Of a stretch of DNA of 64,000 nucleotides, positions 1-64,000 are shown one piece after another. A program made the translations under genes and the position numbers. The number at the start of each line of letters is the position of its first letter. The first letter of the stretch is position 1. The DNA comes from Ensifer adhaerens. GTDB lineage: Bacteria > Pseudomonadota > Alphaproteobacteria > Rhizobiales > Rhizobiaceae. Below the pieces are notes generated by a model. That model was not told the origin of the DNA and did no database searches. It saw nothing but the letters and a program-made list of their open reading frames with translations. The stretch covers positions 124,001 through 188,000 of the forward strand of contig NZ_LGAP01000005.1 of the NCBI RefSeq assembly GCF_001270265.1, written 5' to 3'.

Positions 1-2556
1 CTCAAGGTTTCGCCGCGTTTCGCCGGCGAGTTGCTCGTGACCGTCGGGACCGAAGACCTGGTCACGACGCAGACCGCAACGATCGCCGCCGAAGGTGGCG
101 AGGTCGATCTGCCCGTCACCGCCGATTGGGGAGCCGGCGCCTATGTGACTGCGACCCTCTATCGCCCCGGCGACGCGCAGGAAAGCCGCATGCCGATGCG
201 GGCTATCGGCATCAAATGGTTGGCCGTCGATCCGGCCGATCGCAAGCTTGCCGTCACCCTCGAAGCGCCCGAAAAGACCGAGCCGCGCAAGCCGCTCGAC
301 ATCAGCCTGCAGGTGGCAGGCGCCGGCGCCAACGAGGAAGCCTATGTCACGATCGCCGCGGTCGACGTCGGCATCTTGAACCTGACCCGTTACGAAGCTC
401 CGGATCCGGCGGCCTGGTATTTCGGCCAGCGCCAGCTCGGCCTCGAAATGCGCGATCTCTACGGCCGTTTGATCGACGGCTCGCTTGGCGCGACCGGTAA
501 ATTGCGCACCGGCGGCGACGGTGGCCAGGTCGCACTGCAGGGAAGCCCGCCCACCGAGAAGCTCGTGGCGTTCTTCGAAGGCCCAGTGAAGCTCGACTCC
601 GACGGCAAGGCGACAGTCAATTTCGATATCCCGCAATTCAACGGCACGGCGCGCATCATGAGCGTCGCATGGACAAAATCCGGCGTTGGGCATGCCGTCC
701 GTGACGTCGTGATCCGCGATCCGATCGTCGTGACCGCAAGCCTGCCCCGCTTCCTCGCGCCGGGAGATCGCGCCGAACTGCGGCTCGATATCGCCAACAC
801 TGACGCCCCGGCCGGTGACTACCAGGTAGAGCTGACCACCAACGGACCGGTGACGGTGGAACAGGCAGGTCCTAGCGAAACGGTGCGCCTCGAACAGGGC
901 GGCAAATCGGTTCTGACGCTGCCGCTCGTCGGCCAGCACACGGGCGACGGCCTCGTCACCGTCCAGCTCACCGGCGCCTCCGGGCTTTCGCTCGAACAGG
1001 CGCTCAACATCCCAGTGCGCCCGGCTACTCTGCCGGTCACGCAGCGGCAGGTGGTTAACCTTGCAGCAGGAAGTAGCCTGACGATCGATGGTCAGTTGCT
1101 GGCCGATAGCGTGCTCCAGGGCGCGTCGGTTTCGCTGAGCGTCACCCGGTCGGCCGCCTTCGACATTCCCGCCATCCTGATGGCGCTCGACCGCTACCCT
1201 TATGGCTGCGCCGAGCAGACGACGAGCCGGGCGTTGCCGCTTCTCTATATGAGTGAACTGGCGAAGCAGTCGGGCCTCCCCGAGGACGGCGAGGTGACGA
1301 AGCGGGTGCAAGAGGCGATCTACCGCGTGCTCTCCTACCAATCGTCTTCCGGCAGTTTTGGCCTTTGGGGTCCGGGTTACGGCGACCTCTGGCTTGACGC
1401 CTATGTCACCGACTTCCTGACACGCGCACGCGAACAGAAGTACGACGTGCCTGAGGCAGCGATGGTGCAGGCGCTGGAAAACCTCCAGAACGGCCTCGGC
1501 TACGACACCAACGTTAGGGATCGCGGCAACGAGATCGCCTATTCGCTCTATGTGCTCGCGCGCAATCGCAAGGCTGCGGTCAACGACATCCGCTACTACG
1601 CCAACACGCTAATCAACGATTTCCCCACGCCACTGGCCAAGGCGCATATCGCGGCGGCATTGGCGCTCTATGGCGATGCCCAGCGGTCGCAGGAAATCTT
1701 TGCGTCCTCCGCCAACATGTCGACCGGCCTCGTCAATGTCAGCCTGTCGCGCTCCGACTACGGTTCTTCGCTGCGCGATGATGCAGCCGTCCTGGCTCTG
1801 GCCGCGGAAAGCCGTCCGGTTCCACCGATCATCCCGGAACTGTCGAAGGTCGTCGCCCGGCAATGGGAGCAGAAGAAGTACACCAGCACCCAGGAACAGG
1901 CCTGGATGCTGCTTGCAGCCCGTGCCGTTCAGGGTGGCGACGAGGACATGCTGCTTGACGTCAACGGCGCCTCGAAGACCGGCAGCTACGCCGCGAGGAT
2001 GCCCGGCGACGCTCTTCTCTCGCATCCGGTGGTGATCAAGAACGAGGGAGCGGATGCCGTCTCTGCCGTGGTGACCACGGTTGCGGCCCCGGCCCAGCCG
2101 CTGTCAGCCGGCGGTGACGGCTTTGCTATCGAGCGGACCTATTACACCCTTGATGGTGCCGAGGCCAATGTCAGCCAGGCCAGGCAGAACGAGCGCTATG
2201 TCGTGGTGCTGAAAGTGACCGAAACCAACGACTGGCCGTCCCGCGTGCTGGTTTCCGATTTGCTGCCGGCAGGCTTCCAGATCGACAACCCGAGCCTCGT
2301 CGACAGCGCCCAGCTGACGAACTTCGAATGGCTCGGCGAGATCACCGCCACGCACACGGAATTCCGCAACGACCGCTTCGTCGCCGCCTTCGACCGCACT
2401 GCCGGCGACAGCCGCGAGCTGACGCTTGCCTATGTTGTGCGCGCCGTGAACCCGGGCGTCTACGATCATCCCGCAGCAAGCGTCGAAGACATGTACCGGC
2501 CGCAGTTCTCGGCACGCACCGCGACCGGGCGCATGGAGGTCTTGGCGGCGCAATAG
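1..2556 (+). CDS. Bacterial alpha-2-macroglobulin (bMG), C-terminal part
   Basis: The reading frame is open from the first base, so the gene begins before the window; 851 codons are visible, about half of a typical bMG. These periplasmic lipoprotein-type protease traps use an internal thioester to capture attacking proteases. The thioester motif C-A-E-Q is seen at 1207-1218 (within YGCAEQTTS), so the protein should be of the reactive class. It is followed by the alpha-helical thioester domain (repeated W/Y-rich segments) and a C-terminal receptor-like beta domain. The downstream neighbour is pbpC, 5 bases after the stop; the bMG-PBP1c pairing is well known and suggests joint defence or repair of the cell envelope. 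The signal peptide and lipobox cannot be checked here. Confidence 0.93.
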   Translation, partial: LKVSPRFAGELLVTVGTEDLVTTQTATIAAEGGEVDLPVTADWGAGAYVTATLYRPGDAQESRMPMRAIGIKWLAVDPADRKLAVTLEAPEKTEPRKPLDISLQVAGAGANEEAYVTIAAVDVGILNLTRYEAPDPAAWYFGQRQLGLEMRDLYGRLIDGSLGATGKLRTGGDGGQVALQGSPPTEKLVAFFEGPVKLDSDGKATVNFDIPQFNGTARIMSVAWTKSGVGHAVRDVVIRDPIVVTASLPRFLAPGDRAELRLDIANTDAPAGDYQVELTTNGPVTVEQAGPSETVRLEQGGKSVLTLPLVGQHTGDGLVTVQLTGASGLSLEQALNIPVRPATLPVTQRQVVNLAAGSSLTIDGQLLADSVLQGASVSLSVTRSAAFDIPAILMALDRYPYGCAEQTTSRALPLLYMSELAKQSGLPEDGEVTKRVQEAIYRVLSYQSSSGSFGLWGPGYGDLWLDAYVTDFLTRAREQKYDVPEAAMVQALENLQNGLGYDTNVRDRGNEIAYSLYVLARNRKAAVNDIRYYANTLINDFPTPLAKAHIAAALALYGDAQRSQEIFASSANMSTGLVNVSLSRSDYGSSLRDDAAVLALAAESRPVPPIIPELSKVVARQWEQKKYTSTQEQAWMLLAARAVQGGDEDMLLDVNGASKTGSYAARMPGDALLSHPVVIKNEGADAVSAVVTTVAAPAQPLSAGGDGFAIERTYYTLDGAEANVSQARQNERYVVVLKVTETNDWPSRVLVSDLLPAGFQIDNPSLVDSAQLTNFEWLGEITATHTEFRNDRFVAAFDRTAGDSRELTLAYVVRAVNPGVYDHPAASVEDMYRPQFSARTATGRMEVLAAQ

Positions 2557-2561
2557 GCCTG

Positions 2562-4646
2562 ATGATGTCGATAGCGCGAAAACTGCTGATCGCGATCTCC
2601 GCCGGCATGTTGCTGGCGGGGCTTTCGGTTTTTGCGCTCGACAAGGCCGATCAGGCGTTTCCGCCGCCGCTCGAGGCGGCCGGCATCGTGTCCCGCGAGG
2701 TCCTCGCTGTCGACGGGCAATTGCTCAGGGCCTTTGCAACGCCTGACGGTCTCTGGCGACTGAAGACCACTGTCGATGATGTCGACCCGCAGTTCCTGCG
2801 GATGCTGGTCGCCTATGAGGACCAGCGGTTTCGCGAGCATGCCGGCATCGACTTCCTCGCGCTTGGCCGCGCCGCGCTGCAGTTCGTCACCAATGGCCGC
2901 ATCGTTTCCGGCGCCTCCACTCTTTCGATGCAGGTGGCGCGGCTGATCGAACCGCGCGAGCAGCGAAGCATTGCGGCCAAGCTGCTTCAGATCGCCCGGG
3001 CGATCCAGATCGAGCGCCGCCTGTCCAAGGACCAGATTCTCGATCTTTACCTGAGTCACGCGCCCTATGGCGGCAATCTGGAAGGCGTGCGCGCCGCGAG
3101 CCTTGCCTGGTTCGGCAAGGAGCCGAAGCGCCTTTCGGTCGGCGAAGCCGCACTGCTGGTAGCGCTGCCGCAACTGCCGGAAAAGCGCCGGCCGGACCGA
3201 AATCATGCCGCAGCCGCGGCGGCACGTGAGCGTGTCTTGACCCGCATGGCCGTTGCCGAAGTGATCGGCGAAGGCGAGGCCGAGCGCGCTGCGATGACAG
3301 ATATTCCCACTCGCCGCCTTCAACTGCCGGCCTATGCCGCCCATCTGGCCGAGGCGGCGCTGCGCAAGCAGCCGACGGCCGTGCAACATCACACGACGCT
3401 GCGCCGCAACGTGCAACGCGGCCTGGAGACGGTTGCACGGGAAGGCGCCGCCAAGTTGGGGCCGCGGGTGTCCGTCGCCATGGTCATGGCCGACGCGCGC
3501 ACGGGCGAGATCATCGGCGAAGTCGGCTCGGCCGACTATTTCGATGCAAGCCGCTCGGGCTGGATTGACATGACGCGGATCAACCGCTCGCCCGGCTCGA
3601 CGCTGAAGCCCTTCATCTACGGTCTCGCCTTCGAGGAAGGCCTGGTCAGCCAGGAAACGATCATCGAAGATCGGCCGGCCGACTTCTTCGGCTATCGGCC
3701 GCGCAATTTCGACATGAGCTACCAAGGCGACGTCAGCGTGCGCCAGGCGCTGCAACTGTCGCTCAACGTACCCGCCATCCGCCTGCTCGATGTCGTCGGC
3801 CCTGCCCGGCTGATGGTGCGGTTCCGCCGCGCCGAGGTGAAGCCGGTGCTGCCGGCCGGGGAGGCTCCCGGACTGGCGATCGGCCTTGGTGGCGTCGGCC
3901 TGACGCTACGAGATCTCGTGCAGCTTTATGCGGGTCTCGCCAATCGCGGATTCCCGGTGCGGCTTGGCGATGGCATCACCGGCACGGCCGGATTGATTGA
4001 CGGCGAGCCGCTGCTGTCTGCCGTTTCCGCCTGGCATGTCTCTGATGTGCTCTCCGCCGTCGTTCCGCCGGCAGGAAGCCGCCAGCGGGGCATCGCCTAT
4101 AAGACGGGCACCAGCTATGGCTACCGCGACGCCTGGTCGGTCGGCTACGACGGCCGTTATGTCCTCGGGGTCTGGGTCGGGCGGCCGGACAATGGCGCCG
4201 TCCCGGGATTGACCGGCTATGGCGCCGCCGCCCCCATTCTCTTTGAAGGCTTTGCCAAATCCGGCTTGCCCATCACGCCGCTGCCGGATGCGCCGTCAGG
4301 TGCCGTTCGCATCTCGCAGACCGAGCTGCCGATCAGCCAGCGCCGTTTCTCGATGACGGCAAGCGGTCTCGTCAACGCTTCGGCGCGCGAGCCGGCGCCA
4401 CAGATCGTCTTCCCGCCGGAGGGTGCGCGCGTCGAACTCGGCGTCGGCCTTGAGACAATGTCGCCACTGACCTTGAAGCTGCAAGGAGGCCGCGCTCCTT
4501 TCCGGTGGCTCGCAAATGGCAAGCCGCTTCCCGATCCGACCCGCAGGCGGACAACGCAATGGCAGCCGGACGGTGCTGGCTATTCCACCCTCACGGTTAT
4601 CGACGCCGTGGGTCGGGCTGCCAGCGTCCGGGTCTTCATCGAGTAG
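2562..4646 (+). CDS. pbpC: Penicillin-binding protein 1C
   Basis: This is a bifunctional class A penicillin-binding protein that polymerises glycan strands and cross-links peptides in the periplasm. About 694 aa: an N-terminal membrane anchor (residues 6-26), a GT51 glycosyltransferase domain with the E-D-x-x-F-x-x-H-x-G motif at residues 86-95 and the A-S-T-L-S-M-Q motif, a transpeptidase domain with S346-T-L-K349, S400-L-N402 and K514-T-G516, and a C-terminal PBP1C-specific beta domain (P-P-E-G-A-R region to the end). All catalytic residues are present. The start is ATG 2562 or 2565, just after the bMG stop, implying one transcript. An earlier in-frame start inside bMG would add non-homologous residues and is rejected. 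Confidence 0.95.
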   Translation: MMSIARKLLIAISAGMLLAGLSVFALDKADQAFPPPLEAAGIVSREVLAVDGQLLRAFATPDGLWRLKTTVDDVDPQFLRMLVAYEDQRFREHAGIDFLALGRAALQFVTNGRIVSGASTLSMQVARLIEPREQRSIAAKLLQIARAIQIERRLSKDQILDLYLSHAPYGGNLEGVRAASLAWFGKEPKRLSVGEAALLVALPQLPEKRRPDRNHAAAAAARERVLTRMAVAEVIGEGEAERAAMTDIPTRRLQLPAYAAHLAEAALRKQPTAVQHHTTLRRNVQRGLETVAREGAAKLGPRVSVAMVMADARTGEIIGEVGSADYFDASRSGWIDMTRINRSPGSTLKPFIYGLAFEEGLVSQETIIEDRPADFFGYRPRNFDMSYQGDVSVRQALQLSLNVPAIRLLDVVGPARLMVRFRRAEVKPVLPAGEAPGLAIGLGGVGLTLRDLVQLYAGLANRGFPVRLGDGITGTAGLIDGEPLLSAVSAWHVSDVLSAVVPPAGSRQRGIAYKTGTSYGYRDAWSVGYDGRYVLGVWVGRPDNGAVPGLTGYGAAAPILFEGFAKSGLPITPLPDAPSGAVRISQTELPISQRRFSMTASGLVNASAREPAPQIVFPPEGARVELGVGLETMSPLTLKLQGGRAPFRWLANGKPLPDPTRRRTTQWQPDGAGYSTLTVIDAVGRAASVRVFIE

Positions 4647-4913
4647 GGGTAAACCTTATTCGGCTGCGGTTTTGCGCGCCTCGCTCAGCAAGGCACCGAC
4701 CGGCTTGTGGACCGTCGCGTTGGCTCACTCCCTCGGCGCCGAAGCAACCGACGGTGGAATGGCAAAATTGCGAACAGCACCGCGTAAGATTGACGAAATA
4801 GTAGTTCTATCAGGAGAGGTTGCAATCGCTCACGCTAATCCATTGCACCGCCTCTGCTCGCCGACCTGATGATCGTTGCCGACAATTGCTGATTTCAATG
4901 AAGGATTGCTTAC

Positions 4914-5573
4914 ATGTCGAGGGCCATGACCGTCACCGTTGCCGACGACCACGCCATCGTGCGCGAAGGCTTGAAGATGCTGCTCTCGACGATGGAAGGC
5001 ATATCAGTGGTTGGTGAGGCCGCTGATGGCGAAGCCGTTTTGGCACTTGCCCGGAGCGAGCCGTCGGACCTTCTGATCCTTGATCTCGGCATGCCGGGTG
5101 TGGCGGGCATTCAGTTTATCGCCGACATCAGGGCGATCGCCCCAAGGATGAAGATCCTGGTACTGACCGCCAATATCGAGCCGCGAACGGTTCGCGCTGC
5201 CATCGATGCCGGCGCCAACGGCTATCTCACGAAGAATGGCGACCCGGCCGAGCTTACCGCTGCGGTTGACGCGCTTGGCGCCAACGGCATCTACCTCGCA
5301 CAATCGATACGTTTTGCAGTCAGCGACCCGGAGCGGCGGACCCTGCCCTCCGCCACCGATGAAGCGCTTTCGCCCATTCCCCTGACCAGGCGCGAAATGC
5401 AGATCCTTTCGCTCGCAGCACAGGGCCTGACGGCGCGCGAGATTGCCGAGCGGCTTGGCATCAGCCCTCTCACTGCACGCAAGCACCGCGAAAACCTGAT
5501 GCGCAAGCTCAGCCTGCATAGCGCCGCCGAGATCGCCGCCTACGCGGTTCGCATCGGCCTGCCCATTGGCTGA
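4914..5573 (+). CDS. NarL/FixJ-type response regulator, LuxR HTH
   Basis: A 219-aa two-domain response regulator. Residues about 5-122 form a receiver domain with acidic residues D11-D12 and the phospho-acceptor D57 (in L-I-L-D-L-G-M-P). Residues about 152-215 are a LuxR-type helix-turn-helix, starting at L-T-R-R-E-M-Q-I-L. It should act as a phosphorylation-dependent transcription factor. No histidine kinase lies next to it, so its partner and targets are unknown. AAGGA lies about 9 bases before ATG 4914; ATG 4926 is an alternative start. The 267 bases between pbpC and this gene (4647-4913) show no gene, hairpin or repeat that I can support. Confidence 0.9.
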   Translation: MSRAMTVTVADDHAIVREGLKMLLSTMEGISVVGEAADGEAVLALARSEPSDLLILDLGMPGVAGIQFIADIRAIAPRMKILVLTANIEPRTVRAAIDAGANGYLTKNGDPAELTAAVDALGANGIYLAQSIRFAVSDPERRTLPSATDEALSPIPLTRREMQILSLAAQGLTAREIAERLGISPLTARKHRENLMRKLSLHSAAEIAAYAVRIGLPIG

Positions 5574-5651
5574 AATCCGCATGCCGCGCCGGCTCCATCG
5601 GTGACATTCCCTTAACCACCCCATCGTTAGCCGCCGGTTCGAAGCTCCGAA

Positions 5652-5669
5652 ATACGGCACCTGCCGTAT
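5652..5669. promoter_or_regulatory. 18-bp palindrome upstream of lysE-type gene
   Basis: ATACGGCA-CC-TGCCGTAT is a perfect 8-base inverted repeat with a 2-base centre, lying 112 bases before the exporter start and 78 bases after the response-regulator stop. Its size and symmetry suit a dimeric regulator such as a LuxR-family protein. Which protein binds it is unknown. Confidence 0.4.
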
Positions 5670-5781
5670 GTCGCGAAGATACAACCAAGCGTAGTTATCT
5701 GCCGGCTCGATTTCCGGACTGACCGGGTCGAGACGAATGCCGCGCTGCCCGAGGAGCGGCCGGCAAACCGGAGGAACTGCG

Positions 5782-6396
5782 ATGCCCTCGATCGAGCACT
5801 GGATTTCGTTTGCGGTCGCCACGGCGATCTTTGCCTGCATGCCGGGGCCAGCCATTCTCTATATGACGGCGCAGACACTGGCCCATGGGCGCAAGGCCGG
5901 TTTTCTGGCGGCTCTCGGCATTCATATCGGCTGCTATGTGCATATCGCAGCAGCAACCCTCGGGCTTGCCGCCCTTCTCAGTCACGCACCGTTTCTCTAC
6001 GCTGCGATCAAACTCGCCGGCGCCGTTTATCTGGTCTGGCTTGGCGGCACGATGCTGCTCGGCATCGGCAAGCATGGCGGACATAAGACGGACACCAGTC
6101 CGGGCGTGTTGCGCGACAGCATCCTCGTCGAAATCCTCAACCCGAAGACCGCGTTGTTCTTCGTGACGTTCCTGCCGCAGTTCGTCGATCCGGCAGCGGC
6201 GATGCCGGTCGCGCTGCAATTCCTGGTCTTCGGCATGCTCGTCAACCTGGCATTGTCGGCGGCGGATGTTGCGGCTGTGCTGCTCGCCTCCCTGACCCTT
6301 GGCCGTTTCACTGGCGGCCAGAGCCGGCTGGTCCCACGCGCCTGCGGTTCGATCCTCATCGGTCTCGGCATGTTGCTGGCAACGCAGTCCGTCTGA
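5782..6396 (+). CDS. LysE/RhtB family exporter
   Basis: A 204-aa inner-membrane protein of the LysE/RhtB family, which exports amino acids or related small molecules. The N-terminal family signature around P-G-P-A (residues 18-21) is present, followed by about five or six hydrophobic segments separated by short polar loops (for example H-A-P-F-L-Y-A-A-I-K-L-A-G-A-V-Y-L). The start at ATG 5782 has GGAGG at 5770-5774; an upstream in-frame ATG at 5737 lacks a ribosome site and family similarity. The substrate cannot be told from sequence. It stands alone, with a perfect palindrome upstream as a possible control site. Confidence 0.88.
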   Translation: MPSIEHWISFAVATAIFACMPGPAILYMTAQTLAHGRKAGFLAALGIHIGCYVHIAAATLGLAALLSHAPFLYAAIKLAGAVYLVWLGGTMLLGIGKHGGHKTDTSPGVLRDSILVEILNPKTALFFVTFLPQFVDPAAAMPVALQFLVFGMLVNLALSAADVAAVLLASLTLGRFTGGQSRLVPRACGSILIGLGMLLATQSV

Positions 6397-6584
6397 CACG
6401 TAAGGTTCTGTGGCCGGATGCTCGGCTCTTCCATCAAAGCATGCCCGCCGGCCATCTCGCCCTTTCCTATCCCGGCTGTTTCAGCGATGATATCCACGCC
6501 TTGAACGCCAACGGAAAGCTCGAAGTCCTTCGGACGCCCATCTCAAGGTTATGGTTGCGCTCCATGCCAGAGGAATACGGTCGC

Positions 6585-7400
6585 ATGCTCAGCTCCGCCG
6601 AAATTTCGCAAGCAGCCGAGAGCCTTCACCAGGCGGAAGTCGATCGCAGCCAGATCGGTCTGCTCTCCCTCAAGCATCCCGGCATGACGATAGACGACGC
6701 CTATGCGGTTCAGTCCGCCTGGGTCCGGCGCAAGCGGGACCTCGGCCGGCGGATCATCGGCTTCAAGATCGGGTTGACATCCAAGGCCATGCAGCAGGCG
6801 CTGAACATCGACACGCCGGATTCCGGCGTGCTCTTCGACGACATGCTGTTCGAGGATGGCGCCACCATTCCCGCCGACCGGTTCATCCAGCCCCGAGTCG
6901 AAGCAGAAATCGCCTTCGTGATGAAGGCGCCGCTCAAGGGGCCGCGCGTCACCGTCCTGAACGTGCTTAACGCGACCGACTTCGTCATCCCTGCCTTGGA
7001 GATCCTTGATACCCGCATCGTCAGACGCGATCCGGAGACGCAGCAGGCGCGGGGCATCGCCGATACGATCGCCGACAATGCTGCAAACGCCGGGCTGATC
7101 CTTGGAGGACGACCGATGCGGGCCGACGCGGTCGACATGCGCTGGATGGGCGCCATCGTCTCGCGCAACGCCGAAGTCGAAGAAACCGGATTGGGCGCGG
7201 GCGTTCTCAATCATCCCGCCCGCGGCATTGCCTGGCTCGCCAACCGCCTGGCGCAGTATGGCGATGCGATCGAACCGGGGCAGATCGTGCTTTCCGGCTC
7301 GTTCGTGCGTGCAGTGGAAGCGCGCAGTGGCGACACTTTCGTTGCCGATTTCGGCAACCATGGCACAGTCAGCTGCCACTTCGCCCGAAGCGCCGCCTGA
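6585..7400 (+). CDS. hpaH: HpaH-like 2-oxo-hept-ene-dioate hydratase (FAH superfamily)
   Basis: A 271-aa member of the hydratase branch of the fumarylacetoacetate hydrolase superfamily. It closely resembles HpaH/HpcG, which hydrates 2-oxohept-4-ene-1,7-dioate in homoprotocatechuate breakdown. Shared features include S-L-x-x-P/H-x-x-T-I-x-D-A-Y-A-V-Q, G-x-K-I-G-L-T-S-K-A-M-Q, the metal-binding P-R-V-E-A-E-I-A-F-V segment, and S-D/A-N-A-A-N-A-G-x-I-L-G-G-R-P. No other hpa genes are present, so its true substrate is open. The start at ATG 6585 is chosen because AGAGG (6569-6573) precedes it and the family N-terminus begins there; a longer frame exists upstream. It is convergent with ttuD. Confidence 0.8.
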   Translation: MLSSAEISQAAESLHQAEVDRSQIGLLSLKHPGMTIDDAYAVQSAWVRRKRDLGRRIIGFKIGLTSKAMQQALNIDTPDSGVLFDDMLFEDGATIPADRFIQPRVEAEIAFVMKAPLKGPRVTVLNVLNATDFVIPALEILDTRIVRRDPETQQARGIADTIADNAANAGLILGGRPMRADAVDMRWMGAIVSRNAEVEETGLGAGVLNHPARGIAWLANRLAQYGDAIEPGQIVLSGSFVRAVEARSGDTFVADFGNHGTVSCHFARSAA

Positions 7401-7440
7401 CCAAGCGGCGCCAATGCGTTAGTCGCTCTATCCTCGCGCG

Positions 7441-8709
7441 CTATTGCACCAGGATAGCCCGGAAATCGTTGACATTGGTACCCGTCGGCCCGGGCTTGAA
7501 GATATCGCCAAGCGCGTCGAAGGCGCTCCAGCTGTCATTCCGCTGCAAGAGTGCCGCCGCATCGAGCCGTTGCTCGGCGAGCCGCGCGATGGTCGTGCCA
7601 TCGGCAAAGGCACCGGCATTGTCCTCAGAACCATCAATGCCGTCGGTATCGGCAGCAAGCGCCGAAACGCCCTTGGCGCCATCGATGCCGAGCGCCAGGG
7701 ACAGCAGGAACTCGCTGTTGCGCCCGCCCTTGCCTGCGCCACGCATGGTCACGGTCGTCTCCCCGCCGGAAAGAACGACAACGGGCTTGGGGAAGGGCCG
7801 GCCGCGGCCTGCGACCTCGCGGGCAATCGCCGCGTGAACGCTGCCAACGTCACGCGCCTCACCTTCGATCGCGTCCGAAAGAATGATCGCCTCGATGCCG
7901 GCTTCCCGCGCCTTGGCGGCCGCCGCTTCGAGCGAGACGGAAGCGGATGCGATCAGGCGGACCTCGTTGGCGGCGAAACGCGGGTCGGACGGAGACGGGG
8001 CCTCGGCTGCCGGATCGGCGAGCCACGCCAGAACTTTTTCGGGGAGCTGCAAGCCGTAGCGCTCGACGATCTTCAGCGCGTCGGCTCGGGTGCTTGCATC
8101 CGGCAAGGTCGGGCCGGAGGCCACCAGCGCCGGGTCATCGCCGGGTATGTCCGATACGACGAGGGAAACGACCTTCGCCGGGTAGGCAGCGGCTGCGAGC
8201 CTGCCGCCCTTGATCATCGAGACATGCTTGCGCACCGCGTTCATGGCGCTGATCGGCGCGCCCGAGGCGAGCAGCGCCCGATTGACGGCAACTTCATCAT
8301 CGAGCGAAAGCCCCGAAGGTGGCGAAGGCAGCAAGGCCGAACCGCCACCGCAGACAAGGGCGACGACCAGATCGTCTTTCGTCAGGCCGCTGACCTCGGC
8401 AAGCAAGCGCCGCGAGGCTTGCAGACCGCTTTCATCCGGCAGTGGGTGCGATGCTTCCAAGACTTCGATGCGTTGGCACTGGGCTGCATACCCGTAGCGG
8501 GTGACGACGACACCGGAAAGTGGACCGCCCCAGTGGCGCTCGAAGGCTTGCGCCATCTGTGCCGCACCCTTGCCGGCCCCCACCACGACGGTCCGGCCCT
8601 TTGGCCGCTCCGGCAAATTTGCCGCGATCACCAGTGCCGGATCGGCAGCGGCAACAGCAGAGGTGAACAGCGTCTCCAGGAAGCTGCGTGGGTCGGTGAT
8701 GGCTGGCAT
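7441..8709 (-). CDS. ttuD: Glycerate 2-kinase, MOFRL family
   Basis: A 422-aa glycerate kinase of the type II (MOFRL, TtuD/GckA) family, which phosphorylates D-glycerate to 2-phosphoglycerate in the cytoplasm. Seen: an N-terminal DUF4147-type domain with G-A-G-K-G-A-A and C-G-G-G-S-A-L-L glycine-rich segments, the V-R-K-H-V-S-x-I-K-G-G-R-L motif, and a C-terminal MOFRL domain (S-G-G-E-T-T-V-T, G-G-R-N-S-E-F, A-A-D-T-D-G-I-D-G). It follows gcl, hyi and glxR on the same strand, 207 bases downstream of glxR, and would complete the glycerate pathway. Two strong inverted repeats in that gap may set its expression apart from the upstream genes. Confidence 0.9.
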   Translation of the reverse strand: MPAITDPRSFLETLFTSAVAAADPALVIAANLPERPKGRTVVVGAGKGAAQMAQAFERHWGGPLSGVVVTRYGYAAQCQRIEVLEASHPLPDESGLQASRRLLAEVSGLTKDDLVVALVCGGGSALLPSPPSGLSLDDEVAVNRALLASGAPISAMNAVRKHVSMIKGGRLAAAAYPAKVVSLVVSDIPGDDPALVASGPTLPDASTRADALKIVERYGLQLPEKVLAWLADPAAEAPSPSDPRFAANEVRLIASASVSLEAAAAKAREAGIEAIILSDAIEGEARDVGSVHAAIAREVAGRGRPFPKPVVVLSGGETTVTMRGAGKGGRNSEFLLSLALGIDGAKGVSALAADTDGIDGSEDNAGAFADGTTIARLAEQRLDAAALLQRNDSWSAFDALGDIFKPGPTGTNVNDFRAILVQ

Positions 8710-8764
8710 TGGTCTCCCCCTGGAGCATGTCGCATCGCCTTCGATGCTCTACTACCCGTCATTC

Positions 8765-8808
8765 GCAATTCCGGACGCAAGACCGCTGCGCGCTCTTGCT
8801 GGAATTGC
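8765..8808. repeat. Imperfect palindromic intergenic element
   Basis: GCAATTCC (8765-8772) pairs with GGAATTGC (8801-8808), and the inner GCAAGA (8777-8782) with TCTTGC (8794-8799), giving a long imperfect hairpin. From memory, this form resembles dispersed palindromic elements common between genes in Rhizobium and Sinorhizobium. It lies between glxR and ttuD. Confidence 0.55.
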
Positions 8809-8817
8809 TTAGTCGTC

Positions 8818-8848
8818 TCGGGCGGCGGTTCCTCCTACCGCCGCCCGA
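8818..8848. terminator. Strong GC-rich hairpin between glxR and ttuD
   Basis: TCGGGCGGCGG (8818-8828) and CCGCCGCCCGA (8838-8848) form a perfect 11-base-pair stem with a 9-base loop. No T-tract follows on either strand, so it could be a transcript-stability or attenuation element rather than a classical terminator. Confidence 0.4.
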
Positions 8849-8916
8849 ACACATGATCGGCCCGGTGCAATGGGTCTCCGAACGGATCATGCGCATTTAT
8901 GCGGCCGGCAAAGGTC

Positions 8917-9801
8917 TCAGGCGACCTGATGGTTCGCCATGCGCTCCAGTGCACGCACCAGGCCGGAGTGGTCGAGACCGCTGTCGCCATTGGCGGCGCA
9001 GTTGTTGAACAGTTCCTGGGTCGCAGCCGTGTTGGGCAGCGAGATGCCGAGGGATTTTGCGCCCTGCAGCGCCAGGTTCAGGTCCTTCTGATGCAGCGAG
9101 ATGCGGAAGCCCGGATCGAAGGTGCGCTTGATCATGCGCTCGCCATGCACTTCGAGAATGCGCGAGGAGGCAAAACCACCCATCAGCGCTTCGCGCACGC
9201 GCGCCGGGTCGGCGCCGGCCTTCGACGCAAAGACGAGCGCTTCGGAAACCGCTTCGATCGTCAGGGCAACGATGATCTGGTTGGCGACCTTGGTCACCTG
9301 GCCATCACCGCAATCGCCGACGAGGGTGATGTTCTTGCCCATCAGCTTGAACAACGGCAGGGCGCGGTCGAAACTCTCCTGCGAGCCGCCGGCCATGATC
9401 GAAAGCGAGGCGTTCTTGGCGCCGACTTCGCCGCCGGAGACCGGCGCATCGACGTACTCCGCACCGGTTTCGCGAACCTTCCTGGCGAACTCCTTGGTCT
9501 CGATCGGCGAGATCGAGCTCATGTCGATGACCAGCTTGCCCTTGGAAAGGCCATAGGCGACGCCGTTCTCGCCGAAGAGCACGTCCTTCACTTCAGGCGT
9601 ATCGGGCAACATCAGGATGATGGTGTCAACAGTCTCGGCAAGTGCCTTCGGCGTTTCAACGAACTTCAAGCCGTTGTCGAGCAGTTCCTGGCGCGGCGGG
9701 ATCGCAAACTTCGAGGTGATGATCGTGTGTCCGGCATCCTGCAGATGGCGTGCCATCGGCGTACCCATGATGCCCAGTCCAATAAAGCCGATCGTTGCCA
9801 T
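8917..9801 (-). CDS. glxR: Tartronate semialdehyde reductase (2-hydroxy-3-oxopropionate reductase)
   Basis: A 294-aa beta-hydroxyacid dehydrogenase that reduces tartronate semialdehyde to D-glycerate with NAD(P)H. The Rossmann motif G-F-I-G-L-G-I-M-G lies at residues 5-13, the substrate motif D-A-P-V-S-G-G at 118-124, and the catalytic lysine is K171 in Q-V-T-K-V-A-N-Q; length and motif positions match E. coli GlxR. ATG 9801 is preceded by AGGAG and follows the hyi stop by 5 bases. A longer in-frame reading back through hyi is not real coding sequence. It sits third in gcl-hyi-glxR-ttuD. Confidence 0.95.
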   Translation of the reverse strand: MATIGFIGLGIMGTPMARHLQDAGHTIITSKFAIPPRQELLDNGLKFVETPKALAETVDTIILMLPDTPEVKDVLFGENGVAYGLSKGKLVIDMSSISPIETKEFARKVRETGAEYVDAPVSGGEVGAKNASLSIMAGGSQESFDRALPLFKLMGKNITLVGDCGDGQVTKVANQIIVALTIEAVSEALVFASKAGADPARVREALMGGFASSRILEVHGERMIKRTFDPGFRISLHQKDLNLALQGAKSLGISLPNTAATQELFNNCAANGDSGLDHSGLVRALERMANHQVA

Positions 9802-9806
9802 TGTGC

Positions 9807-10622
9807 TTAACTCCTGATCTTGATGATGTCTGCGGATTGCGTGCGCTTGCGCTCGGCGCCAAGCCAGCCGAGGCCTTCGACCGTGGTCGTGCGCGGCTTG
9901 TATTCGCAGCCGATCCAGCCGTCGTAGCCTGCCTCTTCGAGTGCGTCGAAGACGTAGGGATAGTTGATCTCGCCGGTACCCGGTTCGTTGCGGCCGGGGT
10001 TGTCGGCAAGCTGGACGTGGGCGATGCGGCCGGCAAAGCGCCTGTAGGTGCCGATGAGTTCGCCCCGCGTGCGCTGCTGATGGTAGAGATCGTACTGGAT
10101 GAAGAGATTGTCGCTGCCGACCTCGTCGATGATCGAAGCGGCCTGCTCGACCGTGTTGAGATAGAAGCCGGGAATATCGAAGTGGTTGATCGGCTCGATC
10201 AGCAGGCGAATGCCCTGCTTGCCGAGTTCGCTTGCCGCAAGCCTGAGGTTGGCGACCAGCGTGTTGCGCAGCACGGCCTCCGGGACCCCGGCCGGCGCGA
10301 TGCCGACCAGGCAGTTGACCTGGCTGCAATCGAGCGCGGTCGCATAGTCGATGGCGCTGGCCACGCCCTTGCGGAACTCGTCGATCCGGTCGGGCAGGAT
10401 GGCGATACCGCGCTCGCCACCGGCCCAGTTGCCGGCCGGCAGGTTGTGCAGCACCTGTTTCAGACCGTAGCGCTGCAGCTCGGCGCGCAGGCTCACCTTC
10501 TCGAATTCGTAGGGGAAGAGATACTCGACGCCTTCGAAGCCGGCTTTTGCAGCAAGGGCAAAACGATCGAGGAACGGCGCCTCGGTAAACAGCATTGTCA
10601 GGTTCGCAGCGAACTTCGCCAT
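9807..10622 (-). CDS. hyi: Hydroxypyruvate isomerase
   Basis: A 271-aa TIM-barrel isomerase (AP-endonuclease 2 fold) that interconverts tartronate semialdehyde and hydroxypyruvate. Metal and catalytic residues of the family are visible: E143 (L-I-E-P), D178 (Q-Y-D-L-Y-H) and E240 (G-C-E-Y), as in E. coli Hyi. The conserved start M-x-K/R-F-A-A-N-L-T/S-M-L-F is present. AAGGAGG precedes ATG 10622, and the gene lies 26 bases downstream of gcl and 5 bases upstream of glxR, so the three genes are almost certainly co-transcribed. Confidence 0.95.
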   Translation of the reverse strand: MAKFAANLTMLFTEAPFLDRFALAAKAGFEGVEYLFPYEFEKVSLRAELQRYGLKQVLHNLPAGNWAGGERGIAILPDRIDEFRKGVASAIDYATALDCSQVNCLVGIAPAGVPEAVLRNTLVANLRLAASELGKQGIRLLIEPINHFDIPGFYLNTVEQAASIIDEVGSDNLFIQYDLYHQQRTRGELIGTYRRFAGRIAHVQLADNPGRNEPGTGEINYPYVFDALEEAGYDGWIGCEYKPRTTTVEGLGWLGAERKRTQSADIIKIRS

Positions 10623-10648
10623 GCGATGTTTCCTCCTTATGATTGTTT

Positions 10649-12433
10649 TCAGTCGAGAAGCGCTTCGATCGCGGTCGGTGCGTCCTCGCCGCGTGCCGCC
10701 AGCTCTTCGAACTCGACGACGGCGTTGATGTCCGCCCCCATGGCGATGTTGGTAACGCGCTCGAGGATGAACTCGATGACGACGGGAACCTGGTGTTCGT
10801 CCATCAGGGCACGTGCCCGGTCGAACGCTTCCTGGAACTCGTTGGGGCTGCGCACCCGGATCGCCTTGCAGCCGAGCCCTTCGGCGACGGCGACATGGTC
10901 GACGCCATAGCCCTTCTCCGCGTCTTCAGACGCATTGATGTTGTCGAAGGCGAGGCTGACTTCGAAGTCCATGTTGAAGCCGCGCTGCGCCTGGCGGATG
11001 AGGCCGAGGTAGGAATTATTCACGACCACGTGCAGATAGGGCAGCTTGTGCTGGGCACCGACCGCCAGTTCCTCGATCATGAACTGGAAATCGTAGTCGC
11101 CGGAGAGCGCGACGATCGGCCGATCGGGATCGGCGGCACGCACGCCAAGGGCAGCCGGCAGGGTCCAGCCGAGCGGGCCGGCCTGGCCGCAATTGATCCA
11201 GTTGCGCGGCTTGTAGACATGCAGGAACTGGGCGCCGGCGATCTGGCTGAGGCCGATGGTCGAGACATAGCAGGTGTCGCGGCCGAAGGCCTTGTTCATC
11301 TCTTCATAGACACGCTGGGGCTTGAGCGGCGTCTGGTCGAAATGGGTCTTGCGCAGCATGGTCCGCTTGCGCTCGCGGCACTCCTCCGCCCAGCTCGACC
11401 AGTCGCGCAGCTTGCCGGCCGTCTTCCACTCGGTTGCAACGTCGAGGAAAAGCTTCAGTGCCGCGCCGGCATCGGACACGATGCCGAAGTCCGGAGCGAA
11501 GACTCGGCCGATCTGCGTCGGTTCGATATCGACGTGCACGAACTTTCGACCCTCGGTATAGATCGGGACGTTGCCTGTGTGGCGGTTTGCCCAGCGGTTG
11601 CCGACGCCGAGCACGAAGTCGGAGGCGAGCATGTTGGCGTTGCCGTAACGATGCGACGTCTGCAGGCCGCACATGCCGGCCATCAGCGGATGATCGTCCG
11701 GGATCGTGCCCCAGCCCATCAGGGTCGGAATAACCGGAATGCCGGTGATCTCGGCAAATTCCGTCAAGAGGTCCGAGGCATCGGCGTTGATGATGCCGCC
11801 ACCGGCGACGATCAATGGCCGTTCGGCCTCGTTCAGCATCGCGATCGCCTTTTCGGCCTGCGCACGCGTTGCCTTCGGCTTGTAGGGTTCAAGCGGCTCG
11901 TAGGTTTCGGGATCGAACTCGATCTCAGCCAGCTGAACATCGACCGGCAGGTCGATCAGGACCGGCCCCGGCCGCCCGGAGCGCATCAGGTGGAAAGCCT
12001 TCTGGAAGACGAAGGGCACCAGCGCCGGTTCCATGACGGTAACGGCCCACTTGGTGACGGGTGCGGCGATCTTGGCGATATCGACCGCCTGGAAATCTTC
12101 CTTGTCCAGACGGGCGCGCGGCGCCTGGCCGGTGATGCAAAGGATCGGGATCGAGTCGGCGGAGGCGGAATAAAGACCAGTGATCATGTCGGTGCCGGCC
12201 GGGCCCGATGTGCCGATGCAGACGCCGATGTTGCCGTGCTTGGCGCGGGTATAGCCTTCCGCCATATGCGAAGCGCCCTCGACGTGGCGGGCAAGGATGT
12301 GCCGAACCGAGCCGCGCGCCCTGAGAGCGGAATAAAACGGATTGATGGCCGCACCGGGGACACCGAAAGCACAATCGATGCCCTCTTTTTCGAGAACGTA
12401 AACAGCCGCATCGACGGCGCGCATCTTAGCCAT
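10649..12433 (-). CDS. gcl: Glyoxylate carboligase
   Basis: A 594-aa ThDP-dependent enzyme that joins two glyoxylates to tartronate semialdehyde with release of CO2. It is very similar to E. coli Gcl over its full length. V51 (in R-H-V-E-G-A-S-H) occupies the position where most ThDP enzymes have a catalytic glutamate, a hallmark of Gcl. The N-terminal Pyr domain, central FAD/ADP-binding domain and C-terminal PP domain (G-D-Y-D-F-Q-F to V-N-N-S-Y-L-G, the ThDP motif) follow in order. ATG 12433 has GGAGGAG just upstream; an upstream in-frame start is rejected. It is the first gene of the operon, divergent from an IclR-type regulator with a shared palindrome between them. Confidence 0.96.
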
Positions 12434-12500
12434 GGAAACTCCTCCTATTTGATGAAACGATAGCCCATTAATAGCGATATGCAACAACTAAATGGGATGC

Positions 12501-12519
12501 ATTTCCACCAGATGGAAAT
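12501..12519. promoter_or_regulatory. Candidate IclR-type operator between gcl and regulator
   Basis: ATTTCCA-CCAGA-TGGAAAT is a perfect 7-base inverted repeat with a 5-base spacer, in the 169-base divergent region. Its half-site resembles the TGGAAA/TTTCCA half-sites known for IclR-family regulators, and the adjacent gene encodes one. It lies 68 bases upstream of gcl and 83 bases upstream of the regulator gene. Confidence 0.6.
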
Positions 12520-12602
12520 AAACATCTTCAAGAATTTCGAAACAATCGATCCTGGTCCTGCTAGAGGATGATAGGAATGACTCGGCGGTTGGAGGATGGA
12601 TC

Positions 12603-13424
12603 ATGGATGCGACAGGCAAGGGAAAACGCGGTCGGAAGGCAGGCGAAAACGCAGCCCCCGGCTCCGTGCAGGTGCTCGACCGCAGCTTGACGCTCCTGGC
12701 AATCGTTGCCGAGAACGACGGCTCGACACTGACCAACTTGTCCGACGTCACAGGGATGGCGCCATCGACCGTGCACCGGCTGCTGACGTCGCTGGCCAAC
12801 CACGGCATGGTGATGAACGACCCCGACACCGGCGCCTGGACGATCGGCCTCAAGGCCTTCGAGATCGGCAACGCCTATCTGCGCTTCCGCAAGCTCGGCA
12901 CCATCAGCCGCCCGTTCCTGAAACAGCTGATGGAAGAAAGCGGCGAGACCGCCAACATCGGCATCGAGGAAGGTGGAGATGTCGTCTTCATCTCGCAGGT
13001 GGAAAGCCATGCCCCGATGCGGGCCTTCTTTCGCCCCGGCCGGCGTGGGCCAATCCATGCATCGGGCATCGGCAAGGCGATCCTGTCGACATGGGCCGAC
13101 AAGGATGTCGCACATCTGCTGGCCGGCCGCGAGCTGGCGCATTTCACTGACAAGACACGCGACAACCTGCCGGCCCTGCTGCAGGACATTCAGAAAATCC
13201 GCCAACGCGGCTGGTCGATTGACGACGAGGAACATACGCTCGGCATGCGCTGTGTGGCCGCGCCGATCTTCAACGAGTACGGCGAAACGATCGCCGGGAT
13301 CTCGATCTCAGGACCATCCGTGCGCGTCAATGACGACAAGCTCTCGGTGCTTGGACCGGTCGTGCGCGAGCGCGCCGATGCCCTGACCCGGGCCATGGGC
13401 GGCAAGCGGCCGGAAGAGCTATAG
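12603..13424 (+). CDS. IclR-family regulator, AllR-like
   Basis: A 273-aa IclR-type transcription factor. Residues about 20-80 form the winged helix-turn-helix (T-N-L-S-D-V-T-G-M-A-P-S-T-V-H-R-L); residues 95-265 form the GAF-like effector domain, with H-A-S-G-I-G-K-A and G-I-S-I-S-G-P-S motifs. It resembles E. coli AllR, the glyoxylate/allantoin-responsive repressor of gcl, including the D-E-E-H segment. GGAGG at 12591-12595 supports ATG 12603. Divergence from gcl with an IclR-like palindrome between them points to local control of glyoxylate use and probably autoregulation. Binding of glyoxylate is inferred from the family. Confidence 0.85.
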   Translation: MDATGKGKRGRKAGENAAPGSVQVLDRSLTLLAIVAENDGSTLTNLSDVTGMAPSTVHRLLTSLANHGMVMNDPDTGAWTIGLKAFEIGNAYLRFRKLGTISRPFLKQLMEESGETANIGIEEGGDVVFISQVESHAPMRAFFRPGRRGPIHASGIGKAILSTWADKDVAHLLAGRELAHFTDKTRDNLPALLQDIQKIRQRGWSIDDEEHTLGMRCVAAPIFNEYGETIAGISISGPSVRVNDDKLSVLGPVVRERADALTRAMGGKRPEEL

Positions 13425-13479
13425 CACGCTCCCGACCGCTCCCTTCGATCCCGGGTTTCGGTGGGTGTCACGGCATCGC

Positions 13480-14583
13480 TCAACCGAATGACAGTTCGCG
13501 CCAGGCGCCGGCGCTTGGCGGGCCGCCGGTTACCCAGCCGCGGATCGCCCCGCCGATTTCATAGACCACCGCGCCGATCGACATCAGTTGTGTTTGCCCC
13601 ATGTCCGGACGACGTTCCATGGAGATCGCTGCGCCTTCTCGCCGGCTGGCGAGGGCGGCTTTGATATTCTCAACCGTCCGCCCCTGCGCGTCACAGAGCT
13701 CTGCGTGGAGCGAAGAGAGACGTGCCTTCGAGTTCTCGCTTGCCGCAGCGTCCGTCCGAAGGTCCAGGCTCACCAGAGGGTGGTTGGTATGAAGGATCCG
13801 TCCGTTCTGTGCCGCGACCTCACGCGCTCCGGCGGCAGAGCACTCCAGGGCAAACACGTTCCAGCGGTCGCCGATCAGGTAGTTCTGTCCGGAGGCGTGC
13901 GGGACGCCCACCAGGAAGCGTTTTGCGTCGGTCGCGCTTTCGCGTGCCAGCGCGCCGCGCATCACGAAGGCAACCGGCAGGCCGTCCGGCCGTGAACGCA
14001 GGCCTGAAAGCGTGTTGACACAGATGCCCAGCCCTCGGCCCGAGAAGCCCATGAGCCCGATCATGCCGGCAGACGTGAAAACCAGCGACGGCGTACCGTT
14101 TTTTCCGCGCAGCTTCAGAAGCGCCTGCGCGCCGTCGTGCCAGGCGGGCAGATCCATGGTCTGTCCCATCGCCGTTACATCACGGCCGGACGGCGCGATG
14201 GCGGCGCCGCTGCAATGTCCATCATGTGCGGCGCGGCCGAACCACCATTCCTCGTCCATAAGCTGCATTGCATAGGCGGTCTCTGGGTCGATCCCGGCTC
14301 CTTCGGCGATACCCAAGACCTCCTCCATCAATTCCGGGGTGTGGCGCTCGATGGCGGCGCGAAACCCCGTCTCTTTCAAAAGCCGCTCGAAAAACGACGA
14401 AGGGGCCTCACCATAGTCGGCCGCTGTCGCACTCTGCCAGCGCTCGATCTTTTCGCGGATCGGCAAGCGGAGCGCCTCGCCATGTTCCCGGCCGCGCGCC
14501 CGCGGCTCCGGCGAGACGCAGTCGACGATCGGCAGCCGCTCCGTCGTCATCGCGGGAGCCATCAATGCAGACGATCGGCTCAT
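13480..14583 (-). CDS. C45-family acyltransferase-like hydrolase
   Basis: A 367-aa protein of the peptidase C45 / acyl-CoA:6-aminopenicillanate acyltransferase (IAT) family, Ntn hydrolases that activate themselves by cutting before a cysteine. Family features: N-terminal helical part, then D-E-E-W-W, then the candidate nucleophile C124 in D-G-H-C-S-G-A, and later N-T-L-S-G-L and H-T-N-H-P segments. The residue before the cysteine is His, whereas fungal IAT has Gly-Cys. Start ATG 14583 lies one base after the dmpA stop; an in-frame start 18 bases earlier would overlap dmpA. Co-transcription with dmpA suggests cleavage of N-acylated or capped peptides. The substrate is unknown. Confidence 0.75.
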   Translation of the reverse strand: MSRSSALMAPAMTTERLPIVDCVSPEPRARGREHGEALRLPIREKIERWQSATAADYGEAPSSFFERLLKETGFRAAIERHTPELMEEVLGIAEGAGIDPETAYAMQLMDEEWWFGRAAHDGHCSGAAIAPSGRDVTAMGQTMDLPAWHDGAQALLKLRGKNGTPSLVFTSAGMIGLMGFSGRGLGICVNTLSGLRSRPDGLPVAFVMRGALARESATDAKRFLVGVPHASGQNYLIGDRWNVFALECSAAGAREVAAQNGRILHTNHPLVSLDLRTDAAASENSKARLSSLHAELCDAQGRTVENIKAALASRREGAAISMERRPDMGQTQLMSIGAVVYEIGGAIRGWVTGGPPSAGAWRELSFG

Positions 14584-14584
14584 G

Positions 14585-15700
14585 TCACGCCATCCTTCCA
14601 TACCGCGCGAGTACGCCCACCAGCGCAGCCGGATCGATCGCGCGGCATACTTTGCCCGCGGGCTTCAGCGTCTCCATGTCTTCGGCCGCCAGCATGGCGT
14701 TGACGATCGCCTCATCAACCGCACGGACGGTCGCCAGATAGATCGGGTCGAACCATTCGTCAGGGATGCATTCCATCTGCCGGCGCGCGTCGATGAATTC
14801 GTCGCGCGTGATCTGGTTGGCGGTACTGAAAGCGAGAAACATGTCGCCGGAATTATTGCCCCCGGGCGTGCCGTGGCGGCCGATACCGATCGCGCCGCGC
14901 TGGGCAACGCGTTCGAGCTGGTGCGGCAACATCGGAATGTCCGTCGCGATCACGACGATGATCGAACCCTGTTCGGTGGAACGCAGCCTGTCTGCGGTCA
15001 GATGGCGCCCGACGGGCGCGCCGAGGACCGTGAACCAGTCGCGCAGACCATGGTTGGCCTGCACCAGCACCCCGACGGTGAAGTCCTGGCCGTCGAGCCG
15101 GACGACTTGCGACGCGGTGCCGGTTCCACCCTTGAACTCGTAGGCGACCATGCCGGTACCGCCGCCGACATTGCCTTCGGCGATCCGCCCGCTCGCGGCC
15201 GACTCGATTGCCGCCCGCGCGTGATGCGGGCGTACGTGTAGCCCGTTGATATCGTTCAGTGTGCCATCATAGGTCTCGCCAACGACCGGCAGCGCCCAGA
15301 CGTGCTTTGCCCTGTAATCCTCTGCATGATGCTCGATCATCCATGAGGTTACGGCTTCATGGACCGCGCCAACACTGTGGGTATTCGTGATGCAGATCGG
15401 TCCGTAGAAGTGGCCGGCATGCTTGATCCACTGTACGCCCGTCACTTCCCCGTTGCCATTCAGCGCATGGAAGCCGGCCCAGACCGGCTTCATCGCCTTG
15501 TCCCTGCCGCGCGGAAGAATTGCCGTCACGCCGGTGCGTACCGGCCCGTGGCCCTGCCGCAAGGCGCCCACCCCTTCGATGATCGTCGAATAGCCGACAA
15601 GAACCCCCGGAACGTCGGTTATCGCGTTAGACGGGCCGGCCTCCCCTTCGAAGGCGAGACCAAGCTCGCGGGCGCGCAATTTCTTTGCTGACTGGTGCAT
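14585..15700 (-). CDS. dmpA: DmpA-like L-aminopeptidase/D-esterase, family P1
   Basis: A 371-aa Ntn-type aminopeptidase related to DmpA of Ochrobactrum and to the beta-peptidyl aminopeptidases BapA. The precursor is expected to cut itself between G245 and S246 (E-Q-G-S-I-I-V-V), freeing the serine nucleophile; DmpA cuts at the equivalent G249-S250. Other family motifs are N-T-H-S-V-G, the V-V-G-E-T-Y-D-G-x-L-N-D segment and G-N-V-G-G-G-T-G-M. No signal peptide is seen, so it probably acts in the cytoplasm on imported peptides. It is first in a two-gene leftward operon with the C45 enzyme, back to back with a dipeptide-type importer. Confidence 0.9.
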   Translation of the reverse strand: MHQSAKKLRARELGLAFEGEAGPSNAITDVPGVLVGYSTIIEGVGALRQGHGPVRTGVTAILPRGRDKAMKPVWAGFHALNGNGEVTGVQWIKHAGHFYGPICITNTHSVGAVHEAVTSWMIEHHAEDYRAKHVWALPVVGETYDGTLNDINGLHVRPHHARAAIESAASGRIAEGNVGGGTGMVAYEFKGGTGTASQVVRLDGQDFTVGVLVQANHGLRDWFTVLGAPVGRHLTADRLRSTEQGSIIVVIATDIPMLPHQLERVAQRGAIGIGRHGTPGGNNSGDMFLAFSTANQITRDEFIDARRQMECIPDEWFDPIYLATVRAVDEAIVNAMLAAEDMETLKPAGKVCRAIDPAALVGVLARYGRMA

Positions 15701-15732
15701 TTCATTCCTCTTTGATATTTAACCAACAGTGA

Positions 15733-15761
15733 TTGACATGTTTGTTGTATTCATATCAGAT
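15733..15761 (+). promoter_or_regulatory. Candidate sigma-70 promoter for peptide importer
   Basis: TTGACA at 15733-15738 is a perfect -35 hexamer; TCAGAT at 15756-15761 is a weak -10 with a 17-base spacer, and alternatives such as TATCAG overlap it. It is in the 113-base divergent gap before the binding-protein gene at 15814. Purely sequence-based. Confidence 0.35.
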
Positions 15762-15813
15762 TGAGAATGAAAGGGGCGACGATCTCCTTTCCGCAAAAAC
15801 GGGAGAACTAAAG

Positions 15814-17328
15814 ATGCATTGGCACGGTAACGCCGCCGCGGGCATAGCGATGGCACTTTCCCTTCTGGCGGCGCTCCCCGCCGCTTCGGCTGAGGCGCCG
15901 ATCCGTATCGGCTCGCCCTACGCGACGAGCACGCTCGACCCGATGCGCTCGGCCGCGGCGGGCAACATCGAAACATTCGGACAACTCTATTCGCGACTGC
16001 TGCGCCGTGGCGCCGACGGCGCGCTGGAACCGGGCCTCGCGGTATCCTGGGATATTTCCGCCGACGGAACGGTGGTGACCCTGAAGCTTCGGGATGCAAA
16101 TTTCTCCGACGGCAGCCCGATCAGCGCCGCCGATGTGGCCTTCAGTCTGCTGCGCGTCCGCGACGACGCGGAATCGGCCTATGCCGCCCCCCTGCAGCAG
16201 TTGAAGGAGGCCCGCGCGGAAGGCGACAAGACCGTCGTGCTGACGCTGAAGCACCCCTTCGCGCCCTTCCTCGGCAATCTCGAAGTCTTCAATGCCGGCA
16301 TCGTCTCCAAGGCCGATGTCGAGAAGCGCGGCAAGGATGCCTTCACCAAGGACCCGGTGACATCCGGACCCTACATGGTCGGCGAGTGGCGCCCGAACGA
16401 CCGGCTGATCCTGAAACCCAATCCGAACTATTGGCGGGTGGGCTATCCGAAGAATGCCGGCGCGGAGCTGATCGAGGTTCCGGATGCGAACACGCGTGTC
16501 TCGATGATGCTGTCGGGCGAGCTTGATGCCGCGCGCGACATTCCCTGGTCGCGCGTGTCGGAAATCCAGGCACGCGAGGGGCTCACACTTCCCCTCGAGC
16601 CATCGACGGTGATCTACATGACGCTGTTGAACGAGATGAAGCCGCCGTTCGATGACATCAAGGTCCGCCAGGCGGCGGCTCACGCGTTGGATGCACCGGC
16701 GATCGCCAAGGCAATGACGCTCGGACACGCCAAGCGCGCGACGACGACGCTGCCCGCCGTGGATTACCATGCCGCGGACTACCCCGGCATCGACTACGAT
16801 CCGGCGAAGGCCAAGGCCCTGCTCGCAGAGTCGAACTACAAAGGCGAAGAACTTGTCATCCTGGCAAGCTCATCCGGCGACAACGACAAGCTCTCCGTGT
16901 TGATCCAGGCGCAATGGACCGCGGTCGGCATCAAGTCGAAGATCGAAAAGGTCGATCGCGGTGTCTGGTGGGAGCGCATCCCCGCCGGCGACTACCACGC
17001 GTCGGCAAGCTGGTGGTACAACGAAACGCTGGACCCGGACCTTGCCGTTCGTTGGGCGCTTTGCGGCTCCTGCGGCAGCAAAAGCTTCTACACCGGCTAC
17101 AACAACAAGCATGTCGACGAGATGACCGAGGCGGCGGCGAGAGAACTCGACAAGGCGAAGCGTGCCGAGCTCTACCGTGAAATCCAGGCAACTACGACCA
17201 CGGAAGTGTCACAGATCCCGCTCTTTTACGCTCCCTACGCCAACGCCTACAGCGATCGCATCAAGGGTCTCGGCATGAACCCGATGCTGCAATGGTCCCT
17301 GGAGGAAACAACGGTCGCCGGCGAGTGA
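15814..17328 (+). CDS. Peptide-type ABC transporter substrate-binding protein
   Basis: A 504-aa periplasmic solute-binding protein of the SBP_bac_5 (DppA/OppA) class. An N-terminal signal peptide (hydrophobic M-A-L-S-L-L-A-A-L, cleavage likely after A-A-S-A) is followed by the classic opening of the family (T-S-T-L-D-P-M-R-S) and the L-K-L-R-D-A-N-F-S-D-G-S-P-I-S-A-A-D-V motif. ATG 15814 follows GGGAGA; an upstream in-frame start would spoil the signal peptide. It is the first gene of a five-gene rightward operon (binding protein, two permeases, double ATPase, RpiR regulator). The DmpA neighbour suggests peptides or beta-peptides as cargo. Confidence 0.9.
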   Translation: MHWHGNAAAGIAMALSLLAALPAASAEAPIRIGSPYATSTLDPMRSAAAGNIETFGQLYSRLLRRGADGALEPGLAVSWDISADGTVVTLKLRDANFSDGSPISAADVAFSLLRVRDDAESAYAAPLQQLKEARAEGDKTVVLTLKHPFAPFLGNLEVFNAGIVSKADVEKRGKDAFTKDPVTSGPYMVGEWRPNDRLILKPNPNYWRVGYPKNAGAELIEVPDANTRVSMMLSGELDAARDIPWSRVSEIQAREGLTLPLEPSTVIYMTLLNEMKPPFDDIKVRQAAAHALDAPAIAKAMTLGHAKRATTTLPAVDYHAADYPGIDYDPAKAKALLAESNYKGEELVILASSSGDNDKLSVLIQAQWTAVGIKSKIEKVDRGVWWERIPAGDYHASASWWYNETLDPDLAVRWALCGSCGSKSFYTGYNNKHVDEMTEAAARELDKAKRAELYREIQATTTTEVSQIPLFYAPYANAYSDRIKGLGMNPMLQWSLEETTVAGE

Positions 17329-17380
17329 ACGCCCGCCGCCGCCGTCGCGCTGTCGTCCGAGAAATGGTTTGAGGTTTCCA

Positions 17381-18319
17381 ATGCCGTTCTTGTTTGCCCT
17401 CGGGCAACGTCTGCTCCAACTGATTCCGGTCTTGATCGGGATCAGCGTGGTCAGCTTTCTTCTGGTGCAACTATCGCCGGGCGATCCGATCCGCCTGCTT
17501 CTCGGCGACCGCGCGACGGCAGAGGCCGTGGCACAGCTACGTGAGCAATATGGTTTCGACCGACCGTTGATCGTGCAGTATTTCTCGTATGTGTCGAACG
17601 TTCTGCAGGGCGATCTCGGCCGCTCGATCCGTTATCAGTTGCCGGTGGAGAGCTTGATCCTCGATTTTCTTCCTCCGACGCTTTTCCTGATCGGCTATGT
17701 CGTCGCAATCAGCGTTCCGACAACGGTTGTGCTGGCGATCGTGTCGGCGCGCTGCCGCGATCGCTGGCCCGATCACCTCATTCGCGCGGCTGCCATCCTG
17801 GGCATGACCATTCCCGTCTTCTGGTTGGCGCTGATGATGTCGCGGCTCTTCGGCGTGGAGCTCGGCTGGTTTCCAGTTAGCGGTTACGGCGACGGGTTCG
17901 TGGGGCATCTCCACCATCTCTTCCTGCCGGCGATAAGCACATCGACATGGCTCATACCGCTACTCCTGCGCAACCTGCGGGCAGCGCTGATCAACGAATC
18001 GGAATCCGACTACGTCACGGCCAGCCGCTCCAAGGGGCTCGGCGAAGGCTATATCTTCCGGCGCCACGTTCTGGTCAATTCCGTGCTGCCCACGCTCAAT
18101 CTGCTCGGCGTCATGATCGCCTTCCTCATCGGCAGCTCCGTCGTCGTCGAGATCATCTATGCGGTGCCGGGGCTTGGCACGCTGATGGTCAGCGCGGTTC
18201 TCGGACGCGATTACTACGTCATTCAGGGGCTGACCCTGTTCTATGCGATCGCGACCGTGATCGTGACGCTCACGATCGATATCCTTTCCGCCATGATAGA
18301 TCCCAGGGTGAAATTATGA
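17381..18319 (+). CDS. Dipeptide-type ABC permease, DppB-like
   Basis: A 312-aa inner-membrane permease of the DppB/OppB family with about six transmembrane segments. The first helix (L-I-P-V-L-I-G-I-S-V-V-S-F) is followed by the conserved P-G-D-P motif and a periplasmic loop. The EAA-type cytoplasmic loop (A-S-R-S-K-G-L-G-E-G-Y-I-F-R-R-H-V) contacts the ATPase. ATG 17381 has GAGG at 17371-17374. Its stop overlaps the next permease's ATG by four bases, showing translational coupling. Confidence 0.92.
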   Translation: MPFLFALGQRLLQLIPVLIGISVVSFLLVQLSPGDPIRLLLGDRATAEAVAQLREQYGFDRPLIVQYFSYVSNVLQGDLGRSIRYQLPVESLILDFLPPTLFLIGYVVAISVPTTVVLAIVSARCRDRWPDHLIRAAAILGMTIPVFWLALMMSRLFGVELGWFPVSGYGDGFVGHLHHLFLPAISTSTWLIPLLLRNLRAALINESESDYVTASRSKGLGEGYIFRRHVLVNSVLPTLNLLGVMIAFLIGSSVVVEIIYAVPGLGTLMVSAVLGRDYYVIQGLTLFYAIATVIVTLTIDILSAMIDPRVKL

Positions 18320-19152
18320 TGAGCCTTCCTCTCGCAAGCACGCGGCGTCAGCTCGAACCCGGAACGTTCGAAATCATCGCCGGAACCGCCATCATCCTCG
18401 CCTGGGTGATTCTCGCGCTCGCGGCGCCGCTCTTCTCCGGGGCCGACCCAAACAGTATCGACCTTTCAGGCCTGCTGCAGCCGCCCTCGGCCGATCATTT
18501 CTTCGGCACGGATCATCTCGGGCGCGATGTGTTCACCCGCGTTCTTCATGCTGCACGCATCGATGTCTGGATGGGGATTGCCGGTGTCATGCCACCTCTC
18601 CTCGTCGGCGCCACGATCGGCCTCGTCTCCGGCTATGCAGGGGGGGCCACCGACGCGGTGATGATGCGGCTCGTCGATATCACCGTGGCCTTCCCCTTCT
18701 TCGTGCTGGTGATCGCCATCGTTGGCATACTCGGTCCGGGGCTATTCAATTATTTCGTCGCCTTGGCTCTGGTCGGGTGGGTTTCCTATGCTCGGCTCGT
18801 GCGCGCCGAAGTGCTCGTGCTCAAGAACAAGGAATTCGTGGCGGCGGCCCAGGCGCTCGGTTACCCGCCGTCGATCATCATGGCTCGCCATGTCCTTCCC
18901 AATACGCTCTCCAGCCTTCTGGTCTATGCCACGACCGATGCCGTCCTCGTCCTGCTGGCCGGCGCCAGCCTCGGCTTTCTCGGGCTCGGCGTCCAGCCGC
19001 CAACGCCGGAATGGGGTGCGATGATCGCCGACGGCCAACCCTATGTCGTTGATGCCTGGTGGATATGCTTCTTCCCGGGTCTTGCCGCCATGTCGCTCGG
19101 TTTCGGCTTCATCCTGACGAGTGACGGTTTATCCCGGGTTCTGGGACGATGA
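18316..19152 (+). CDS. Dipeptide-type ABC permease, DppC-like
   Basis: A 278-aa permease of the DppC/OppC family. It has an N-terminal helix, the diagnostic F-G-T-D-H-L-G-R-D-V-F-T-R segment, several further helices, and the EAA loop (A-A-Q-A-L-G-Y-P-P-S-I-I-M-A-R-H-V). The start is the ATGA overlap at 18316 (a second ATG follows at once). The end overlaps the ATPase start by four bases. A longer reading back into the first permease is a shadow frame. Confidence 0.92.
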   Translation: MMSLPLASTRRQLEPGTFEIIAGTAIILAWVILALAAPLFSGADPNSIDLSGLLQPPSADHFFGTDHLGRDVFTRVLHAARIDVWMGIAGVMPPLLVGATIGLVSGYAGGATDAVMMRLVDITVAFPFFVLVIAIVGILGPGLFNYFVALALVGWVSYARLVRAEVLVLKNKEFVAAAQALGYPPSIIMARHVLPNTLSSLLVYATTDAVLVLLAGASLGFLGLGVQPPTPEWGAMIADGQPYVVDAWWICFFPGLAAMSLGFGFILTSDGLSRVLGR

Positions 19153-20795
19153 ACATGATCGCAAGACCCAAGGCGCGCCTACTCCACGTCGAAAACCTCT
19201 CGATCGCCTTTGGCAGCATGCCGGTGGTGAAGAACGTCTCGTTCGCGCTCGACGAGGGCGAGATACTGGGATTGGTCGGCGAGAGTGGTTCCGGCAAATC
19301 CATTACATGCCGGTCGCTGCTCGGCCTGCTACCGCGCAACGCCAGCGTCGGCGGCAAGATCGGCTTCGAGGGCCGGGACCTGCTCGGGCTTTCCAGCGAG
19401 GAGATGCGGACAATCCGTGGCCGCGACATCTCGATGGTCTTCCAGAATCCGTCGTCGCATCTCGATCCGCTGATGACGCTCGGCGGGCATGTGATGGAAC
19501 CGCTGCGTCATCATTTCGGCCAGACCAGCAAAGAGGCGCGGCAAAACGCGATCGACGTCTTGCGTTCGGTGCAGATCAACGAGCCCGAACGCCGGGTCGA
19601 TGCCTATCCGCACGAACTGTCCGGCGGCATGAAGCAGCGCGGCATGATCGGCAGTGCGACCGCCTCCCGGCCGCGCCTGCTGCTTGCGGACGAGCCGACC
19701 ACGGCACTGGACGTGACGGTGCAAGCGCGCATCCTCGAACTGATGCGCGAGCTCAACCGTAGCCATGGACTGAGCATCGTCTTCGTTTCCCACGATCTGG
19801 CCGTGGTTGCAGAGCTCTGCCATCGCGTCGTCGTCATGCGCCACGGAGAGATCGTGGAGGAGGGACCGGCGCGCGAGATCCTGCGTTCGCCGAGGCACGA
19901 ATACACGAAACTGCTGATCGACTCCCAACCGTCGTCGCTTGCGCTTCCGCCGATCGTTCGAAAACATAAGGCAGAGACGCCACTCATCGAAGTGGAGCGC
20001 CTGTCGATCACCTATTCCAAACCCAGCGTCCTGCCGGGAATACGAAAGGATGCTGTGTGCGCCTTGCAGGAGGCGAGTCTAACCGTCGAGGCCGGCGAAT
20101 CCTTGGGCATCGTCGGAGAGAGCGGTTCGGGCAAGAGCACCATTGCGCGGGCCATCATGCGGCTGGTCGAGCCGTCCGGTGGCGAAATCCGCTTCCGCGG
20201 CAGGAACATCGCGACCATCAGGGGAGCGGAACTCGCCGTATACCGACGTAAGGTCCAGATGGTGTTCCAGAATCCCTTCGACTCGCTCAATCCACGGATG
20301 CGCATCGTCGAGACAATTGCCGAGCCGATGGTCCGGCATGGCCTTGCCACGCGCGCTCAGGCACTCGAGCGCGCCCGCGGCCTGATGCGCCAGGTCGAAC
20401 TGCCGCTGGAGCTGGCCGATCGCAAACCTCGGCAACTGTCAGGCGGCCAGTGTCAACGGGTCGGCATCGCACGGGCGCTCGCGCTCGACCCGGAAGTGCT
20501 GATCGCCGACGAGGTGACATCAGCGCTCGACGTGACGATCCAGGCGCAGATCCTGAGGCTGTTGCAGCGTCTGCGCAGCGAGCGGCATCTGACAGTGATC
20601 TATATTTCACACGACCTTTCCGTGGTGCGAAAATTCTGTGACCGCATCGCCGTCTTTCGGGCGGCAAGACTCGTCGAACTGGGCAGCGCCGAGGCAGTTT
20701 TCGAACGTCCGCAAGAAAGCTATACGAGGCTTCTGTTGGAATCTGCGCCGCGTTTCGAGCGGACGCTGGAGCTAGCCGGAGCATCCGATGAGTGA
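19149..20795 (+). CDS. Double ABC ATPase (DppD-DppF fusion type)
   Basis: A 548-aa protein with two complete ABC cassettes in tandem, equal to DppD and DppF fused in one chain, as in GsiA. Each half has Walker A G-E-S-G-S-G-K-S (first at residues 44-51), a signature motif (L-S-G-G-M-K-Q-R in the first, L-S-G-G-Q-C-Q-R in the second) and Walker B ending D-E-P-T or D-E-V-T. The Asp-Glu catalytic pair is intact in both. It is coupled by ATGA to the upstream permease and overlaps the regulator gene by 8 bases, so the whole importer is one operon. Confidence 0.93.
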   Translation: MNMIARPKARLLHVENLSIAFGSMPVVKNVSFALDEGEILGLVGESGSGKSITCRSLLGLLPRNASVGGKIGFEGRDLLGLSSEEMRTIRGRDISMVFQNPSSHLDPLMTLGGHVMEPLRHHFGQTSKEARQNAIDVLRSVQINEPERRVDAYPHELSGGMKQRGMIGSATASRPRLLLADEPTTALDVTVQARILELMRELNRSHGLSIVFVSHDLAVVAELCHRVVVMRHGEIVEEGPAREILRSPRHEYTKLLIDSQPSSLALPPIVRKHKAETPLIEVERLSITYSKPSVLPGIRKDAVCALQEASLTVEAGESLGIVGESGSGKSTIARAIMRLVEPSGGEIRFRGRNIATIRGAELAVYRRKVQMVFQNPFDSLNPRMRIVETIAEPMVRHGLATRAQALERARGLMRQVELPLELADRKPRQLSGGQCQRVGIARALALDPEVLIADEVTSALDVTIQAQILRLLQRLRSERHLTVIYISHDLSVVRKFCDRIAVFRAARLVELGSAEAVFERPQESYTRLLLESAPRFERTLELAGASDE

Positions 20796-21684
20796 CACGG
20801 TCAATACGGACGACACCCTCTCGCGACTGGAGCAGGTTTTGCGCGAGGGCGACGCCTCCCTCACGCGTTCCGGTCGGATCGTCGCGGCCTATCTGCGCGA
20901 CAATCTGCAGAACATTCCCTATGAGACCGGCGCAACCATCGCCGTCCAGGCGGGTGTCAGCGAGATGACCGTCATCCGCTTCATCCGCGGCCTCGGTTAT
21001 GCGAGCCTCAAGGAACTCAAGGACGCGTTGAAGCCCGCCGAAAGCGGCAACGGCAGCGCACTTGACGATATGCTGGAGCGCTTTCGTGTTCAGCACGGCG
21101 ACGTCGGCGGCTTGGAAACCAGTCTCGAACTCGAGTTGCGGGCTGTCACCGATGCCTATCGGTTGACGACGCTCGAGCGCTGGCACTCCGTGGTCGACCT
21201 GTTGACGCGATGCAAGTCCGTCTATGTCGTCGGCTTCCAGGGCTCCAAGGGCCTCGCGCTCGATTTCTCCAGCCGTCTCAAATACGCCCGCGGCGGCGTT
21301 CGCTTCGCCGAAGGAAACGCAGGCGTCTATTCCGAGGTCTTGGAGAGCGATCCGCAGGAAACTTGTCTCGTGCTGGTCGATACCGCCGCTTACGCCCGGA
21401 AGGGTTTGCTCCTTGCCGAGCGCGTCCGGGATCTGAAGATCCCGTTGATCATCGTGACCGACCGCTTCTCGAATTGGGCATATGAGTTTACCGATCTTGT
21501 GCTGCAGGGCTCCACCTACGTGAAGTCCTTTTGGGATTCGACCGCAAGCCTCTCGGTCATTTTGAACCTGCTCACCAATTCCGTTGCCGGGCGGCTTGGC
21601 CCCGAAGCGGAGAAGCGCTTTGAGCTGATGCGTGATCTCGGCCGCCACTTCGATGAGTTCGAAGTGCCGCCGGAGCGTGAATGA
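20788..21684 (+). CDS. RpiR-family transcription regulator (HTH plus SIS)
   Basis: A 298-aa MurR/RpiR-type regulator. An N-terminal helix-turn-helix (A-V-Q-A-G-V-S-E-M-T-V-I-R-F-I-R) is followed by a SIS sugar-phosphate-binding domain (V-Y-V-V-G-F-Q-G-S-K-G). RpiR proteins often sense sugar phosphates, but members also govern amino-acid, peptide and purine metabolism. The start overlaps the ATPase gene by 8 bases, so the regulator is made with the importer and probably controls it and the divergent dmpA operon. The ligand is unknown. Confidence 0.88.
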   Translation: MSDTVNTDDTLSRLEQVLREGDASLTRSGRIVAAYLRDNLQNIPYETGATIAVQAGVSEMTVIRFIRGLGYASLKELKDALKPAESGNGSALDDMLERFRVQHGDVGGLETSLELELRAVTDAYRLTTLERWHSVVDLLTRCKSVYVVGFQGSKGLALDFSSRLKYARGGVRFAEGNAGVYSEVLESDPQETCLVLVDTAAYARKGLLLAERVRDLKIPLIIVTDRFSNWAYEFTDLVLQGSTYVKSFWDSTASLSVILNLLTNSVAGRLGPEAEKRFELMRDLGRHFDEFEVPPERE

Positions 21685-21732
21685 CCGACGGTAGGTTCCC
21701 CGTCGTCTCTATCGAGGATGGACCGAATAGCT

Positions 21733-21869
21733 TACAGCGCCGCGCGTCGAATATAGCGCGCAAAGGACGCTGTAACGCTTTAAACTTGCTGCATAATTTT
21801 CGCCTTAAATCGAATCGGATTCAAGGAATTATGCAGTAGGGCAGCGCCGCGCGTCGACAGGCGCGGCGC
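21733..21869. repeat. Mosaic palindromic repeat cluster, copy A
   Basis: Three inverted repeats follow one another: TACAGCG...CGCTGTA (21733-21774), CTGCATAATT (21789-21798) with AATTATGCAG (21827-21836), and GCGCCGCGC (21844-21852) with GCGCGGCGC (21861-21869), a perfect 9-bp stem. The middle unit recurs at 62805-62851. This mosaic form resembles intergenic mosaic elements of rhizobia. It fills most of the 252-base gap between the convergent rpiR-type gene and guaD, where the last hairpin may also end transcription. Confidence 0.7.
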
Positions 21870-21936
21870 CACGCAGCAATTCAAAGTCCTTACAGCGACC
21901 TTTGCGCGTCTGATGAGGCGGCTGGTGCTTGCCAGC

Positions 21937-23289
21937 CTATGCGATTTCGAGGCTTTTGGTGGCTGCGATCGCTGCATCCTTCGCGCCAGCAGACGTGCCT
22001 TTCATCGGCCGGCCGGCAACATAGGTTTCTGCCACCGAACGGTCGTCACCCATCGTCTGCACGATGAAGAGTTCCTCGGCGAGCGTGTTGGCCACGCGCA
22101 TTCTCAACTCCATCGACGGCTTGGCGCGACTGTCGAGCACGACGATGTCGGCGTCGGCGCCGATATGCAGCGAGCCGATGCGGTCGGCGAGATCGAGCGC
22201 CCGGGCATTGCCGAGCGTCATCATGTAGAACGAGTTGAACGGCGAAAGCCGCTGCCCCTGCAGATGAAGAACCTTGTAGGCCTCGTCCATGGTTTCCAGC
22301 ATCGAGAAGCTGGTGCCGGCGCCGACATCGGTTGCCACCGACCAGCGCGCGCCGAGCTTGTTGAAACGGTCGCGATCGAAGAGGCCCGAGCCGAGAAACA
22401 GGTTCGAGGTCGGACAGAAAGTGCCGACGGCACCCGTCTCGGCGAGAACCGAAATCTCGCGATCGCTCAAATAGATGCAGTGCCCGAGCAGTGTCTTGCG
22501 CGTCAGAAGGTCGTAGCGCGCATAGATGTCGGTATAGTCCTTCGCCTCCGGGTAGAGTGATGTTGCAAAAGCGATCTCGTCCTTGTTCTCGGAAAGATGC
22601 GTCTGCACGTAGCATTCCGGATGTTCGGCGACGAGCGCGCGGCTCATCTCCATCTGCTCCGGCGTCGAGGTAATGGCGAAACGCGGGCTGATGGCGTAAT
22701 GCGCGCGGCCGCGGCCGTGCCACTTGCCGATCAACTGCTTCGTCTCGTCATAGCCAAGTTGCGGCGTGTCGCGCAGCGCGTCGGGCGCATTGCGGTCCAT
22801 CATCACCTTGCCGCCGATCATCAGCATGCCGCGCGCTTCCGCAGCTCCGAAGAAGGCATCAACGCTTTCCGGATGGACCGAGCAATACGCAACAGCCGTC
22901 GTCGTGCCGTTGGAAAGAAGCTCGTCCATGAACCGGCCGGCAATGAATTGCGCATGTTCCGGCTGGCGGAACTTCTGTTCCTCGACGAAAATGTAGGTGT
23001 TCAACCATTCGAGCAATTGCGCGCCATAGGATGCGATCGCCTGCGTCTGCGGGAAATGCAGATGCGTATCGATCAGGCCCGGCAGCACCAGGTTCGGGCG
23101 GTGGTCGGCAACCCTAACGTTTGCGCCGGCACGGCGAGCGACGTCCGCATGCTCGCCGATGTCGGCAACCTTGCCGTTACGCACCAGAACGGCGCCATCT
23201 TCGAAGTAGCGATAGGAGGCGGTATCGTCGATGCCCTTGGGTTCTTCGACGAAGGTCAGCACACGGCCGCGGATCAGCAAATCGGTCAT
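21937..23289 (-). CDS. guaD: Guanine deaminase
   Basis: A 450-aa amidohydrolase that converts guanine to xanthine and ammonia, feeding xanthine dehydrogenase. Zinc ligands: H76 and H78 in L-I-D-T-H-L-H-F-P-Q, the T-H-L-S-E-N histidine, the G-H-C-I-Y-L histidine, and the aspartate of A-T-D-V-G-A-G. T-H-L-H-F-P-Q is typical of GuaD rather than other deaminases. ATG 23289 overlaps the puuD stop by four bases (ATGA), so the two are translated from one message, joining guanine entry and urate oxidation. Confidence 0.95.
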   Translation of the reverse strand: MTDLLIRGRVLTFVEEPKGIDDTASYRYFEDGAVLVRNGKVADIGEHADVARRAGANVRVADHRPNLVLPGLIDTHLHFPQTQAIASYGAQLLEWLNTYIFVEEQKFRQPEHAQFIAGRFMDELLSNGTTTAVAYCSVHPESVDAFFGAAEARGMLMIGGKVMMDRNAPDALRDTPQLGYDETKQLIGKWHGRGRAHYAISPRFAITSTPEQMEMSRALVAEHPECYVQTHLSENKDEIAFATSLYPEAKDYTDIYARYDLLTRKTLLGHCIYLSDREISVLAETGAVGTFCPTSNLFLGSGLFDRDRFNKLGARWSVATDVGAGTSFSMLETMDEAYKVLHLQGQRLSPFNSFYMMTLGNARALDLADRIGSLHIGADADIVVLDSRAKPSMELRMRVANTLAEELFIVQTMGDDRSVAETYVAGRPMKGTSAGAKDAAIAATKSLEIA

Positions 23290-24524
23290 TGAACCTTCTC
23301 TCCATTTACGACCGTTTCATACCAGGCGACGAGAAGCTTGCGTTCCTCGTCGGATATGCCGGTGACATTGGCAGGCGGCATCGCGTGCGAGCGGCCGGCC
23401 TGCAGATAGATTTCACGCGCGTGATTTGCGATCTCGGTATCGGTCTCGAGCGTCACGCCCTTGGGCGGCACGACCAGCCCCTCCCAGCCGGGCTCCTTGG
23501 CATGGCACATGGAACAGCGGCCAAGGACGGTATCGCGAACCTTCGGAAAGGCTTCGGCCGTGACGAACGGCTGCTGCGCGGCTGAAACCTTCGCCTCCTC
23601 GTCACCGCTCAGGATCTTCGGCACGGTCGACAGCCACATGATCACGATGAAGAGCAGCGCGGTCGCAAGCCAGGTCCAGGTCGGATTGCCCTTGTCGGCA
23701 TGGCGCGTGTTGAAATAGTGGCGGATGGTCACGCCCATCAGGAACACCAGCGAGGCGATAATCCAGTTGTACTGTGTGCCGAACGCCAGCGGATAGTGGT
23801 TCGACAGCATCAGGAACAGCACCGGCAGCGTCAGGTAGTTGTTGTGCGTCGAACGCTGCTTGGCGATGACGCCGTATTTCGCGTCCGGCGTGCGGCCGGC
23901 GATCAGGTCTGCAACGACGATCTTCTGGTTCGGGATGATGATGAAGAACACGTTGGCCGACATGATCGTCGCGGTGAAGGCGCCGAGATGCAGGAAGGCG
24001 GCGCGGCCGGTGAAAAGCTGCGTATAGCCCCAGGCCATGGCGACGAGGATGAAATACAAAAGCACCATCAGCTTGGTGTTGTCGCGGCCGGCCGGCGACT
24101 TGCAGATCGTGTCATAGGCAAGCCAGCCGAACCCGATCGATGCCAGCGAAATCGCGATCGCCGTCGTCTTCGACACGTCAAGCACATTGGGATCGATGAG
24201 ATAGAGGTCTGCGCCGGCGTAATAGACCATGCACAGCATGCCGAACCCGGAAAGCCAGGTGACGTAGGATTCCCATTTGAACCAGATCAGGTGCTCCGGC
24301 ATGTTGGCCGGCGCCACCAGATACTTCTGGATGTGATAGAAGCCGCCGCCGTGAACCTGCCATTCCTCGCCATAGGCTCCAACCGGCAGATCGGCTCTTT
24401 TCTTCAGGCCAAGATCGAGCGCGACGAAATAAAACGACGAACCGATCCACGCGATACCGGTGATGACATGCAGCCATCTCATGGCAAAGGTGAGCCAATC
24501 CCAGGCTATGGCATACTCGTACAT
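23286..24524 (-). CDS. puuD: Membrane urate oxidase with cytochrome c domain
   Basis: A 412-aa PuuD-type urate oxidase, the membrane-bound alternative to cofactor-free uricase, thought to pass electrons from urate to the respiratory chain. About eight hydrophobic helices cover residues 10-305. A C-terminal periplasmic cytochrome c domain holds the haem motif C337-S-M-C340-H341 and a likely distal Met382 (S-H-A-M-P-P). GGAG precedes ATG 24524. It is the first gene of puuD-guaD and divergent from a LysR regulator. No soluble uricase is present, so this is the window's only urate-oxidising enzyme. Confidence 0.93.
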   Translation of the reverse strand: MYEYAIAWDWLTFAMRWLHVITGIAWIGSSFYFVALDLGLKKRADLPVGAYGEEWQVHGGGFYHIQKYLVAPANMPEHLIWFKWESYVTWLSGFGMLCMVYYAGADLYLIDPNVLDVSKTTAIAISLASIGFGWLAYDTICKSPAGRDNTKLMVLLYFILVAMAWGYTQLFTGRAAFLHLGAFTATIMSANVFFIIIPNQKIVVADLIAGRTPDAKYGVIAKQRSTHNNYLTLPVLFLMLSNHYPLAFGTQYNWIIASLVFLMGVTIRHYFNTRHADKGNPTWTWLATALLFIVIMWLSTVPKILSGDEEAKVSAAQQPFVTAEAFPKVRDTVLGRCSMCHAKEPGWEGLVVPPKGVTLETDTEIANHAREIYLQAGRSHAMPPANVTGISDEERKLLVAWYETVVNGEKVQ

Positions 24525-24598
24525 GCAATTCTCCCATTTCTCCGTGGCGCATTATGTGTCATTGCTGGAGGTCGCGGGAACGTCGCTGCTTCACCAAC

Positions 24599-24607
24599 AC
24601 TTTCAAA
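24599..24607. promoter_or_regulatory. ACTTTCAAA motif between puuD and LysR gene
   Basis: This nine-base core is shared exactly with the longer motif before hiuH/puuE (32362-32370) and the purine permease (39778-39786). Here it lies 74 bases before puuD and 64 before the LysR gene. Nine bases alone could be chance; its placement in a third purine control region is what makes it notable. Confidence 0.4.
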
Positions 24608-24671
24608 AAAAACTATAAAATCGCGACGGAATGGATGCGTTACATAAGGCCCGGAGGAGAGATCGGGAGGC

Positions 24672-25586
24672 ATGTCATATTTGGACAATGTGCGCGTCTT
24701 CGTACGCGTCGTAGAGCTTGGAACCCTGTCGGCGGCTGGTCGTGATCAGCGCGTAACACCGGCGGTTGCCAGCAATAGAATCAAAGAGTTGGAACGCCAT
24801 ATGGGCGTTCGGCTGTTCAATCGGACGACGCGAAAGCTGACCCCGACCGAGCACGGTCGTGTGTTCTACGACGGTGCCGTCAAGATTCTCGAAGCGGTCA
24901 ACGAGGCGGAAAATGCCATCGCGGATCTGTCGCACAATCCGAAGGGCGCGCTCAAGATTACCGCTCCGTTAGGGATAGGTCGGCGGCTGATCGCTTCGGG
25001 CATCCCCGAGTTTCACGACAAGTATCCGGATATCGAGGTGCGGCTCAGGCTCTCCGACCACAACGTCGACATCCTGTCGGAAGGGGTCGATGTCGCCTTC
25101 AAGCTCGGCATTCTCGAAGACTCGAACCTGCGCATGCGCGGCATCATGAATTGCGAGCGGGTCGTCTGTGGCGCACCCGCCTACTTCGAAAAACGTGGGA
25201 TACCGCAGACGCCGGACGAGCTCATCGCCGACAAACACGACTGTCTGCTGCTGCGTTACCCCGGGTCCAAGGAATACTTCTGGACGTTGCAGACGCCGGA
25301 GGGCGTCAGGAAATTTGAAGTGACCGGGCCTTATGATTCCGATGACGGTGACGTGCTGACGCAATGGGCGCTCGACGGGCGCGGCATCATCAACAAGCCG
25401 CTCTTCGAAGTGAAGAGCTACATCAATACCGGCGAGCTGGTACCAATTCTGGCGGCAACGCCGCCGCTCGGCGTGCAGCTGGCTGCAATCTACCCGCACA
25501 AGCGCTTCCAGGATCCGAAGGTGCGGCTGATGATCGACTATATGGCGGAGCGCTGTCAGCGGCTGATCGGCAAGATGCTCGCCTGA
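24672..25586 (+). CDS. LysR-family transcription regulator
   Basis: A 304-aa LysR-type regulator. Residues 4-62 form the winged HTH (L-S-A-A-G-R-D-Q-R-V-T-P-A-V-A-S-N-R-I-K), followed by a linker helix and a LysR substrate-binding domain (residues about 92-295). GGGAGG lies directly upstream of ATG 24672. It is divergent from puuD-guaD with a 147-base gap, the usual arrangement for a LysR regulator and its target, so control of urate/guanine degradation is likely. The inducer is unknown; urate or another purine intermediate would fit. Confidence 0.9.
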   Translation: MSYLDNVRVFVRVVELGTLSAAGRDQRVTPAVASNRIKELERHMGVRLFNRTTRKLTPTEHGRVFYDGAVKILEAVNEAENAIADLSHNPKGALKITAPLGIGRRLIASGIPEFHDKYPDIEVRLRLSDHNVDILSEGVDVAFKLGILEDSNLRMRGIMNCERVVCGAPAYFEKRGIPQTPDELIADKHDCLLLRYPGSKEYFWTLQTPEGVRKFEVTGPYDSDDGDVLTQWALDGRGIINKPLFEVKSYINTGELVPILAATPPLGVQLAAIYPHKRFQDPKVRLMIDYMAERCQRLIGKMLA

Positions 25587-25608
25587 CCACCGGCTGAGGT
25601 CAGCCTAA

Positions 25609-25714
25609 TGCATGTCGCGCAAAAGTGTGCAGCGGTTTTGCGAAAGCGACATGCACAAAAACAAGAACTTAAAGTGCGGCAAGCGAATCCTAGAGATCGC
25701 GACGCGCTTTAGAT
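25609..25714. repeat. Rhizobial-type palindromic intergenic repeat
   Basis: TGCATGTCGC (25609-25618) pairs with GCGACATGCA (25646-25655), with an inner GCAAAA/TTTTGC pair; a second weaker palindrome (AAAGTGCG to CGCGCTTT) follows up to about 25714. I recognise this form as a very frequent intergenic element in Sinorhizobium-type genomes. It separates the convergent LysR and oxidoreductase genes and may act as a bidirectional terminator. Confidence 0.65.
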
Positions 25715-25723
25715 TTCCCCGCG

Positions 25724-26704
25724 CTAAGGCACGAGCACGATCTTGCCGGTCGTGCTTCGCGTTTCCATAGCGCGATGGGCCTCTGCTGCTTGTTGCAGCC
25801 GAAATCGACCGCCCACGTGGACCTTGAGCCGTCCGTCTTCGGCGCGACCGAACAGATCGCCGAGATCGGTTTTCAGCGCGGAAGGCGTGAGCAACGGCAA
25901 TAGCGCGAACCCACGCAGAGACTGATTGGCCGACAGCATCTGTTCGATATCGGCTGCTTCGAGTTCGAAGCGGCCGATCGCGCCGAAGACGAGTTCGCCG
26001 CCTGGCGCCAGAACGCCAAGCGCTGATTTGGTGAAGTCACCACCCACCAGGTCGTAGATCGTCTCGACCGGCCTGCCCGCCAGATGCCTGCCAAGCACCG
26101 CCGGCCAGTCCGCGGCTTGGTAGTCGATTGCAAGGTCTGCGCCGAGCGTGCGCGCGAACGCGATCTTCTCGCCGCCGCCCGCAAGCGCGATAACCGTTTT
26201 AGCACCCGCCTGTTTTGCCAACTGGACCAAGAGAGAACCGACGCCGCCAGCTGCAGCTGTTACCATCACGGCCTTTCCCTTTGGGTTGCTTTGCCGAACG
26301 AGATGAAGCGCCGTCAGCCCCTGGATCATCAGGGCCGTCGCTACTTCGAACGAAACGGCGTCAGGGATCGGCACGAGGGCGTCAGCGTCGATCGCGACAT
26401 ATTCGGCGTACCCGCCCGCCCCGCGCCCGAAGGCGAACATCGGCACAGCGACACGCGTTCCGATCGCCGGCGTTTTGACGCCTTCGCCCATGGCCTCGAC
26501 AATGCCGGCCACTTCGACGCCCGGCACCAACGGCAAATCAGGCGTGACGGCATATCGATCCTGTCGCATCAGAACTTCGAAGAAATTGAGCCCGATCGCC
26601 CCAACCCGCACCAGCACTTCGCCGTGCGCGGGCACCGGCTTCGGTATATCGATCAGCTCAAGGACTTCAGGGCCGCCGAAGGAGCGGTATTGGATTGTTT
26701 TCAT
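25724..26704 (-). CDS. Zinc-independent quinone oxidoreductase-like protein (MDR family)
   Basis: A 326-aa medium-chain dehydrogenase/reductase of the quinone oxidoreductase (Qor) class. An N-terminal GroES-like domain (E-V-L-V-R-V-G-A-I-G-L-N) is followed by a Rossmann domain (A-A-A-G-G-V-G-S-L-L-V-Q-L-A-K). The cysteine cluster for structural zinc is absent, as expected for NADPH:quinone reductases. It is divergent from an HxlR regulator, a common pairing for redox-responsive control. No link to the purine genes around it is evident; it seems to have been inserted between them. Confidence 0.87.
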   Translation of the reverse strand: MKTIQYRSFGGPEVLELIDIPKPVPAHGEVLVRVGAIGLNFFEVLMRQDRYAVTPDLPLVPGVEVAGIVEAMGEGVKTPAIGTRVAVPMFAFGRGAGGYAEYVAIDADALVPIPDAVSFEVATALMIQGLTALHLVRQSNPKGKAVMVTAAAGGVGSLLVQLAKQAGAKTVIALAGGGEKIAFARTLGADLAIDYQAADWPAVLGRHLAGRPVETIYDLVGGDFTKSALGVLAPGGELVFGAIGRFELEAADIEQMLSANQSLRGFALLPLLTPSALKTDLGDLFGRAEDGRLKVHVGGRFRLQQAAEAHRAMETRSTTGKIVLVP

Positions 26705-26794
26705 GAATCTCGACCTGATTTGATTGGCTTCGATCCATAGTTAGCCTTAGGCTCCCGCTCGGCTCTACACACCCTTTTGTTCCATACTGACCGG

Positions 26795-27181
26795 ATGGTA
26801 ACCATGGCCGATATCATCAAGAGACTGCCGTCGCTACCCTCCGAGCGTGCGCTCAAGGTGATCTCCGGGCGATGGAAGGCAGTGATCCTCTATCACCTGT
26901 TCGACGGTCCGAGGCGACTTTCAGAGCTGCGGCGGCTTGTGCCCGCCGTCAGCCAGAAGGTCTTGATCCAGCAGCTTCGCGAGATGGAAGAACACGGCCT
27001 CGTTCATCGCGAGATCTTTCGCGAAGTGCCGCCCCGGGTGGAATATTCGGCAACGACGCTCGGGCAGAGCCTCGAACCGGTCCTGCTTGCCCTATGCGAA
27101 TGGGGGCAGCGTCATGCCGAAGAACTGGGTGAATTCGATCAGGTCGGCGACTGCGTCATCCGACCGCGCCAAAGCGCCTGA
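26795..27181 (+). CDS. HxlR-family transcription regulator
   Basis: A 128-aa winged-helix protein of the HxlR/YodB family (L-K-V-I-S-G-R-W-K-A-V-I-L-Y-H-L near the N-terminus; L-R-E-M-E-E-H-G-L-V-H-R in the recognition region). These are often redox or electrophile sensors. Two cysteines lie near the C-terminus (L-A-L-C-E-W-G; V-G-D-C-V-I), but the N-terminal sensing cysteine of YodB is not seen. ATG 26795 is chosen over ATG 26804; neither has a clear ribosome site. It likely controls the divergent oxidoreductase. It ends two bases before the convergent xdhC. Confidence 0.85.
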   Translation: MVTMADIIKRLPSLPSERALKVISGRWKAVILYHLFDGPRRLSELRRLVPAVSQKVLIQQLREMEEHGLVHREIFREVPPRVEYSATTLGQSLEPVLLALCEWGQRHAEELGEFDQVGDCVIRPRQSA

Positions 27182-27183
27182 GG

Positions 27184-28047
27184 TCAGGCGCCGACGCGCT
27201 TGCCTGGCTTGACCGACGAGACGGCGGGTGCTTCCCAATGGTAGTTCAGAGCGGCTGTCATGATCTCGGCGGCAGCCAGGGCTGCGATAACGGCGGGCCT
27301 CTTGTCCTTTACCGCCGTGCCGCCGATCGGGCAGACGAGGCGGTCGAAAAGATCGGGCCGGCCGATTTCCCGCGACAGCCAGCTCTTGAAGGTTGAACGC
27401 TTGGTCTTCGAACCGATCATCCCGACATAGGACGCGTCGTCACGCCTGAGCGCCTCGGCTGCAATCAGGAAGTCGAGCGCGTGGTCATGGGTGAGGATCA
27501 CGAAGGCGCTGCCGCGCGGGGCATCGCGGACCACCGCCTCGGGCATCGCCGTCAGACAAGTCTCGATGCCGTGAATGTCGGCGGCCGAAAGCTCATCCTC
27601 GCGCGTGTCGACAAGGATGGTGCGCACGGGGACGAGCGACAGCGCCATCGCCAGCGCATCGCCGACATGTCCTGCGCCGAAAACATAGACATGGGGACGA
27701 CTGGCAATCTCCAGATCGCTGCGTTCAATCAGCATGGCGGCTTTCTCCCGATCGATGCGCGTGAAGGCGAGCGCGACACGCCCGCCGCAACACTGGCCGA
27801 TCTCCGGCCCGAGCGGGATCGTCATGGTGTCGGCGCGGTCGCCGCGCTTGAGCGCACGCCGACCGTGGTCGATCGCCATATATTCGAGCTGGCCGCCGCC
27901 GATGGTGCCGAAAAGGCCGTCCGGCGCCACCAGCATCCAGGCGTCGGTGTCGCGTGGCGTCGAGCCGGCAGCCCCCGTCACCTCGACCAGCACGCAGTCC
28001 GGCTCGCGGCGCAGGAAATCCCTGATATCTTCTCGGCTCGCAACCAT
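27184..28047 (-). CDS. xdhC: Xanthine dehydrogenase accessory protein XdhC
   Basis: A 287-aa XdhC protein, which binds molybdenum cofactor, aids its sulfuration and loads it into xanthine dehydrogenase. The N-terminal XdhC/CoxI domain has V-E-V-T-G-A-A-G-S-T-P-R and G-T-I-G-G-G-Q-L-E; the C-terminal Rossmann part has V-F-G-A-G-H-V-G. The Q-C-C-G-G motif, with cysteines linked to cofactor binding in the family, is present. ATG 28047 is preceded by AAGGA; a TTG nine bases earlier is less likely. It is the last gene of hiuH-xdhA-xdhB-xdhC. Confidence 0.94.
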   Translation of the reverse strand: MVASREDIRDFLRREPDCVLVEVTGAAGSTPRDTDAWMLVAPDGLFGTIGGGQLEYMAIDHGRRALKRGDRADTMTIPLGPEIGQCCGGRVALAFTRIDREKAAMLIERSDLEIASRPHVYVFGAGHVGDALAMALSLVPVRTILVDTREDELSAADIHGIETCLTAMPEAVVRDAPRGSAFVILTHDHALDFLIAAEALRRDDASYVGMIGSKTKRSTFKSWLSREIGRPDLFDRLVCPIGGTAVKDKRPAVIAALAAAEIMTAALNYHWEAPAVSSVKPGKRVGA

Positions 28048-28059
28048 CGCTATCAATCC

Positions 28060-30405
28060 TTAAGCCACTGCCCCTTGCCTTGCGGCGGTCCGCAGCCGCT
28101 CGATTGCCATCAGCACCCGCTCCGGCGTTGCCGGCGCGTCGATGCGCGGAGGAATACGATACTCCGCTACGCTCGCGGCTGCCATCGACAAGGCCTCCAG
28201 GACCGAAATGCCCAGCATGAAAGGCGGTTCGCCCACGGCCTTCGAGCGGCGGATCGTTTCCTCGCGATTAACAGACCATTCGGCAAGGCGGACGTTGAAC
28301 ACACGCGGACGATCAGAGGCAAGCGGGATCTTGTAGGTCGACGGCGCATGCGTGCGCAGCCGCCCCTTGGCGTCCCACCATAGTTCCTCGGTGGTGAGCC
28401 AGCCCATGCCCTGGACGAAGGCGCCTTCGACCTGACCCAGATCCAATGCCGGGTTCAGCGACCGTCCGACATCGTGCAGGATGTCGGTGCGATCGACCTG
28501 ATATTCGCCGGTCAACGTATCGACGCTGACTTCAGAGCAGGACGCGCCATAGGCATAATAGAAGAACGGACGGCCGCGGCCCTCCGAGCGGTTCCAGTGG
28601 ATCTTCGGCGTCTTGTAGAAGCCGGCCGCCGAAAGCTGGATACGGGCGCCATAGGCGAGCTTGATGAATTCGCCGAAGGGCAGGCGTTCCGCGCCGATGC
28701 GCACGGTATTCGGTTCGAACGCGACATCGGCTTCGCCAACATTCCAGCGCTCGGCAGCAAAACGCACCAGCCGCGCCTTGATCTGCTGCGCCGCATCGGC
28801 GGCCGCCATGCCGTTCAGATCAGAACCGGAGGAGGCTGCCGTCGCCGACGTGTTCGGCACTTTGCCGGTCGTCGTCGCCGTGACCTTGACCCGATCGAGA
28901 TCGACCTGGAACTCGTCGGCCACCACCTGGGCAACCTTGGTGTAGAGCCCCTGCCCCATCTCGGTGCCACCGTGATTGAGGTGGATCGATCCGTCGGTAT
29001 AGACGTGCACCAAGGCGCCGGCCTGGTTGTACTCGGTCTTGGTGAACGATATGCCGAACTTGACCGGCGTCAACGCGATGCCGCGCTTGATGATGTGGTT
29101 TTCGCGGTTGAAGGCGATCACCGCCTTGCGACGCGCAGCGTAATCCGCCGACGTTTCGAGCTCGCCGATGATCCGACCGATGATGTTGTCTTCGACAGTC
29201 TGGTGGTAGGGCGTGAGATTGCGGCCCTCGCCGCCATAGAAGTTGAGCTTGCGGATTTCGAGCGGATCCTTGCCGACCGCATAGGCGACATCCTCGATCA
29301 TGCGCTCGCCGCCGACCATGCCCTGCGGGCCGCCGAAACCACGAAACGCGGTGTTCGAGACGGTGTTGGTCTTCAACGGCTTCGAGCGCAGACGGACGTT
29401 CGGATAGAAGTAGCAATTGTCGGCGTGAAAGAGCGCGCGATCGGTGACCGGCCCGGAGAGATCGGCGGAAAAGCCGCAGCGCGCCGCAAACACCGCGTCG
29501 ACCGCCTCGATGCGTCCCTCGTCGTCGAAGCCGACCTTGTAGTCGACATGGAAGTCGTGACGCTTGCCGGTGGCCGACATGTCGTCGTCCCGGTCGGGCC
29601 TGACCTTGACGGCGCAACGGTATTTCTTCGCGGCCAGGGCGGCCACGGCTGCGAAGATATTGGCCTGCGTCTCCTTGCCGCCGAAGCCGCCACCCATGCG
29701 GCGCACGTTCACAGTCACGGCGTTGGACGGCACGCCGAGCACGGTTGCCACCATGTGTTGGGTTTCGCTCGGATGCTGTGTCGAAGAATAGACCAGAACC
29801 TCATCGTCTTCGCCGGGAATGGCAAAGGAAATCTGGCCCTCGAGGTAGAAGTGGTCCTGGCCGCCGATGCGCATCTCGCCCTCGACGATGTTTTTCGTTT
29901 TGGCAAAACCGGCTTCGATGTCGCCACGCTCCAGCTTGAGCGGATCGATGACCAGCGGATAATTCGCGGCAGCGGCCTCCAGCACGTCTGTCACATGCGG
30001 CAGGTCACGGTATTCGACCTTGACCTTGACGGCTGCACGCCTTGCCGCTTCGCGCGATGTGGCGATGACGGCAAAGATCGGCTGGCCATGAAACTCGACC
30101 TTGCCGGTCGCAAATACCGGATCGTCGTGCTTGTGCGCGGGGCTGATGTCGTTTTCCCCCGGGATGTCGTCGGCGGTCAGGATGCCGATGACACCCTCGC
30201 TGGCGCTGACCGCGTCGAAATCGATCGACAGAATGTCGGCATGCGCGCGCTGCGACAGACCGAGATAACCGTGCAGAGTGCCGGTCGGCTCCGGAATATC
30301 GTCGATGTATTCGGCCGTTCCAGACACGTGTTTGTGGCCGGATTCGTGCCGCTCATTTTCGTGGACGCCACCGCGGATGCGGTCGATGGGCTGCATCACA
30401 TTCAT
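28060..30405 (-). CDS. xdhB: Xanthine dehydrogenase molybdenum-binding subunit
   Basis: A 781-aa large subunit carrying the molybdopterin centre that hydroxylates hypoxanthine and xanthine to urate. Family features: an N-terminal G-T-A-E-Y-I-D-D-I-P segment, G-G-G-F-G-G-K-E-T-Q for cofactor contact, F-R-G-F-G-G-P-Q-G, and the catalytic-glutamate region near the C-terminus (K-A-V-G-E-P-P-F). AGGAGG precedes ATG 30405, 12 bases after the xdhA stop; GTG 30414 is a weaker alternative. Read with xdhA upstream and xdhC downstream, it makes a complete XdhABC set. Confidence 0.96.
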   Translation of the reverse strand: MNVMQPIDRIRGGVHENERHESGHKHVSGTAEYIDDIPEPTGTLHGYLGLSQRAHADILSIDFDAVSASEGVIGILTADDIPGENDISPAHKHDDPVFATGKVEFHGQPIFAVIATSREAARRAAVKVKVEYRDLPHVTDVLEAAAANYPLVIDPLKLERGDIEAGFAKTKNIVEGEMRIGGQDHFYLEGQISFAIPGEDDEVLVYSSTQHPSETQHMVATVLGVPSNAVTVNVRRMGGGFGGKETQANIFAAVAALAAKKYRCAVKVRPDRDDDMSATGKRHDFHVDYKVGFDDEGRIEAVDAVFAARCGFSADLSGPVTDRALFHADNCYFYPNVRLRSKPLKTNTVSNTAFRGFGGPQGMVGGERMIEDVAYAVGKDPLEIRKLNFYGGEGRNLTPYHQTVEDNIIGRIIGELETSADYAARRKAVIAFNRENHIIKRGIALTPVKFGISFTKTEYNQAGALVHVYTDGSIHLNHGGTEMGQGLYTKVAQVVADEFQVDLDRVKVTATTTGKVPNTSATAASSGSDLNGMAAADAAQQIKARLVRFAAERWNVGEADVAFEPNTVRIGAERLPFGEFIKLAYGARIQLSAAGFYKTPKIHWNRSEGRGRPFFYYAYGASCSEVSVDTLTGEYQVDRTDILHDVGRSLNPALDLGQVEGAFVQGMGWLTTEELWWDAKGRLRTHAPSTYKIPLASDRPRVFNVRLAEWSVNREETIRRSKAVGEPPFMLGISVLEALSMAAASVAEYRIPPRIDAPATPERVLMAIERLRTAARQGAVA

Positions 30406-30417
30406 GGATCTCACCTC

Positions 30418-31899
30418 CTAGACGGCAACAGCGATGTTGCGGTCGAGCCGGATGTTTCCGGTCGCCTGTGTTTCGAGATAGAAGCGGCGCAGCAGGTTCT
30501 TGGCAACCAGCTGACGATACTCCGCCGAGGCCCGCCAATCGGTGAGCGGCGTGAAGTCCTGGTCGAAGGCGGAGATCGCCTGCTCGATCATTTCTTCGCG
30601 CCAAGCGTTGCCCATGAGCACAGCCTCGACATGAGCGGCTCGCTTCGGGGTTCCGGCCATGCCGCCAAAGGCGATCACCGCGTCCGTGACATCGCCGGCA
30701 GCATCGAACGTCAGGCGGAAGGCGCCGCAGACCGCGGTAATATCCTCATCCAGACGCTTGGTGATCTTGTAGACGGCAAAGCTGGCATCGGCTTCAAGGA
30801 AGGGGATGTGGACCGCCTCGACGAATTCGCCGGGCTCGCGATCCTGCTTGCCATAGGCGATGAAGAAATCTTCGAGCGCCACGGTGCGGCGGCGAGCGCC
30901 CTTGCGTAGCGTCACCGATGCGCCGAGTGCGATCAGTGCCGGCGGCGTATCACCGATCGGCGATCCGTTGGCGATGTTGCCGCCGACAGTGCCCATGTTG
31001 CGGACCTGCTGTCCGCCGATCCGGTCCCAAAGCTCGCGCAATTGCGGGAAGTGCTCGGTGATGACGGGATAGGCTTCGGCATAGCTGACACCGGCGCCAA
31101 GTGTTACGCCCTCCTCGCCGACAGTGATGCGGCGAAGCTCTTCGAGATGCGTGAGGTGCACGGCCGGCGCGATGTCGCGCATGAATTTCGTGACCCAGAG
31201 GCCGACGTCGGTCGAGCCGGCGACGATCGTCGCCTTCGGGTTGGCTTCGAGCACATCGGCGAAATCGTCGACGGAAGCCGGCAACATGAACAGCTCCGCA
31301 CCCTCGCCGATCACCACGCGGCGACCGTCCTGAAGGGCGGCGAGTTCGCCGGCGAGCCGGTCGCGCTCGGCAAACAGCGGATCCGTGCCGAGATCACCAA
31401 TGGTCGAAATCGCCTCCGCCGCGCGAATGATCGCTGCATAGCCGGTGCAGCGACAGAGGTTCCCCTGCAGCGCCTTCTCGATTTCGGTGACCGAAGGCTT
31501 CGGATTTTCCATCCAGAGCCCATAGAGCGACATGACGAAGCCGGGCGTGCAGAAGCCGCATTGCGAAGCATGCGTCTGGACCATCGCCTGCTGGACGGGA
31601 TGGAGCGGGCCGCCAGGCGTTGCCAGCGAATCCACCGTCACCACGTGACAGCCGTCGAGCGAACCGACGAAACGGATGCAGGCATTGACGGATTCATACT
31701 TCAGCTGCCCGCCGAGCAGCCGGCCGACCAGCACTGTGCAGGCGCCGCAGTCGCCTTCGGCACAGCCTTCCTTGGTTCCGCGCAGGTTGCGATCGATGCG
31801 CAGGAAATCGAGCAATGTCTGCACCGCAGAAACGTCGGAAAGCTCGACAAGGCGATGGTTCAGGAGGAAACGGATCGTGTTGCGGATCTGGATGGTCAT
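30418..31899 (-). CDS. xdhA: Xanthine dehydrogenase small subunit (2Fe-2S and FAD)
   Basis: A 493-aa subunit that moves electrons from the molybdenum centre to NAD+. Residues 1-90 form a plant-type 2Fe-2S domain (C46, C51, C54, C74). A second 2Fe-2S domain follows with Q-C-G-F-C-T-P-G and N-L-C-R-C-T-G. From about residue 195 lies the FAD-binding domain (V-A-G-S-T-D-V-G; N-M-G-T-V-G-G-N-I-A-N-G-S-P-I-G-D), and then the CO-dehydrogenase flavoprotein C-terminal domain. All cluster ligands are present. It lies 6 bases after hiuH and 12 before xdhB in one operon. Confidence 0.96.
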   Translation of the reverse strand: MTIQIRNTIRFLLNHRLVELSDVSAVQTLLDFLRIDRNLRGTKEGCAEGDCGACTVLVGRLLGGQLKYESVNACIRFVGSLDGCHVVTVDSLATPGGPLHPVQQAMVQTHASQCGFCTPGFVMSLYGLWMENPKPSVTEIEKALQGNLCRCTGYAAIIRAAEAISTIGDLGTDPLFAERDRLAGELAALQDGRRVVIGEGAELFMLPASVDDFADVLEANPKATIVAGSTDVGLWVTKFMRDIAPAVHLTHLEELRRITVGEEGVTLGAGVSYAEAYPVITEHFPQLRELWDRIGGQQVRNMGTVGGNIANGSPIGDTPPALIALGASVTLRKGARRRTVALEDFFIAYGKQDREPGEFVEAVHIPFLEADASFAVYKITKRLDEDITAVCGAFRLTFDAAGDVTDAVIAFGGMAGTPKRAAHVEAVLMGNAWREEMIEQAISAFDQDFTPLTDWRASAEYRQLVAKNLLRRFYLETQATGNIRLDRNIAVAV

Positions 31900-31905
31900 T
31901 GCTGA

Positions 31906-32277
31906 TCAGCTCCCGCGGTAGGTCGAATAGCCGTAAGGCGACAAGAGCAGCGGCACATGGTAGTGCGCCGCCTGGTCGTCGATGCCGAAGCGGATCGGGA
32001 TGACGTCGAGAAACGGGTTGGCGCCGCGCGCACTTTCAGAGCCGAGATAGTCGCCGGCGTGAAAGTGCAGCTCGTAGGTGCCAGCCTGCATCAGCGATCC
32101 GCTCAACAGCGGCTGATCGCAGCGTCCGTCGTCATTGGTCCTGACCGAGCGCAGGTGTGTCTGCTGCTCGCCCTCGATGCGATAGAGCTCGATGCGCAGG
32201 TCCTTGGCCGGTTTGCCACTGGCCGTATCGAGCACATGGGTCGTCAGACGGCCGTCGTTTCCACCATGAGATTGCAT
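31906..32277 (-). CDS. hiuH: 5-hydroxyisourate hydrolase
   Basis: A 123-aa transthyretin-related protein that hydrolyses 5-hydroxyisourate, the product of urate oxidation, to OHCU. The start region [14 protein letters not shown] and the diagnostic C-terminal Y-R-G-S tetrapeptide are present, which separate the enzyme from vertebrate transthyretin. GGGAGGAG precedes ATG 32277; an upstream in-frame start is not supported. It heads the hiuH-xdhA-xdhB-xdhC operon and is divergent from puuE-uraD, which acts next in the pathway. Confidence 0.95.
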
Positions 32278-32359
32278 GCGTCTTGCTCCTCCCGAAGTCA
32301 GCTTTCCAGTTGGCAGTATCCTGGTGGGCCGGTGCATTGAGAAGCGGGCGGATCATTCG

Positions 32360-32375
32360 AGACTTTCAAATTTTT
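32360..32375. promoter_or_regulatory. Shared 16-bp purine motif, hiuH/puuE divergon
   Basis: AGACTTTCAAATTTTT is found exactly again at 39776-39791 upstream of the purine permease, and its ACTTTCAAA core at 24599-24607. It lies in the 171-base gap between divergent hiuH and puuE-uraD, 82 and 73 bases from the two starts, about where an operator or promoter for both would be. Confidence 0.6.
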
Positions 32376-32448
32376 TGGGGGGAATGACGTCGGAAAAATC
32401 CCGTTAGGAATCAGGCCGCAGAGACAATTGTCTGGAGGACTGCTTCAA

Positions 32449-33864
32449 ATGAGATACCCCCGCGATCTTCACGGCCATGGCCCGAACCCCACCACCGTCT
32501 GGCCCGACGAGGCGCGGATTGCCGTGCAGTTCGTGATCAATTACGAGGAAGGCGGCGAGAACTGCGTGCTGCATGGCGATGCCGCATCAGAGGCTTTTCT
32601 GTCGGAAATCGTCGGCGCGCAGGCTTGGCCCGGACAGCGCCACTGGAACATGGAATCGATCTATGAATACGGCGCTCGCGCCGGTTTCTGGCGGCTGCAT
32701 CGCATGTTCACGGAAAAGGGCGTGCCGGCGACGGTCTATGGCGTCGCAACGGCGCTAAAGCGCTCGCCGGCCCAGGTCGCGGCCATGCAGGACGCCGGCT
32801 GGGAGATCGCCTCGCATGGTCTGAAATGGATCGAGCACAAGGACTTCAGGCCGGAACGGGAGCGGGAAGAGATTGCCGAAGCGATCCGGCTGCACACCAT
32901 CGTTACCGGCGAACCACCGCGCGGATGGTATACTGGCCGCTGTTCGGACAACACGCTCGACCTGGTTACCGAGACCGGCGGCTTCGACTACGTGTCGGAC
33001 AGCTATGCCGACGACCTGCCCTATTGGCATGAACATGCCGGCCGCCATCAGCTCGTCATTCCCTACACGCTCGACACCAACGACATGCGCTTTGCGACCG
33101 CGCAGGGTTTTAATAGCGGCGACCAGTTCTTCAGCTATCTCAAAGACAGCTTCGACGTGCTCTATGCGGAAGGTGCAGCGGGTGCACCGAAGATGCTCAG
33201 CATCGGTCTTCACTGCCGCCTCGTGGGCAGGCCCGGTCGCGCTGCAGCGCTTGCCCGCTTCCTCGACTACGTCAAAGGCCACGAGAAGGTCTGGCTGGCC
33301 CGTCGCATCGATATCGCACGCCACTGGGCAAAGACGTATCCCTTCAAGGCCTGGGACGATCGTCCGTCACGGCTTTCCGAGGCCGATTTTGTCGCCCGCT
33401 TCGGTGGCGTTTTCGAGCATTCCGAATGGATCGCCAGGCGCGCATTTGCCGGCGAACTGTCGGCCGCCAACGACACGGCCATCGGACTTGCGGCAGCCCT
33501 CACCGCAGTCTTCCGCGAGGCGAAGCCAGAGGAACGTCTTGCCGTGCTCAACGCCCACCCGGATCTGGCCGGCAAGCTGGCGCAGGCAAAGCGGCTCACC
33601 GAAAGCTCGACCAGCGAACAGGCCTCCGCCGGCCTCGGCGCCCTGACCGATGCCGAACGCGCCCGCTTCACCGAACTCAACAGCGCCTATGTCGAGAAGT
33701 TCGGTTTTCCCTTCATCATCGCCGTCAGGGGACGTAGCAAGGATGACATCCTGGCAGCCTTCGAAAGCCGGATCGGGAACTATCGCGACAGCGAGCTTGA
33801 GACGGCATGCCGGCAGGTGGAAAGGATTGCGCTTCTCCGCCTCAAAGACATGCTGCCGAGCTGA
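32449..33864 (+). CDS. puuE-uraD: PuuE-type allantoinase fused to OHCU decarboxylase
   Basis: A 471-aa fusion of two purine enzymes. Residues about 1-300 form a polysaccharide-deacetylase-fold allantoinase (PuuE), unrelated to metal amidohydrolase AllB; it opens allantoin to allantoate. Residues about 310-471 form OHCU decarboxylase (UraD), which makes S-allantoin, with the catalytic histidine in N-A-H-P-D-L-A-G-K and the glutamate in S-E-Q-A-S-A-G-L. The polypeptide thus runs two successive steps, with the domains in reverse pathway order. GGAGG precedes ATG 32449 by 10 bases. alc and allA follow on the same strand. Confidence 0.94.
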   Translation: MRYPRDLHGHGPNPTTVWPDEARIAVQFVINYEEGGENCVLHGDAASEAFLSEIVGAQAWPGQRHWNMESIYEYGARAGFWRLHRMFTEKGVPATVYGVATALKRSPAQVAAMQDAGWEIASHGLKWIEHKDFRPEREREEIAEAIRLHTIVTGEPPRGWYTGRCSDNTLDLVTETGGFDYVSDSYADDLPYWHEHAGRHQLVIPYTLDTNDMRFATAQGFNSGDQFFSYLKDSFDVLYAEGAAGAPKMLSIGLHCRLVGRPGRAAALARFLDYVKGHEKVWLARRIDIARHWAKTYPFKAWDDRPSRLSEADFVARFGGVFEHSEWIARRAFAGELSAANDTAIGLAAALTAVFREAKPEERLAVLNAHPDLAGKLAQAKRLTESSTSEQASAGLGALTDAERARFTELNSAYVEKFGFPFIIAVRGRSKDDILAAFESRIGNYRDSELETACRQVERIALLRLKDMLPS

Positions 33865-33873
33865 GCCTGGGCG

Positions 33874-34896
33874 ATGACGATCGACAGCGTCGGCCTTCCT
33901 GACTTCGCCCGCAAGGCGATCAACCTTGCCTCCGCCGGTCTCGGTGCGAGGCCGGTTTTTGCCACCGACGAGTTCTTCGCCCCGCTCGAGCGACTGCTGC
34001 AGGATTGCCCCGCCGTCTTTCATCCGGGCGTCTACGACGAACACGGCAAATGGATGGATGGGTGGGAAACACGGCGTCGGCGCGGTCCCGGCCATGACCA
34101 TGCGATCGTCGCGCTTGCGGCAACCGGCCGGATCGCCGGTTTCGACGTCGATACCGCGCATTTTACCGGCAACTTTCCTTCCGCCTGCGCTATCGATGCC
34201 TGCCTGGCCCCGAACGGGCCTGATGAAACCACCGTGTGGACCGAACTGTTGGGCATGAACCCGCTTGGTCCAAGCGCCCATCACTACTTCACAGCGGTTG
34301 CCGACGGGATCTGGAGCCATGTCAGGCTGCGCATCTATCCCGACGGTGGCGTTGCCCGGTTGCGGGTCTACGGCACGCCCGAACTCGACCGGGATCGGAT
34401 CGGCGACGAGGCAGTCGATCTTGCATCCTCGCTGCTCGGCGGCCGGATCGTCGTCTTCTCCAACGGCCACTACGGCCATCAACGGCTGCTGGCACCCGGT
34501 CGGGGGATCAACATGGGCGACGGCTGGGAAACGCGGCGGCGGCGCGAACCCGGCAACGACTGGATCATTGTCAGGCTTGCCGCGCGCACGTCGATCGAAC
34601 GCATCATCGTCGATACTGCGCATTTCAAAGGTAATTACCCGGACGCCTGTTCGGCGCAGGCGGCTGATCTCGGCGAGGCGGACTGCGCGGTCGATGCCTT
34701 GGTAACCGCGTCCTCCCTCTACTGGCAGGAAGTGCTGCCGCGCCAAAAGCTGAGCGCCGACGGCATCCATGACTACGGCCACGGCCTGATCAAAGAGATC
34801 GGTCTCGCCACCCATGTTCGTCTCAACATCTACCCCGATGGCGGCGTCAGCCGGCTGCGTGTCTTCGGGCGCATTGCAAGGGCCGGCACCCCATAA
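33874..34896 (+). CDS. alc: Allantoicase
   Basis: A 340-aa allantoicase, which hydrolyses allantoate to ureidoglycolate and urea. Two homologous repeats make up the protein: residues about 15-165 and 180-335 each contain D/G-G-W-E-T-R-R-R-R followed by a D-T-A-H-F-x-G-N-x-P/Y segment and end with R-L-x-I-Y-P-D-G-G-V-x-R-L-R-V. The gene starts nine bases after puuE-uraD and precedes allA. Its presence, with no AllC-type allantoate amidohydrolase, shows that urea rather than ammonia is released at this step. Confidence 0.95.
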   Translation: MTIDSVGLPDFARKAINLASAGLGARPVFATDEFFAPLERLLQDCPAVFHPGVYDEHGKWMDGWETRRRRGPGHDHAIVALAATGRIAGFDVDTAHFTGNFPSACAIDACLAPNGPDETTVWTELLGMNPLGPSAHHYFTAVADGIWSHVRLRIYPDGGVARLRVYGTPELDRDRIGDEAVDLASSLLGGRIVVFSNGHYGHQRLLAPGRGINMGDGWETRRRREPGNDWIIVRLAARTSIERIIVDTAHFKGNYPDACSAQAADLGEADCAVDALVTASSLYWQEVLPRQKLSADGIHDYGHGLIKEIGLATHVRLNIYPDGGVSRLRVFGRIARAGTP

Positions 34897-34925
34897 ACGA
34901 CCAACATAGGACGGAGGAGCGTCAC

Positions 34926-35411
34926 ATGAAGGAGATCGAGATAAAGCCGCTGACACGCGAGGCATTCGCGCCATTCGGCGACGTGATCGAGACTGAAAAC
35001 GCCTACAGTTTCCCCATCAACGGCGGAAAATGCACCCGCTACCATGACCTCGCCAAGATCGAAACCGCCGGCGAAAAGGCCCGGCCGATGATCAGCCTGG
35101 TACGCGGCGAGCCCTACCCGCTGCCATTGAAACTGACCATGGTCGAACGCCACCCCCTCGGCAGTCAGGCCTTCATTCCCTTGTCCGACAACCCTTTCCT
35201 GGTTGTCGTTTCGGAAGAGACGAAAGAAGGCCCGAGCGAGCCGATTGCCTTCCGGACTGCGCCAGGCCAGGGCGTCAACATCGCCCGCAATGTCTGGCAT
35301 GGCATCCTGACGCCGCTCGACGACGTCTCCGACTTCGCCGTGATCGACCGTGGCGGCGAAGGCGTCAACCTTGAAGAGCATTTCTTCGAGGAACCATTCC
35401 TGCTGCGTTAA
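34926..35411 (+). CDS. allA: Ureidoglycolate lyase
   Basis: A 161-aa cupin-fold lyase that splits ureidoglycolate to glyoxylate and urea. Family features: F-A-P-F-G-D-V-I near the N-terminus, the central M-V-E-R-H-P-L-G-S-Q-A-F-I-P-L metal-site region, and N-V-W-H-G near the C-terminus. GGAGGAG precedes ATG 34926. It ends the puuE-uraD, alc, allA operon; its product glyoxylate is the substrate of Gcl encoded at 10.6-12.4 kb. Confidence 0.95.
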   Translation: MKEIEIKPLTREAFAPFGDVIETENAYSFPINGGKCTRYHDLAKIETAGEKARPMISLVRGEPYPLPLKLTMVERHPLGSQAFIPLSDNPFLVVVSEETKEGPSEPIAFRTAPGQGVNIARNVWHGILTPLDDVSDFAVIDRGGEGVNLEEHFFEEPFLLR

Positions 35412-35433
35412 ACGGCAGGTTTGAAATCAGAGG

Positions 35434-35465
35434 ACGGACCCGCTCGAACCGAGTGGGTGCCGTCA
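35434..35465. terminator. Hairpin between convergent allA and AraC-type gene
   Basis: GACGGACCCGCTCG pairs with CGAGTGGGTGCCGTC across a short AAC loop, with one bulge and one mismatch. It lies between two converging genes and may serve both; there is no long T-tract. Confidence 0.45.
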
Positions 35466-35481
35466 TCTCTTCATGCGCGAA

Positions 35482-36339
35482 CTAGTACCCACCGTCGCGC
35501 CTGAACTTCGTCGGGGTGTAACCGGTCAAACGGCGAAAATCGCGAGAGAAATGATAGGGGTCGGGATAGCCGCAAAGCGCGGCGACCGCTGAAACCTTCG
35601 CTCCCGGCTCGACCAGCTGACGTTTCGCCTGGTTGATGCGCTCGTGGCGCAGCCAATCCATCGGCGTCGTACCGATCGAATCCTTGAATCTGCGAAACAG
35701 TTGCGACGGGCTGAGACGTGCGAGAGCGGCAAGTTCGTTGATCGTCCAGGCCTTTGCCAGGTCCTTCCTGACCGCCGCAAGCACGCCGGTTATCCGATCG
35801 CGCAATGCAGGATCGTCGGTTGGTGCGGCACCGGCCAATCGCGGCGCACTCAAATTGGCGATGAGACCGGCAATCGCCGCGCTGACCAGCGCATCCGTTG
35901 CCGACGTGCGGTCATCGAGATAGCCGATGACAGCCTGGAACGCGGCCCGTGCCGCTTCGCGATCGGAAGGTTCGAACAGCGGCGACTGTTGCACATTGAG
36001 GAAGGCATAGACATCGTCCAGCCCGTGCCCCTCGACACCCATCCAGAGATAGCGCCACTCCCCGGCATCGGGCGCACAACGATGCTCATAGGCCTGCGAC
36101 GTGTCCAGCCAGATCGACATGTCCTTTTGGGCGACGAACCGCTGCCCGCGCACCTCGATCAATCCCTGCCCCGCAGTGGTGTGAACGAGCACGTGCTGGT
36201 GGAAGCGCTTGCGGATCGGCGGCTCCTCAGGCAACGCCACCCGAGCGCCGGCAACCAGCGCCGTGTAGGGAAACACCCCGGCGAGACGCGCCGGTGTGTG
36301 GAAATAGATCTCTTCGCGCTCAGCCAACATGTGCGACAT
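35482..36339 (-). CDS. AraC-family transcription regulator
   Basis: A 285-aa AraC/XylS-type regulator. Residues about 20-100 form a cupin-like sensing domain (H-Q-H-V-L-V-H-T-T-A-G-Q-G) and residues about 185-285 hold two helix-turn-helices (T-I-N-E-L-A-A-L-A-R-L-S-P-S-Q-L-F-R-R-F; V-S-A-V-A-A-L-C-G-Y-P-D-P-Y-H-F-S-R-D-F), ending in the usual G-Y-T-P-x-x-F-R. ATG 36339 or 36330 could be the start. It is divergent from the cytochrome P450-ferredoxin pair, its most likely target. The inducer is unknown. Confidence 0.88.
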   Translation of the reverse strand: MSHMLAEREEIYFHTPARLAGVFPYTALVAGARVALPEEPPIRKRFHQHVLVHTTAGQGLIEVRGQRFVAQKDMSIWLDTSQAYEHRCAPDAGEWRYLWMGVEGHGLDDVYAFLNVQQSPLFEPSDREAARAAFQAVIGYLDDRTSATDALVSAAIAGLIANLSAPRLAGAAPTDDPALRDRITGVLAAVRKDLAKAWTINELAALARLSPSQLFRRFKDSIGTTPMDWLRHERINQAKRQLVEPGAKVSAVAALCGYPDPYHFSRDFRRLTGYTPTKFRRDGGY

Positions 36340-36442
36340 TCTGCATTTCGATGCGAGTTTTGTCCATTATCTTGCGAGAGCGCTGCATTTCCTCGGACCA
36401 CCTGATGACGTTATCCTGCAGCTTTTGCAGGGAGTGCGGCAA

Positions 36443-37690
36443 ATGGCAGAAACCTTATCGAAACGCAGCCAAGTGGAGTTCGCTCCCCTGTCCCCCGATT
36501 TTGCGCGCGATCCCTATCCAACCTACAAGGCGCTGCGCGACAAGGGCGGTCTGCACTATTTCGAGGATTTCGACATCTGGCTGGCTTCGCGCTTCGAGGA
36601 TGTCTCGGCAATCGTCATGGACAAGCGCATGGTCCGCTCGCTCGACGACATCGCCACGGCCGAGGAAATCGCCAGGATCCAGCGCGCCGGCAACTGGCAC
36701 GACATGCCGCATCACTCACGCTTCGTGCAGTTCAGCCTGCTCGACAGCGATGGCGCCGTACACGACCGGTTGCGCAGGCAGGTTTTCAAACTGTTCACGC
36801 CGGCGATGATCGCCAAGCTGCGCGATCAGATCCAGGCCTATGTCGACCGGCTGATCGACAGCCTCGCCGATCGCGGTCAGATCGATTTCGTCGATGATCT
36901 CGCCGCCCACGTTCCCGGCCACATCATCGGCCGCCTGCTCGGCGTTCCCGACGAGGACTGTCCGCAACTGCGCATCTGGTCGGAAAACATCGTCCAGTTC
37001 TTCGACGTCGACCGGTCGGATGAACGCAAGCGCATCGCCGAGACCAACACCACCGAATTCTACGAATACCTGACAGCCCTGAAACACGAGCGCGAGCGAA
37101 GCCCCAAGGACGATCTGATCTCGGTCCTGATCGAGGCCGAGCGCGCCGGCGCGATGAATTCAGACGAGTTCATTTCGACCTGCATGCTGATCCTGATGGC
37201 CGGCCACGGGTCGACGATCGACGTGCTTGGAAGCGGCATGCATGCGCTGCTGCGCTTTCCCGAACAGATGGCGCGGCTGCGCCGGGATCCGGCACTGATC
37301 CAGACGGCGGTGCAGGAGATGTTCCGCTATGAATCGCCGCTGCCGTTCTTCCATCGTCACTGCATCGAGGACGTGGAAATCGGCGGACGGACTTTCGCCC
37401 GCGGCACGAAGTTCGGATTGCTCTATGGCGCTGCCAACCGCGATCCCAAGCAGTTCGAAATCGCCGATATGTTCGACATCGGCCGTACCCCCAACAGGCA
37501 CCTGGCTTTCGGCGGCGGCGTGCACTTCTGCCTCGGCAATCATCTGGCCCGGCTGGATATGGACATCATCTTCAGCACCTTGCTGCGGCGCTTCCCGACG
37601 ATCGAGCTTGTCGATGCGCAGCCGGAATACAAGCGCGGCCTCTCCGTGCGCGGCCCGAAGCGGCTGCAGATCGCCATCAAGGCGGCCTGA
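36443..37690 (+). CDS. Cytochrome P450
   Basis: A 415-aa soluble class I bacterial P450 monooxygenase. Visible landmarks: I-helix oxygen-activating motif A-G-H-G-S-T (T is the usual threonine), K-helix E-M-F-R (E-x-x-R), the P-F-F-H-R region after it, and the haem loop F-G-G-G-V-H-F-C-L-G with C363 as the iron ligand. GGGAG lies eight bases before ATG 36443; an upstream in-frame start would overlap the divergent regulator. The 2Fe-2S ferredoxin gene follows by 68 bases and probably supplies electrons. No ferredoxin reductase is near. The substrate cannot be inferred. Confidence 0.93.
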   Translation: MAETLSKRSQVEFAPLSPDFARDPYPTYKALRDKGGLHYFEDFDIWLASRFEDVSAIVMDKRMVRSLDDIATAEEIARIQRAGNWHDMPHHSRFVQFSLLDSDGAVHDRLRRQVFKLFTPAMIAKLRDQIQAYVDRLIDSLADRGQIDFVDDLAAHVPGHIIGRLLGVPDEDCPQLRIWSENIVQFFDVDRSDERKRIAETNTTEFYEYLTALKHERERSPKDDLISVLIEAERAGAMNSDEFISTCMLILMAGHGSTIDVLGSGMHALLRFPEQMARLRRDPALIQTAVQEMFRYESPLPFFHRHCIEDVEIGGRTFARGTKFGLLYGAANRDPKQFEIADMFDIGRTPNRHLAFGGGVHFCLGNHLARLDMDIIFSTLLRRFPTIELVDAQPEYKRGLSVRGPKRLQIAIKAA

Positions 37691-37758
37691 GCGCCAGCAG
37701 TCGCGCGAGCCTGCGTGACGCTATTCCAACAATTTCAGATTTGAGTGGAGACCAAACA

Positions 37759-38079
37759 ATGCCCAGGATTGTCTTTGTGGATGCCGAAGGGAAAACGACC
37801 GAAGTCAAGGCCGAGATCGGCCAGTCGGTGATGTCGGCAGCCGTTCAGAACGGCATCGATGCCATCGCCGCGGAATGCGGCGGCTCCTGCGCCTGCGGCA
37901 CCTGCCACTGTTACATCGATGCTGCGTGGGGCGAGAAGCTGCCATCGCCCGACTATCAGGAGCAGGACATGCTGGATTGCGTCGTCAACCCGGAGGATAG
38001 AAGCCGGCTCAGCTGTCAGATCACGGTCTCCGCTGCGCTCGACGGGCTCGTCGTGCATCTGCCGGCCGGGCAATATTGA
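37759..38079 (+). CDS. 2Fe-2S ferredoxin, putidaredoxin type
   Basis: A 106-aa adrenodoxin/putidaredoxin-type ferredoxin. The cluster ligands are the first three cysteines of the C-G-G-S-C-A-C-G-T-C-H-C region in the C-x5-C-x2-C pattern, plus the later cysteine in L-S-C-Q-I. GGAG precedes ATG 37759; an in-frame start six codons earlier is rejected. Its place directly after the P450 gene and the two hairpins downstream mark it as the end of a P450-ferredoxin transcript. It needs a reductase encoded elsewhere. Confidence 0.93.
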   Translation: MPRIVFVDAEGKTTEVKAEIGQSVMSAAVQNGIDAIAAECGGSCACGTCHCYIDAAWGEKLPSPDYQEQDMLDCVVNPEDRSRLSCQITVSAALDGLVVHLPAGQY

Positions 38080-38127
38080 TCGAGGCTGTCGCGCGACCAG
38101 ATCAAAACGTCACCCCAAATGTAAAAA

Positions 38128-38160
38128 GACCGGAGCCGCAGGAATGCTTGCGGTCCGGTC
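38128..38160 (+). terminator. Hairpin downstream of ferredoxin
   Basis: GACCGG (38128-38133) pairs with CCGGTC (38155-38160) and the inner CCGCA with TGCGG. It lacks a T-tract but lies 48 bases after the ferredoxin stop, ahead of a better terminator. Confidence 0.35.
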
Positions 38161-38191
38161 AGCTTTCGCGGGGGAAGTTCTGAGATATCGG

Positions 38192-38222
38192 GGCCGGGGC
38201 ATTGTCTGCCCCAGCCTTTTTT
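38192..38222 (+). terminator. Rho-independent terminator of P450-ferredoxin operon
   Basis: GGCCGGGGC and GCCCCAGCC form a stem with one mismatch around a short loop, followed by six Ts (38217-38222) on the plus strand. It ends just before the converging purine permease stop. Confidence 0.75.
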
Positions 38223-38223
38223 C

Positions 38224-39516
38224 TTATTCGGCGAAGAAGGCGAAGCGGACGATGAAGAGCGCCGCAACGATCTGTGTTGCCGGATGAATGACACTCCACT
38301 TGCCGGTGAACACCTTGAGCACGACATAGCTCACAAAGCCGAAGGCAAGGCCGTTGGCGATCGAGTAGGTGAAGGGCATGGCAAGCGCGGTGAGCGCGGC
38401 AGGCGCCGCTTCCGTCAGGTCGTCCCAATCGACTTCCGTCAGTTCGCGCATCATCAGGCCGGCGACATAGAGCAGTGCCGGTGCCGTCGCATAGGACGGG
38501 ACGGCCGCTGCCAGCGGCGAGAAGAACAGCGCGGCAAGGAAGAGCACGCTGACGGTCAGTGCCGTCAGACCGGTGCGGCCGCCAGCCTGAACGCCCGAGG
38601 CGCTTTCGACATAGGCCGTGGTGCTGCTGGTGCCGATCAGCGAACCGGCAACGATGGCGGTGCTGTCGGCGAGAAGCGCGCGGCCGAGGCGGCTCGGCTT
38701 GCCTTCTTCCACCAGCTTGGCGCGCTTGGCCACACCGATCAGCGTACCCGTGGCATCGAAGACTTCAACGAGCACGAAGACGAGGATCACGTGGACTAGG
38801 CCGCCATGCAGAGCGCCCATGATATCGAGCTGCATGAAGGTCGGTGCGATGCTCGGCGGCACGGAAACGATGCCCTTGAACTCGCTGACACCCAGCAGCA
38901 TCGACAGGATGGTGACGACGAGGATGCCGATCAGGATCGAGCCGCGGACCTTCAGCGAATCGAGCACGGCAATGACGAAGAAGCCAAGGATCGCCAGCAG
39001 CGGCCCGGTCTGCTTCAGATCGCCGAGGCCGACCAGCGTTGCCGGGTTGTCGACGACGATGCCAGCATTCTTCAGTGCGATGATGCCGAGGAAGAGACCG
39101 ATACCCGTCGCAATCGCGCTTCTGAGCGAATGCGGGATACCGGCGATCAGCCAGCTGCGCACCCCTGTTACGGTCAGGATCAGGAAGATCACGCCCGAGA
39201 TGAACACGGCGCCCAAAGCCTGCTGCCAGCTGAAGCCCAGCGCTGCTACGACGGTAAAGGCGAAGAAGGCGTTGAGGCCCATGCCCGGTGCCATGCCGAT
39301 CGGCCAGTTGGCGACGAGTGCCATGACGGCCGAGCCGAGCGCCGCAGCAATACAGGTCGCGACGAAGACGGCATCCCTATCCATGCCCGTGGTCGACAGA
39401 ATGTCGGGGTTGACGAAGATGATGTAGGACATCGTCAGGAATGTCGTAACGCCGGCGATCACCTCGGTGCGCACGGACGAGTCATGCTCTTTTAACTTGA
39501 AAAGTCGTTCAAACAT
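38224..39516 (-). CDS. NCS2-type guanine/hypoxanthine permease (AzgA-like)
   Basis: A 430-aa purine permease of the AzgA/GhxP branch of the NCS2 family, expected to take up guanine, hypoxanthine or adenine by proton symport. It has the family's N-terminal F-K-L-K-E-H-x-S-x-V-R-T-E-V-I-A-G-x-T-T-F-L-T-M-S-Y-I pattern (residues about 5-32), about twelve hydrophobic segments, and the E-S-A-S-G-V-x-A-G-G-R-T-G-L-T segment. GGAGG lies five bases before ATG 39516. It stands alone between the P450 and copper genes but shares a 16-base upstream motif with the xanthine/allantoin operons. Confidence 0.92.
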   Translation of the reverse strand: MFERLFKLKEHDSSVRTEVIAGVTTFLTMSYIIFVNPDILSTTGMDRDAVFVATCIAAALGSAVMALVANWPIGMAPGMGLNAFFAFTVVAALGFSWQQALGAVFISGVIFLILTVTGVRSWLIAGIPHSLRSAIATGIGLFLGIIALKNAGIVVDNPATLVGLGDLKQTGPLLAILGFFVIAVLDSLKVRGSILIGILVVTILSMLLGVSEFKGIVSVPPSIAPTFMQLDIMGALHGGLVHVILVFVLVEVFDATGTLIGVAKRAKLVEEGKPSRLGRALLADSTAIVAGSLIGTSSTTAYVESASGVQAGGRTGLTALTVSVLFLAALFFSPLAAAVPSYATAPALLYVAGLMMRELTEVDWDDLTEAAPAALTALAMPFTYSIANGLAFGFVSYVVLKVFTGKWSVIHPATQIVAALFIVRFAFFAE

Positions 39517-39776
39517 ATTTCCTCCCTTGGCGGCGTCGCCACGACGCAGCCGAACGACAGAGATCGGGACACAGTCTCCTCCAGGACCCGACCAGTGCAT
39601 TTCGATCATCCCCGAATTATCCGGCGCGATCACATCACGGACCGTTTGCGGCCCGTGCCGGGCGGGCGATCGTCCGCCCCCTTGAGACGACGCGAATGCC
39701 CTTGTGCACAGCCTGCGGATTGTGCGTCTTCCTGCGGCCGACCGCTAGCCGTCCATTCCAGGGTTCGGCGATGAAA
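39517..39776 (-). promoter_or_regulatory. Long leader region of the purine permease
   Basis: About 260 bases separate the permease start from the shared purine motif, and no gene is supported here. Read on the minus strand the region has several potential stems: GCACA/TGTGC near 39690-39724, a GGGCGG/CCGCCC hairpin around 39661-39680, and AGACG/CGTCT around them. A structured 5' leader, perhaps a riboswitch, is possible, but I could not match it to a known purine riboswitch core. The rest of the 436-base gap up to copZ holds the shared motif and a copper promoter. Confidence 0.35.
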
Positions 39777-39791
39777 GACTTTCAAATTTTT
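39776..39791. promoter_or_regulatory. Shared 16-bp purine motif, permease copy
   Basis: AGACTTTCAAATTTTT is identical to 32360-32375. Here it overlaps a perfect GAAAG-A-CTTTC palindrome at 39773-39783 that the other copy lacks. It is 260 bases before the permease start and 162 bases before copZ; a role for the permease fits the shared purine theme better. Confidence 0.55.
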
Positions 39792-39891
39792 CGGAGCATT
39801 TGCGGCCAACCGGCAGGCCGATTTGTGATCTTTCGCCACCGGTTTCAGCGGCCGACGAAGCGCCGCGGAAAAAATATCGTCGGACGGCCTC

Positions 39892-39922
39892 TTGACCTTC
39901 CAACGGTGGGAAACCCCATGTT
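39892..39922 (+). promoter_or_regulatory. CueR-type promoter of copZ
   Basis: A TTGACC -35 (39892-39897) and CATGTT -10 (39917-39922) are separated by 19 bases, the over-long spacer typical of MerR-family promoters. The spacer holds TTCC-N7-GGAA dyad symmetry. The same architecture occurs at 40265 and 40888, and cueR is encoded nearby. It is 31 bases upstream of copZ. Confidence 0.8.
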
Positions 39923-39952
39923 CTTCTCACATCGAAAAGAAGGAGACAAGCG

Positions 39953-40150
39953 ATGCAGAATTACAAGATCGACAACATGACCTGCGGACATTGCGCCGGC
40001 AACGTACAAAAGGCGATCCTGAGCGTTGATCCGCAGGCAACCGTCAAGGTCGATCTCGGTTCACGCGAAGTCAGTGTGGAAACCGTCGCCGCACCCGGCC
40101 CGATCGCCGAAGCGTTGAAGGCGGCAGGCTACGAGAGCCTCCAGCTCTAA
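39953..40150 (+). CDS. copZ: Copper chaperone, HMA domain
   Basis: A 65-aa single heavy-metal-associated domain. The metal motif is M9-T-C11-G-H-C14, with a ferredoxin-like fold expected over the whole chain and the usual end A-L-K-A-A-G-Y-E. It should carry Cu(I) to the P-type ATPase CopA encoded 0.8 kb downstream. AAGGAG precedes ATG 39953 and a CueR-type promoter lies just upstream, so copper should induce it. Confidence 0.93.
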   Translation: MQNYKIDNMTCGHCAGNVQKAILSVDPQATVKVDLGSREVSVETVAAPGPIAEALKAAGYESLQL

Positions 40151-40264
40151 ATCAAGCTCGCGACGGTGCCTCCAGTCACCGCTTTACGCTTCGGCCTCGC
40201 GCCGGGGCGTTTGTCGTTTAACGTCACCGGATCAAGGCAAGTATCCATCCGCCCGCGACACGCC

Positions 40265-40295
40265 TTGACCTTACAACGGTGGGAACCTTTAGGTT
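40265..40295 (+). promoter_or_regulatory. CueR-type promoter of DUF4396 gene
   Basis: TTGACC (40265-40270) and TAGGTT (40290-40295) with a 19-base spacer; the segment TACAACGGTGGGAA is nearly the same as in the copZ promoter. The left half-site (TTAC) is one base off the dyad. It lies 30 bases upstream of the gene start at 40326. Confidence 0.75.
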
Positions 40296-40325
40296 GCCGA
40301 CTCCGCATCTTCTCGGAGACCGAAC

Positions 40326-40840
40326 ATGCAGCGCGACGAACATCACGCCCACCGACATGATCACCGCAGCGTGACGACAAACCCCTCGCAAGTCGAAGGC
40401 GCATCGCTCAACCGCCTCGCCTATCTGCGACGGTGCATTGCCTGACCGGCTGCGCCATCGGCGAGGTGCTCGGCATGGTCATCGGTTCGGCGCTCGGCTG
40501 GGGCAATGTCCAGACCATCGCGCTTGCCGTATTCCTTGCCTTTGTCTTCGGCTACGGCCTGACCATGTTTCCGCTGATCAAAGCAGGCATGCCGTTCGCC
40601 GCGGTCCTGAAGCTCGCGCTTGCGGCCGACACGGCGTCCATCGTGATCATGGAGATCGTCGACAACGCCCTGATGCTGATCATCCCGGGTGCGATGGATG
40701 CGGGCGTCACCTCCCTCCTCTTCTGGGCGAGCCTCGCGATCGCGCTCATCGTTGCCGGCGCTGCCGCGTTTCCCGTCAATCGCTGGCTGATCGCGCGCGG
40801 CAAAGGTCACGCCGTCGTGCATTCGCATCACCGGTACTGA
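40326..40840 (+). pseudogene. DUF4396 membrane protein gene with a one-base frameshift
   Basis: ATG 40326 (preceded by GGAGA) opens a His-rich N-terminus (M-Q-R-D-E-H-H-A-H-R-H-D-H) and reads to N-R-L-A, then leaves frame and stops at 40443. The body continues one frame back as S-A-T-V-H-C-L-T-G-C-A-I-G-E and on through four hydrophobic segments to 40840. From recall, DUF4396 proteins read N-R-L-A-V-S-A-T-x-H-C-L-T-G-C here; inserting one base, for example G, between 40421 and 40422 restores A-V-S-A-T. So it is either a real 1-base deletion or a sequence error. If intact it would be about 172 aa. GTG 40433 could still start a 135-aa form. It has its own copper-type promoter. Confidence 0.75.
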
Positions 40841-40887
40841 GCAAGTGGATTGATGCATATTGGCCGAAGAAATGTTTCAAACCGCCC

Positions 40888-40918
40888 TTGACCTTCCCAT
40901 CGTTGGAAGCCCCATCTT
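40888..40918 (+). promoter_or_regulatory. CueR-type promoter of copA
   Basis: TTGACC (40888-40893) and CATCTT (40913-40918) with a 19-base spacer containing the perfect dyad CTTCC-N7-GGAAG. This is the most symmetrical of the three sites. It lies 31 bases upstream of copA. Confidence 0.82.
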
Positions 40919-40949
40919 CCGATAAAAGAACAGGAAAAGGACCGCGATC

Positions 40950-43472
40950 ATGGGATCAGTGACCACCATCGAAACGAAGAGCGCCGTAGCAATTCCCGGC
41001 GATGCCCTGACGGCCAGCATACCTGTCGAAGGTATGACATGTGCTTCGTGCGTCGCGCGCGTCGAGAAGGCCATCCGCGCGGTCCCAGGGGTCACGTCCG
41101 CCTCCGTCAACCTTGCAACCGAACGGGCCGATGTCCGGTTCGATGGAACGACCAAGACCGCCGACATCGTCAAGGCGATCGAAAACAGCGGTTATGGCGC
41201 CGCCGAGGAATCGATCGAACTGGCAATCGACGGCATGACCTGCGCCTCCTGCGTCGCCCGCATCGAGAAGGCACTGAAGGCGGTGCCCGGTGTCACGCAC
41301 GCCAATGTCAATCTGGCGACAGAGCGGGCATCGGTGCGCCTCACCAAGGGCATCGCGACATCAGCCAGCCTCGAAGAGGCCGTGCGCGCTGCCGGTTACG
41401 ACGCCAAGCGCATCACCGGCGACGAGAGCAGCGACGAGGAAGCCGAAAAGCGCGAGCGCGAAACTCGGCGCCTCAGCCGCTCGCTATTGATCGCCGCAGC
41501 CCTGACGCTGCCGATCTTCGTCCTGGAAATGGGCTCGCACTTCATCCCGGCCGTGCACGACTTCGTCATGATCAATATCGGCATGCAGGAGAGCTGGTAC
41601 CTGCAGTTCGCATTGACGACGCTCGTCCTCTTCGGCCCGGGGCTTCGCTTCTACCAGAAGGGTATCCCGGCCCTTTTGCGTCTCGCGCCCGACATGAATT
41701 CGCTCGTCGCCATCGGCACGGCAGCCGCCTGGGGCTATTCGGTCGTTGCTACCTTCGCATCCGGGCTTCTGCCCGAGGGCACGGCAAACGTCTACTATGA
41801 GGCCGCAGCCGTCATCGTGACGCTGATCCTTCTTGGCCGAGTGCTCGAAGCCCGCGCCAAGGGCCGCACCTCCGAGGCGATCAAGCACCTGATGGGCCTG
41901 CAGGCAAAGACGGCGCGCGTCGTTCGCGACGGGGAAACGATCGAGATTCCGCTCGCCGACGTTCATGCGGACGATACCGTGCTGGTGCGTCCCGGCGACC
42001 GCGTGCCGGTCGACGGAACCATCCTCGACGGCAATTCCTATGTCGACGAGTCGATGATCACCGGCGAGCCGGTTCCTGTCGAGAAGATCGTGGGCGCTGA
42101 GGTGGTCGGCGGCACGATCAACAAGACAGGATCCTTCACCTTCCGCGCGACCAAGGTCGGTGCCGATACGGTGCTTGCGCAGATCATTCGCATGGTCGAA
42201 CAGGCCCAGGGCGCCAAGCTGCCGATCCAGTCGCTGGTCGACCGGGTAACGGCGTGGTTCGTTCCCGCCGTCATCGCTATTGCCGCCGTCACCTTCGCGA
42301 TCTGGCTCGTCTTCGGCCCGGATCCGGCTTTGACCTTCGCACTCGTCAACGGCGTCGCGGTGCTCATTATCGCCTGCCCCTGCGCCATGGGCCTTGCGAC
42401 CCCGACCTCGATCATGGTCGGCACCGGTCGGGCCGCCGAAATGGGCGTGCTCTTCCGCAAGGGCGAAGCGCTGCAGACGCTGCGCAATGCCGAGATCATC
42501 GCCATCGACAAGACAGGCACGCTCACCAAGGGCCGTCCGGAACTGACCGATCTCGACACATCAGCCGGTTTTGACCGCAACGACGTGCTCGCACTCGTCG
42601 CCGCCGTCGAAACCCGATCGGAACACCCGATCGCAGAAGCAATCGTCGAAGCTGCCAAGACCGAAGGCATCGCCATCCCCACGCCAGCGAACTTCGAAGC
42701 CGTTCCGGGCTTCGGCGCCAGCGCCGTGGTGAATGGGCGGAGCGTCCATGTCGGCGCCGACCGGCTGATGGCCCGGTTGAAGCTCGACGTCTCGGTGTTT
42801 GCCGACCAGGCGGCCCGTCTCGGCTCGGAGGGCAAGAGCCCGCTCTATGCGGCGATCGACGGCAAGCTTGCCGCCATCATCGCGGTGGCCGATCCGATCA
42901 AGGAAACGACGCCGCAGGCGATCCGCATGCTGCACGATCTCGGTCTGAAGGTGGCGATGATCACCGGCGACAACCGCCGTACGGCTGAAGCGATCGCCGC
43001 CAAGCTCGGCATCGACCAAGTCATCGCCGAGGTGCTGCCCGATGGCAAGGTTGCCGCCCTGAAGCGCCTGAAGGCCGACGGCCGCGCCGTCGCCTTCGTC
43101 GGCGACGGCATCAACGATGCGCCGGCCCTTGCCGAAGCCGATGTCGGACTTGCGATCGGTACCGGCACCGATGTCGCGATCGAAAGCGCCGATGTGGTGC
43201 TGATGTCCGGCGACCTCCTGGGCGTGCCAAACGCGATCGCCCTGTCGAAGGCAACGATCCGCAACATCAAGGAAAACCTGTTCTGGGCCTTCGCCTATAA
43301 CGCGGTTCTGATCCCAGTGGCAGCGGGCGCGCTTTATCCGGCCTATGGCCTGCTGTTGTCGCCGATCTTCGCCGCCGGCGCGATGGCGCTTTCCAGCGTC
43401 TTCGTACTTGGCAACGCACTTCGGCTGAGGGGTTTTCGCGGCATCGTCGCGGAAACGCCGGCGGCGCGATGA
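40950..43472 (+). CDS. copA: Cu(I)-translocating P-type ATPase
   Basis: An 840-aa P1B-1 ATPase that exports Cu(I) to the periplasm. Two N-terminal HMA domains carry C31-A-S-C34 and C98-A-S-C101. Eight membrane helices are expected; the transport site includes C476-P-C478 in the sixth. The phosphorylated D520 lies in D-K-T-G-T-L-T-K-G, with T-G-E-P-V-P-V in the actuator domain and [10 protein letters not shown] in the hinge. All catalytic motifs are intact. A symmetrical CueR-type promoter precedes it, and cueR follows. Rhizobial homologues are also called ActP. Confidence 0.96.
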
Positions 43473-43488
43473 CATCAACGCCTCCTCT

Positions 43489-43524
43489 CCCCGGCGGCTC
43501 CCGCCAGCATGGCGCCCGCCGGGG
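43489..43524. terminator. GC-rich hairpin between copA and cueR
   Basis: CCCCGGCGG (43489-43497) and CCGCCGGGG (43516-43524) form a perfect 9-bp stem, with an inner GCC/GGC pairing. There is no T-run, so it may reduce read-through or protect the copA transcript. Confidence 0.4.
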
Positions 43525-43583
43525 GGAGTTCCTATATTCGATCCGAATGCCCGCGCTTTGCGCGCCTCTCGAAAGGTGAAGCC

Positions 43584-44054
43584 ATGAACATCGGCGAAGT
43601 CGCACGCGCCTCCGGCGTCTCGACCAAGATGATCCGCTATTACGAAACGATCGGCCTCATTCCGCCGGCCGATCGCAGCGAGGCCGGTTATCGCAACTAC
43701 GGCGACAACGATGTCCACACGCTGCGCTTCATCCGCCGCTCCCGCGATCTCGGCTTCACCGTCGAGCAGATGGCCGACCTCCTGACGCTCTGGCGCGACC
43801 GTTCGCGCGCCAGCGGCGAGGTGAAGAAGATCGCGCTCGAACACGTCGAGATCCTTGAGCGCAAGGCGGAGGAACTGAAGGCGATGAGCCGGACGCTCAA
43901 ACATCTGGCCGCCAACTGCCACGGCGACGGCCGGCCGGATTGCCCGATCCTCGACGACCTCGCCGACATGGCGAACGAACCCGGCAAAGCGCCGGAGCCT
44001 GCGCGCTTCGGCCCGGCAGGCATTGACCCGGTCCGCAACCGCCGACAGGCCTGA
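43584..44054 (+). CDS. cueR: Copper-responsive MerR-family regulator
   Basis: A 156-aa MerR-type activator. An N-terminal winged HTH (M-N-I-G-E-V-A-R-A-S-G-V-S-T-K-M-I-R-Y-Y-E) is followed by a dimerisation helix and a metal-binding loop with C112 and C120 (N-C-H-G-D-G-R-P-D-C-P-I) plus S77, the residues at the same positions in E. coli CueR that mark sensors of singly charged ions (Cu+, Ag+). ATG 43584 is preceded by GAAAGG; an upstream in-frame start is not supported. It probably acts on the three 19-base-spacer promoters at 39892, 40265 and 40888. Its own promoter is not evident. Confidence 0.94.
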   Translation: MNIGEVARASGVSTKMIRYYETIGLIPPADRSEAGYRNYGDNDVHTLRFIRRSRDLGFTVEQMADLLTLWRDRSRASGEVKKIALEHVEILERKAEELKAMSRTLKHLAANCHGDGRPDCPILDDLADMANEPGKAPEPARFGPAGIDPVRNRRQA

Positions 44055-44067
44055 GAACAAAGAAACC

Positions 44068-44102
44068 GGGCCCGCGGCTCACGCATTCGTGAGCCCGAGC
44101 CC
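44068..44102 (+). terminator. Hairpin downstream of cueR
   Basis: GGCTCAC (44076-44082) and GTGAGCC (44089-44095) pair perfectly around GCATTC, extended by an outer GGGC/GCCC. It lies 14 bases after the cueR stop. No T-run follows, so efficiency is uncertain. Confidence 0.45.
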
Positions 44103-44145
44103 TGCCGGCAGCATTGACAGGAATCGAGAGCGTTTCTACGGATTG

Positions 44146-44559
44146 ATGATGGAACAGGCACGAAATGCATATCAGCGTCTGCTGACGATGCTCAAGCTGG
44201 TGACGATGCTGTCGCTGGCTGTGCTGCCCTTTTCCAGCGCCGCCGGCATGACCCATGCCGCATCGCACGCGGCGATGCAGATGCACGCGGCGATGCAGCC
44301 GGATGCCTCGGTCGATATCAGCGCGCCGGCGCAGAGCGAGCACTGCCTGGAGGCAGACAGCGGCAAGACAAAACCCACCGGTGATAGCGGCAAGGCCGAC
44401 AAGAAGGACTGCTGCAAGACGTTCTGCGCGTCTGTCGCGGTTCTTGCCGATGCCGGCGAAGCCCGGTTCGGCGTGCCACGCGCCACCTTGAGCTTTGGCC
44501 TGCAGTCGCAACTCAACCCCGGCGACAGCGCCGGTCTGCACCGCCCTCCAAGAGCCTGA
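44146..44559 (+). CDS. Met/His/Cys-rich exported protein, probably copper-related
   Basis: A protein of about 137 aa that I do not recognise with certainty. It has a hydrophobic N-terminal segment (L-V-T-M-L-S-L-A-V-L-P-F) that could be a signal peptide, then a Met/His-rich stretch (G-M-T-H-A-A-S-H-A-A-M-Q-M-H), a cysteine in E-H-C-L-E, and a cluster D-C-C-K-T-F-C. This architecture recalls CopL/DUF2946-like small copper proteins. Start ATG 44146 (or 44149) lacks a clear ribosome site. Its place between cueR and the efflux/oxidase genes supports a role in periplasmic copper binding. Confidence 0.6.
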   Translation: MMEQARNAYQRLLTMLKLVTMLSLAVLPFSSAAGMTHAASHAAMQMHAAMQPDASVDISAPAQSEHCLEADSGKTKPTGDSGKADKKDCCKTFCASVAVLADAGEARFGVPRATLSFGLQSQLNPGDSAGLHRPPRA

Positions 44560-44658
44560 TCCCGTGAACAGCTGACCGCGTCTCGCGGTCAAGGTCTTGG
44601 CCTGCCCGGCTTTGCCGGTCGGATACCGATATCCATCATTCACATGTCAGGTTGAACC

Positions 44659-44889
44659 ATGAAACGTCTGTTTCCCATGGCGCTCCTGCCCATATTTTTG
44701 GGCGGATGCGCGACGACTATGCCGGCTGAGGTCACAAGCCTCGCCGATCCCTCGGAGAGTTCCGCTGGTGTCAACGGCCAGGCCTACCGAAGCCCCGTTG
44801 CCGGTTATGTCCACCGCGAGCCGGTTGGCCCAAAACCTTGGGTGCCGCTCAACGACGCCCAATCTCCCGCCAAGGGAGAGGCATCATGA
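44659..44889 (+). CDS. Small lipoprotein in copper cluster
   Basis: A 76-aa protein with a lipoprotein signal peptide: M-K-R-L-F-P-M-A-L-L-P-I-F-L-G-G-C, where L-G-G-C17 is the lipobox. The mature part is short, polar and proline-rich, with no recognised domain. Its stop overlaps the start of the TolC-like gene (ATGA at 44886), so the two are translationally coupled and may act together at the outer membrane. A small hairpin (TGACCGCG/CGCGGTCA at 44573-44591) lies upstream. Confidence 0.72.
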   Translation: MKRLFPMALLPIFLGGCATTMPAEVTSLADPSESSAGVNGQAYRSPVAGYVHREPVGPKPWVPLNDAQSPAKGEAS

Positions 44890-46337
44890 GCAGGCAAAGG
44901 TTCAAGCTTGCCGCGATCATCGGCTTGCCTTTGGCGCTTGCCGGCTGCGCGACAAACGCGGAGTATTCGGCAAATGATGCCGGTTTCACTGCCGTCGAGG
45001 CCAAGGTCGGCGCCGGCACGGCGAAGAAAAGCGTCTGGATCCAGAACCGCGAGCAGGCCGAACAAGCCGGAGCCCAGGTGAAGGCTCTGCTGGCACGCAA
45101 AACTGTCGACGCCGATACCGCCGTGCAGATCGCGCTTCTCAACAACAAGGGCCTGCAGGCCGCCTATGCCGATCTCGGCGAGGCGTCGGCGGATGCCTGG
45201 CAGGCAACGATGCTCCTTAACCCGACGGTTTCGATCGGCACCACCGGGATCGGAGCACCGGAGCTTGCAGCCTATCGGGCCATCGAAGGACTGGTCACCA
45301 CCAATATCCTGGCGCTCATGACGCGCGAGAAAACCATCGCCGTCGCGGACGCACGCTTCCGTCAGGCGCAGCTTGCGGCGGCCTTGCAGACACTTGCGCT
45401 TGCGGCGGAGACGCGCCGCGCATGGGTAGAGACGGTTTCGGCCTGGGAGACTGTCGCACAGCTCAACCGAGCGCAGGCCGCAGCCGACGCATCCTCCGAA
45501 CTCGCCGCCAAGCTCGGAGAAACTGGTTCCATGGGCAAGGGCGACCAGGCACGCGAGCACGTCTTCAATGCCGAACTCGCCGGCCAGGTGGCGGAAGCCC
45601 GCCTTGCCGCACGCCTTGCCAAGGAGAACCTCACCCGGAAAATGGGGCTTTGGGGCGGCGACGCCGATTACGAGGTGCCGAACCGGCTGCCTGATCTGCC
45701 GAAGACCCTTTCCCGCCGGGACAGCATCGAGGCCGAAGCGCTCAAACGCCGTGTCGACCTGCAGATGGCTCGCCTCGACCTCGACGCCGTGGCAAAATCC
45801 TATCGGTTAACGGAGGCGACACGCTTCGTCACCGATCTCACGCTCGTCGCAGGCGCCGAAGCCGAGCGCGAACGCGAAGACGGGGACACTAAGGTCGAAA
45901 CCACCGGCCAAGCGGAGCTGGAGTTTTCCATCCCGATCTTCGACAGCGGCCAGGCGCGCTTGCGCAAGGCCGAACTCGCGCATATGCGCGCCGCCAACCT
46001 GCTTGCCGAGAAAGCCGTCAACGTCCGCTCGGAAGCGCGGTCAGCCTACCAGGCCTATCGTTCGCGCTACGACATCGCCCGGCACTACCGCAACAATGTC
46101 GTGCCGTTGCGCACGAAGATCGAGGAGGAAGCCACCCTCAGCTACAACGGAATGATCACCAGCACTTTCGAGCTGCTCGCCGACACGCGCGCAAAGGTGA
46201 ACTCGGTGATCCTCTCCATCAACGCCAAACGCGACTTCTGGCTCGCGGACGCCGATCTGATGACGGCCATCCATGGCGGCGGTGCAGAGAGCGCGGAGGT
46301 TGAGACGGCCGCACCCGCAGCGGCCGATGCGGATTGA
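44886..46337 (+). CDS. TolC-like outer-membrane efflux lipoprotein
   Basis: A 483-aa outer-membrane factor of the TolC/CusC (OEP) class. The signal sequence ends in a lipobox L-A-L-A-G-C, so the mature protein is probably lipid-anchored. Two OEP repeats rich in long helices follow (for example A-A-D-A-S-S-E-L-A-A-K-L-G-E-T; A-E-L-A-H-M-R-A-A-N-L-L-A-E-K). It could form a channel for metal export. Oddly, no RND pump or membrane-fusion partner (CusA/CusB) is encoded nearby. GGGAGAGG precedes ATG 44886. The multicopper oxidase gene starts 8 bases after its stop. Confidence 0.88.
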   Translation: MSRQRFKLAAIIGLPLALAGCATNAEYSANDAGFTAVEAKVGAGTAKKSVWIQNREQAEQAGAQVKALLARKTVDADTAVQIALLNNKGLQAAYADLGEASADAWQATMLLNPTVSIGTTGIGAPELAAYRAIEGLVTTNILALMTREKTIAVADARFRQAQLAAALQTLALAAETRRAWVETVSAWETVAQLNRAQAAADASSELAAKLGETGSMGKGDQAREHVFNAELAGQVAEARLAARLAKENLTRKMGLWGGDADYEVPNRLPDLPKTLSRRDSIEAEALKRRVDLQMARLDLDAVAKSYRLTEATRFVTDLTLVAGAEAEREREDGDTKVETTGQAELEFSIPIFDSGQARLRKAELAHMRAANLLAEKAVNVRSEARSAYQAYRSRYDIARHYRNNVVPLRTKIEEEATLSYNGMITSTFELLADTRAKVNSVILSINAKRDFWLADADLMTAIHGGGAESAEVETAAPAAADAD

Positions 46338-46345
46338 AAGGGACC

Positions 46346-47701
46346 ATGACCATGTTCAACAGACGACAAATCCTCGGCGCAGGCGCGGCACTCGTTTCCA
46401 CCACGGCCTGGGCACAGACCTCGACATCCGGCCTGCCGGAGGCGGCAGGCATGGACAATGCCGCCACACAAAAACCGCTTGTGCCGACGAGCGGCCCGGA
46501 CTACCAGCCGGTCGTCACGCTCAATGGCTGGACGCTGCCGCACCGGATGAACAACGGCGTCAAGGAGTTCCACCTGGTCGCCGAGCCGGTGGAACGCGAG
46601 ATGGCCGACGGCATGACCGCCTACCTCTGGGGCTATAATGGCCAGTCTCCGGGTCCAACGATCGAGGCGGTCGAGGGCGACCGGGTGCGCATCTTCGTCA
46701 CCAACAAACTGCCGGAGCACACCACGATCCATTGGCACGGCATGATCCTGCCATCGGGGATGGATGGTGTCGGCGGCCTGTCGCAACCGCATATCCCGGC
46801 GGGCAAGACGTTCGTCTACGAGTTCGATCTCGTGAAGTCCGGCACGTTCATGTACCATCCGCATGCCGACGAAATGGTGCAGATGGCCATGGGCATGATG
46901 GGCTTCTTCGTCATCCACCCGAAGGATCCGGCCTTCATGCGCGTCGACCGCGACTTCGTCTTCCTGCTCAACGCCTACGACATCGACCCGGGCACCTATG
47001 TCCCGCGCATCATGGAGATGACGGACTTCAACATGTGGTGCTGGAACAGCCGGATCTTCCCGGACATCGACCCGCTGGTTGTTTCCAAGAATGATCGGGT
47101 GCGGGTGCGCGTCGGCAACCTCACCATGACCAACCATCCGATCCACATGCACGGCTACGATTTCGAGGTGACCTGCACCGACGGCGGTTGGGTCCGCCCG
47201 GAAGCCCGATGGCCGGAGGTCTCGATCGACATTCCCGTCGGCGCCATGCGCGCCTATGAGTTCGATGCCAAGTACGAAGGCGATTGGGCGATCCATTGCC
47301 ACAAATCGCACCACACGATGAATGCGATGGGCCACGATATCCCGACCTTCATCGGTGCCGACAAGACCCAGGTCGCGGCCAAGATCCGCAAGATCAAGCC
47401 CGACTACATGCCCATGGGCACGGCCGGGATGGCCGACATGGGCGAAATGGAAATGCCGCTTCCCGACAACACGATCCCGATGATGACGGGCTGGGGCCCG
47501 CACGGTGCGTTGGAAATGGGCGGCATGTTCTCGGTGGTGAAGGTGCGCGATGGCATCTCCGCCGGCGATTACAGCGACCCCGGCTGGTACGAAAACCCAC
47601 CGGGAACGCAGGCCTGGGAATGGACCGGCGCGCTGCCGGAGGCCACCCGCGCAACCGATGCCAAGACAGTGATCACGCCGCCGCCCGCAAGAAAAGGCTG
47701 A
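46346..47701 (+). CDS. Multicopper oxidase, periplasmic
   Basis: A 451-aa multicopper oxidase that probably oxidises Cu(I) to less harmful Cu(II) in the periplasm. A twin-arginine signal (N-R-R-Q-I-L-G-A-G, then A-W-A-Q) indicates export in folded form. Copper-ligand motifs of the type 1/2/3 sites are visible: T-I-H-W-H-G, Y-H-P-H-A-D, H-P-I-H-M-H-G and I-H-C-H-K-S-H-H-T-M-N-A-M. The Met-rich tail (M-A-D-M-G-E-M-E-M-P) may bind substrate copper. ATG 46346 follows AAAGGG; ATG 46352 is possible. A cupredoxin and a CusF-like protein follow. Confidence 0.92.
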   Translation: MTMFNRRQILGAGAALVSTTAWAQTSTSGLPEAAGMDNAATQKPLVPTSGPDYQPVVTLNGWTLPHRMNNGVKEFHLVAEPVEREMADGMTAYLWGYNGQSPGPTIEAVEGDRVRIFVTNKLPEHTTIHWHGMILPSGMDGVGGLSQPHIPAGKTFVYEFDLVKSGTFMYHPHADEMVQMAMGMMGFFVIHPKDPAFMRVDRDFVFLLNAYDIDPGTYVPRIMEMTDFNMWCWNSRIFPDIDPLVVSKNDRVRVRVGNLTMTNHPIHMHGYDFEVTCTDGGWVRPEARWPEVSIDIPVGAMRAYEFDAKYEGDWAIHCHKSHHTMNAMGHDIPTFIGADKTQVAAKIRKIKPDYMPMGTAGMADMGEMEMPLPDNTIPMMTGWGPHGALEMGGMFSVVKVRDGISAGDYSDPGWYENPPGTQAWEWTGALPEATRATDAKTVITPPPARKG

Positions 47702-47739
47702 CCGCCATGACCTCTACCAACGCAACCAAGGAAACCAAG

Positions 47740-48225
47740 ATGAAGACGACACTATTCGCACTGGCGTTCCTCGCCGCATCCTCACTCGCCTCGCCGATGC
47801 TCGCCAGTGGCTCCCACGCCGGCGGCCATGATGCCATGTCGATCGGAGAGCCGGGCGACGCCAAGAAGGCGACGCAGACTGTGCGCGTGACGATGAAGGA
47901 AACCGAAGACGGCAAGATGATCTTCACGCCGGCCAGCATCAAGGTCCGCCAGGGGCAGACCGTGCGCTTCGCCATCAAGAATGTCGGCGAGCTCGAGCAT
48001 GAGTTCGTGCTCGACGACAAGGCGCAGATCCAGGAACACAAGGCAGCGATGGAGAAGTTTCCGGACATGGAACACGCTGATCCGAATGCCATCCGGCTCG
48101 AGCCCGGCAAATCCGGCGAGATCGTCTGGACTTTCACCAACAACGGCACTTTCGAGTTCGCCTGCCTGGTCCCTGGCCACTACGACGCCGGCATGCATGG
48201 GCCGCTCGAAGTTGTGAAGAAGTAA
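47740..48225 (+). CDS. Periplasmic cupredoxin (plastocyanin/azurin-like)
   Basis: A 161-aa exported protein with a cupredoxin domain at residues about 45-160. The type 1 copper ligands are H87 (L-E-H-E-F), C142, H147 and M152 (A-C-L-V-P-G-H-Y-D-A-G-M), in the usual C-x4-H-x4-M spacing. A signal peptide covers residues 1-23, followed by a His/Met-containing linker (S-H-A-G-G-H-D-A-M). ATG 47740 follows AAGGA; ATG 47707 is a longer option. It probably passes electrons or copper to or from the oxidase encoded just upstream. Confidence 0.9.
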   Translation: MKTTLFALAFLAASSLASPMLASGSHAGGHDAMSIGEPGDAKKATQTVRVTMKETEDGKMIFTPASIKVRQGQTVRFAIKNVGELEHEFVLDDKAQIQEHKAAMEKFPDMEHADPNAIRLEPGKSGEIVWTFTNNGTFEFACLVPGHYDAGMHGPLEVVKK

Positions 48226-48251
48226 CCGTAACCCATTGAAAGGATGACATC

Positions 48252-48524
48252 ATGAAAACGTTTGTAACGTTGCTCGCCACCCTGGTCATGGCCGTATCGG
48301 CCCATGCGGCGGAATTCACCAAGGGAACGGTCAAGAAGCTGGATACCTCGGCCAAGAAAGTGACGATCGCCCATGAGGATCTCAAGAACCTCGACATGCC
48401 TGCCATGACCATGGTGTTCCGGATCAAGGATGAGGCGATACTGGCCAAGCTGAAGGAAGGTGCCGCGATCGAATTCGTCGCCGACCGGGTGGATGGCAAG
48501 CTCACCGTGACCGAGATCAAGTAA
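48252..48524 (+). CDS. CusF-like periplasmic copper-binding protein
   Basis: A 90-aa exported protein of the CusF/YdeP-like fold, with a signal peptide ending A-H-A-A at about residue 20. The metal region has H41 and M-P-A-M52-T-M54. In E. coli CusF the ligands are His36, Met47 and Met49, with Trp44 stacking on the ion; here that tryptophan position is M49 (L-D-M-P-A-M-T-M), so copper would be held by an extra Met rather than capped by Trp. AAAGGA lies upstream of ATG 48252. It continues the oxidase-cupredoxin transcript. Confidence 0.88.
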   Translation: MKTFVTLLATLVMAVSAHAAEFTKGTVKKLDTSAKKVTIAHEDLKNLDMPAMTMVFRIKDEAILAKLKEGAAIEFVADRVDGKLTVTEIK

Positions 48525-48530
48525 TCCAAT

Positions 48531-48569
48531 GCCCAAGGCCCGGTATAACAACAATTCCGGGCCTTGGGC
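48531..48569. terminator. Perfect 13-bp hairpin after cusF-like gene
   Basis: GCCCAAGGCCCGG (48531-48543) and CCGGGCCTTGGGC (48557-48569) pair perfectly across a 13-base loop. It starts seven bases after the stop. Without a T-tract it may be a partial terminator or a 3' stabiliser that lowers expression of the next gene. Confidence 0.5.
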
Positions 48570-48602
48570 GACCAAGCCGAACAGCCAAGAAAGGAGCGTC
48601 CG

Positions 48603-49070
48603 ATGATGGACGTCAAACGCAGACATTTCATCGCCGGTGCGATCATGGGCATAACGATGCTCACAGCCGGCGTGGCGATCGCAGCAGGCCCGATGACGGT
48701 CTACAAGGATCCGCAATGCGGCTGCTGCGAACAATGGGCGGAAGCGATGGAAGCCGCAGGCTTCAAGGTCGACATCCGCGATGAAGCCGACATGACGCCG
48801 ATCAAGACACGGTTCTCCGTTCCGGCCGACATGGAGGGTTGCCATACCGCCGTCATCGACGGCTACGTCGTCGAGGGGCATGTGCCGCTCGAGGCCGTGC
48901 AGAAGCTTGTGTCCGAAAAGCCGGATATATCAGGCATTGCCGTGCCCGGCATGCCTTCAGGTTCGCTCGGCATGGGCAACGACCCGCAGGCGTCCTACGA
49001 TGTCTACACCATCGCCAACACCTCCAGCGCAGCGGGGACCGTCTACTACAAGGTGCGGCCGGCGCAATAG
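48603..49070 (+). CDS. DUF411 family copper-resistance protein
   Basis: A 155-aa DUF411 protein, called CopG in some copper clusters. The N-terminus has K-R-R-H-F-I-A-G and a hydrophobic stretch, a likely twin-arginine signal. The mature protein has D-P-Q-C39-G-C41-C42 in a thioredoxin-like setting, and ends with the D-V-Y-T-I-A/x family pattern. A role in periplasmic copper redox or binding is inferred from the family. AAAGGAG precedes ATG 48603 (a second ATG follows). It is the last gene of the copper island; the next gene is on the other strand. Confidence 0.87.
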   Translation: MMDVKRRHFIAGAIMGITMLTAGVAIAAGPMTVYKDPQCGCCEQWAEAMEAAGFKVDIRDEADMTPIKTRFSVPADMEGCHTAVIDGYVVEGHVPLEAVQKLVSEKPDISGIAVPGMPSGSLGMGNDPQASYDVYTIANTSSAAGTVYYKVRPAQ

Positions 49071-49097
49071 CGCCCTGACACCACGGCCGGCATTTCC

Positions 49098-49778
49098 TCA
49101 GGCGGCGCGCCAGGCGCCGTCTTCTGCTCGAGCCAGCAAGGGCGTGCGGAACACACCGATCACGCGTTCCGGCCAGGGCGTTGCGAGATCGGCCAGAGGC
49201 TGTCGCCAACGCTCGGTCTGCAGCATGGCCGCACCAATCGCGATCGGCTCCACGCCGCAGGTCTCCATCAGCGTCAGGCCGGCAACGATCGACGTGCCGC
49301 TGGAGATAACATCATCGATGAGCACCACTCGCTTGCCCTCAAGCAGCAGCCGCATGCGCGGATCGACGTAGAGCCGCTTCTTCTGGTCGGGCGTGGTGAT
49401 CGACGACAGCGGCACGGAGAGATCATCGACATACCAGAACTTTCGCGACGTCCCGAGCGGCACGTAACGCGCATGTCCGAGCTTGCGGGCAACGGCGGCG
49501 GCCAAAGTCAGCCCCAGCGTCGGCAGGCCGGCGATAACATCCGGTTCGAACGGCGCAAGCCTGGCAGCCAGTTCCGTTGCCAATGCTTCTTCGACCGCAA
49601 AACTCGCCTGATTGATGATAAGCGACGCCAGCGCGTGTTTGCCATCGGAGAGTTGACGGATCGGCAGCAGGATCTGGCGACCGTCTGCAAGAGTTGCTGG
49701 GAAGAAATCGCGATAACCGCTTCCAGTATCGAAACTTTTCGGCGGAAATACATCCTGCCAGAATTCATGCGGCTGCAT
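49098..49778 (-). CDS. Phosphoribosyltransferase family protein
   Basis: A 226-aa type I phosphoribosyltransferase. The PRPP-binding motif V-V-L-I-D-D-V-I-S-S-G-T-S is at residues 151-163, and the G-L-P-T-L-G-L loop is at 84-90. It resembles adenine phosphoribosyltransferase-like proteins, but the substrate-binding hood does not let me name the base. GAGGA precedes ATG 49778; an in-frame ATG eight codons earlier is possible. It stands alone between the copper island and an M20 amidohydrolase. A salvage role would suit the purine theme but is not shown. Confidence 0.8.
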   Translation of the reverse strand: MQPHEFWQDVFPPKSFDTGSGYRDFFPATLADGRQILLPIRQLSDGKHALASLIINQASFAVEEALATELAARLAPFEPDVIAGLPTLGLTLAAAVARKLGHARYVPLGTSRKFWYVDDLSVPLSSITTPDQKKRLYVDPRMRLLLEGKRVVLIDDVISSGTSIVAGLTLMETCGVEPIAIGAAMLQTERWRQPLADLATPWPERVIGVFRTPLLARAEDGAWRAA

Positions 49779-49970
49779 CGGTACTGTCCTCTTCTGCGCC
49801 ACTCAGGCTTCGAACGAAGGCGATGAAAATACCGGACCACTGTTCTGGTTCCGGCGGTTTTCGTCTATACCGTTTACCACTTCGATCAAACCGAAAGGGC
49901 GCCCCGACAGACGCAAATCTGGGGAATTCGTTGGCCCTTCTCCAACAGACATGCAAGGAACTGCCAGACA

Positions 49971-51152
49971 ATGCGCGTGCCAGATGGGATCACCAACGAC
50001 CTGCCCTTCCTCACCGAATTCCGTCGCGATCTGCACGCCCACCCGGAGCTTGGCTTCGAGGAGGTTCGCACAAGCGATCTGGTCGCGAAACTGCTTGAAG
50101 AAGCCGGCCTTAAAGTCCACCGTGGCCTTGGAAAAACCGGTGTAGTCGGCACCTTGCAGATCGGCAACGGCACCCGCTCGATCGGCCTGCGCGCCGATAT
50201 GGATGCGCTCGCCATGCCCGAACTTGGCGAGCGGCCGTACAAGTCGAAGGAAGCCGGCAAGATGCATGCCTGCGGCCATGACGGCCACACCGCCATGCTT
50301 CTTGGCGCCGCCCGCCAACTCGCCAGGACGCGCAATTTTTCCGGCACGGTGCATTTCATTTTTCAGCCGGCCGAAGAAGGTCGCGGTGGTGCGAAACGCA
50401 TGGTCGAGGATGGCCTCTTCCGGCTTTTCCCCTGCGACGCGGTCTACGGCCTGCACAACATGCCCGGCCTCGATCCCGACGAGATGGCCGTGGTGGCGGG
50501 ACCGCAGCTCGCCTCTTCCGACAGCTGGCGGCTGACCTTCCGCGGCGTCGGCACCCATGGCGCCAAGCCGCATCTCGGCCGCGACCCGGTGACGGCAGCC
50601 GGCACCTTCCTCGCCTCGCTGCAGTCGATCGTCGGCCGTGTCGTCGACCCGCTGCAGCCAGCCGTCGTCAGCGCCTGTTCGGTGCGCGCCGGCGACCCGA
50701 AGGCGCTCAACGTCATCCCGGATACGGTCGAGATTGGCGGTACGGCCCGCGCCTACACGCCTTTGGTCCGCGACCAGCTTGAGGAAGAGATCGGCCGTCT
50801 GGCGCGAGGCACGGCCGAGATGTACGGCATCCAGGTCGACTACGCGTTTGAGCGTCGTATTCCGCCCGTGGTCAATGACGCCGATGCGAGCGAACGCGCG
50901 CTCTCGGCAGCCCGCGCCGTCTTCGGAGAAAAGACGCGAACACAGTTTCCGCCATCGACCGCCGGCGACGACTTCGCCTTCTTCGGGCTCGAAGCTCCGG
51001 GGTGCTACGTCTGGCTCGGCAACGGACCCGCCGTCGATGGCGCCCTTCACCACAACACGGCCTATGACTTCAACGACGCGGCGATCGGTCCCGGCGTCAG
51101 CTTCTGGACGACATTGGTGGAACAGGAGCTGAGTGCTTCGGCAGACCGTTGA
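49971..51152 (+). CDS. M20-family amidohydrolase (hippurate hydrolase-like)
   Basis: A 393-aa metal-dependent amidohydrolase of the M20D group, which removes acyl groups from amino acids or cleaves related amides. Metal ligands are visible: C101 and H103 in M-H-A-C-G-H-D-G-H-T, E-E in Q-P-A-E-E-G-R-G-G, the G-L-H-N-M-P histidine, and a final H in G-A-L-H-H-N-T. The central dimerisation insert (S-D-S-W-R-L-T-F-R-G-V-G-T-H-G-A-K-P-H) is complete. AAGGA lies 12 bases before ATG 49971. The natural substrate (hippurate, N-acyl amino acid or IAA conjugate) is not known. Confidence 0.88.
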   Translation: MRVPDGITNDLPFLTEFRRDLHAHPELGFEEVRTSDLVAKLLEEAGLKVHRGLGKTGVVGTLQIGNGTRSIGLRADMDALAMPELGERPYKSKEAGKMHACGHDGHTAMLLGAARQLARTRNFSGTVHFIFQPAEEGRGGAKRMVEDGLFRLFPCDAVYGLHNMPGLDPDEMAVVAGPQLASSDSWRLTFRGVGTHGAKPHLGRDPVTAAGTFLASLQSIVGRVVDPLQPAVVSACSVRAGDPKALNVIPDTVEIGGTARAYTPLVRDQLEEEIGRLARGTAEMYGIQVDYAFERRIPPVVNDADASERALSAARAVFGEKTRTQFPPSTAGDDFAFFGLEAPGCYVWLGNGPAVDGALHHNTAYDFNDAAIGPGVSFWTTLVEQELSASADR

Positions 51153-51265
51153 TCAGGGAACGTGTTGTCGAAAAATGTCGGCGACCTTGATTGCGTTTTA
51201 GGTCTCCAACGCAAAATAGGCCGGGCACAGTCCGGTGGCGAATACCCGCGCCAATGGAGACTTTC

Positions 51266-52318
51266 ATGCACAAATACGCCCTATGCCTCGCCGTATTGAC
51301 ATGCTTCGCCGCGAGCACCGCGCTCGCCGGTCCGGTCGGCTTCAAGCAGACGACGCTGGCGGATGCCAGCAGCGACCGGCCTCTGGACGTCGCCATTCTG
51401 TACCCCGCTGCGAACGACGGAAAAACCGAGATCGTCGGAGAGACGCCGGCCTGGACCGGCTTGGCGTTGGCGCGTGACGCAACGCCCTTGCCGTGGCAAC
51501 ACCCGCTTGTCGTCGTATCGCATGGCTATGGCGGGACCTGGCGCAACCAGCTCTGGCTCGCCGATCAACTCGCGCGCCGCGGTTATGTCGTCGCGGCTCC
51601 GAACCATCCGGGGACAACCGCCTTCGACCGTTCGCCCCGTCAGGCCGCCCGGCTTTCGGAGCGCCCGCGCGATCTTAGCCGCGCCATCGATGCGGTGATG
51701 GCCGACCCGGCAATTGCCGGCAGCATCGATGCGTCCCGGATAGCGGCAGTCGGCCACTCGCTCGGCGGATGGACCGTCATGGCCATCGCCGGCGCACGGT
51801 TCGACGAAGGACAACTCCTGGAAGACTGCAAATCGAAGGCAAGCCCGATCGCCTGCAAGGTCTACGATGAACTCGGCATCGAGCAGACCACCGGAGCGGC
51901 AGCGCAACTCGGGATGGATCTCGCCGACAGGCGGGTAAAAGCCGTCGTTTCTCTCGATCTTGGTCTTGCGCGCGGGTTTACGTCGGCAAGCCTGGCGACG
52001 GTGCAGATCCCGGTACTCGTCGTCGGTGCCGGTGTCGAGGTTGGCGCCAGATCCGCGAAACTGGAATCGGGCTATCTCGCCGACCGGCTGCCGCAGAGCA
52101 CGTCTCGCTATCTCGAGATAGCGGACGCCGCGCATTTCAGCTTCCTGCAAATTTGCAAGCCCGGCGCCAGGGCGTTGATCGAGGCGGAAACGCCGGGTGA
52201 TGGCGTCGTATGCGACGACGGTGACGGTCGGGATAGAGCGACCATTCATCGGGATACGGCGAAGGCGATCGCAGGCTTTCTCGACACGACCTTGAATATT
52301 CAGCAGCCACTGCGCTAG
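51266..52318 (+). CDS. Exported alpha/beta hydrolase (dienelactone hydrolase-like)
   Basis: A 350-aa alpha/beta hydrolase with an N-terminal signal peptide (L-C-L-A-V-L-T-C-F-A-A-S-T-A-L-A-G). The oxyanion region V-V-S-H-G-Y-G-G (residues 83-90) and the nucleophile elbow G-H-S165-L-G-G are present; a late D-A-A-H-F-S provides the catalytic histidine. The pattern is like the platelet-activating-factor acetylhydrolase/dienelactone hydrolase group, so esters are likely substrates. ATG 51266 has GGAG at a good distance; ATG 51254 lies upstream. It stands alone, convergent with ade. Confidence 0.82.
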   Translation: MHKYALCLAVLTCFAASTALAGPVGFKQTTLADASSDRPLDVAILYPAANDGKTEIVGETPAWTGLALARDATPLPWQHPLVVVSHGYGGTWRNQLWLADQLARRGYVVAAPNHPGTTAFDRSPRQAARLSERPRDLSRAIDAVMADPAIAGSIDASRIAAVGHSLGGWTVMAIAGARFDEGQLLEDCKSKASPIACKVYDELGIEQTTGAAAQLGMDLADRRVKAVVSLDLGLARGFTSASLATVQIPVLVVGAGVEVGARSAKLESGYLADRLPQSTSRYLEIADAAHFSFLQICKPGARALIEAETPGDGVVCDDGDGRDRATIHRDTAKAIAGFLDTTLNIQQPLR

Positions 52319-52340
52319 CCGTTCCGGCGAGCGCAAAGAC

Positions 52341-52368
52341 AAGCGAGGCGGCAAGCGTCGCCCCGCTT
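52341..52368. terminator. Hairpin between convergent hydrolase and ade genes
   Basis: AAGCG-A-GGCG pairs with CGCC-C-CGCTT around an 8-base loop. Its place between two converging genes suggests a shared terminator, though there is no clear T-run. Confidence 0.4.
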
Positions 52369-52374
52369 GATGCA

Positions 52375-54156
52375 TCAAAGCACTTCGAGCACCGGGTTTT
52401 CGAGAAGCTTTCCTGTTACCACATCGGCGATGCCGCGATCGGTCTGGTGCGGTCCTGCATTGCAGGCAAGCGTTGCTCCGAAGCAGGCCTTGAAGACGAG
52501 GTAGGGCGGCTGCCAATCCACGATCCGCCCGACAGCGTCGCGCAGCGTGGCAAAGCCGGCTGACACATCGGCCAAAGGCGCATCGGAGACGAGGCCACAC
52601 AGCGGCAATGGTAGCACCGCGTCGATCTTGCCTGCGGATGCGACAGCCATACCGCCACCGGCGGCGATGACGGCATTGGCCGCCACCATCATGTCGCAGG
52701 CATTGCCGCCGAAGACCGTCAGGTTGTGGCTGTCGTGCGAAACGGTGGTCGCGAAAGCGCCGCGCCACTCTCCCCAACCGGTGAGCAGCCCGACGCGCGG
52801 CCGGCTATCGCCGCGGCCATGGCGATGGGCAACGACGATCAGCGTCGCGCCTTGCGGCGGAACGACAAAACCGTCCTCGACCTCGGCCAGAACCTCGCCC
52901 CATTGGGTAAAGCGGGGGCGATCGATCGTGGCCACACGCACCTTCAAACCCGTCGCCGGAATGGCGAAATCGGTCTCGCGCAACGGTTCGATCTTCATCG
53001 TGCCGACAAGCGCCTCGACGTCGGCTTGCGGCAAGGCATCGATCATTCGTCCGGCCAATGCGACCTGTTTACCGCCCGCGATGACCGTGCGTGCGCGAAA
53101 GTCCGAGAGATCCTCGAAGATCACGATATCCGCCCGCCTCCCCGGAGCCACGAGGCCGAGGTCGACGCGGCCGAGGCGAGCGGCGGCGTTCAACGTCGCG
53201 GCGCGCAGCGCCCATTCGGGTTTCAGCCCGTAGCGCACGAGCCGTCGCACCACGTCGTCAAGCCCACCGGCGCGATCGAGATCGTCGGGAAAGACATCGT
53301 CCGTGCAAAGCGTCACGGTCTGCGGAAGGTGGCCGAGAGCATTCAGCGCCTCGACGAACTCGGGCAACAGGTGATCGTGCGAGCCGCGCAGTTCGATCGA
53401 AAGCCCTGCGCGTAGCTTGGCCAGCAGATCTTCCGAGGAAACCAGTTCGTGATCCGAGCTGACGCCGGCGGTCACGAAGGCCTGCAGGTCCGCACCGGCA
53501 AGGCCGCGCGCATGGCCGTTGACCGGCTTGCCCGCGGCAAGCCCTGCCTGGACGATCGCATGCATGCGCGGATCACCATCGATAACGCCGCGCATATTCA
53601 TCATCTCGGCGATGCCGCCGATCTCAGGCCAGGAGAGCATGGTAGCAACGGCATCGGCATCGAAGTCGGCGCCCGCCAGTTCGAGGCCCGGAGCGGACGG
53701 GACGCTGGAAGGCGCCAGCAGAACGCAGCGCAGCGGCAGGTCGGCGATGGCATCCGCAGCCCAGCGCACGCCGGCCATGCCGCTGACATTACCAAACTCG
53801 TGCGGGTCCCAGACTACAGTCGTGACGCCACGCGGCAGCACCGCATCGGCATAGGTCCCGGGCGTGACCATCGAGCTTTCGACATGCATGTGCGTGTCGA
53901 TAAGGCCCGGCGACAGGAAAGCGCCTGAGGCATCGACGATCGAGGCGGCATCGCTGCGGGTGCCAGGAGCATGAACACTGGCTATCAGCGGACCGACAAG
54001 GCCCACGTCGGCAGCGCGCTGTTCACCGGTGACCATGTCGACCACGACGCCGCCGGTGATGAGCATGTCGAACGCCGCGCCCCCTCGCGCCGCTGCGACG
54101 GCGCGTGCGCGTAGCGCCGGATCCATCAGATCCATCGGTTCCTGCGGCCGCGTCAC
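52375..54156 (-). CDS. ade: Adenine deaminase
   Basis: A 593-aa adenine deaminase of the bacterial Ade type, converting adenine to hypoxanthine. The metal motif P-G-L-I-D-T-H-M-H-V-E-S-S-M is characteristic; G-H-A-R-G-L-A-G, S-S-D-H-E-L and C-T-D-D-V-F-P-D supply further ligands. The C-terminal domain has V-S-H-D-S-H-N-L-T-V-F-G. The likely start is GTG 54156, which overlaps the nucleoside hydrolase stop by four bases (GTGA) and has AAGGA upstream; ATG 54135 is an alternative. It is the last gene of the nucleoside operon. Confidence 0.95.
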   Translation of the reverse strand: MTRPQEPMDLMDPALRARAVAAARGGAAFDMLITGGVVVDMVTGEQRAADVGLVGPLIASVHAPGTRSDAASIVDASGAFLSPGLIDTHMHVESSMVTPGTYADAVLPRGVTTVVWDPHEFGNVSGMAGVRWAADAIADLPLRCVLLAPSSVPSAPGLELAGADFDADAVATMLSWPEIGGIAEMMNMRGVIDGDPRMHAIVQAGLAAGKPVNGHARGLAGADLQAFVTAGVSSDHELVSSEDLLAKLRAGLSIELRGSHDHLLPEFVEALNALGHLPQTVTLCTDDVFPDDLDRAGGLDDVVRRLVRYGLKPEWALRAATLNAAARLGRVDLGLVAPGRRADIVIFEDLSDFRARTVIAGGKQVALAGRMIDALPQADVEALVGTMKIEPLRETDFAIPATGLKVRVATIDRPRFTQWGEVLAEVEDGFVVPPQGATLIVVAHRHGRGDSRPRVGLLTGWGEWRGAFATTVSHDSHNLTVFGGNACDMMVAANAVIAAGGGMAVASAGKIDAVLPLPLCGLVSDAPLADVSAGFATLRDAVGRIVDWQPPYLVFKACFGATLACNAGPHQTDRGIADVVTGKLLENPVLEVL

Positions 54157-55076
54157 TTGGCGGCTTCCTTCATCAACGCGCCGAGGATCTGGGCTCGCGC
54201 CGCCTCAGTATGCACGTCGGTGGCGTATTCGGCGTTAAAGGCTGCATGGCTTTCACGAATCTCGACCACCGTGCGTCCGCGGGTCAGCGTGCCTGCAAGC
54301 TCCGCGTCGATGCGCGCGTTGCGGAAGGAGACCGCGCCGGGATTGACGAATGCGACCGCGGCGGTCGGATCATAGATCGCCATGCCCGGACGCCCGCGGC
54401 TTGTGCCGATGGAGACGTAACCGGACAGCAGATCGGCAATCAGCGCGGCATTGACACCGCCTGCAGCACGAATGGGTGCAATATCATCGGGATAGGCGAA
54501 GACCTTGCGGCAGAGGTCGAGGTCGACCATGCGCAACGGCAGTTCGTGCGCCAGCACGATCGCCAGAGCTTCCGGGTCTGCGAAAGCGTTGAATTCAGCG
54601 GAAGCGGTATGGTTGCCACTGGTGACGCCACCGCCCATCCAGGTCAGATCGGTGATCTTCGCCGCCAGGTCCGGACGGGCAAGGCAGAGTGCCGCTAGGT
54701 TGGTCAGCGGGCCGAGCGCCAGGATACGCCTCGGCTCTTCGGTCTCCTCCAGCCAGCGGCAGAGTGCGGCAAAGGCATCGCTGACCGGCAGCGCTGGCGC
54801 CGCCGGCAGCGTCAGGCCGGCGGTCGGCATGCCGGTTTCCCCGAGGATCCGCTCAGCCGTCTCCAGCTTGCCGAGCACGGGCAATGCACGTCCCTCATGG
54901 ATGGGGAACGTCCAGCCGAATGCCATTGCCGCGCTGGCGGCATTGCGCTTGACCTGTTCGAGCGGCGTGTTGCCGAAGACGAGCGAGACGCCGTCAATCG
55001 TCTCATTGGCATGGAGAACGACGAGCACCGCAGCGATGTCGTCGAAGCCCATATCGGTATCTATCCAGATTCCCAT
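54153..55076 (-). CDS. Nucleoside hydrolase
   Basis: A 307-aa inosine-uridine-preferring-type nucleoside hydrolase that cleaves ribonucleosides to ribose and free base. The calcium/ribose motif D6-T-D8-M-G-F-D12-D13 is a small variant of the family's D-T-D-P-G-x-D-D. G-P-L-T-N-L-A and the M-G-G-G segment, with a late D-P-T-A-A, complete the active site. No signal peptide is seen, so it acts in the cytoplasm. It follows the ATPase gene by six bases and overlaps ade, indicating that imported nucleosides are cut and the adenine deaminated. Confidence 0.93.
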   Translation of the reverse strand: MGIWIDTDMGFDDIAAVLVVLHANETIDGVSLVFGNTPLEQVKRNAASAAMAFGWTFPIHEGRALPVLGKLETAERILGETGMPTAGLTLPAAPALPVSDAFAALCRWLEETEEPRRILALGPLTNLAALCLARPDLAAKITDLTWMGGGVTSGNHTASAEFNAFADPEALAIVLAHELPLRMVDLDLCRKVFAYPDDIAPIRAAGGVNAALIADLLSGYVSIGTSRGRPGMAIYDPTAAVAFVNPGAVSFRNARIDAELAGTLTRGRTVVEIRESHAAFNAEYATDVHTEAARAQILGALMKEAAK

Positions 55077-55082
55077 TGCTGG

Positions 55083-56111
55083 TTACCCGAACCGCTCGAG
55101 CCGTGCCGCCTTGGCGACCGGCAGATCGAAGGTAAGCTCCGTGCCCGGCTGATGCGCGGCAAGGCCCGCATCCTCCTCGGCCTTAATCGCACCGAGCGGC
55201 GTATCAAGCAGGTATTCGCGTGTGCTGCCAGAGAAAGAGGCTCCGCGCACAGTGCCTTGGAAAGGACCTGAACCAAGGGTCACCATGCGCGGACGCCACG
55301 CAAACCCTGCCGTGTCAGGCGGCAGGGATTCCGAAAGAGCAATCGGACCGTTTGCGGCTTTGAGCTTGCCGCCTTCGACCGCGAAAATGTTCTCGAAGCC
55401 GACGAAGTCGGCAACGAAGCGGGAAACAGGACGATTGTAGATGTCCTCGGGCGTGCCGATCTGCTCGATGGCGCCGTTCAGCATCACCACGATCCGATCG
55501 GCGAGCGACAGTGCTTCGCCCTGGTCATGGGTGACGAAGATCATCGTCACGCCGGTTTCCTTCTGGACGCGCTGCAACTCGGTGCGCATCTCAAGGCGAA
55601 GCCGGGCATCGAGGTTCGACAGCGGCTCATCGAGCAGCAAAACCTTCGGCTCCATCACCATCGAGCGGGCAAGCGCCACGCGCTGCTGCTGACCGCCGGA
55701 AAGCTCGGCCGGCTTACGCGCCGCGAACTTCGACAGGCCAACGGATTTCAGGCCGGCGGTCACGCGCGTCTCGATCTCGCTTGCCGGCAGCTTCTTCAGG
55801 CGCAGACCGAAAGCGACGTTCTCGAAAACCGACAGATGCGGAAAAAGCGCATAGGACTGGAATACGAGCCCGACCGACCGCTTGTTGGCGGAGACCCGCG
55901 TGATGTCGGCACCGTCGAGGCTGATACGGCCCGATGCCGGCGTCAGCAGTCCGGCGATCGAGCGCATCGTCGTCGTCTTGCCGCAACCGGACGGACCAAG
56001 GAACGCCACCAGTTCGCCCTTGCGGATCGACAGGTCGAGATCCTTCACCGCAACGGTATCGCCATAGGCGAGCGTGAGTTTTTCGAGGCTGAGGAAGGGA
56101 GCGTCAGACAT
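55083..56111 (-). CDS. ABC transporter ATPase, spermidine/putrescine type
   Basis: A 342-aa PotA-like ATPase. The Walker A motif G-P-S-G-C-G-K-T is at residues 39-46, followed by the Q-loop V-F-Q-S-Y-A-L-F-P-H, signature L-S-G-G-Q-Q-Q-R and Walker B L-L-L-D-E-P-L-S-N-L-D. A C-terminal TOBE domain starts near residue 270. ATG 56111 overlaps the upstream permease by 8 bases. The gene belongs to a LacI-controlled operon with nucleoside hydrolase and adenine deaminase, so the importer may carry nucleosides or bases rather than polyamines. Confidence 0.92.
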   Translation of the reverse strand: MSDAPFLSLEKLTLAYGDTVAVKDLDLSIRKGELVAFLGPSGCGKTTTMRSIAGLLTPASGRISLDGADITRVSANKRSVGLVFQSYALFPHLSVFENVAFGLRLKKLPASEIETRVTAGLKSVGLSKFAARKPAELSGGQQQRVALARSMVMEPKVLLLDEPLSNLDARLRLEMRTELQRVQKETGVTMIFVTHDQGEALSLADRIVVMLNGAIEQIGTPEDIYNRPVSRFVADFVGFENIFAVEGGKLKAANGPIALSESLPPDTAGFAWRPRMVTLGSGPFQGTVRGASFSGSTREYLLDTPLGAIKAEEDAGLAAHQPGTELTFDLPVAKAARLERFG

Positions 56112-56883
56112 AGCGGGAAAATCCTAGGAAGCGTTCGGCAAGGAAGACAATGCCGATGGACATGAAGGCGAGCAGCGCCGAAAGGGCCGCAACCGACGGG
56201 TCATAGGTGATCTCCATGTAGGAGAGCATGTCGATCGGCAGCGTGCGGACGCCAGGGCCGGAGAGAAACAGCGAGACCGGCACCTGGTTGAAGCTCGTCA
56301 CGAAGCCGAGGATGAAGGCGGCGAGGATGCCGCTGCGAATGTTCGGCATCACCACACGGAAGAAGGCGCCGGCGCGCGAAGAGCCGAGTAGGACCGCCGC
56401 CTCCTCGATATCGGAGCGCAGATTGTTGAGGCTCGCCGACACGACGCGCACGGCATAGGGCAGCACCAGCGCCGTGTGCGCAAGGAACAGCGCAAGCGTG
56501 ATGTTGAAGCCGAACGGCACGACGATATAGCGCAGCAGCGCAAGGCCGACGATGATGCCCGGCACGATGATCGGCAGGGACACGATCGTGCGGACGGTCT
56601 CGCCGAAGGGCAGCTTGTAGCGCGAAAGGGCGTAGGACGCGGGAATGCCGAGCACCAGCGCCATCGCCGTACCGCCGATGGCAAGGAACATCGACACGGC
56701 GAAGCTTTCACGGAAGCTTTCGACGGTGAAGACTTTGGCGACCCATTTCAGCGAGAACCCCTGTGGCGGGAAGGCCAGGGTCTCGCCGCCCGACAGCGAC
56801 GCCGCAACGATGATGAAGAACGGCCCGATCAGGAAAGCGATCACCAGAAACAGGACGAGGGGAGAAAAGACGCGGGGGGTCAT
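56104..56883 (-). CDS. ABC permease, PotC-like
   Basis: A 259-aa permease of the PotC class with about six membrane helices and the EAA loop in cytoplasm (E-E-A-A-V-L-L-G-S-S-R-A-G-A-F-F-R-V-V-M-P). It pairs with the PotB-like protein upstream. Its start overlaps the stop of that gene by four bases (ATGA) and its end overlaps the ATPase start by eight bases, so subunit ratios are kept by coupled translation. Confidence 0.92.
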   Translation of the reverse strand: MTPRVFSPLVLFLVIAFLIGPFFIIVAASLSGGETLAFPPQGFSLKWVAKVFTVESFRESFAVSMFLAIGGTAMALVLGIPASYALSRYKLPFGETVRTIVSLPIIVPGIIVGLALLRYIVVPFGFNITLALFLAHTALVLPYAVRVVSASLNNLRSDIEEAAVLLGSSRAGAFFRVVMPNIRSGILAAFILGFVTSFNQVPVSLFLSGPGVRTLPIDMLSYMEITYDPSVAALSALLAFMSIGIVFLAERFLGFSRYV

Positions 56884-57707
56884 CGCTTGTTCCTCGCGGT
56901 GGCGAGCCGTTTCAGGAGTAGATTGGCGGCAAAGCTCATGACGATCAGGATGAAGGCAATGACGCTCGCCGCGACGAAATCATTGGCGACGGTAACGCGC
57001 TGATAAAGCAGCGTCTCGAGCATCAGCACCTTGGAGCCGCCGAGGATCGCAGGCGTGATATAGGCGGTCAGCGAACCGGTGAAGACCAGCGTTCCGCCAA
57101 TGACGAGACCTTCCTTGGTCAGCGGAAGGATGACCTTCCAGAACACCTGGAACCAGTTGGCGCCCAGCACCCGCGCCGCTGGAATGGCGTCCTTCGGCAT
57201 GTTTTCGAGCGCGCTGATCAGCGACAGGATCATCAGCGGCAGAAACAGCTGCAGCAGGCCGATGAACACGGCTGTCTCGGTGAAGAGAAAGCGGATTGGT
57301 TCGTCCGAAAGGCCGATGAGCTGCAGCGCCTGGTTGACGATGCCGGTGCGCCCGAGGATGACGATCCAGGCATAGGTTCGCGCGACAGACGAAATCATCA
57401 GCGGCAGCACGACGAGGCCGATCATCTGCCCCTTGTTGCGTGGCGAAAGATTGACGATCGCGAAGGCTGCGGCATAGCCGATCACGGCAGAGACGGCCGT
57501 AACCATCAGCCCGAGCCTGAACGTGCGCAGGAAGACGGTGCGGTTCAGCGGGTCGGTGAAGAAATCGACATAGGCGGTGAGCGACCAGCTGTCGGCATTG
57601 CGAAAGCCTTCGGCAAGCAGAATGACGACGGGCGCCAGAAAGACGATCGCTGCAAAGACAGCCGCCGGCAAAGCGAGCGCCAATGCCTCGGCGCGGTTGT
57701 GAAACAT
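56880..57707 (-). CDS. ABC permease, PotB-like
   Basis: A 275-aa permease of the PotB class. After a first helix (A-L-A-L-P-A-A-V-F-A-A-I-V-F) comes a periplasmic loop, several helices and the EAA loop (A-A-R-V-L-G-A-N-W-F-Q-V-F-W-K-V-I-L-P). ATG 57707 is preferred since AAGGA precedes it; ATG 57734 has no ribosome site. It follows the binding-protein gene across a 108-base gap containing a stable hairpin, which may lower permease expression relative to the binding protein. Confidence 0.9.
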   Translation of the reverse strand: MFHNRAEALALALPAAVFAAIVFLAPVVILLAEGFRNADSWSLTAYVDFFTDPLNRTVFLRTFRLGLMVTAVSAVIGYAAAFAIVNLSPRNKGQMIGLVVLPLMISSVARTYAWIVILGRTGIVNQALQLIGLSDEPIRFLFTETAVFIGLLQLFLPLMILSLISALENMPKDAIPAARVLGANWFQVFWKVILPLTKEGLVIGGTLVFTGSLTAYITPAILGGSKVLMLETLLYQRVTVANDFVAASVIAFILIVMSFAANLLLKRLATARNKR

Positions 57708-57777
57708 CCCTGGTCTTCCTTTCGTCGCGTTCATTCATTGCGGGGTCGGCCAGGTGCGCCGGACAGCCCGCAAAACT

Positions 57778-57801
57778 GCCCCCACCCTTAGGGATGGGGG
57801 C
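57778..57801 (-). terminator. Intercistronic hairpin between binding protein and permease
   Basis: GCCCCCA (57778-57784) pairs with TGGGGGC (57795-57801), with an inner CCC/GGG. Such hairpins are common after binding-protein genes in ABC operons and can stabilise the upstream message or partly stop transcription. Confidence 0.5.
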
Positions 57802-57815
57802 TTTTGTCGGTGGTG

Positions 57816-58838
57816 CTACTGACCGACCTGAGCGTTCCACTCGGAGAGCCAGGCTTCACGGTTGTCGAGAGCGACTGCCGACGGGATGAGCTTGAGGCTC
57901 TTCACGGTTTCCTCGCCATAGGTGAGGTTTTCAGCGATCTCCGGCGCGACCTTCACGTCCTTGTTGGCTGGGCTGTCGACCAGCTTTTCGGCAAGGGCCG
58001 TCTGGATTTCGGTCGAGAGCCAGAAGTCCATGAATTCCAGCGCCAGGTCCTGGTTCTTCGCGCCCTTGGTCAGAACCATGACGTTCATGCCCCCGGTCTG
58101 GCCTTCCTTCGGCGTCGCCCACTTGATCGGCAGGCCGAGCTTGGTGAAGCCCTCCCAGGAGAAGCGGCCGATCGGAGCGGCCCAGATTTCTTCCTGCTGC
58201 ATCAGTTGCACAAGCTGCGAAGACTTGACGTAGAAGGTGACGATGTCGTCCTTCTTCGCGCCGACGGCGGCAATGGCTTCCTTCAGATCTGGCGTATTCT
58301 TGCCGATCGCCTCACCGACCATGTAGAGCGCCGGCGGGCCCTGGTTGGTGGTGACGTTCGGGAAGGCAACGTGGCTGGCGTTCTTCTCGTCAAGCAGGTC
58401 GGCCCAGGAGTTCACTTCCATCTTGTCGGAGCGATAGACGATCGACGTTGCGTAGAAGGTGTAGCCGACGCTCATGCCGTCGCCGTTCGGATCCTTGGCG
58501 ATATCGTAGAGCTTGTTGAAGTTCGACAGCTTCGTGTTGTCGATCTTCTCGATCAGGCCGGCGCGCGAGGCCGAGAGAGCGTCAGCCATGGAGACGACCG
58601 CCATGTCGACAACCGGGCTCGCCTTGTTGGCTTCCATCTTCGCCAGGCGCTCGACGCTGTTGCCGGTCTCCACCACCAGCTTGCAGCCGCACTTGGCTTC
58701 GAAGGGCGTGTAGACCAGCTCCTTGAAAGCGTCCTGGGCAAAACCGTAGACGGAAATGGTCAGCGTCTTTTCCTGGGCGGAAGCGGCATTGGCGCCGACG
58801 AGCAAAAGCGCGCTGGAAGCGAGCAGGATCTTCTTCAT
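57816..58838 (-). CDS. ABC substrate-binding protein, spermidine/putrescine type
   Basis: A 340-aa periplasmic binding protein of the PotD/extracellular binding type. The signal peptide M-K-K-I-L-L-A-S-S-A-L-L-L-V-G-A-N-A-A-S-A is clear, with cleavage likely after residue 21. The mature protein has the T-I-S-V-Y-G-F-A start and a K-C-G-C-K-L segment with two close cysteines. Ligand residues cannot be read directly. ATG 58838 overlaps the lacI-type stop by four bases. Its operon partners (nucleoside hydrolase, adenine deaminase) suggest a nucleoside or purine ligand. Confidence 0.88.
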   Translation of the reverse strand: MKKILLASSALLLVGANAASAQEKTLTISVYGFAQDAFKELVYTPFEAKCGCKLVVETGNSVERLAKMEANKASPVVDMAVVSMADALSASRAGLIEKIDNTKLSNFNKLYDIAKDPNGDGMSVGYTFYATSIVYRSDKMEVNSWADLLDEKNASHVAFPNVTTNQGPPALYMVGEAIGKNTPDLKEAIAAVGAKKDDIVTFYVKSSQLVQLMQQEEIWAAPIGRFSWEGFTKLGLPIKWATPKEGQTGGMNVMVLTKGAKNQDLALEFMDFWLSTEIQTALAEKLVDSPANKDVKVAPEIAENLTYGEETVKSLKLIPSAVALDNREAWLSEWNAQVGQ

Positions 58839-59920
58839 GGCTGGTGTTCTCCTTCTGGGGCTGAGGTTCTGGCGTTGGCAGTCGTCTGGGCAGGTTGGAA
58901 TTGTATCCTGGGCGGTGCGGCGCTCGATTGCCGCACGACCAGCTGCATCGGCACTTCGGCGTCGTCGGCGGTCACTGGCGCGCCGATGGCAGCGTCAGCC
59001 GGATCGCGCTCGCCGATCGCCTTCACCAGCGCTTCGACGGCGATCGCGGCGATCCGGGTCATGTCCATGCGCGCCGTGGTCAGTGCCGGCGTCACCACCG
59101 GCGACCAGATGAGATCGTCGAAGCCAGTGACGCTCGCCTTTTCCGGCACATTGATGCCGGCGCGCTGCAACTCGGTCAGCGCGCGAAGCGCGTGAAGATC
59201 GGAGACGCAGGCAAAGGCGGTAAAGCCTTCCGCGACCTTCTCGGCGAGGCCGAGCGGACAGCCTTTTCCCTGCTCGCGCTCAAGCGGTTCGATCCAAAGG
59301 GTCTCGACGAATGCACCGTCGGCAAGCACCGAGCGAATGCCGCCGATGCGATCGTTCTGCACGTTGGAGGCCGGATTGTTGCCGATGATCAGAACGCGCC
59401 GGTGGCCAAGCGCCTTCAGGTGTTCGGCGATCTGCCGGCCACCGCCCCAATGGTCGGCGGCAACCGTGTTGCCCGGTGTCGACGGCGTATCGATAACGGC
59501 GACGGGACAGCCGACATCGGCGATGCGCGTTCCCCGCCGAGGCACGATCACCATGCCGTCGACATCACGATCGATCAATCGCTCGATGGCTTTGGTCTGG
59601 GTGGTGACGTCACCGCGGGAGTCGGCAATCAGAACGCCGTAACCGGCCGAAGACGCCGCAAGCTCGATGGCCTGTGCGATCTGCGGGAAGAGCGGATTGG
59701 CAATATCGGGAAGAACGAGCCCTATGACTGCAGTGCGACCGGTGCGCAGCGCCCTGCCCGCAAGGCTCGGGACATAGCCGAGTTCAGCTGCCGTCGCGCG
59801 GATCTTCTCGGCCAGCTCGGCAGAGACACGCCCCTTACCGGAGAGCGCGTTGGAAACCGTCGCCGCGGAGACGCCCAGTGTTCTGGCAATCCTCGTCAGT
59901 TTTGGTCCCGAACGCGCCAA
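58835..59920 (-). CDS. LacI-family transcription regulator
   Basis: A 361-aa LacI/GalR-type repressor. Residues 6-55 form the DNA-binding part (T-R-I-A-R-T-L-G-V-S-A-A-T-V-S-N-A-L-S-G-K-G-R-V) with the hinge helix, followed by a periplasmic-binding-protein-like effector domain (V-I-G-L-V-L-P-D-I-A-N-P-L-F-P). Unusually for a repressor it is the first gene of the operon it probably controls and is coupled (ATGA) to the binding-protein gene. A palindrome at 59943-59958 just upstream is a likely operator. The effector may be a nucleoside or purine. Confidence 0.9.
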   Translation of the reverse strand: MARSGPKLTRIARTLGVSAATVSNALSGKGRVSAELAEKIRATAAELGYVPSLAGRALRTGRTAVIGLVLPDIANPLFPQIAQAIELAASSAGYGVLIADSRGDVTTQTKAIERLIDRDVDGMVIVPRRGTRIADVGCPVAVIDTPSTPGNTVAADHWGGGRQIAEHLKALGHRRVLIIGNNPASNVQNDRIGGIRSVLADGAFVETLWIEPLEREQGKGCPLGLAEKVAEGFTAFACVSDLHALRALTELQRAGINVPEKASVTGFDDLIWSPVVTPALTTARMDMTRIAAIAVEALVKAIGERDPADAAIGAPVTADDAEVPMQLVVRQSSAAPPRIQFQPAQTTANARTSAPEGEHQP

Positions 59921-59942
59921 GGCCGTGTTGTCCGCTATCGAT

Positions 59943-59958
59943 GATTAAACGATTAATC
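59943..59958. promoter_or_regulatory. Candidate LacI-type operator
   Basis: GATTAA-ACGA-TTAATC reads on the minus strand as GATTAATCGTTTAATC: a perfect 6-base inverted repeat with a central CG, the usual form of LacI-family operators. It lies 23-38 bases upstream of the regulator start, well placed to block transcription. The rest of the 247-base gap up to 60167 shows no other feature I can support. Confidence 0.6.
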
Positions 59959-60167
59959 AGGCGATATATCAGAATTCGTTCACTGTCGAATCCTTTTGCC
60001 GGCTGTCGAAAATTTTATGCTTTTTTGAGGCGCTCCATCTGTGGACAGACAGCGACGCATGACGCGACGATCATCCCTGCCCCGCCTCGTCAAAGCGCAC
60101 CTATACCGGGTGACTTCCCTTCTCGCGGTCGGCGGATTAAGCCTGAGGAAAACGGCGGGGCAGCATC

Positions 60168-60848
60168 ATGACTTTTCAGCGACGGCGTCGGATCATCAAG
60201 CGCCAGCGAACCGGGACCGCGCTTCTCGTGGTCGCGCTCATCTCGTTCCTCGCCGGGATGACCGACGCGATCGGCCTGCTGACGGTGGGCGACTTCGTCT
60301 CCTTCATGAGCGGCAACACGACGCGCGCCGCAACCGCCATTGCAGACGGCAACATCCTGCGATCGCTGATCCTTCTCGGCTCGCTCGCAGTCTTCGTCAT
60401 CGGCAATGCCATGGGAACGATCGTCGCGAGTAGATTTCGCGCCGGCGGCGTCCTGTGCTGCGTCACCCTGATCCTCACCCTCGCCGCTGCCGGTGGCGAC
60501 CACCTGCCGAACGAATTGCGCTTCTATTTCATCGTCCTTGCAATGGGGGTGGTGAACGCCTCCGTCGAGCATATCGAGGGACTGCCGATCGGTCTTACCT
60601 ATGTAACGGGCGCCCTGTCCCGCTTCGGCCGTGGCTTGGGCCGCTGGATCATCGGTACAGGCAACATGCAATGGACGATCCAGATCGTCCCCTGGATCGG
60701 GATGCTCGGCGGCGCCGTCATCGGCGCCATTCTCGAACATCGTTTCGGGCAGTTCTCCCTCTGGGCACCGGCGATTCTGGCTGGCCTGTTGTGCCTCCTG
60801 GTTCTGATGATTCCGGGGCGCTGGTCGCGGCGATATGCGCAGCGCTGA
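60168..60848 (+). CDS. DUF1275 (YoaK) family membrane protein
   Basis: A 226-aa protein with about six hydrophobic helices. The family opening A-L-L-V-V-A-L-I-S-F-L-A-G-M-T-D-A-I-G and the V-S-F-M-S-G-N-T-T segment are present, as is the G-N-M-Q motif in the second half. The function of this family is not established; some members are thought to be transporters. An arginine-rich N-terminus (F-Q-R-R-R-R-I-I-K-R) should stay in the cytoplasm. It stands alone, between the divergent nucleoside operon and a peptide importer. Confidence 0.88.
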   Translation: MTFQRRRRIIKRQRTGTALLVVALISFLAGMTDAIGLLTVGDFVSFMSGNTTRAATAIADGNILRSLILLGSLAVFVIGNAMGTIVASRFRAGGVLCCVTLILTLAAAGGDHLPNELRFYFIVLAMGVVNASVEHIEGLPIGLTYVTGALSRFGRGLGRWIIGTGNMQWTIQIVPWIGMLGGAVIGAILEHRFGQFSLWAPAILAGLLCLLVLMIPGRWSRRYAQR

Positions 60849-60942
60849 TCCCGCCGATGCATCCTCTAATTCAGGAACGCCCTTTTCTTGCCGGCGCCTG
60901 CCGCGGGTGCAAATTTCAACTTAGCACGACAAAACGAACCAA

Positions 60943-60968
60943 AATTCCCACTAAATTGGTAGGGAATT
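60943..60968. promoter_or_regulatory. Inverted repeat upstream of dipeptide binding protein
   Basis: AATTCCC (60943-60949) and GGGAATT (60962-60968) are perfect 7-base arms around a 12-base A/T-rich centre. It is 87 bases before the binding-protein start, within a 207-base gap with no gene. An operator is likely, but the regulator is not identified. Confidence 0.45.
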
Positions 60969-61055
60969 TGTATGATGCATCGCAACCACCCGATGTGTAC
61001 ATTCGGACGGCAAGCGCGACATCGCGCGATGAGCATATATGCAGGAGTTAGGGAA

Positions 61056-62600
61056 ATGACTGGCAACACGATCGACTCGGGCGAACTTTCGAGGCTGAGC
61101 CGGAAAGGTAGGCGTTCGATCCTCGCCTCCGCAGCTTTGGCCTTGCTTCTGTCGACGAGCACGGCAGCGCTCGCGCAGGATGCAAACTTCGATCCGGATG
61201 CCTCCGTCGTCATCGGCTCGCTCTATGAACCGCAGAACCTGGACAACACCGCCGGCGCCGGCCAGGGCATCAACGAAGCCTTCAACGGCAACGTCTATGA
61301 GGCGCTGTTCACGCTGACTGACGCGGGCGACGTCGCTCCCGGTCTTGTCGCCGAACAGACGGTCAGCGAAGACGGCCTCACCTATACCTTCAAGCTTCGG
61401 CCGAACGTGACCTTCCACTCCGGCGATCCGCTGACGGCACAGGACGTGAAGCACAGCATCGAGCGCGTGGTCGCGCCCGATTCCAAGAGTTCGCGCAAGA
61501 AGAGCCTGGCGACGATCAGCGAGATCCAGACCCCCGACGACCAGACGGTGGTGGTCAAGCTGTCCGCCCGCTCCATCTCGTTGCCCTATAACCTCAGCTA
61601 CGTCTGGATCGTCAACGACGCAGCGAAGGATCTGAACGCCGGCGAAGACGGCACAGGCCCCTACCGCCTCGATGAATGGCGCCGCGGCTCGTCGTTGGCC
61701 CTCACCCGCAACGACAAATACTGGGGCACCGCCCCGACCAATGGCGAAGTCGTCTTCCAATACTTCACCGATGCCACTGCGCTCAACAATGCGCTGCTGA
61801 CCGGCGCAGTCGACGTCATCACCAGCGTCCAGAGCCCGGATTCGATCGCCCAGTTCAAGGACAATCCGGATTTCACCGTAACTGCCGGCCAGTCGACCAC
61901 CAAGGAACTGCTGGCATTCAACGACAGGGTCGAGCCCTTCAACAACGTCAAGGTTCGCAAGGCTATCGCCCGCGCGATCGACGACAAGAAGCTGCTGGAG
62001 TCCATCTGGGGCGAATACGGCACGCTGATCGGTTCCTTCGTGCCTCCGACGGACCCCTGGTATGTCGACCTCACCGCCGTCGATGCCTATGATGTCGAGA
62101 GCGCAAAGGCGCTTCTGAAGGAAGCCGGCTTTGCCGATGGTTTCTCGTTCAAGCTCGATACGCCCAACTACGATCCGCATCCGATCGTTGCCCAGTTCCT
62201 GCAGAGCGAACTGGCAAAGGTCGGCATCAAGGTCGAGATCAATGTCATCACCGCCAACGAATGGTACACCAAGGTCTACAAGGCGCATGATTTCCAGGCG
62301 ACGCTGCAGGAGCACGTCAACCACCGCGACATCGTCTTCTACGGCAATCCCGACTTCTATTGGGGATACAACAACCCTGAGGTTGTCGACCTGATCAAGG
62401 CTTCCGAAGCTGCCGCCAACACAGACGAACAGACGGCAAAGCTGACCGAAGCAAACCGCATCATCGCCGAGGACGCGGCAAGCAACTGGCTCTACCTCTA
62501 TCCGCAGATCGTGGTCTCGAGCTCGGCCGTCACCGGCTATCCCCTCAACGGCCTGAACTCGCAATTCTTCGCCTACAACATCAAGAAGAGCGGGAACTGA
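61056..62600 (+). CDS. Dipeptide-type ABC substrate-binding protein
   Basis: A 514-aa periplasmic binding protein of the SBP_bac_5 family. The N-terminus has an extended polar start, then R-R-S-I-L-A-S-A-A-L-A-L-L-L and A-A-L-A-Q, a signal peptide. The mature part begins with the usual S-L-Y-E-P-Q-N-L-D-N-T-A and has F-K-L-R-P-N-V-T-F-H-S-G-D-P-L-T-A-Q-D-V. AGGAG lies 8 bases before ATG 61056, so longer in-frame starts upstream are rejected. A terminator and a palindromic repeat separate it from the permease genes that follow. Confidence 0.9.
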   Translation: MTGNTIDSGELSRLSRKGRRSILASAALALLLSTSTAALAQDANFDPDASVVIGSLYEPQNLDNTAGAGQGINEAFNGNVYEALFTLTDAGDVAPGLVAEQTVSEDGLTYTFKLRPNVTFHSGDPLTAQDVKHSIERVVAPDSKSSRKKSLATISEIQTPDDQTVVVKLSARSISLPYNLSYVWIVNDAAKDLNAGEDGTGPYRLDEWRRGSSLALTRNDKYWGTAPTNGEVVFQYFTDATALNNALLTGAVDVITSVQSPDSIAQFKDNPDFTVTAGQSTTKELLAFNDRVEPFNNVKVRKAIARAIDDKKLLESIWGEYGTLIGSFVPPTDPWYVDLTAVDAYDVESAKALLKEAGFADGFSFKLDTPNYDPHPIVAQFLQSELAKVGIKVEINVITANEWYTKVYKAHDFQATLQEHVNHRDIVFYGNPDFYWGYNNPEVVDLIKASEAAANTDEQTAKLTEANRIIAEDAASNWLYLYPQIVVSSSAVTGYPLNGLNSQFFAYNIKKSGN

Positions 62601-62647
62601 TCCCCTCCTTCTTCTAGGCGATCCGCTGTTATCGTACGCTCACGAAG

Positions 62648-62677
62648 GGAGCCCTCGAGCAATTTGGGGGCTCCTTT
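62648..62677 (+). terminator. Rho-independent-type terminator after binding protein
   Basis: GGAGCCC (62648-62654) pairs with GGGCTCC (62668-62674) across a 13-base loop and is followed by TTT. It lies 47 bases after the binding-protein stop, so most transcripts should end here before the permease genes. Confidence 0.65.
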
Positions 62678-62780
62678 GCATTGCGGGTGACGCCACTCCA
62701 TTCCATCCGCAAGCCAACAGCAAGTCAGTCTATTTTTAACCAGATGCAAAACAGTGCCGCAGGCGAGATGTCCACCGCGA

Positions 62781-62851
62781 AGATGCTTTAGCATTCGGAA
62801 CGTGCTGCATAATTTCCCCTGAAATCGATGAGGAATTAAGGGATTATGCAG
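62781..62851. repeat. Palindromic repeat, copy B
   Basis: CTGCATAATT (62805-62814) pairs with GATTATGCAG (62842-62851), with one mismatch. The unit matches the middle unit of copy A at 21789-21836 in arms and in parts of the centre (AAATCGA). A conserved flank, GATGCTTTAGCATTCGG, stands before it. It occupies much of the 330-base gap 62601-62930 inside what would normally be a continuous importer operon; the rest of that gap holds the terminator and no gene. Confidence 0.7.
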
Positions 62852-62930
62852 TAGCCTCCCGGTTGATTTTGTGCAAAAGCCAGCGCTCCGGCCCCGGGTG
62901 TTACGCCCGTCGGACGAAAGGAATTCTACC

Positions 62931-63896
62931 ATTCTCGCCTATATCCTGCGCCGCTTCGCCATCCTGATCCTGTCGCTGCTGATCGCCGCGGTGGTGCTGT
63001 TTGTGCTGCTGCGCCTGCTGCCGGGTGACCCGGCAAACGCCCTGCTTTCCGTCGGTGCGGACCAGCAGCAGATCGAGGCCGCGCGCGAACAGGTCGGCTC
63101 CAACCTGCCGCTCTGGGAGCAGTTCCTGCGCTTCGTCGGCAGCCTCGCCCGCTTCGATCTCGGCACCTCCTTCGTCAGCGGCAAGCCTGTTATCGAGGAA
63201 ATCGCCGCCCGCCTGACCGTGACGGTACCACTGGCGCTGATGGGCTTTGCGCTTGCTGTCGCCATCGCCGTTCCGCTCGGCATCCTGTCGGCGGTCAAGG
63301 CCCATCGCTGGTACGGTGCGGCCATTTCGACCGTGTCGCAGCTCGGCATCGCCATCCCGGTCTTCTGGGTGGGAATCCTGCTCGTCACCGTGTTTGCGGT
63401 CAATCTTCGGCTCTTTCCCTCGGGCGGTTATCCCCGTCGCGGCTGGCAGAACGAGGGCCAAGTTCTCTATGCGCTCGCACTGCCAGTGCTGACGATCGGT
63501 CTGGTCATGGCCGCCTCGCTGATCCGTTACATCCGATCCGCAACACAAGACGTTCTGGGCAGTAACTACCTGCGAACCGCCCGCGCGCTCGGCGCCAGTT
63601 TCTCGCAGGCGTTGATCCGGCATGGGATTCGCAACGGCGCCGTGCCGATTGTCTCGATCCTGGGGATCGAGCTTGCAACGACCCTGCTTGGTGCAGTCGT
63701 GGTCGAACGGGTTTTCGCCCTGCCCGGCCTTGGCTCGATGCTGCTGCTGGCGATCGAACAGCGCGACTACCCCAATGTCCAGGGCGTGTTGTTCATCTCG
63801 ACTCTGCTGGTGCTGCTGATCGGTTTCGCCGCCGATCTGTTTCAGCGGCTGATCGATCCCCGCTTGCGTGAACGGGCGACAGGAGCTGCGACATGA
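62931..63896 (+). CDS. Dipeptide-type ABC permease, DppB-like
   Basis: A permease of the DppB/OppB family, about 321 aa from the proposed start. It begins with the family's Y-I-L-R-R-F-A-I-L-I-L-S-L-L-I-A, then L-P-G-D-P-A-N-A-L-L, about six helices, and the EAA loop (T-A-R-A-L-G-A-S-F-S-Q-A-L-I-R-H-G). The start is uncertain: by homology it should be at 62931, where the codon is ATT with AAAGGA eight bases upstream. The nearest usual codon in frame is GTG 62898, which has no ribosome site and would add 11 unlike residues; GTG 62871 is a further option. Its end overlaps the next gene by four bases. Confidence 0.85.
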   Translation: MLAYILRRFAILILSLLIAAVVLFVLLRLLPGDPANALLSVGADQQQIEAAREQVGSNLPLWEQFLRFVGSLARFDLGTSFVSGKPVIEEIAARLTVTVPLALMGFALAVAIAVPLGILSAVKAHRWYGAAISTVSQLGIAIPVFWVGILLVTVFAVNLRLFPSGGYPRRGWQNEGQVLYALALPVLTIGLVMAASLIRYIRSATQDVLGSNYLRTARALGASFSQALIRHGIRNGAVPIVSILGIELATTLLGAVVVERVFALPGLGSMLLLAIEQRDYPNVQGVLFISTLLVLLIGFAADLFQRLIDPRLRERATGAAT

Positions 63897-64000
63897 CCTC
63901 GCTGGACCTTTCGACGGATAGACCGGCCCGCAGGCATTCGCTGTCGCTTTCCATCGGGCTCGCCCTCGTCGGCCTGAACGTCGTTGTCGCCATCCTCACC
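63893..64000 (+). CDS. Dipeptide-type ABC permease, N-terminal fragment
   Basis: Thirty-six codons are visible before the window ends. ATG 63893 overlaps the previous stop (ATGA) and has AGGAG upstream. The sequence starts M-T-S-L-D-L-S-T-D and enters a first hydrophobic helix (L-S-I-G-L-A-L-V-G-L-N-V-V-V-A-I-L-T). Position and coupling point to the DppC-like partner; the diagnostic motifs lie beyond the window. Confidence 0.65.
   Translation, partial: MTSLDLSTDRPARRHSLSLSIGLALVGLNVVVAILT

Follow-up and report, generated by a model that had tools for sequence, protein, structure and literature searches.

In Escherichia coli, PunR and AllS are LysR-type regulators of purine and allantoin genes, and their targets differ from those considered here. 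HucR releases DNA upon urate binding, and the DNA sites of HucR and PecS differ from the operator described below. Both proteins are described as MarR-type urate regulators (PMC5487221). XdhR of Cupriavidus necator, a LysR-type regulator named for xanthine dehydrogenase, emerged from a screen of divergent regulator-target pairs, and a table in that report gives its induction by xanthine as 16-fold with a Km of 13 µM (PMC7057948). Here we describe a motif repeated in a purine gene cluster of Ensifer, which is very probably, on comparison of sequences, the operator recognised by a LysR-type protein whose gene belongs to the same cluster (Table 1). Searches of an open-access library gave no paper with an earlier assignment of this regulator or operator.

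The window, that is the whole 64,000-nt stretch of DNA analysed, was searched for the motif noticed in a sequence-only reading. That reading had claimed two exact copies of a 16-mer and a copy of its core between puuD and lysR, and the search confirmed this: AGACTTTCAAATTTTT lies at 32360-32375 and 39776-39791, with no third copy in the window at up to three mismatches, and the core ACTTTCAAA matches at 24599, 32362 and 39778. The repeat is also improbable by chance, as had been supposed, with a mean of 0.06 matches to AGACTTTCAAATTTTT per window shuffle, at least two matches in 1 of 100 shuffles and at least three matches to the core in none of 100. Across the complete genome of 7,459,544 bases, allowing up to two mismatches, the 16-mer occurs at two places only, both in the window, while a reversed control pattern gave no match; the random scatter named beforehand as counter-evidence is absent. 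Read on the minus strand, AAAAATTTGAAAGTCT points toward hiuH, the permease gene and puuD. The hiuH site also adjoins puuE and the puuD site also adjoins lysR, both on the plus strand. The start of hiuH was moved to the conserved one at 32277, as ATG 32337 is not conserved in an alignment of 16 genus genomes; puuE and the permease gene probably start at ATG 32449 and ATG 39516, respectively.

Table 1 Features of the purine gene cluster and its putative operators (window positions).
Feature	Position	Strand	Remarks
LysR-type regulator gene	24672-25586	+	HTH_1 and LysR_substrate domains; proposed to bind the three sites and regulate itself
puuD-guaD	21937-24524	-	proposed target operon 1
puuD	23286-24524	-	membrane urate oxidase
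guaD	21937-23289	-	
hiuH-xdhA-xdhB-xdhC	27184-32277	-	proposed target operon 2
puuE-alc-allA	32449-35411	+	divergent from hiuH, with which it may have site 2 in common
NCS2-type permease gene	38224-39516	-	Pfam Xan_ur_permease; proposed target 3
Site 1 operator core (TTTGAAAG)	24600-24607	-	puuD/lysR divergent region
Site 1 left half (ATTTTATAG)	24613-24621	-	family consensus ATTtTC-N11-GAAAGT
Site 2 operator core	32363-32370	-	hiuH/puuE divergent region; exact 16-mer at 32360-32375
Site 2 left half (CATTCCCCCC)	32377-32386	-	
Site 3 operator core	39779-39786	-	permease promoter; exact 16-mer at 39776-39791
Predicted -10 of puuD-guaD (CATAAT)	24551-24556	-	43 nt after core; prediction only
Predicted -10 of hiuH-xdhABC (GATACT)	32315-32320	-	42 nt after core; prediction only
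Predicted -10 of permease gene (CACAAT)	39719-39724	-	54 nt after core; prediction only

The LysR protein has the domain pair of an LTTR, an N-terminal HTH_1 (Pfam PF00126, 64.6 bits against a cut-off of 26.6) and a C-terminal LysR_substrate domain (PF03466, 106.8 bits against 28), and in the window its gene is divergent from puuD with a site between the two. It falls below the cut-offs of the models for PunR (NCBIfam NF008294, 45.6 versus 345 bits), YafC (NF040888, 201.4 versus 470 bits) and TtdR (NF007315, 181.6 versus 398 bits). LTTR regulons are marked by a T-N11-A box with dyad symmetry and by a binding site located some 50-75 bases before the point where transcription begins. One register of this classical box fits sites 2 and 3 (TGAAAGTCTCGAA and TGAAAGTCTTTCA, respectively) and leaves site 1 unfitted; the family consensus of site 1 is a partial dyad, and site 3 contains the palindrome TGAAAG-T-CTTTCA at 39772-39784. 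Downstream of the core, -10-like hexamers recur after 41-44 or 53-54 nt, two spacings about one helical turn apart, from which a distance of this order to the start is predicted. Such a hexamer is present at 49 of 69 puuD, 32 of 43 hiuH and all 21 permease sites, compared to 1, 5 and 0 sites, respectively, at six control offsets, the hexamer rule and offsets having been picked after the alignments were viewed.

We built a site model from 54 of 61 listed sites, all from genomes with lysR and including those of this window; the seven sites excluded were AT-rich puuD sites of distant relatives. In the Ensifer genome itself the model matches three places at 21.6-22.7 bits, and no further regulon member was found above the next best score of 14.4 bits. 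Each of the 16 genus genomes, this one included, has exactly three matches of at least 20 bits, always at sites 1-3. The core is retained at all three places in these genomes, so that the loss in close relatives that would have refuted the proposal is not seen.

The family sample comprised 107 genomes with lysR (108 LysR places, of which 80 regions were fetched) and 92 without it. In a scan of these 199 genomes under strict filters, which lose weak matches, the model (E<=0.02) matched 92 of the 107 genomes with lysR versus 5 of the 92 without, and these five matches were all weak (E 0.0068-0.0184). No model site was found in the remaining 15 genomes with a LysR relative, 14 of which have LysR identities of 51-61% and one (G135) 65%. 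Eight regions were sampled among the extra family matches listed. Those of G117 and G188 are permease sites, that of G145 is its hiuH site and that of G148 a second puuD-region copy at a contig end; the matches in G209, G175, G203 and G195 adjoin none of the reference genes and are probably due to chance. A 25% identical xdhB relative lies about 1.4 kb from the G209 match.

The core itself was also counted in whole upstream stretches, within 320 nt of the gene; the genomes without lysR yielded 40 hiuH regions and 10 with the full puuD upstream stretch. Among regions with lysR, 68 of 74 have it upstream of puuD, versus 0 of 10 without lysR, and 42 of 62 have it upstream of hiuH, versus 1 of 40. 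Genomes that lack lysR are often devoid of the entire gene arrangement. At LysR identities of at least 63% the core precedes lysR in 57/57, puuD in 56/56 and hiuH in 42/49 regions, the seven hiuH regions without it lying at 67-70% identity; below 63% the counts are 12/23, 12/18 and 0/13, respectively. A second hiuH copy, present in 12 genomes with lysR, is without the operator except for one bare core (L279). In Rhodobacterales, and in a Methylobacterium purine cluster, LysR relatives also adjoin puuD, xdhA or hiuH.

We then counted cores at named loci, the best 80 of 196 relatives, of which 14 repeat earlier loci and 66 carry a lysR outside them. In these best 80 loci the core precedes lysR in 80/80, puuD in 79/80 and hiuH in 63/63 cases, compared to 1/79 for guaD, 1/75 for xdhC, 1/65 for xdhA, 0/53 for puuE and 0/29 for allA as control genes; a site facing puuE was not found among them. 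The 66 previously unused loci within this set gave 66/66, 65/66 and 53/53 for lysR, puuD and hiuH, and 1/65, 1/61, 1/54, 0/43 and 0/29 for the controls in the same order. Since the genomes are related, counts across them are not independent. The restriction to three places, the retention in relatives and the co-occurrence with lysR support the earlier suggestion of a shared operator, and the co-occurrence across the family and in the named loci favors, as far as sequence comparison reaches, its link to the LysR gene.

The motif could instead be bound by another regulator, encoded elsewhere, with the LysR gene only a fellow target in the cluster. Because lysR carries a site itself, the gene and its site might spread jointly as part of the target set; however, the core is found upstream of lysR in all 57 regions at 63% LysR identity or more and thins to 12 of 23 as LysR diverges, and in genomes that lack lysR 39 of the 40 hiuH regions are without it. 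The window also encodes an AraC (35482) and an HxlR (26777) regulator, and both were rejected as the motif's regulator, as their genes occur in 0 of the 80 fetched lysR regions, although two S. meliloti records have HxlR close to lysR. We consider an outside regulator unlikely.

Less probable again, to the point of being very unlikely, is a plain promoter part, either a -35 box or an A-tract UP element, that needs no dedicated regulator. TTGAAA is similar to a -35 hexamer and has A/T tracts on its flanks, but in a scan from 20 nt upward the -10-like hexamers lie at the two spacings given above rather than at about 17 nt, and the -35 box was rejected on this spacing. Moreover, each genus genome has only three sites, and a plain promoter part would predict no dependence on lysR, whereas the site tracks lysR in the family sample. 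The long permease leader, with 235-270 nt from core to start codon in 21 sequences, would suit a structured RNA leader containing the motif, an explanation to which we give almost no credence. Rfam has no match in the window at the gathering score, the level at which site 1 was covered, and searches of 32200-32500 (site 2) and 39400-40000 (site 3) up to E=5 also gave no match. The consensus fold of the 21 permease leaders is weak (-24 kcal/mol), and together with the empty Rfam scans this led us to reject an RNA element; in addition, the leader varies between genera except for the core, a TAGCG block and CACAAT, and the predicted -10 elements are located downstream of the core.

The best reading is that the motif would be the operator of an autoregulated LysR-type activator for purine uptake and oxidation, where we infer binding, inducer, activation and autoregulation. 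The LysR protein would occupy a bipartite site, ATTyyC and TTTGAAAGT about 11 bases apart, in front of each of the three proposed targets, puuD-guaD, hiuH-xdhABC and the permease gene. As in other LysR-type regulators, a ligand, here xanthine or another purine base, would bind it and turn it into an activator of the three promoters, and from the site between puuD and lysR it may limit its own synthesis. The common operator would switch on purine uptake and breakdown jointly. A bolder version, which we put forward tentatively and hold at somewhat less than even chances, is that the purine-scavenging regulon of the Ensifer/Sinorhizobium group is complete and closed with a single LysR-type protein and its three operators. 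The protein would sense a midway purine base (xanthine or urate) and jointly drive uptake, the deamination of guanine, the oxidation of xanthine and that of urate by the membrane-bound enzyme, the two promoter geometries about one DNA turn apart tuning strength, and the same regulator lineage would persist with a changing operator through Rhizobiales and Rhodobacterales.

Purines and ureides serve as currencies of nitrogen around the roots and nodules of legumes. For purine catabolism in root-nodule bacteria and their relatives, the analysis supplies a regulator, an operator and a list of targets that can be tested, with an operator usable for regulon annotation and the LysR protein as a candidate purine sensor. 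On pSymB of Sinorhizobium meliloti 1021 (locus L274), a full-length LysR protein of 89% identity is encoded in the same cluster with all three sites. We take SM_b21291 of this strain to be perhaps the orthologue, the tag being matched by gene order only, as the record carries no annotation. SM_b21291 is listed as a LysR regulator among those found only in a bacteroid network, and the words purine and xanthine are absent from the main text of that report (PMC11387232). As lysR is from puuD here, hucR is described as divergent from a uricase gene, but HucR and PecS are MarR-type rather than LysR-type (PMC5487221). The nearest tested analogue found is XdhR, which by its published description is likewise LysR-type and linked to xanthine dehydrogenase (PMC7057948), whereas the proposed Ensifer targets also include puuD-guaD and the permease gene.

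The motif is real. The sequence-only reading had placed an identical 16-mer in two purine control regions and its core in a third, and a search of the window confirmed these positions, with no further copy of the 16-mer in the window at up to three mismatches. The 16-mer is not scattered across the 7.46-Mb own genome, where at up to two mismatches it is limited to the same two places. Conservation in relatives was likewise borne out, as each of the three regions was matched in 16/16 genus genomes (own included) and alignments showed the core retained in all 48 genus loci. In its minus-strand reading, TTTGAAAGT, the core is directed at hiuH-xdh, the permease gene and puuD-guaD. The ATG at window 32337 lacks conservation, and hiuH probably starts at 32277.

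Positions in the window of the motif, predicted −10 hexamers and gene starts
Feature	Position	Sequence or remark
Core, puuD/lysR site	24599	ACTTTCAAA, third place besides both 16-mers
16-mer, hiuH/puuE site	32360-32375	AGACTTTCAAATTTTT, exact
16-mer, permease site	39776-39791	AGACTTTCAAATTTTT, exact
Predicted −10, puuD side	24551-24556	CATAAT
Predicted −10, hiuH side	32315-32320	GATACT
Predicted −10, permease side	39719-39724	CACAAT
hiuH start	32277	genus alignments; not 32337
puuE start	32449	genus alignments
Permease core to start codon	39517-39785	minus strand
AraC regulator, P450, ferredoxin	35482-38079	between allA and permease

As judged by sequence comparison, the site follows the LysR gene. 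Among 199 family genomes, a LysR relative (E≤1e-60) is present in 107 and hiuH in 182. We compared 80 regions around lysR with 40 hiuH regions from genomes lacking lysR, counting a core as upstream of puuD or hiuH if it lay within 320 nt. The core was upstream of puuD in 68/74 regions with lysR versus 0/10 without, and upstream of hiuH in 42/62 versus 1/40. At LysR identities of at least 63% it preceded lysR in 57/57 regions, puuD in 56/56 and hiuH in 42/49; the seven hiuH misses all came from 67-70% identity, and in one of them (locus L123) the core lies before xdhA instead. Below 63% the counts were 12/23 for lysR, 12/18 for puuD and 0/13 for hiuH, so the hiuH copy of the operator is the first to be lost or changed in distant relatives. 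Twelve second hiuH copies in genomes having lysR are placed behind allA, and no operator was seen at these, save one bare core in locus L279.

A sequence-only site model built from 54 sites gave three matches of 21.6-22.7 bits in the own genome, the next reaching 14.4 bits. Exactly three matches of at least 20 bits were found in each of the 16 genus genomes, two of which hold one extra weak match (14.4 and 14.9 bits). With stricter filters and a threshold of E≤0.02, the model matched 97 of the 199 family genomes, namely 92/107 with lysR versus 5/92 without (G016, G090, G107, G195 and G203; E 0.0068-0.0184). Of the 15 genomes with lysR and no match, 14 have LysR identities of 51-61% and one (G135) of 65%. 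Because the model was trained on sites from genomes having lysR, the scan supports the link between site and lysR rather than independently proving it; the exact-core counts are free of the model.

The best 80 of 196 relatives by LysR similarity (83-99% identical) derive from Ensifer, Sinorhizobium, Rhizobium, Shinella, Phyllobacterium, one record titled Methylobacterium and some untitled isolates. In these 80 named loci the core was upstream of lysR in 80/80, puuD in 79/80 and hiuH in 63/63, and in the controls upstream of guaD in 1/79, xdhC in 1/75, xdhA in 1/65, puuE in 0/53, allA in 0/29 and the permease in 0/1. Fourteen duplicate earlier loci; the remaining 66 gave 66/66, 65/66 and 53/53, with controls of 1/65, 1/61, 1/54, 0/43, 0/29 and 0/1 in the same order. 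The single puuD miss is locus L361, whose puuD is just 43% identical. There one core precedes guaD by 303 nt and another precedes xdhC by 68 nt, the xdhC one bearing the flank of a hiuH site (TTGAAAGTCTCGAAGGA). The L361 record is titled Methylobacterium brachythecii and its LysR gene is 83% identical; its cores do not precede puuD.

With the core as anchor, the consensus is tATTtTC-N11-GAAAGTcaTcG for the puuD/lysR sites and atTcCC...aAAa.TTTGAAAGtcTTtt for the hiuH sites; the permease site contains a perfect palindrome, TGAAAG-T-CTTTCA. We scanned 20-79 nt after the core for −10-like hexamers (like TATAAT, with A2, T6 and at least four matches). Peaks lay at 41 nt (30/69), 42 (11) and 44 (6) for puuD, at 53 nt (19/43), 42 (9) and 43 (5) for hiuH, and at 54 nt (16/21) and 53 (5) for the permease, with means per position of 1.42, 0.87 and 0.40, respectively. 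A hexamer at 41-44 or 53-54 nt was present in 49/69 puuD, 32/43 hiuH and 21/21 permease sites, against 1, 5 and 0 sites at six control offsets; 20 puuD and 11 hiuH sites thus have none at these distances. These counts carry no probability because the rule was fixed after the alignments had been seen and the sequences are related. The two distances are about one helical turn apart. Were the predicted −10 at its usual place, the core would span roughly −62 to −55 or −74 to −66, in keeping with the positions known for recognition sites of LysR-type transcriptional regulators (LTTRs). In 21 sequences a long stretch of 235-270 nt separates the permease core from the start codon; it holds blocks kept within the genus and gave neither an Rfam match nor a convincing consensus fold.

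The LysR protein contains HTH_1 and LysR_substrate domains. The solved structures closest to it are 3mz1, a putative transcriptional regulator, and 3hhg, a LysR family member; among the matches listed (25 of 51 matching families), none reached its NCBIfam cut-off. Of the window's genes, the following occurred at 40% identity or more in the 80 family lysR regions: puuD (74), puuE (64), hiuH (62), xdhA, xdhB and xdhC (60 each), guaD (58), allA (57), alc (5) and the permease (4), with araC, hxlR, P450, ferredoxin and oxidoreductase in 0/80. S. meliloti retains HxlR and the oxidoreductase. In S. meliloti ml47 (L076:6550-7462) lysR appears as two overlapping tblastn pieces with no annotated CDS, as if frameshifted; in S. 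meliloti 1021 (locus L274) it is a single full-length match. The own genome also has a second purine-degradation cluster (G000:C12:571542-578114), with a different gene order comprising two puuE-like pieces, allA, hiuH, and guaD and puuD relatives; the loci retrieved from this cluster (L026, L069 and L275) showed no core.

Farther away, Rhodobacterales (Pseudosulfitobacter, Defluviimonas) carry LysR relatives of 53-58% identity beside puuD, xdhA or hiuH. The exact core is absent from these loci, with TTTTTTGAAGCAGCT or TTTTTTGATGCTGCT in its place in the puuD-lysR gap, and Paracoccus denitrificans has CTGAAAGTCTT between xdhA and lysR. A Pseudosulfitobacter plasmid (L269:3974-7392) encodes two LysR relatives (58% and 56% identical), one divergent from xdhA and the other from puuD, an arrangement that looks like a duplication of the regulator followed by division between two targets. 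A Methylobacterium purine cluster contains a 44% LysR relative, and in Azospirillum locus L271 (49%) over 4 kb separate lysR from the closest reference gene.

The motif is by far best explained as a putative operator of the LysR protein, and we infer that the LysR regulon would involve activation, autoregulation and an inducer. By gene order, SM_b21291 is perhaps the S. meliloti orthologue of the LysR gene. In the accessible part of one source SM_b21291 is listed without a purine function (PMC11387232). In another, the S. meliloti purine metabolism genes SMb21286-21288 are reported to fall together under nitrogen limitation, which fits the model without testing it, and another xdh pair is linked to a different LysR gene, SMb20847 (PMC5596199). 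Within the open-access literature, as far as its texts were available, we found no paper assigning this regulator or operator. The proposed regulon is new and its kind already known. The nearest tested analogue found is XdhR of Cupriavidus necator, a LysR-type regulator induced by xanthine (PMC7057948).
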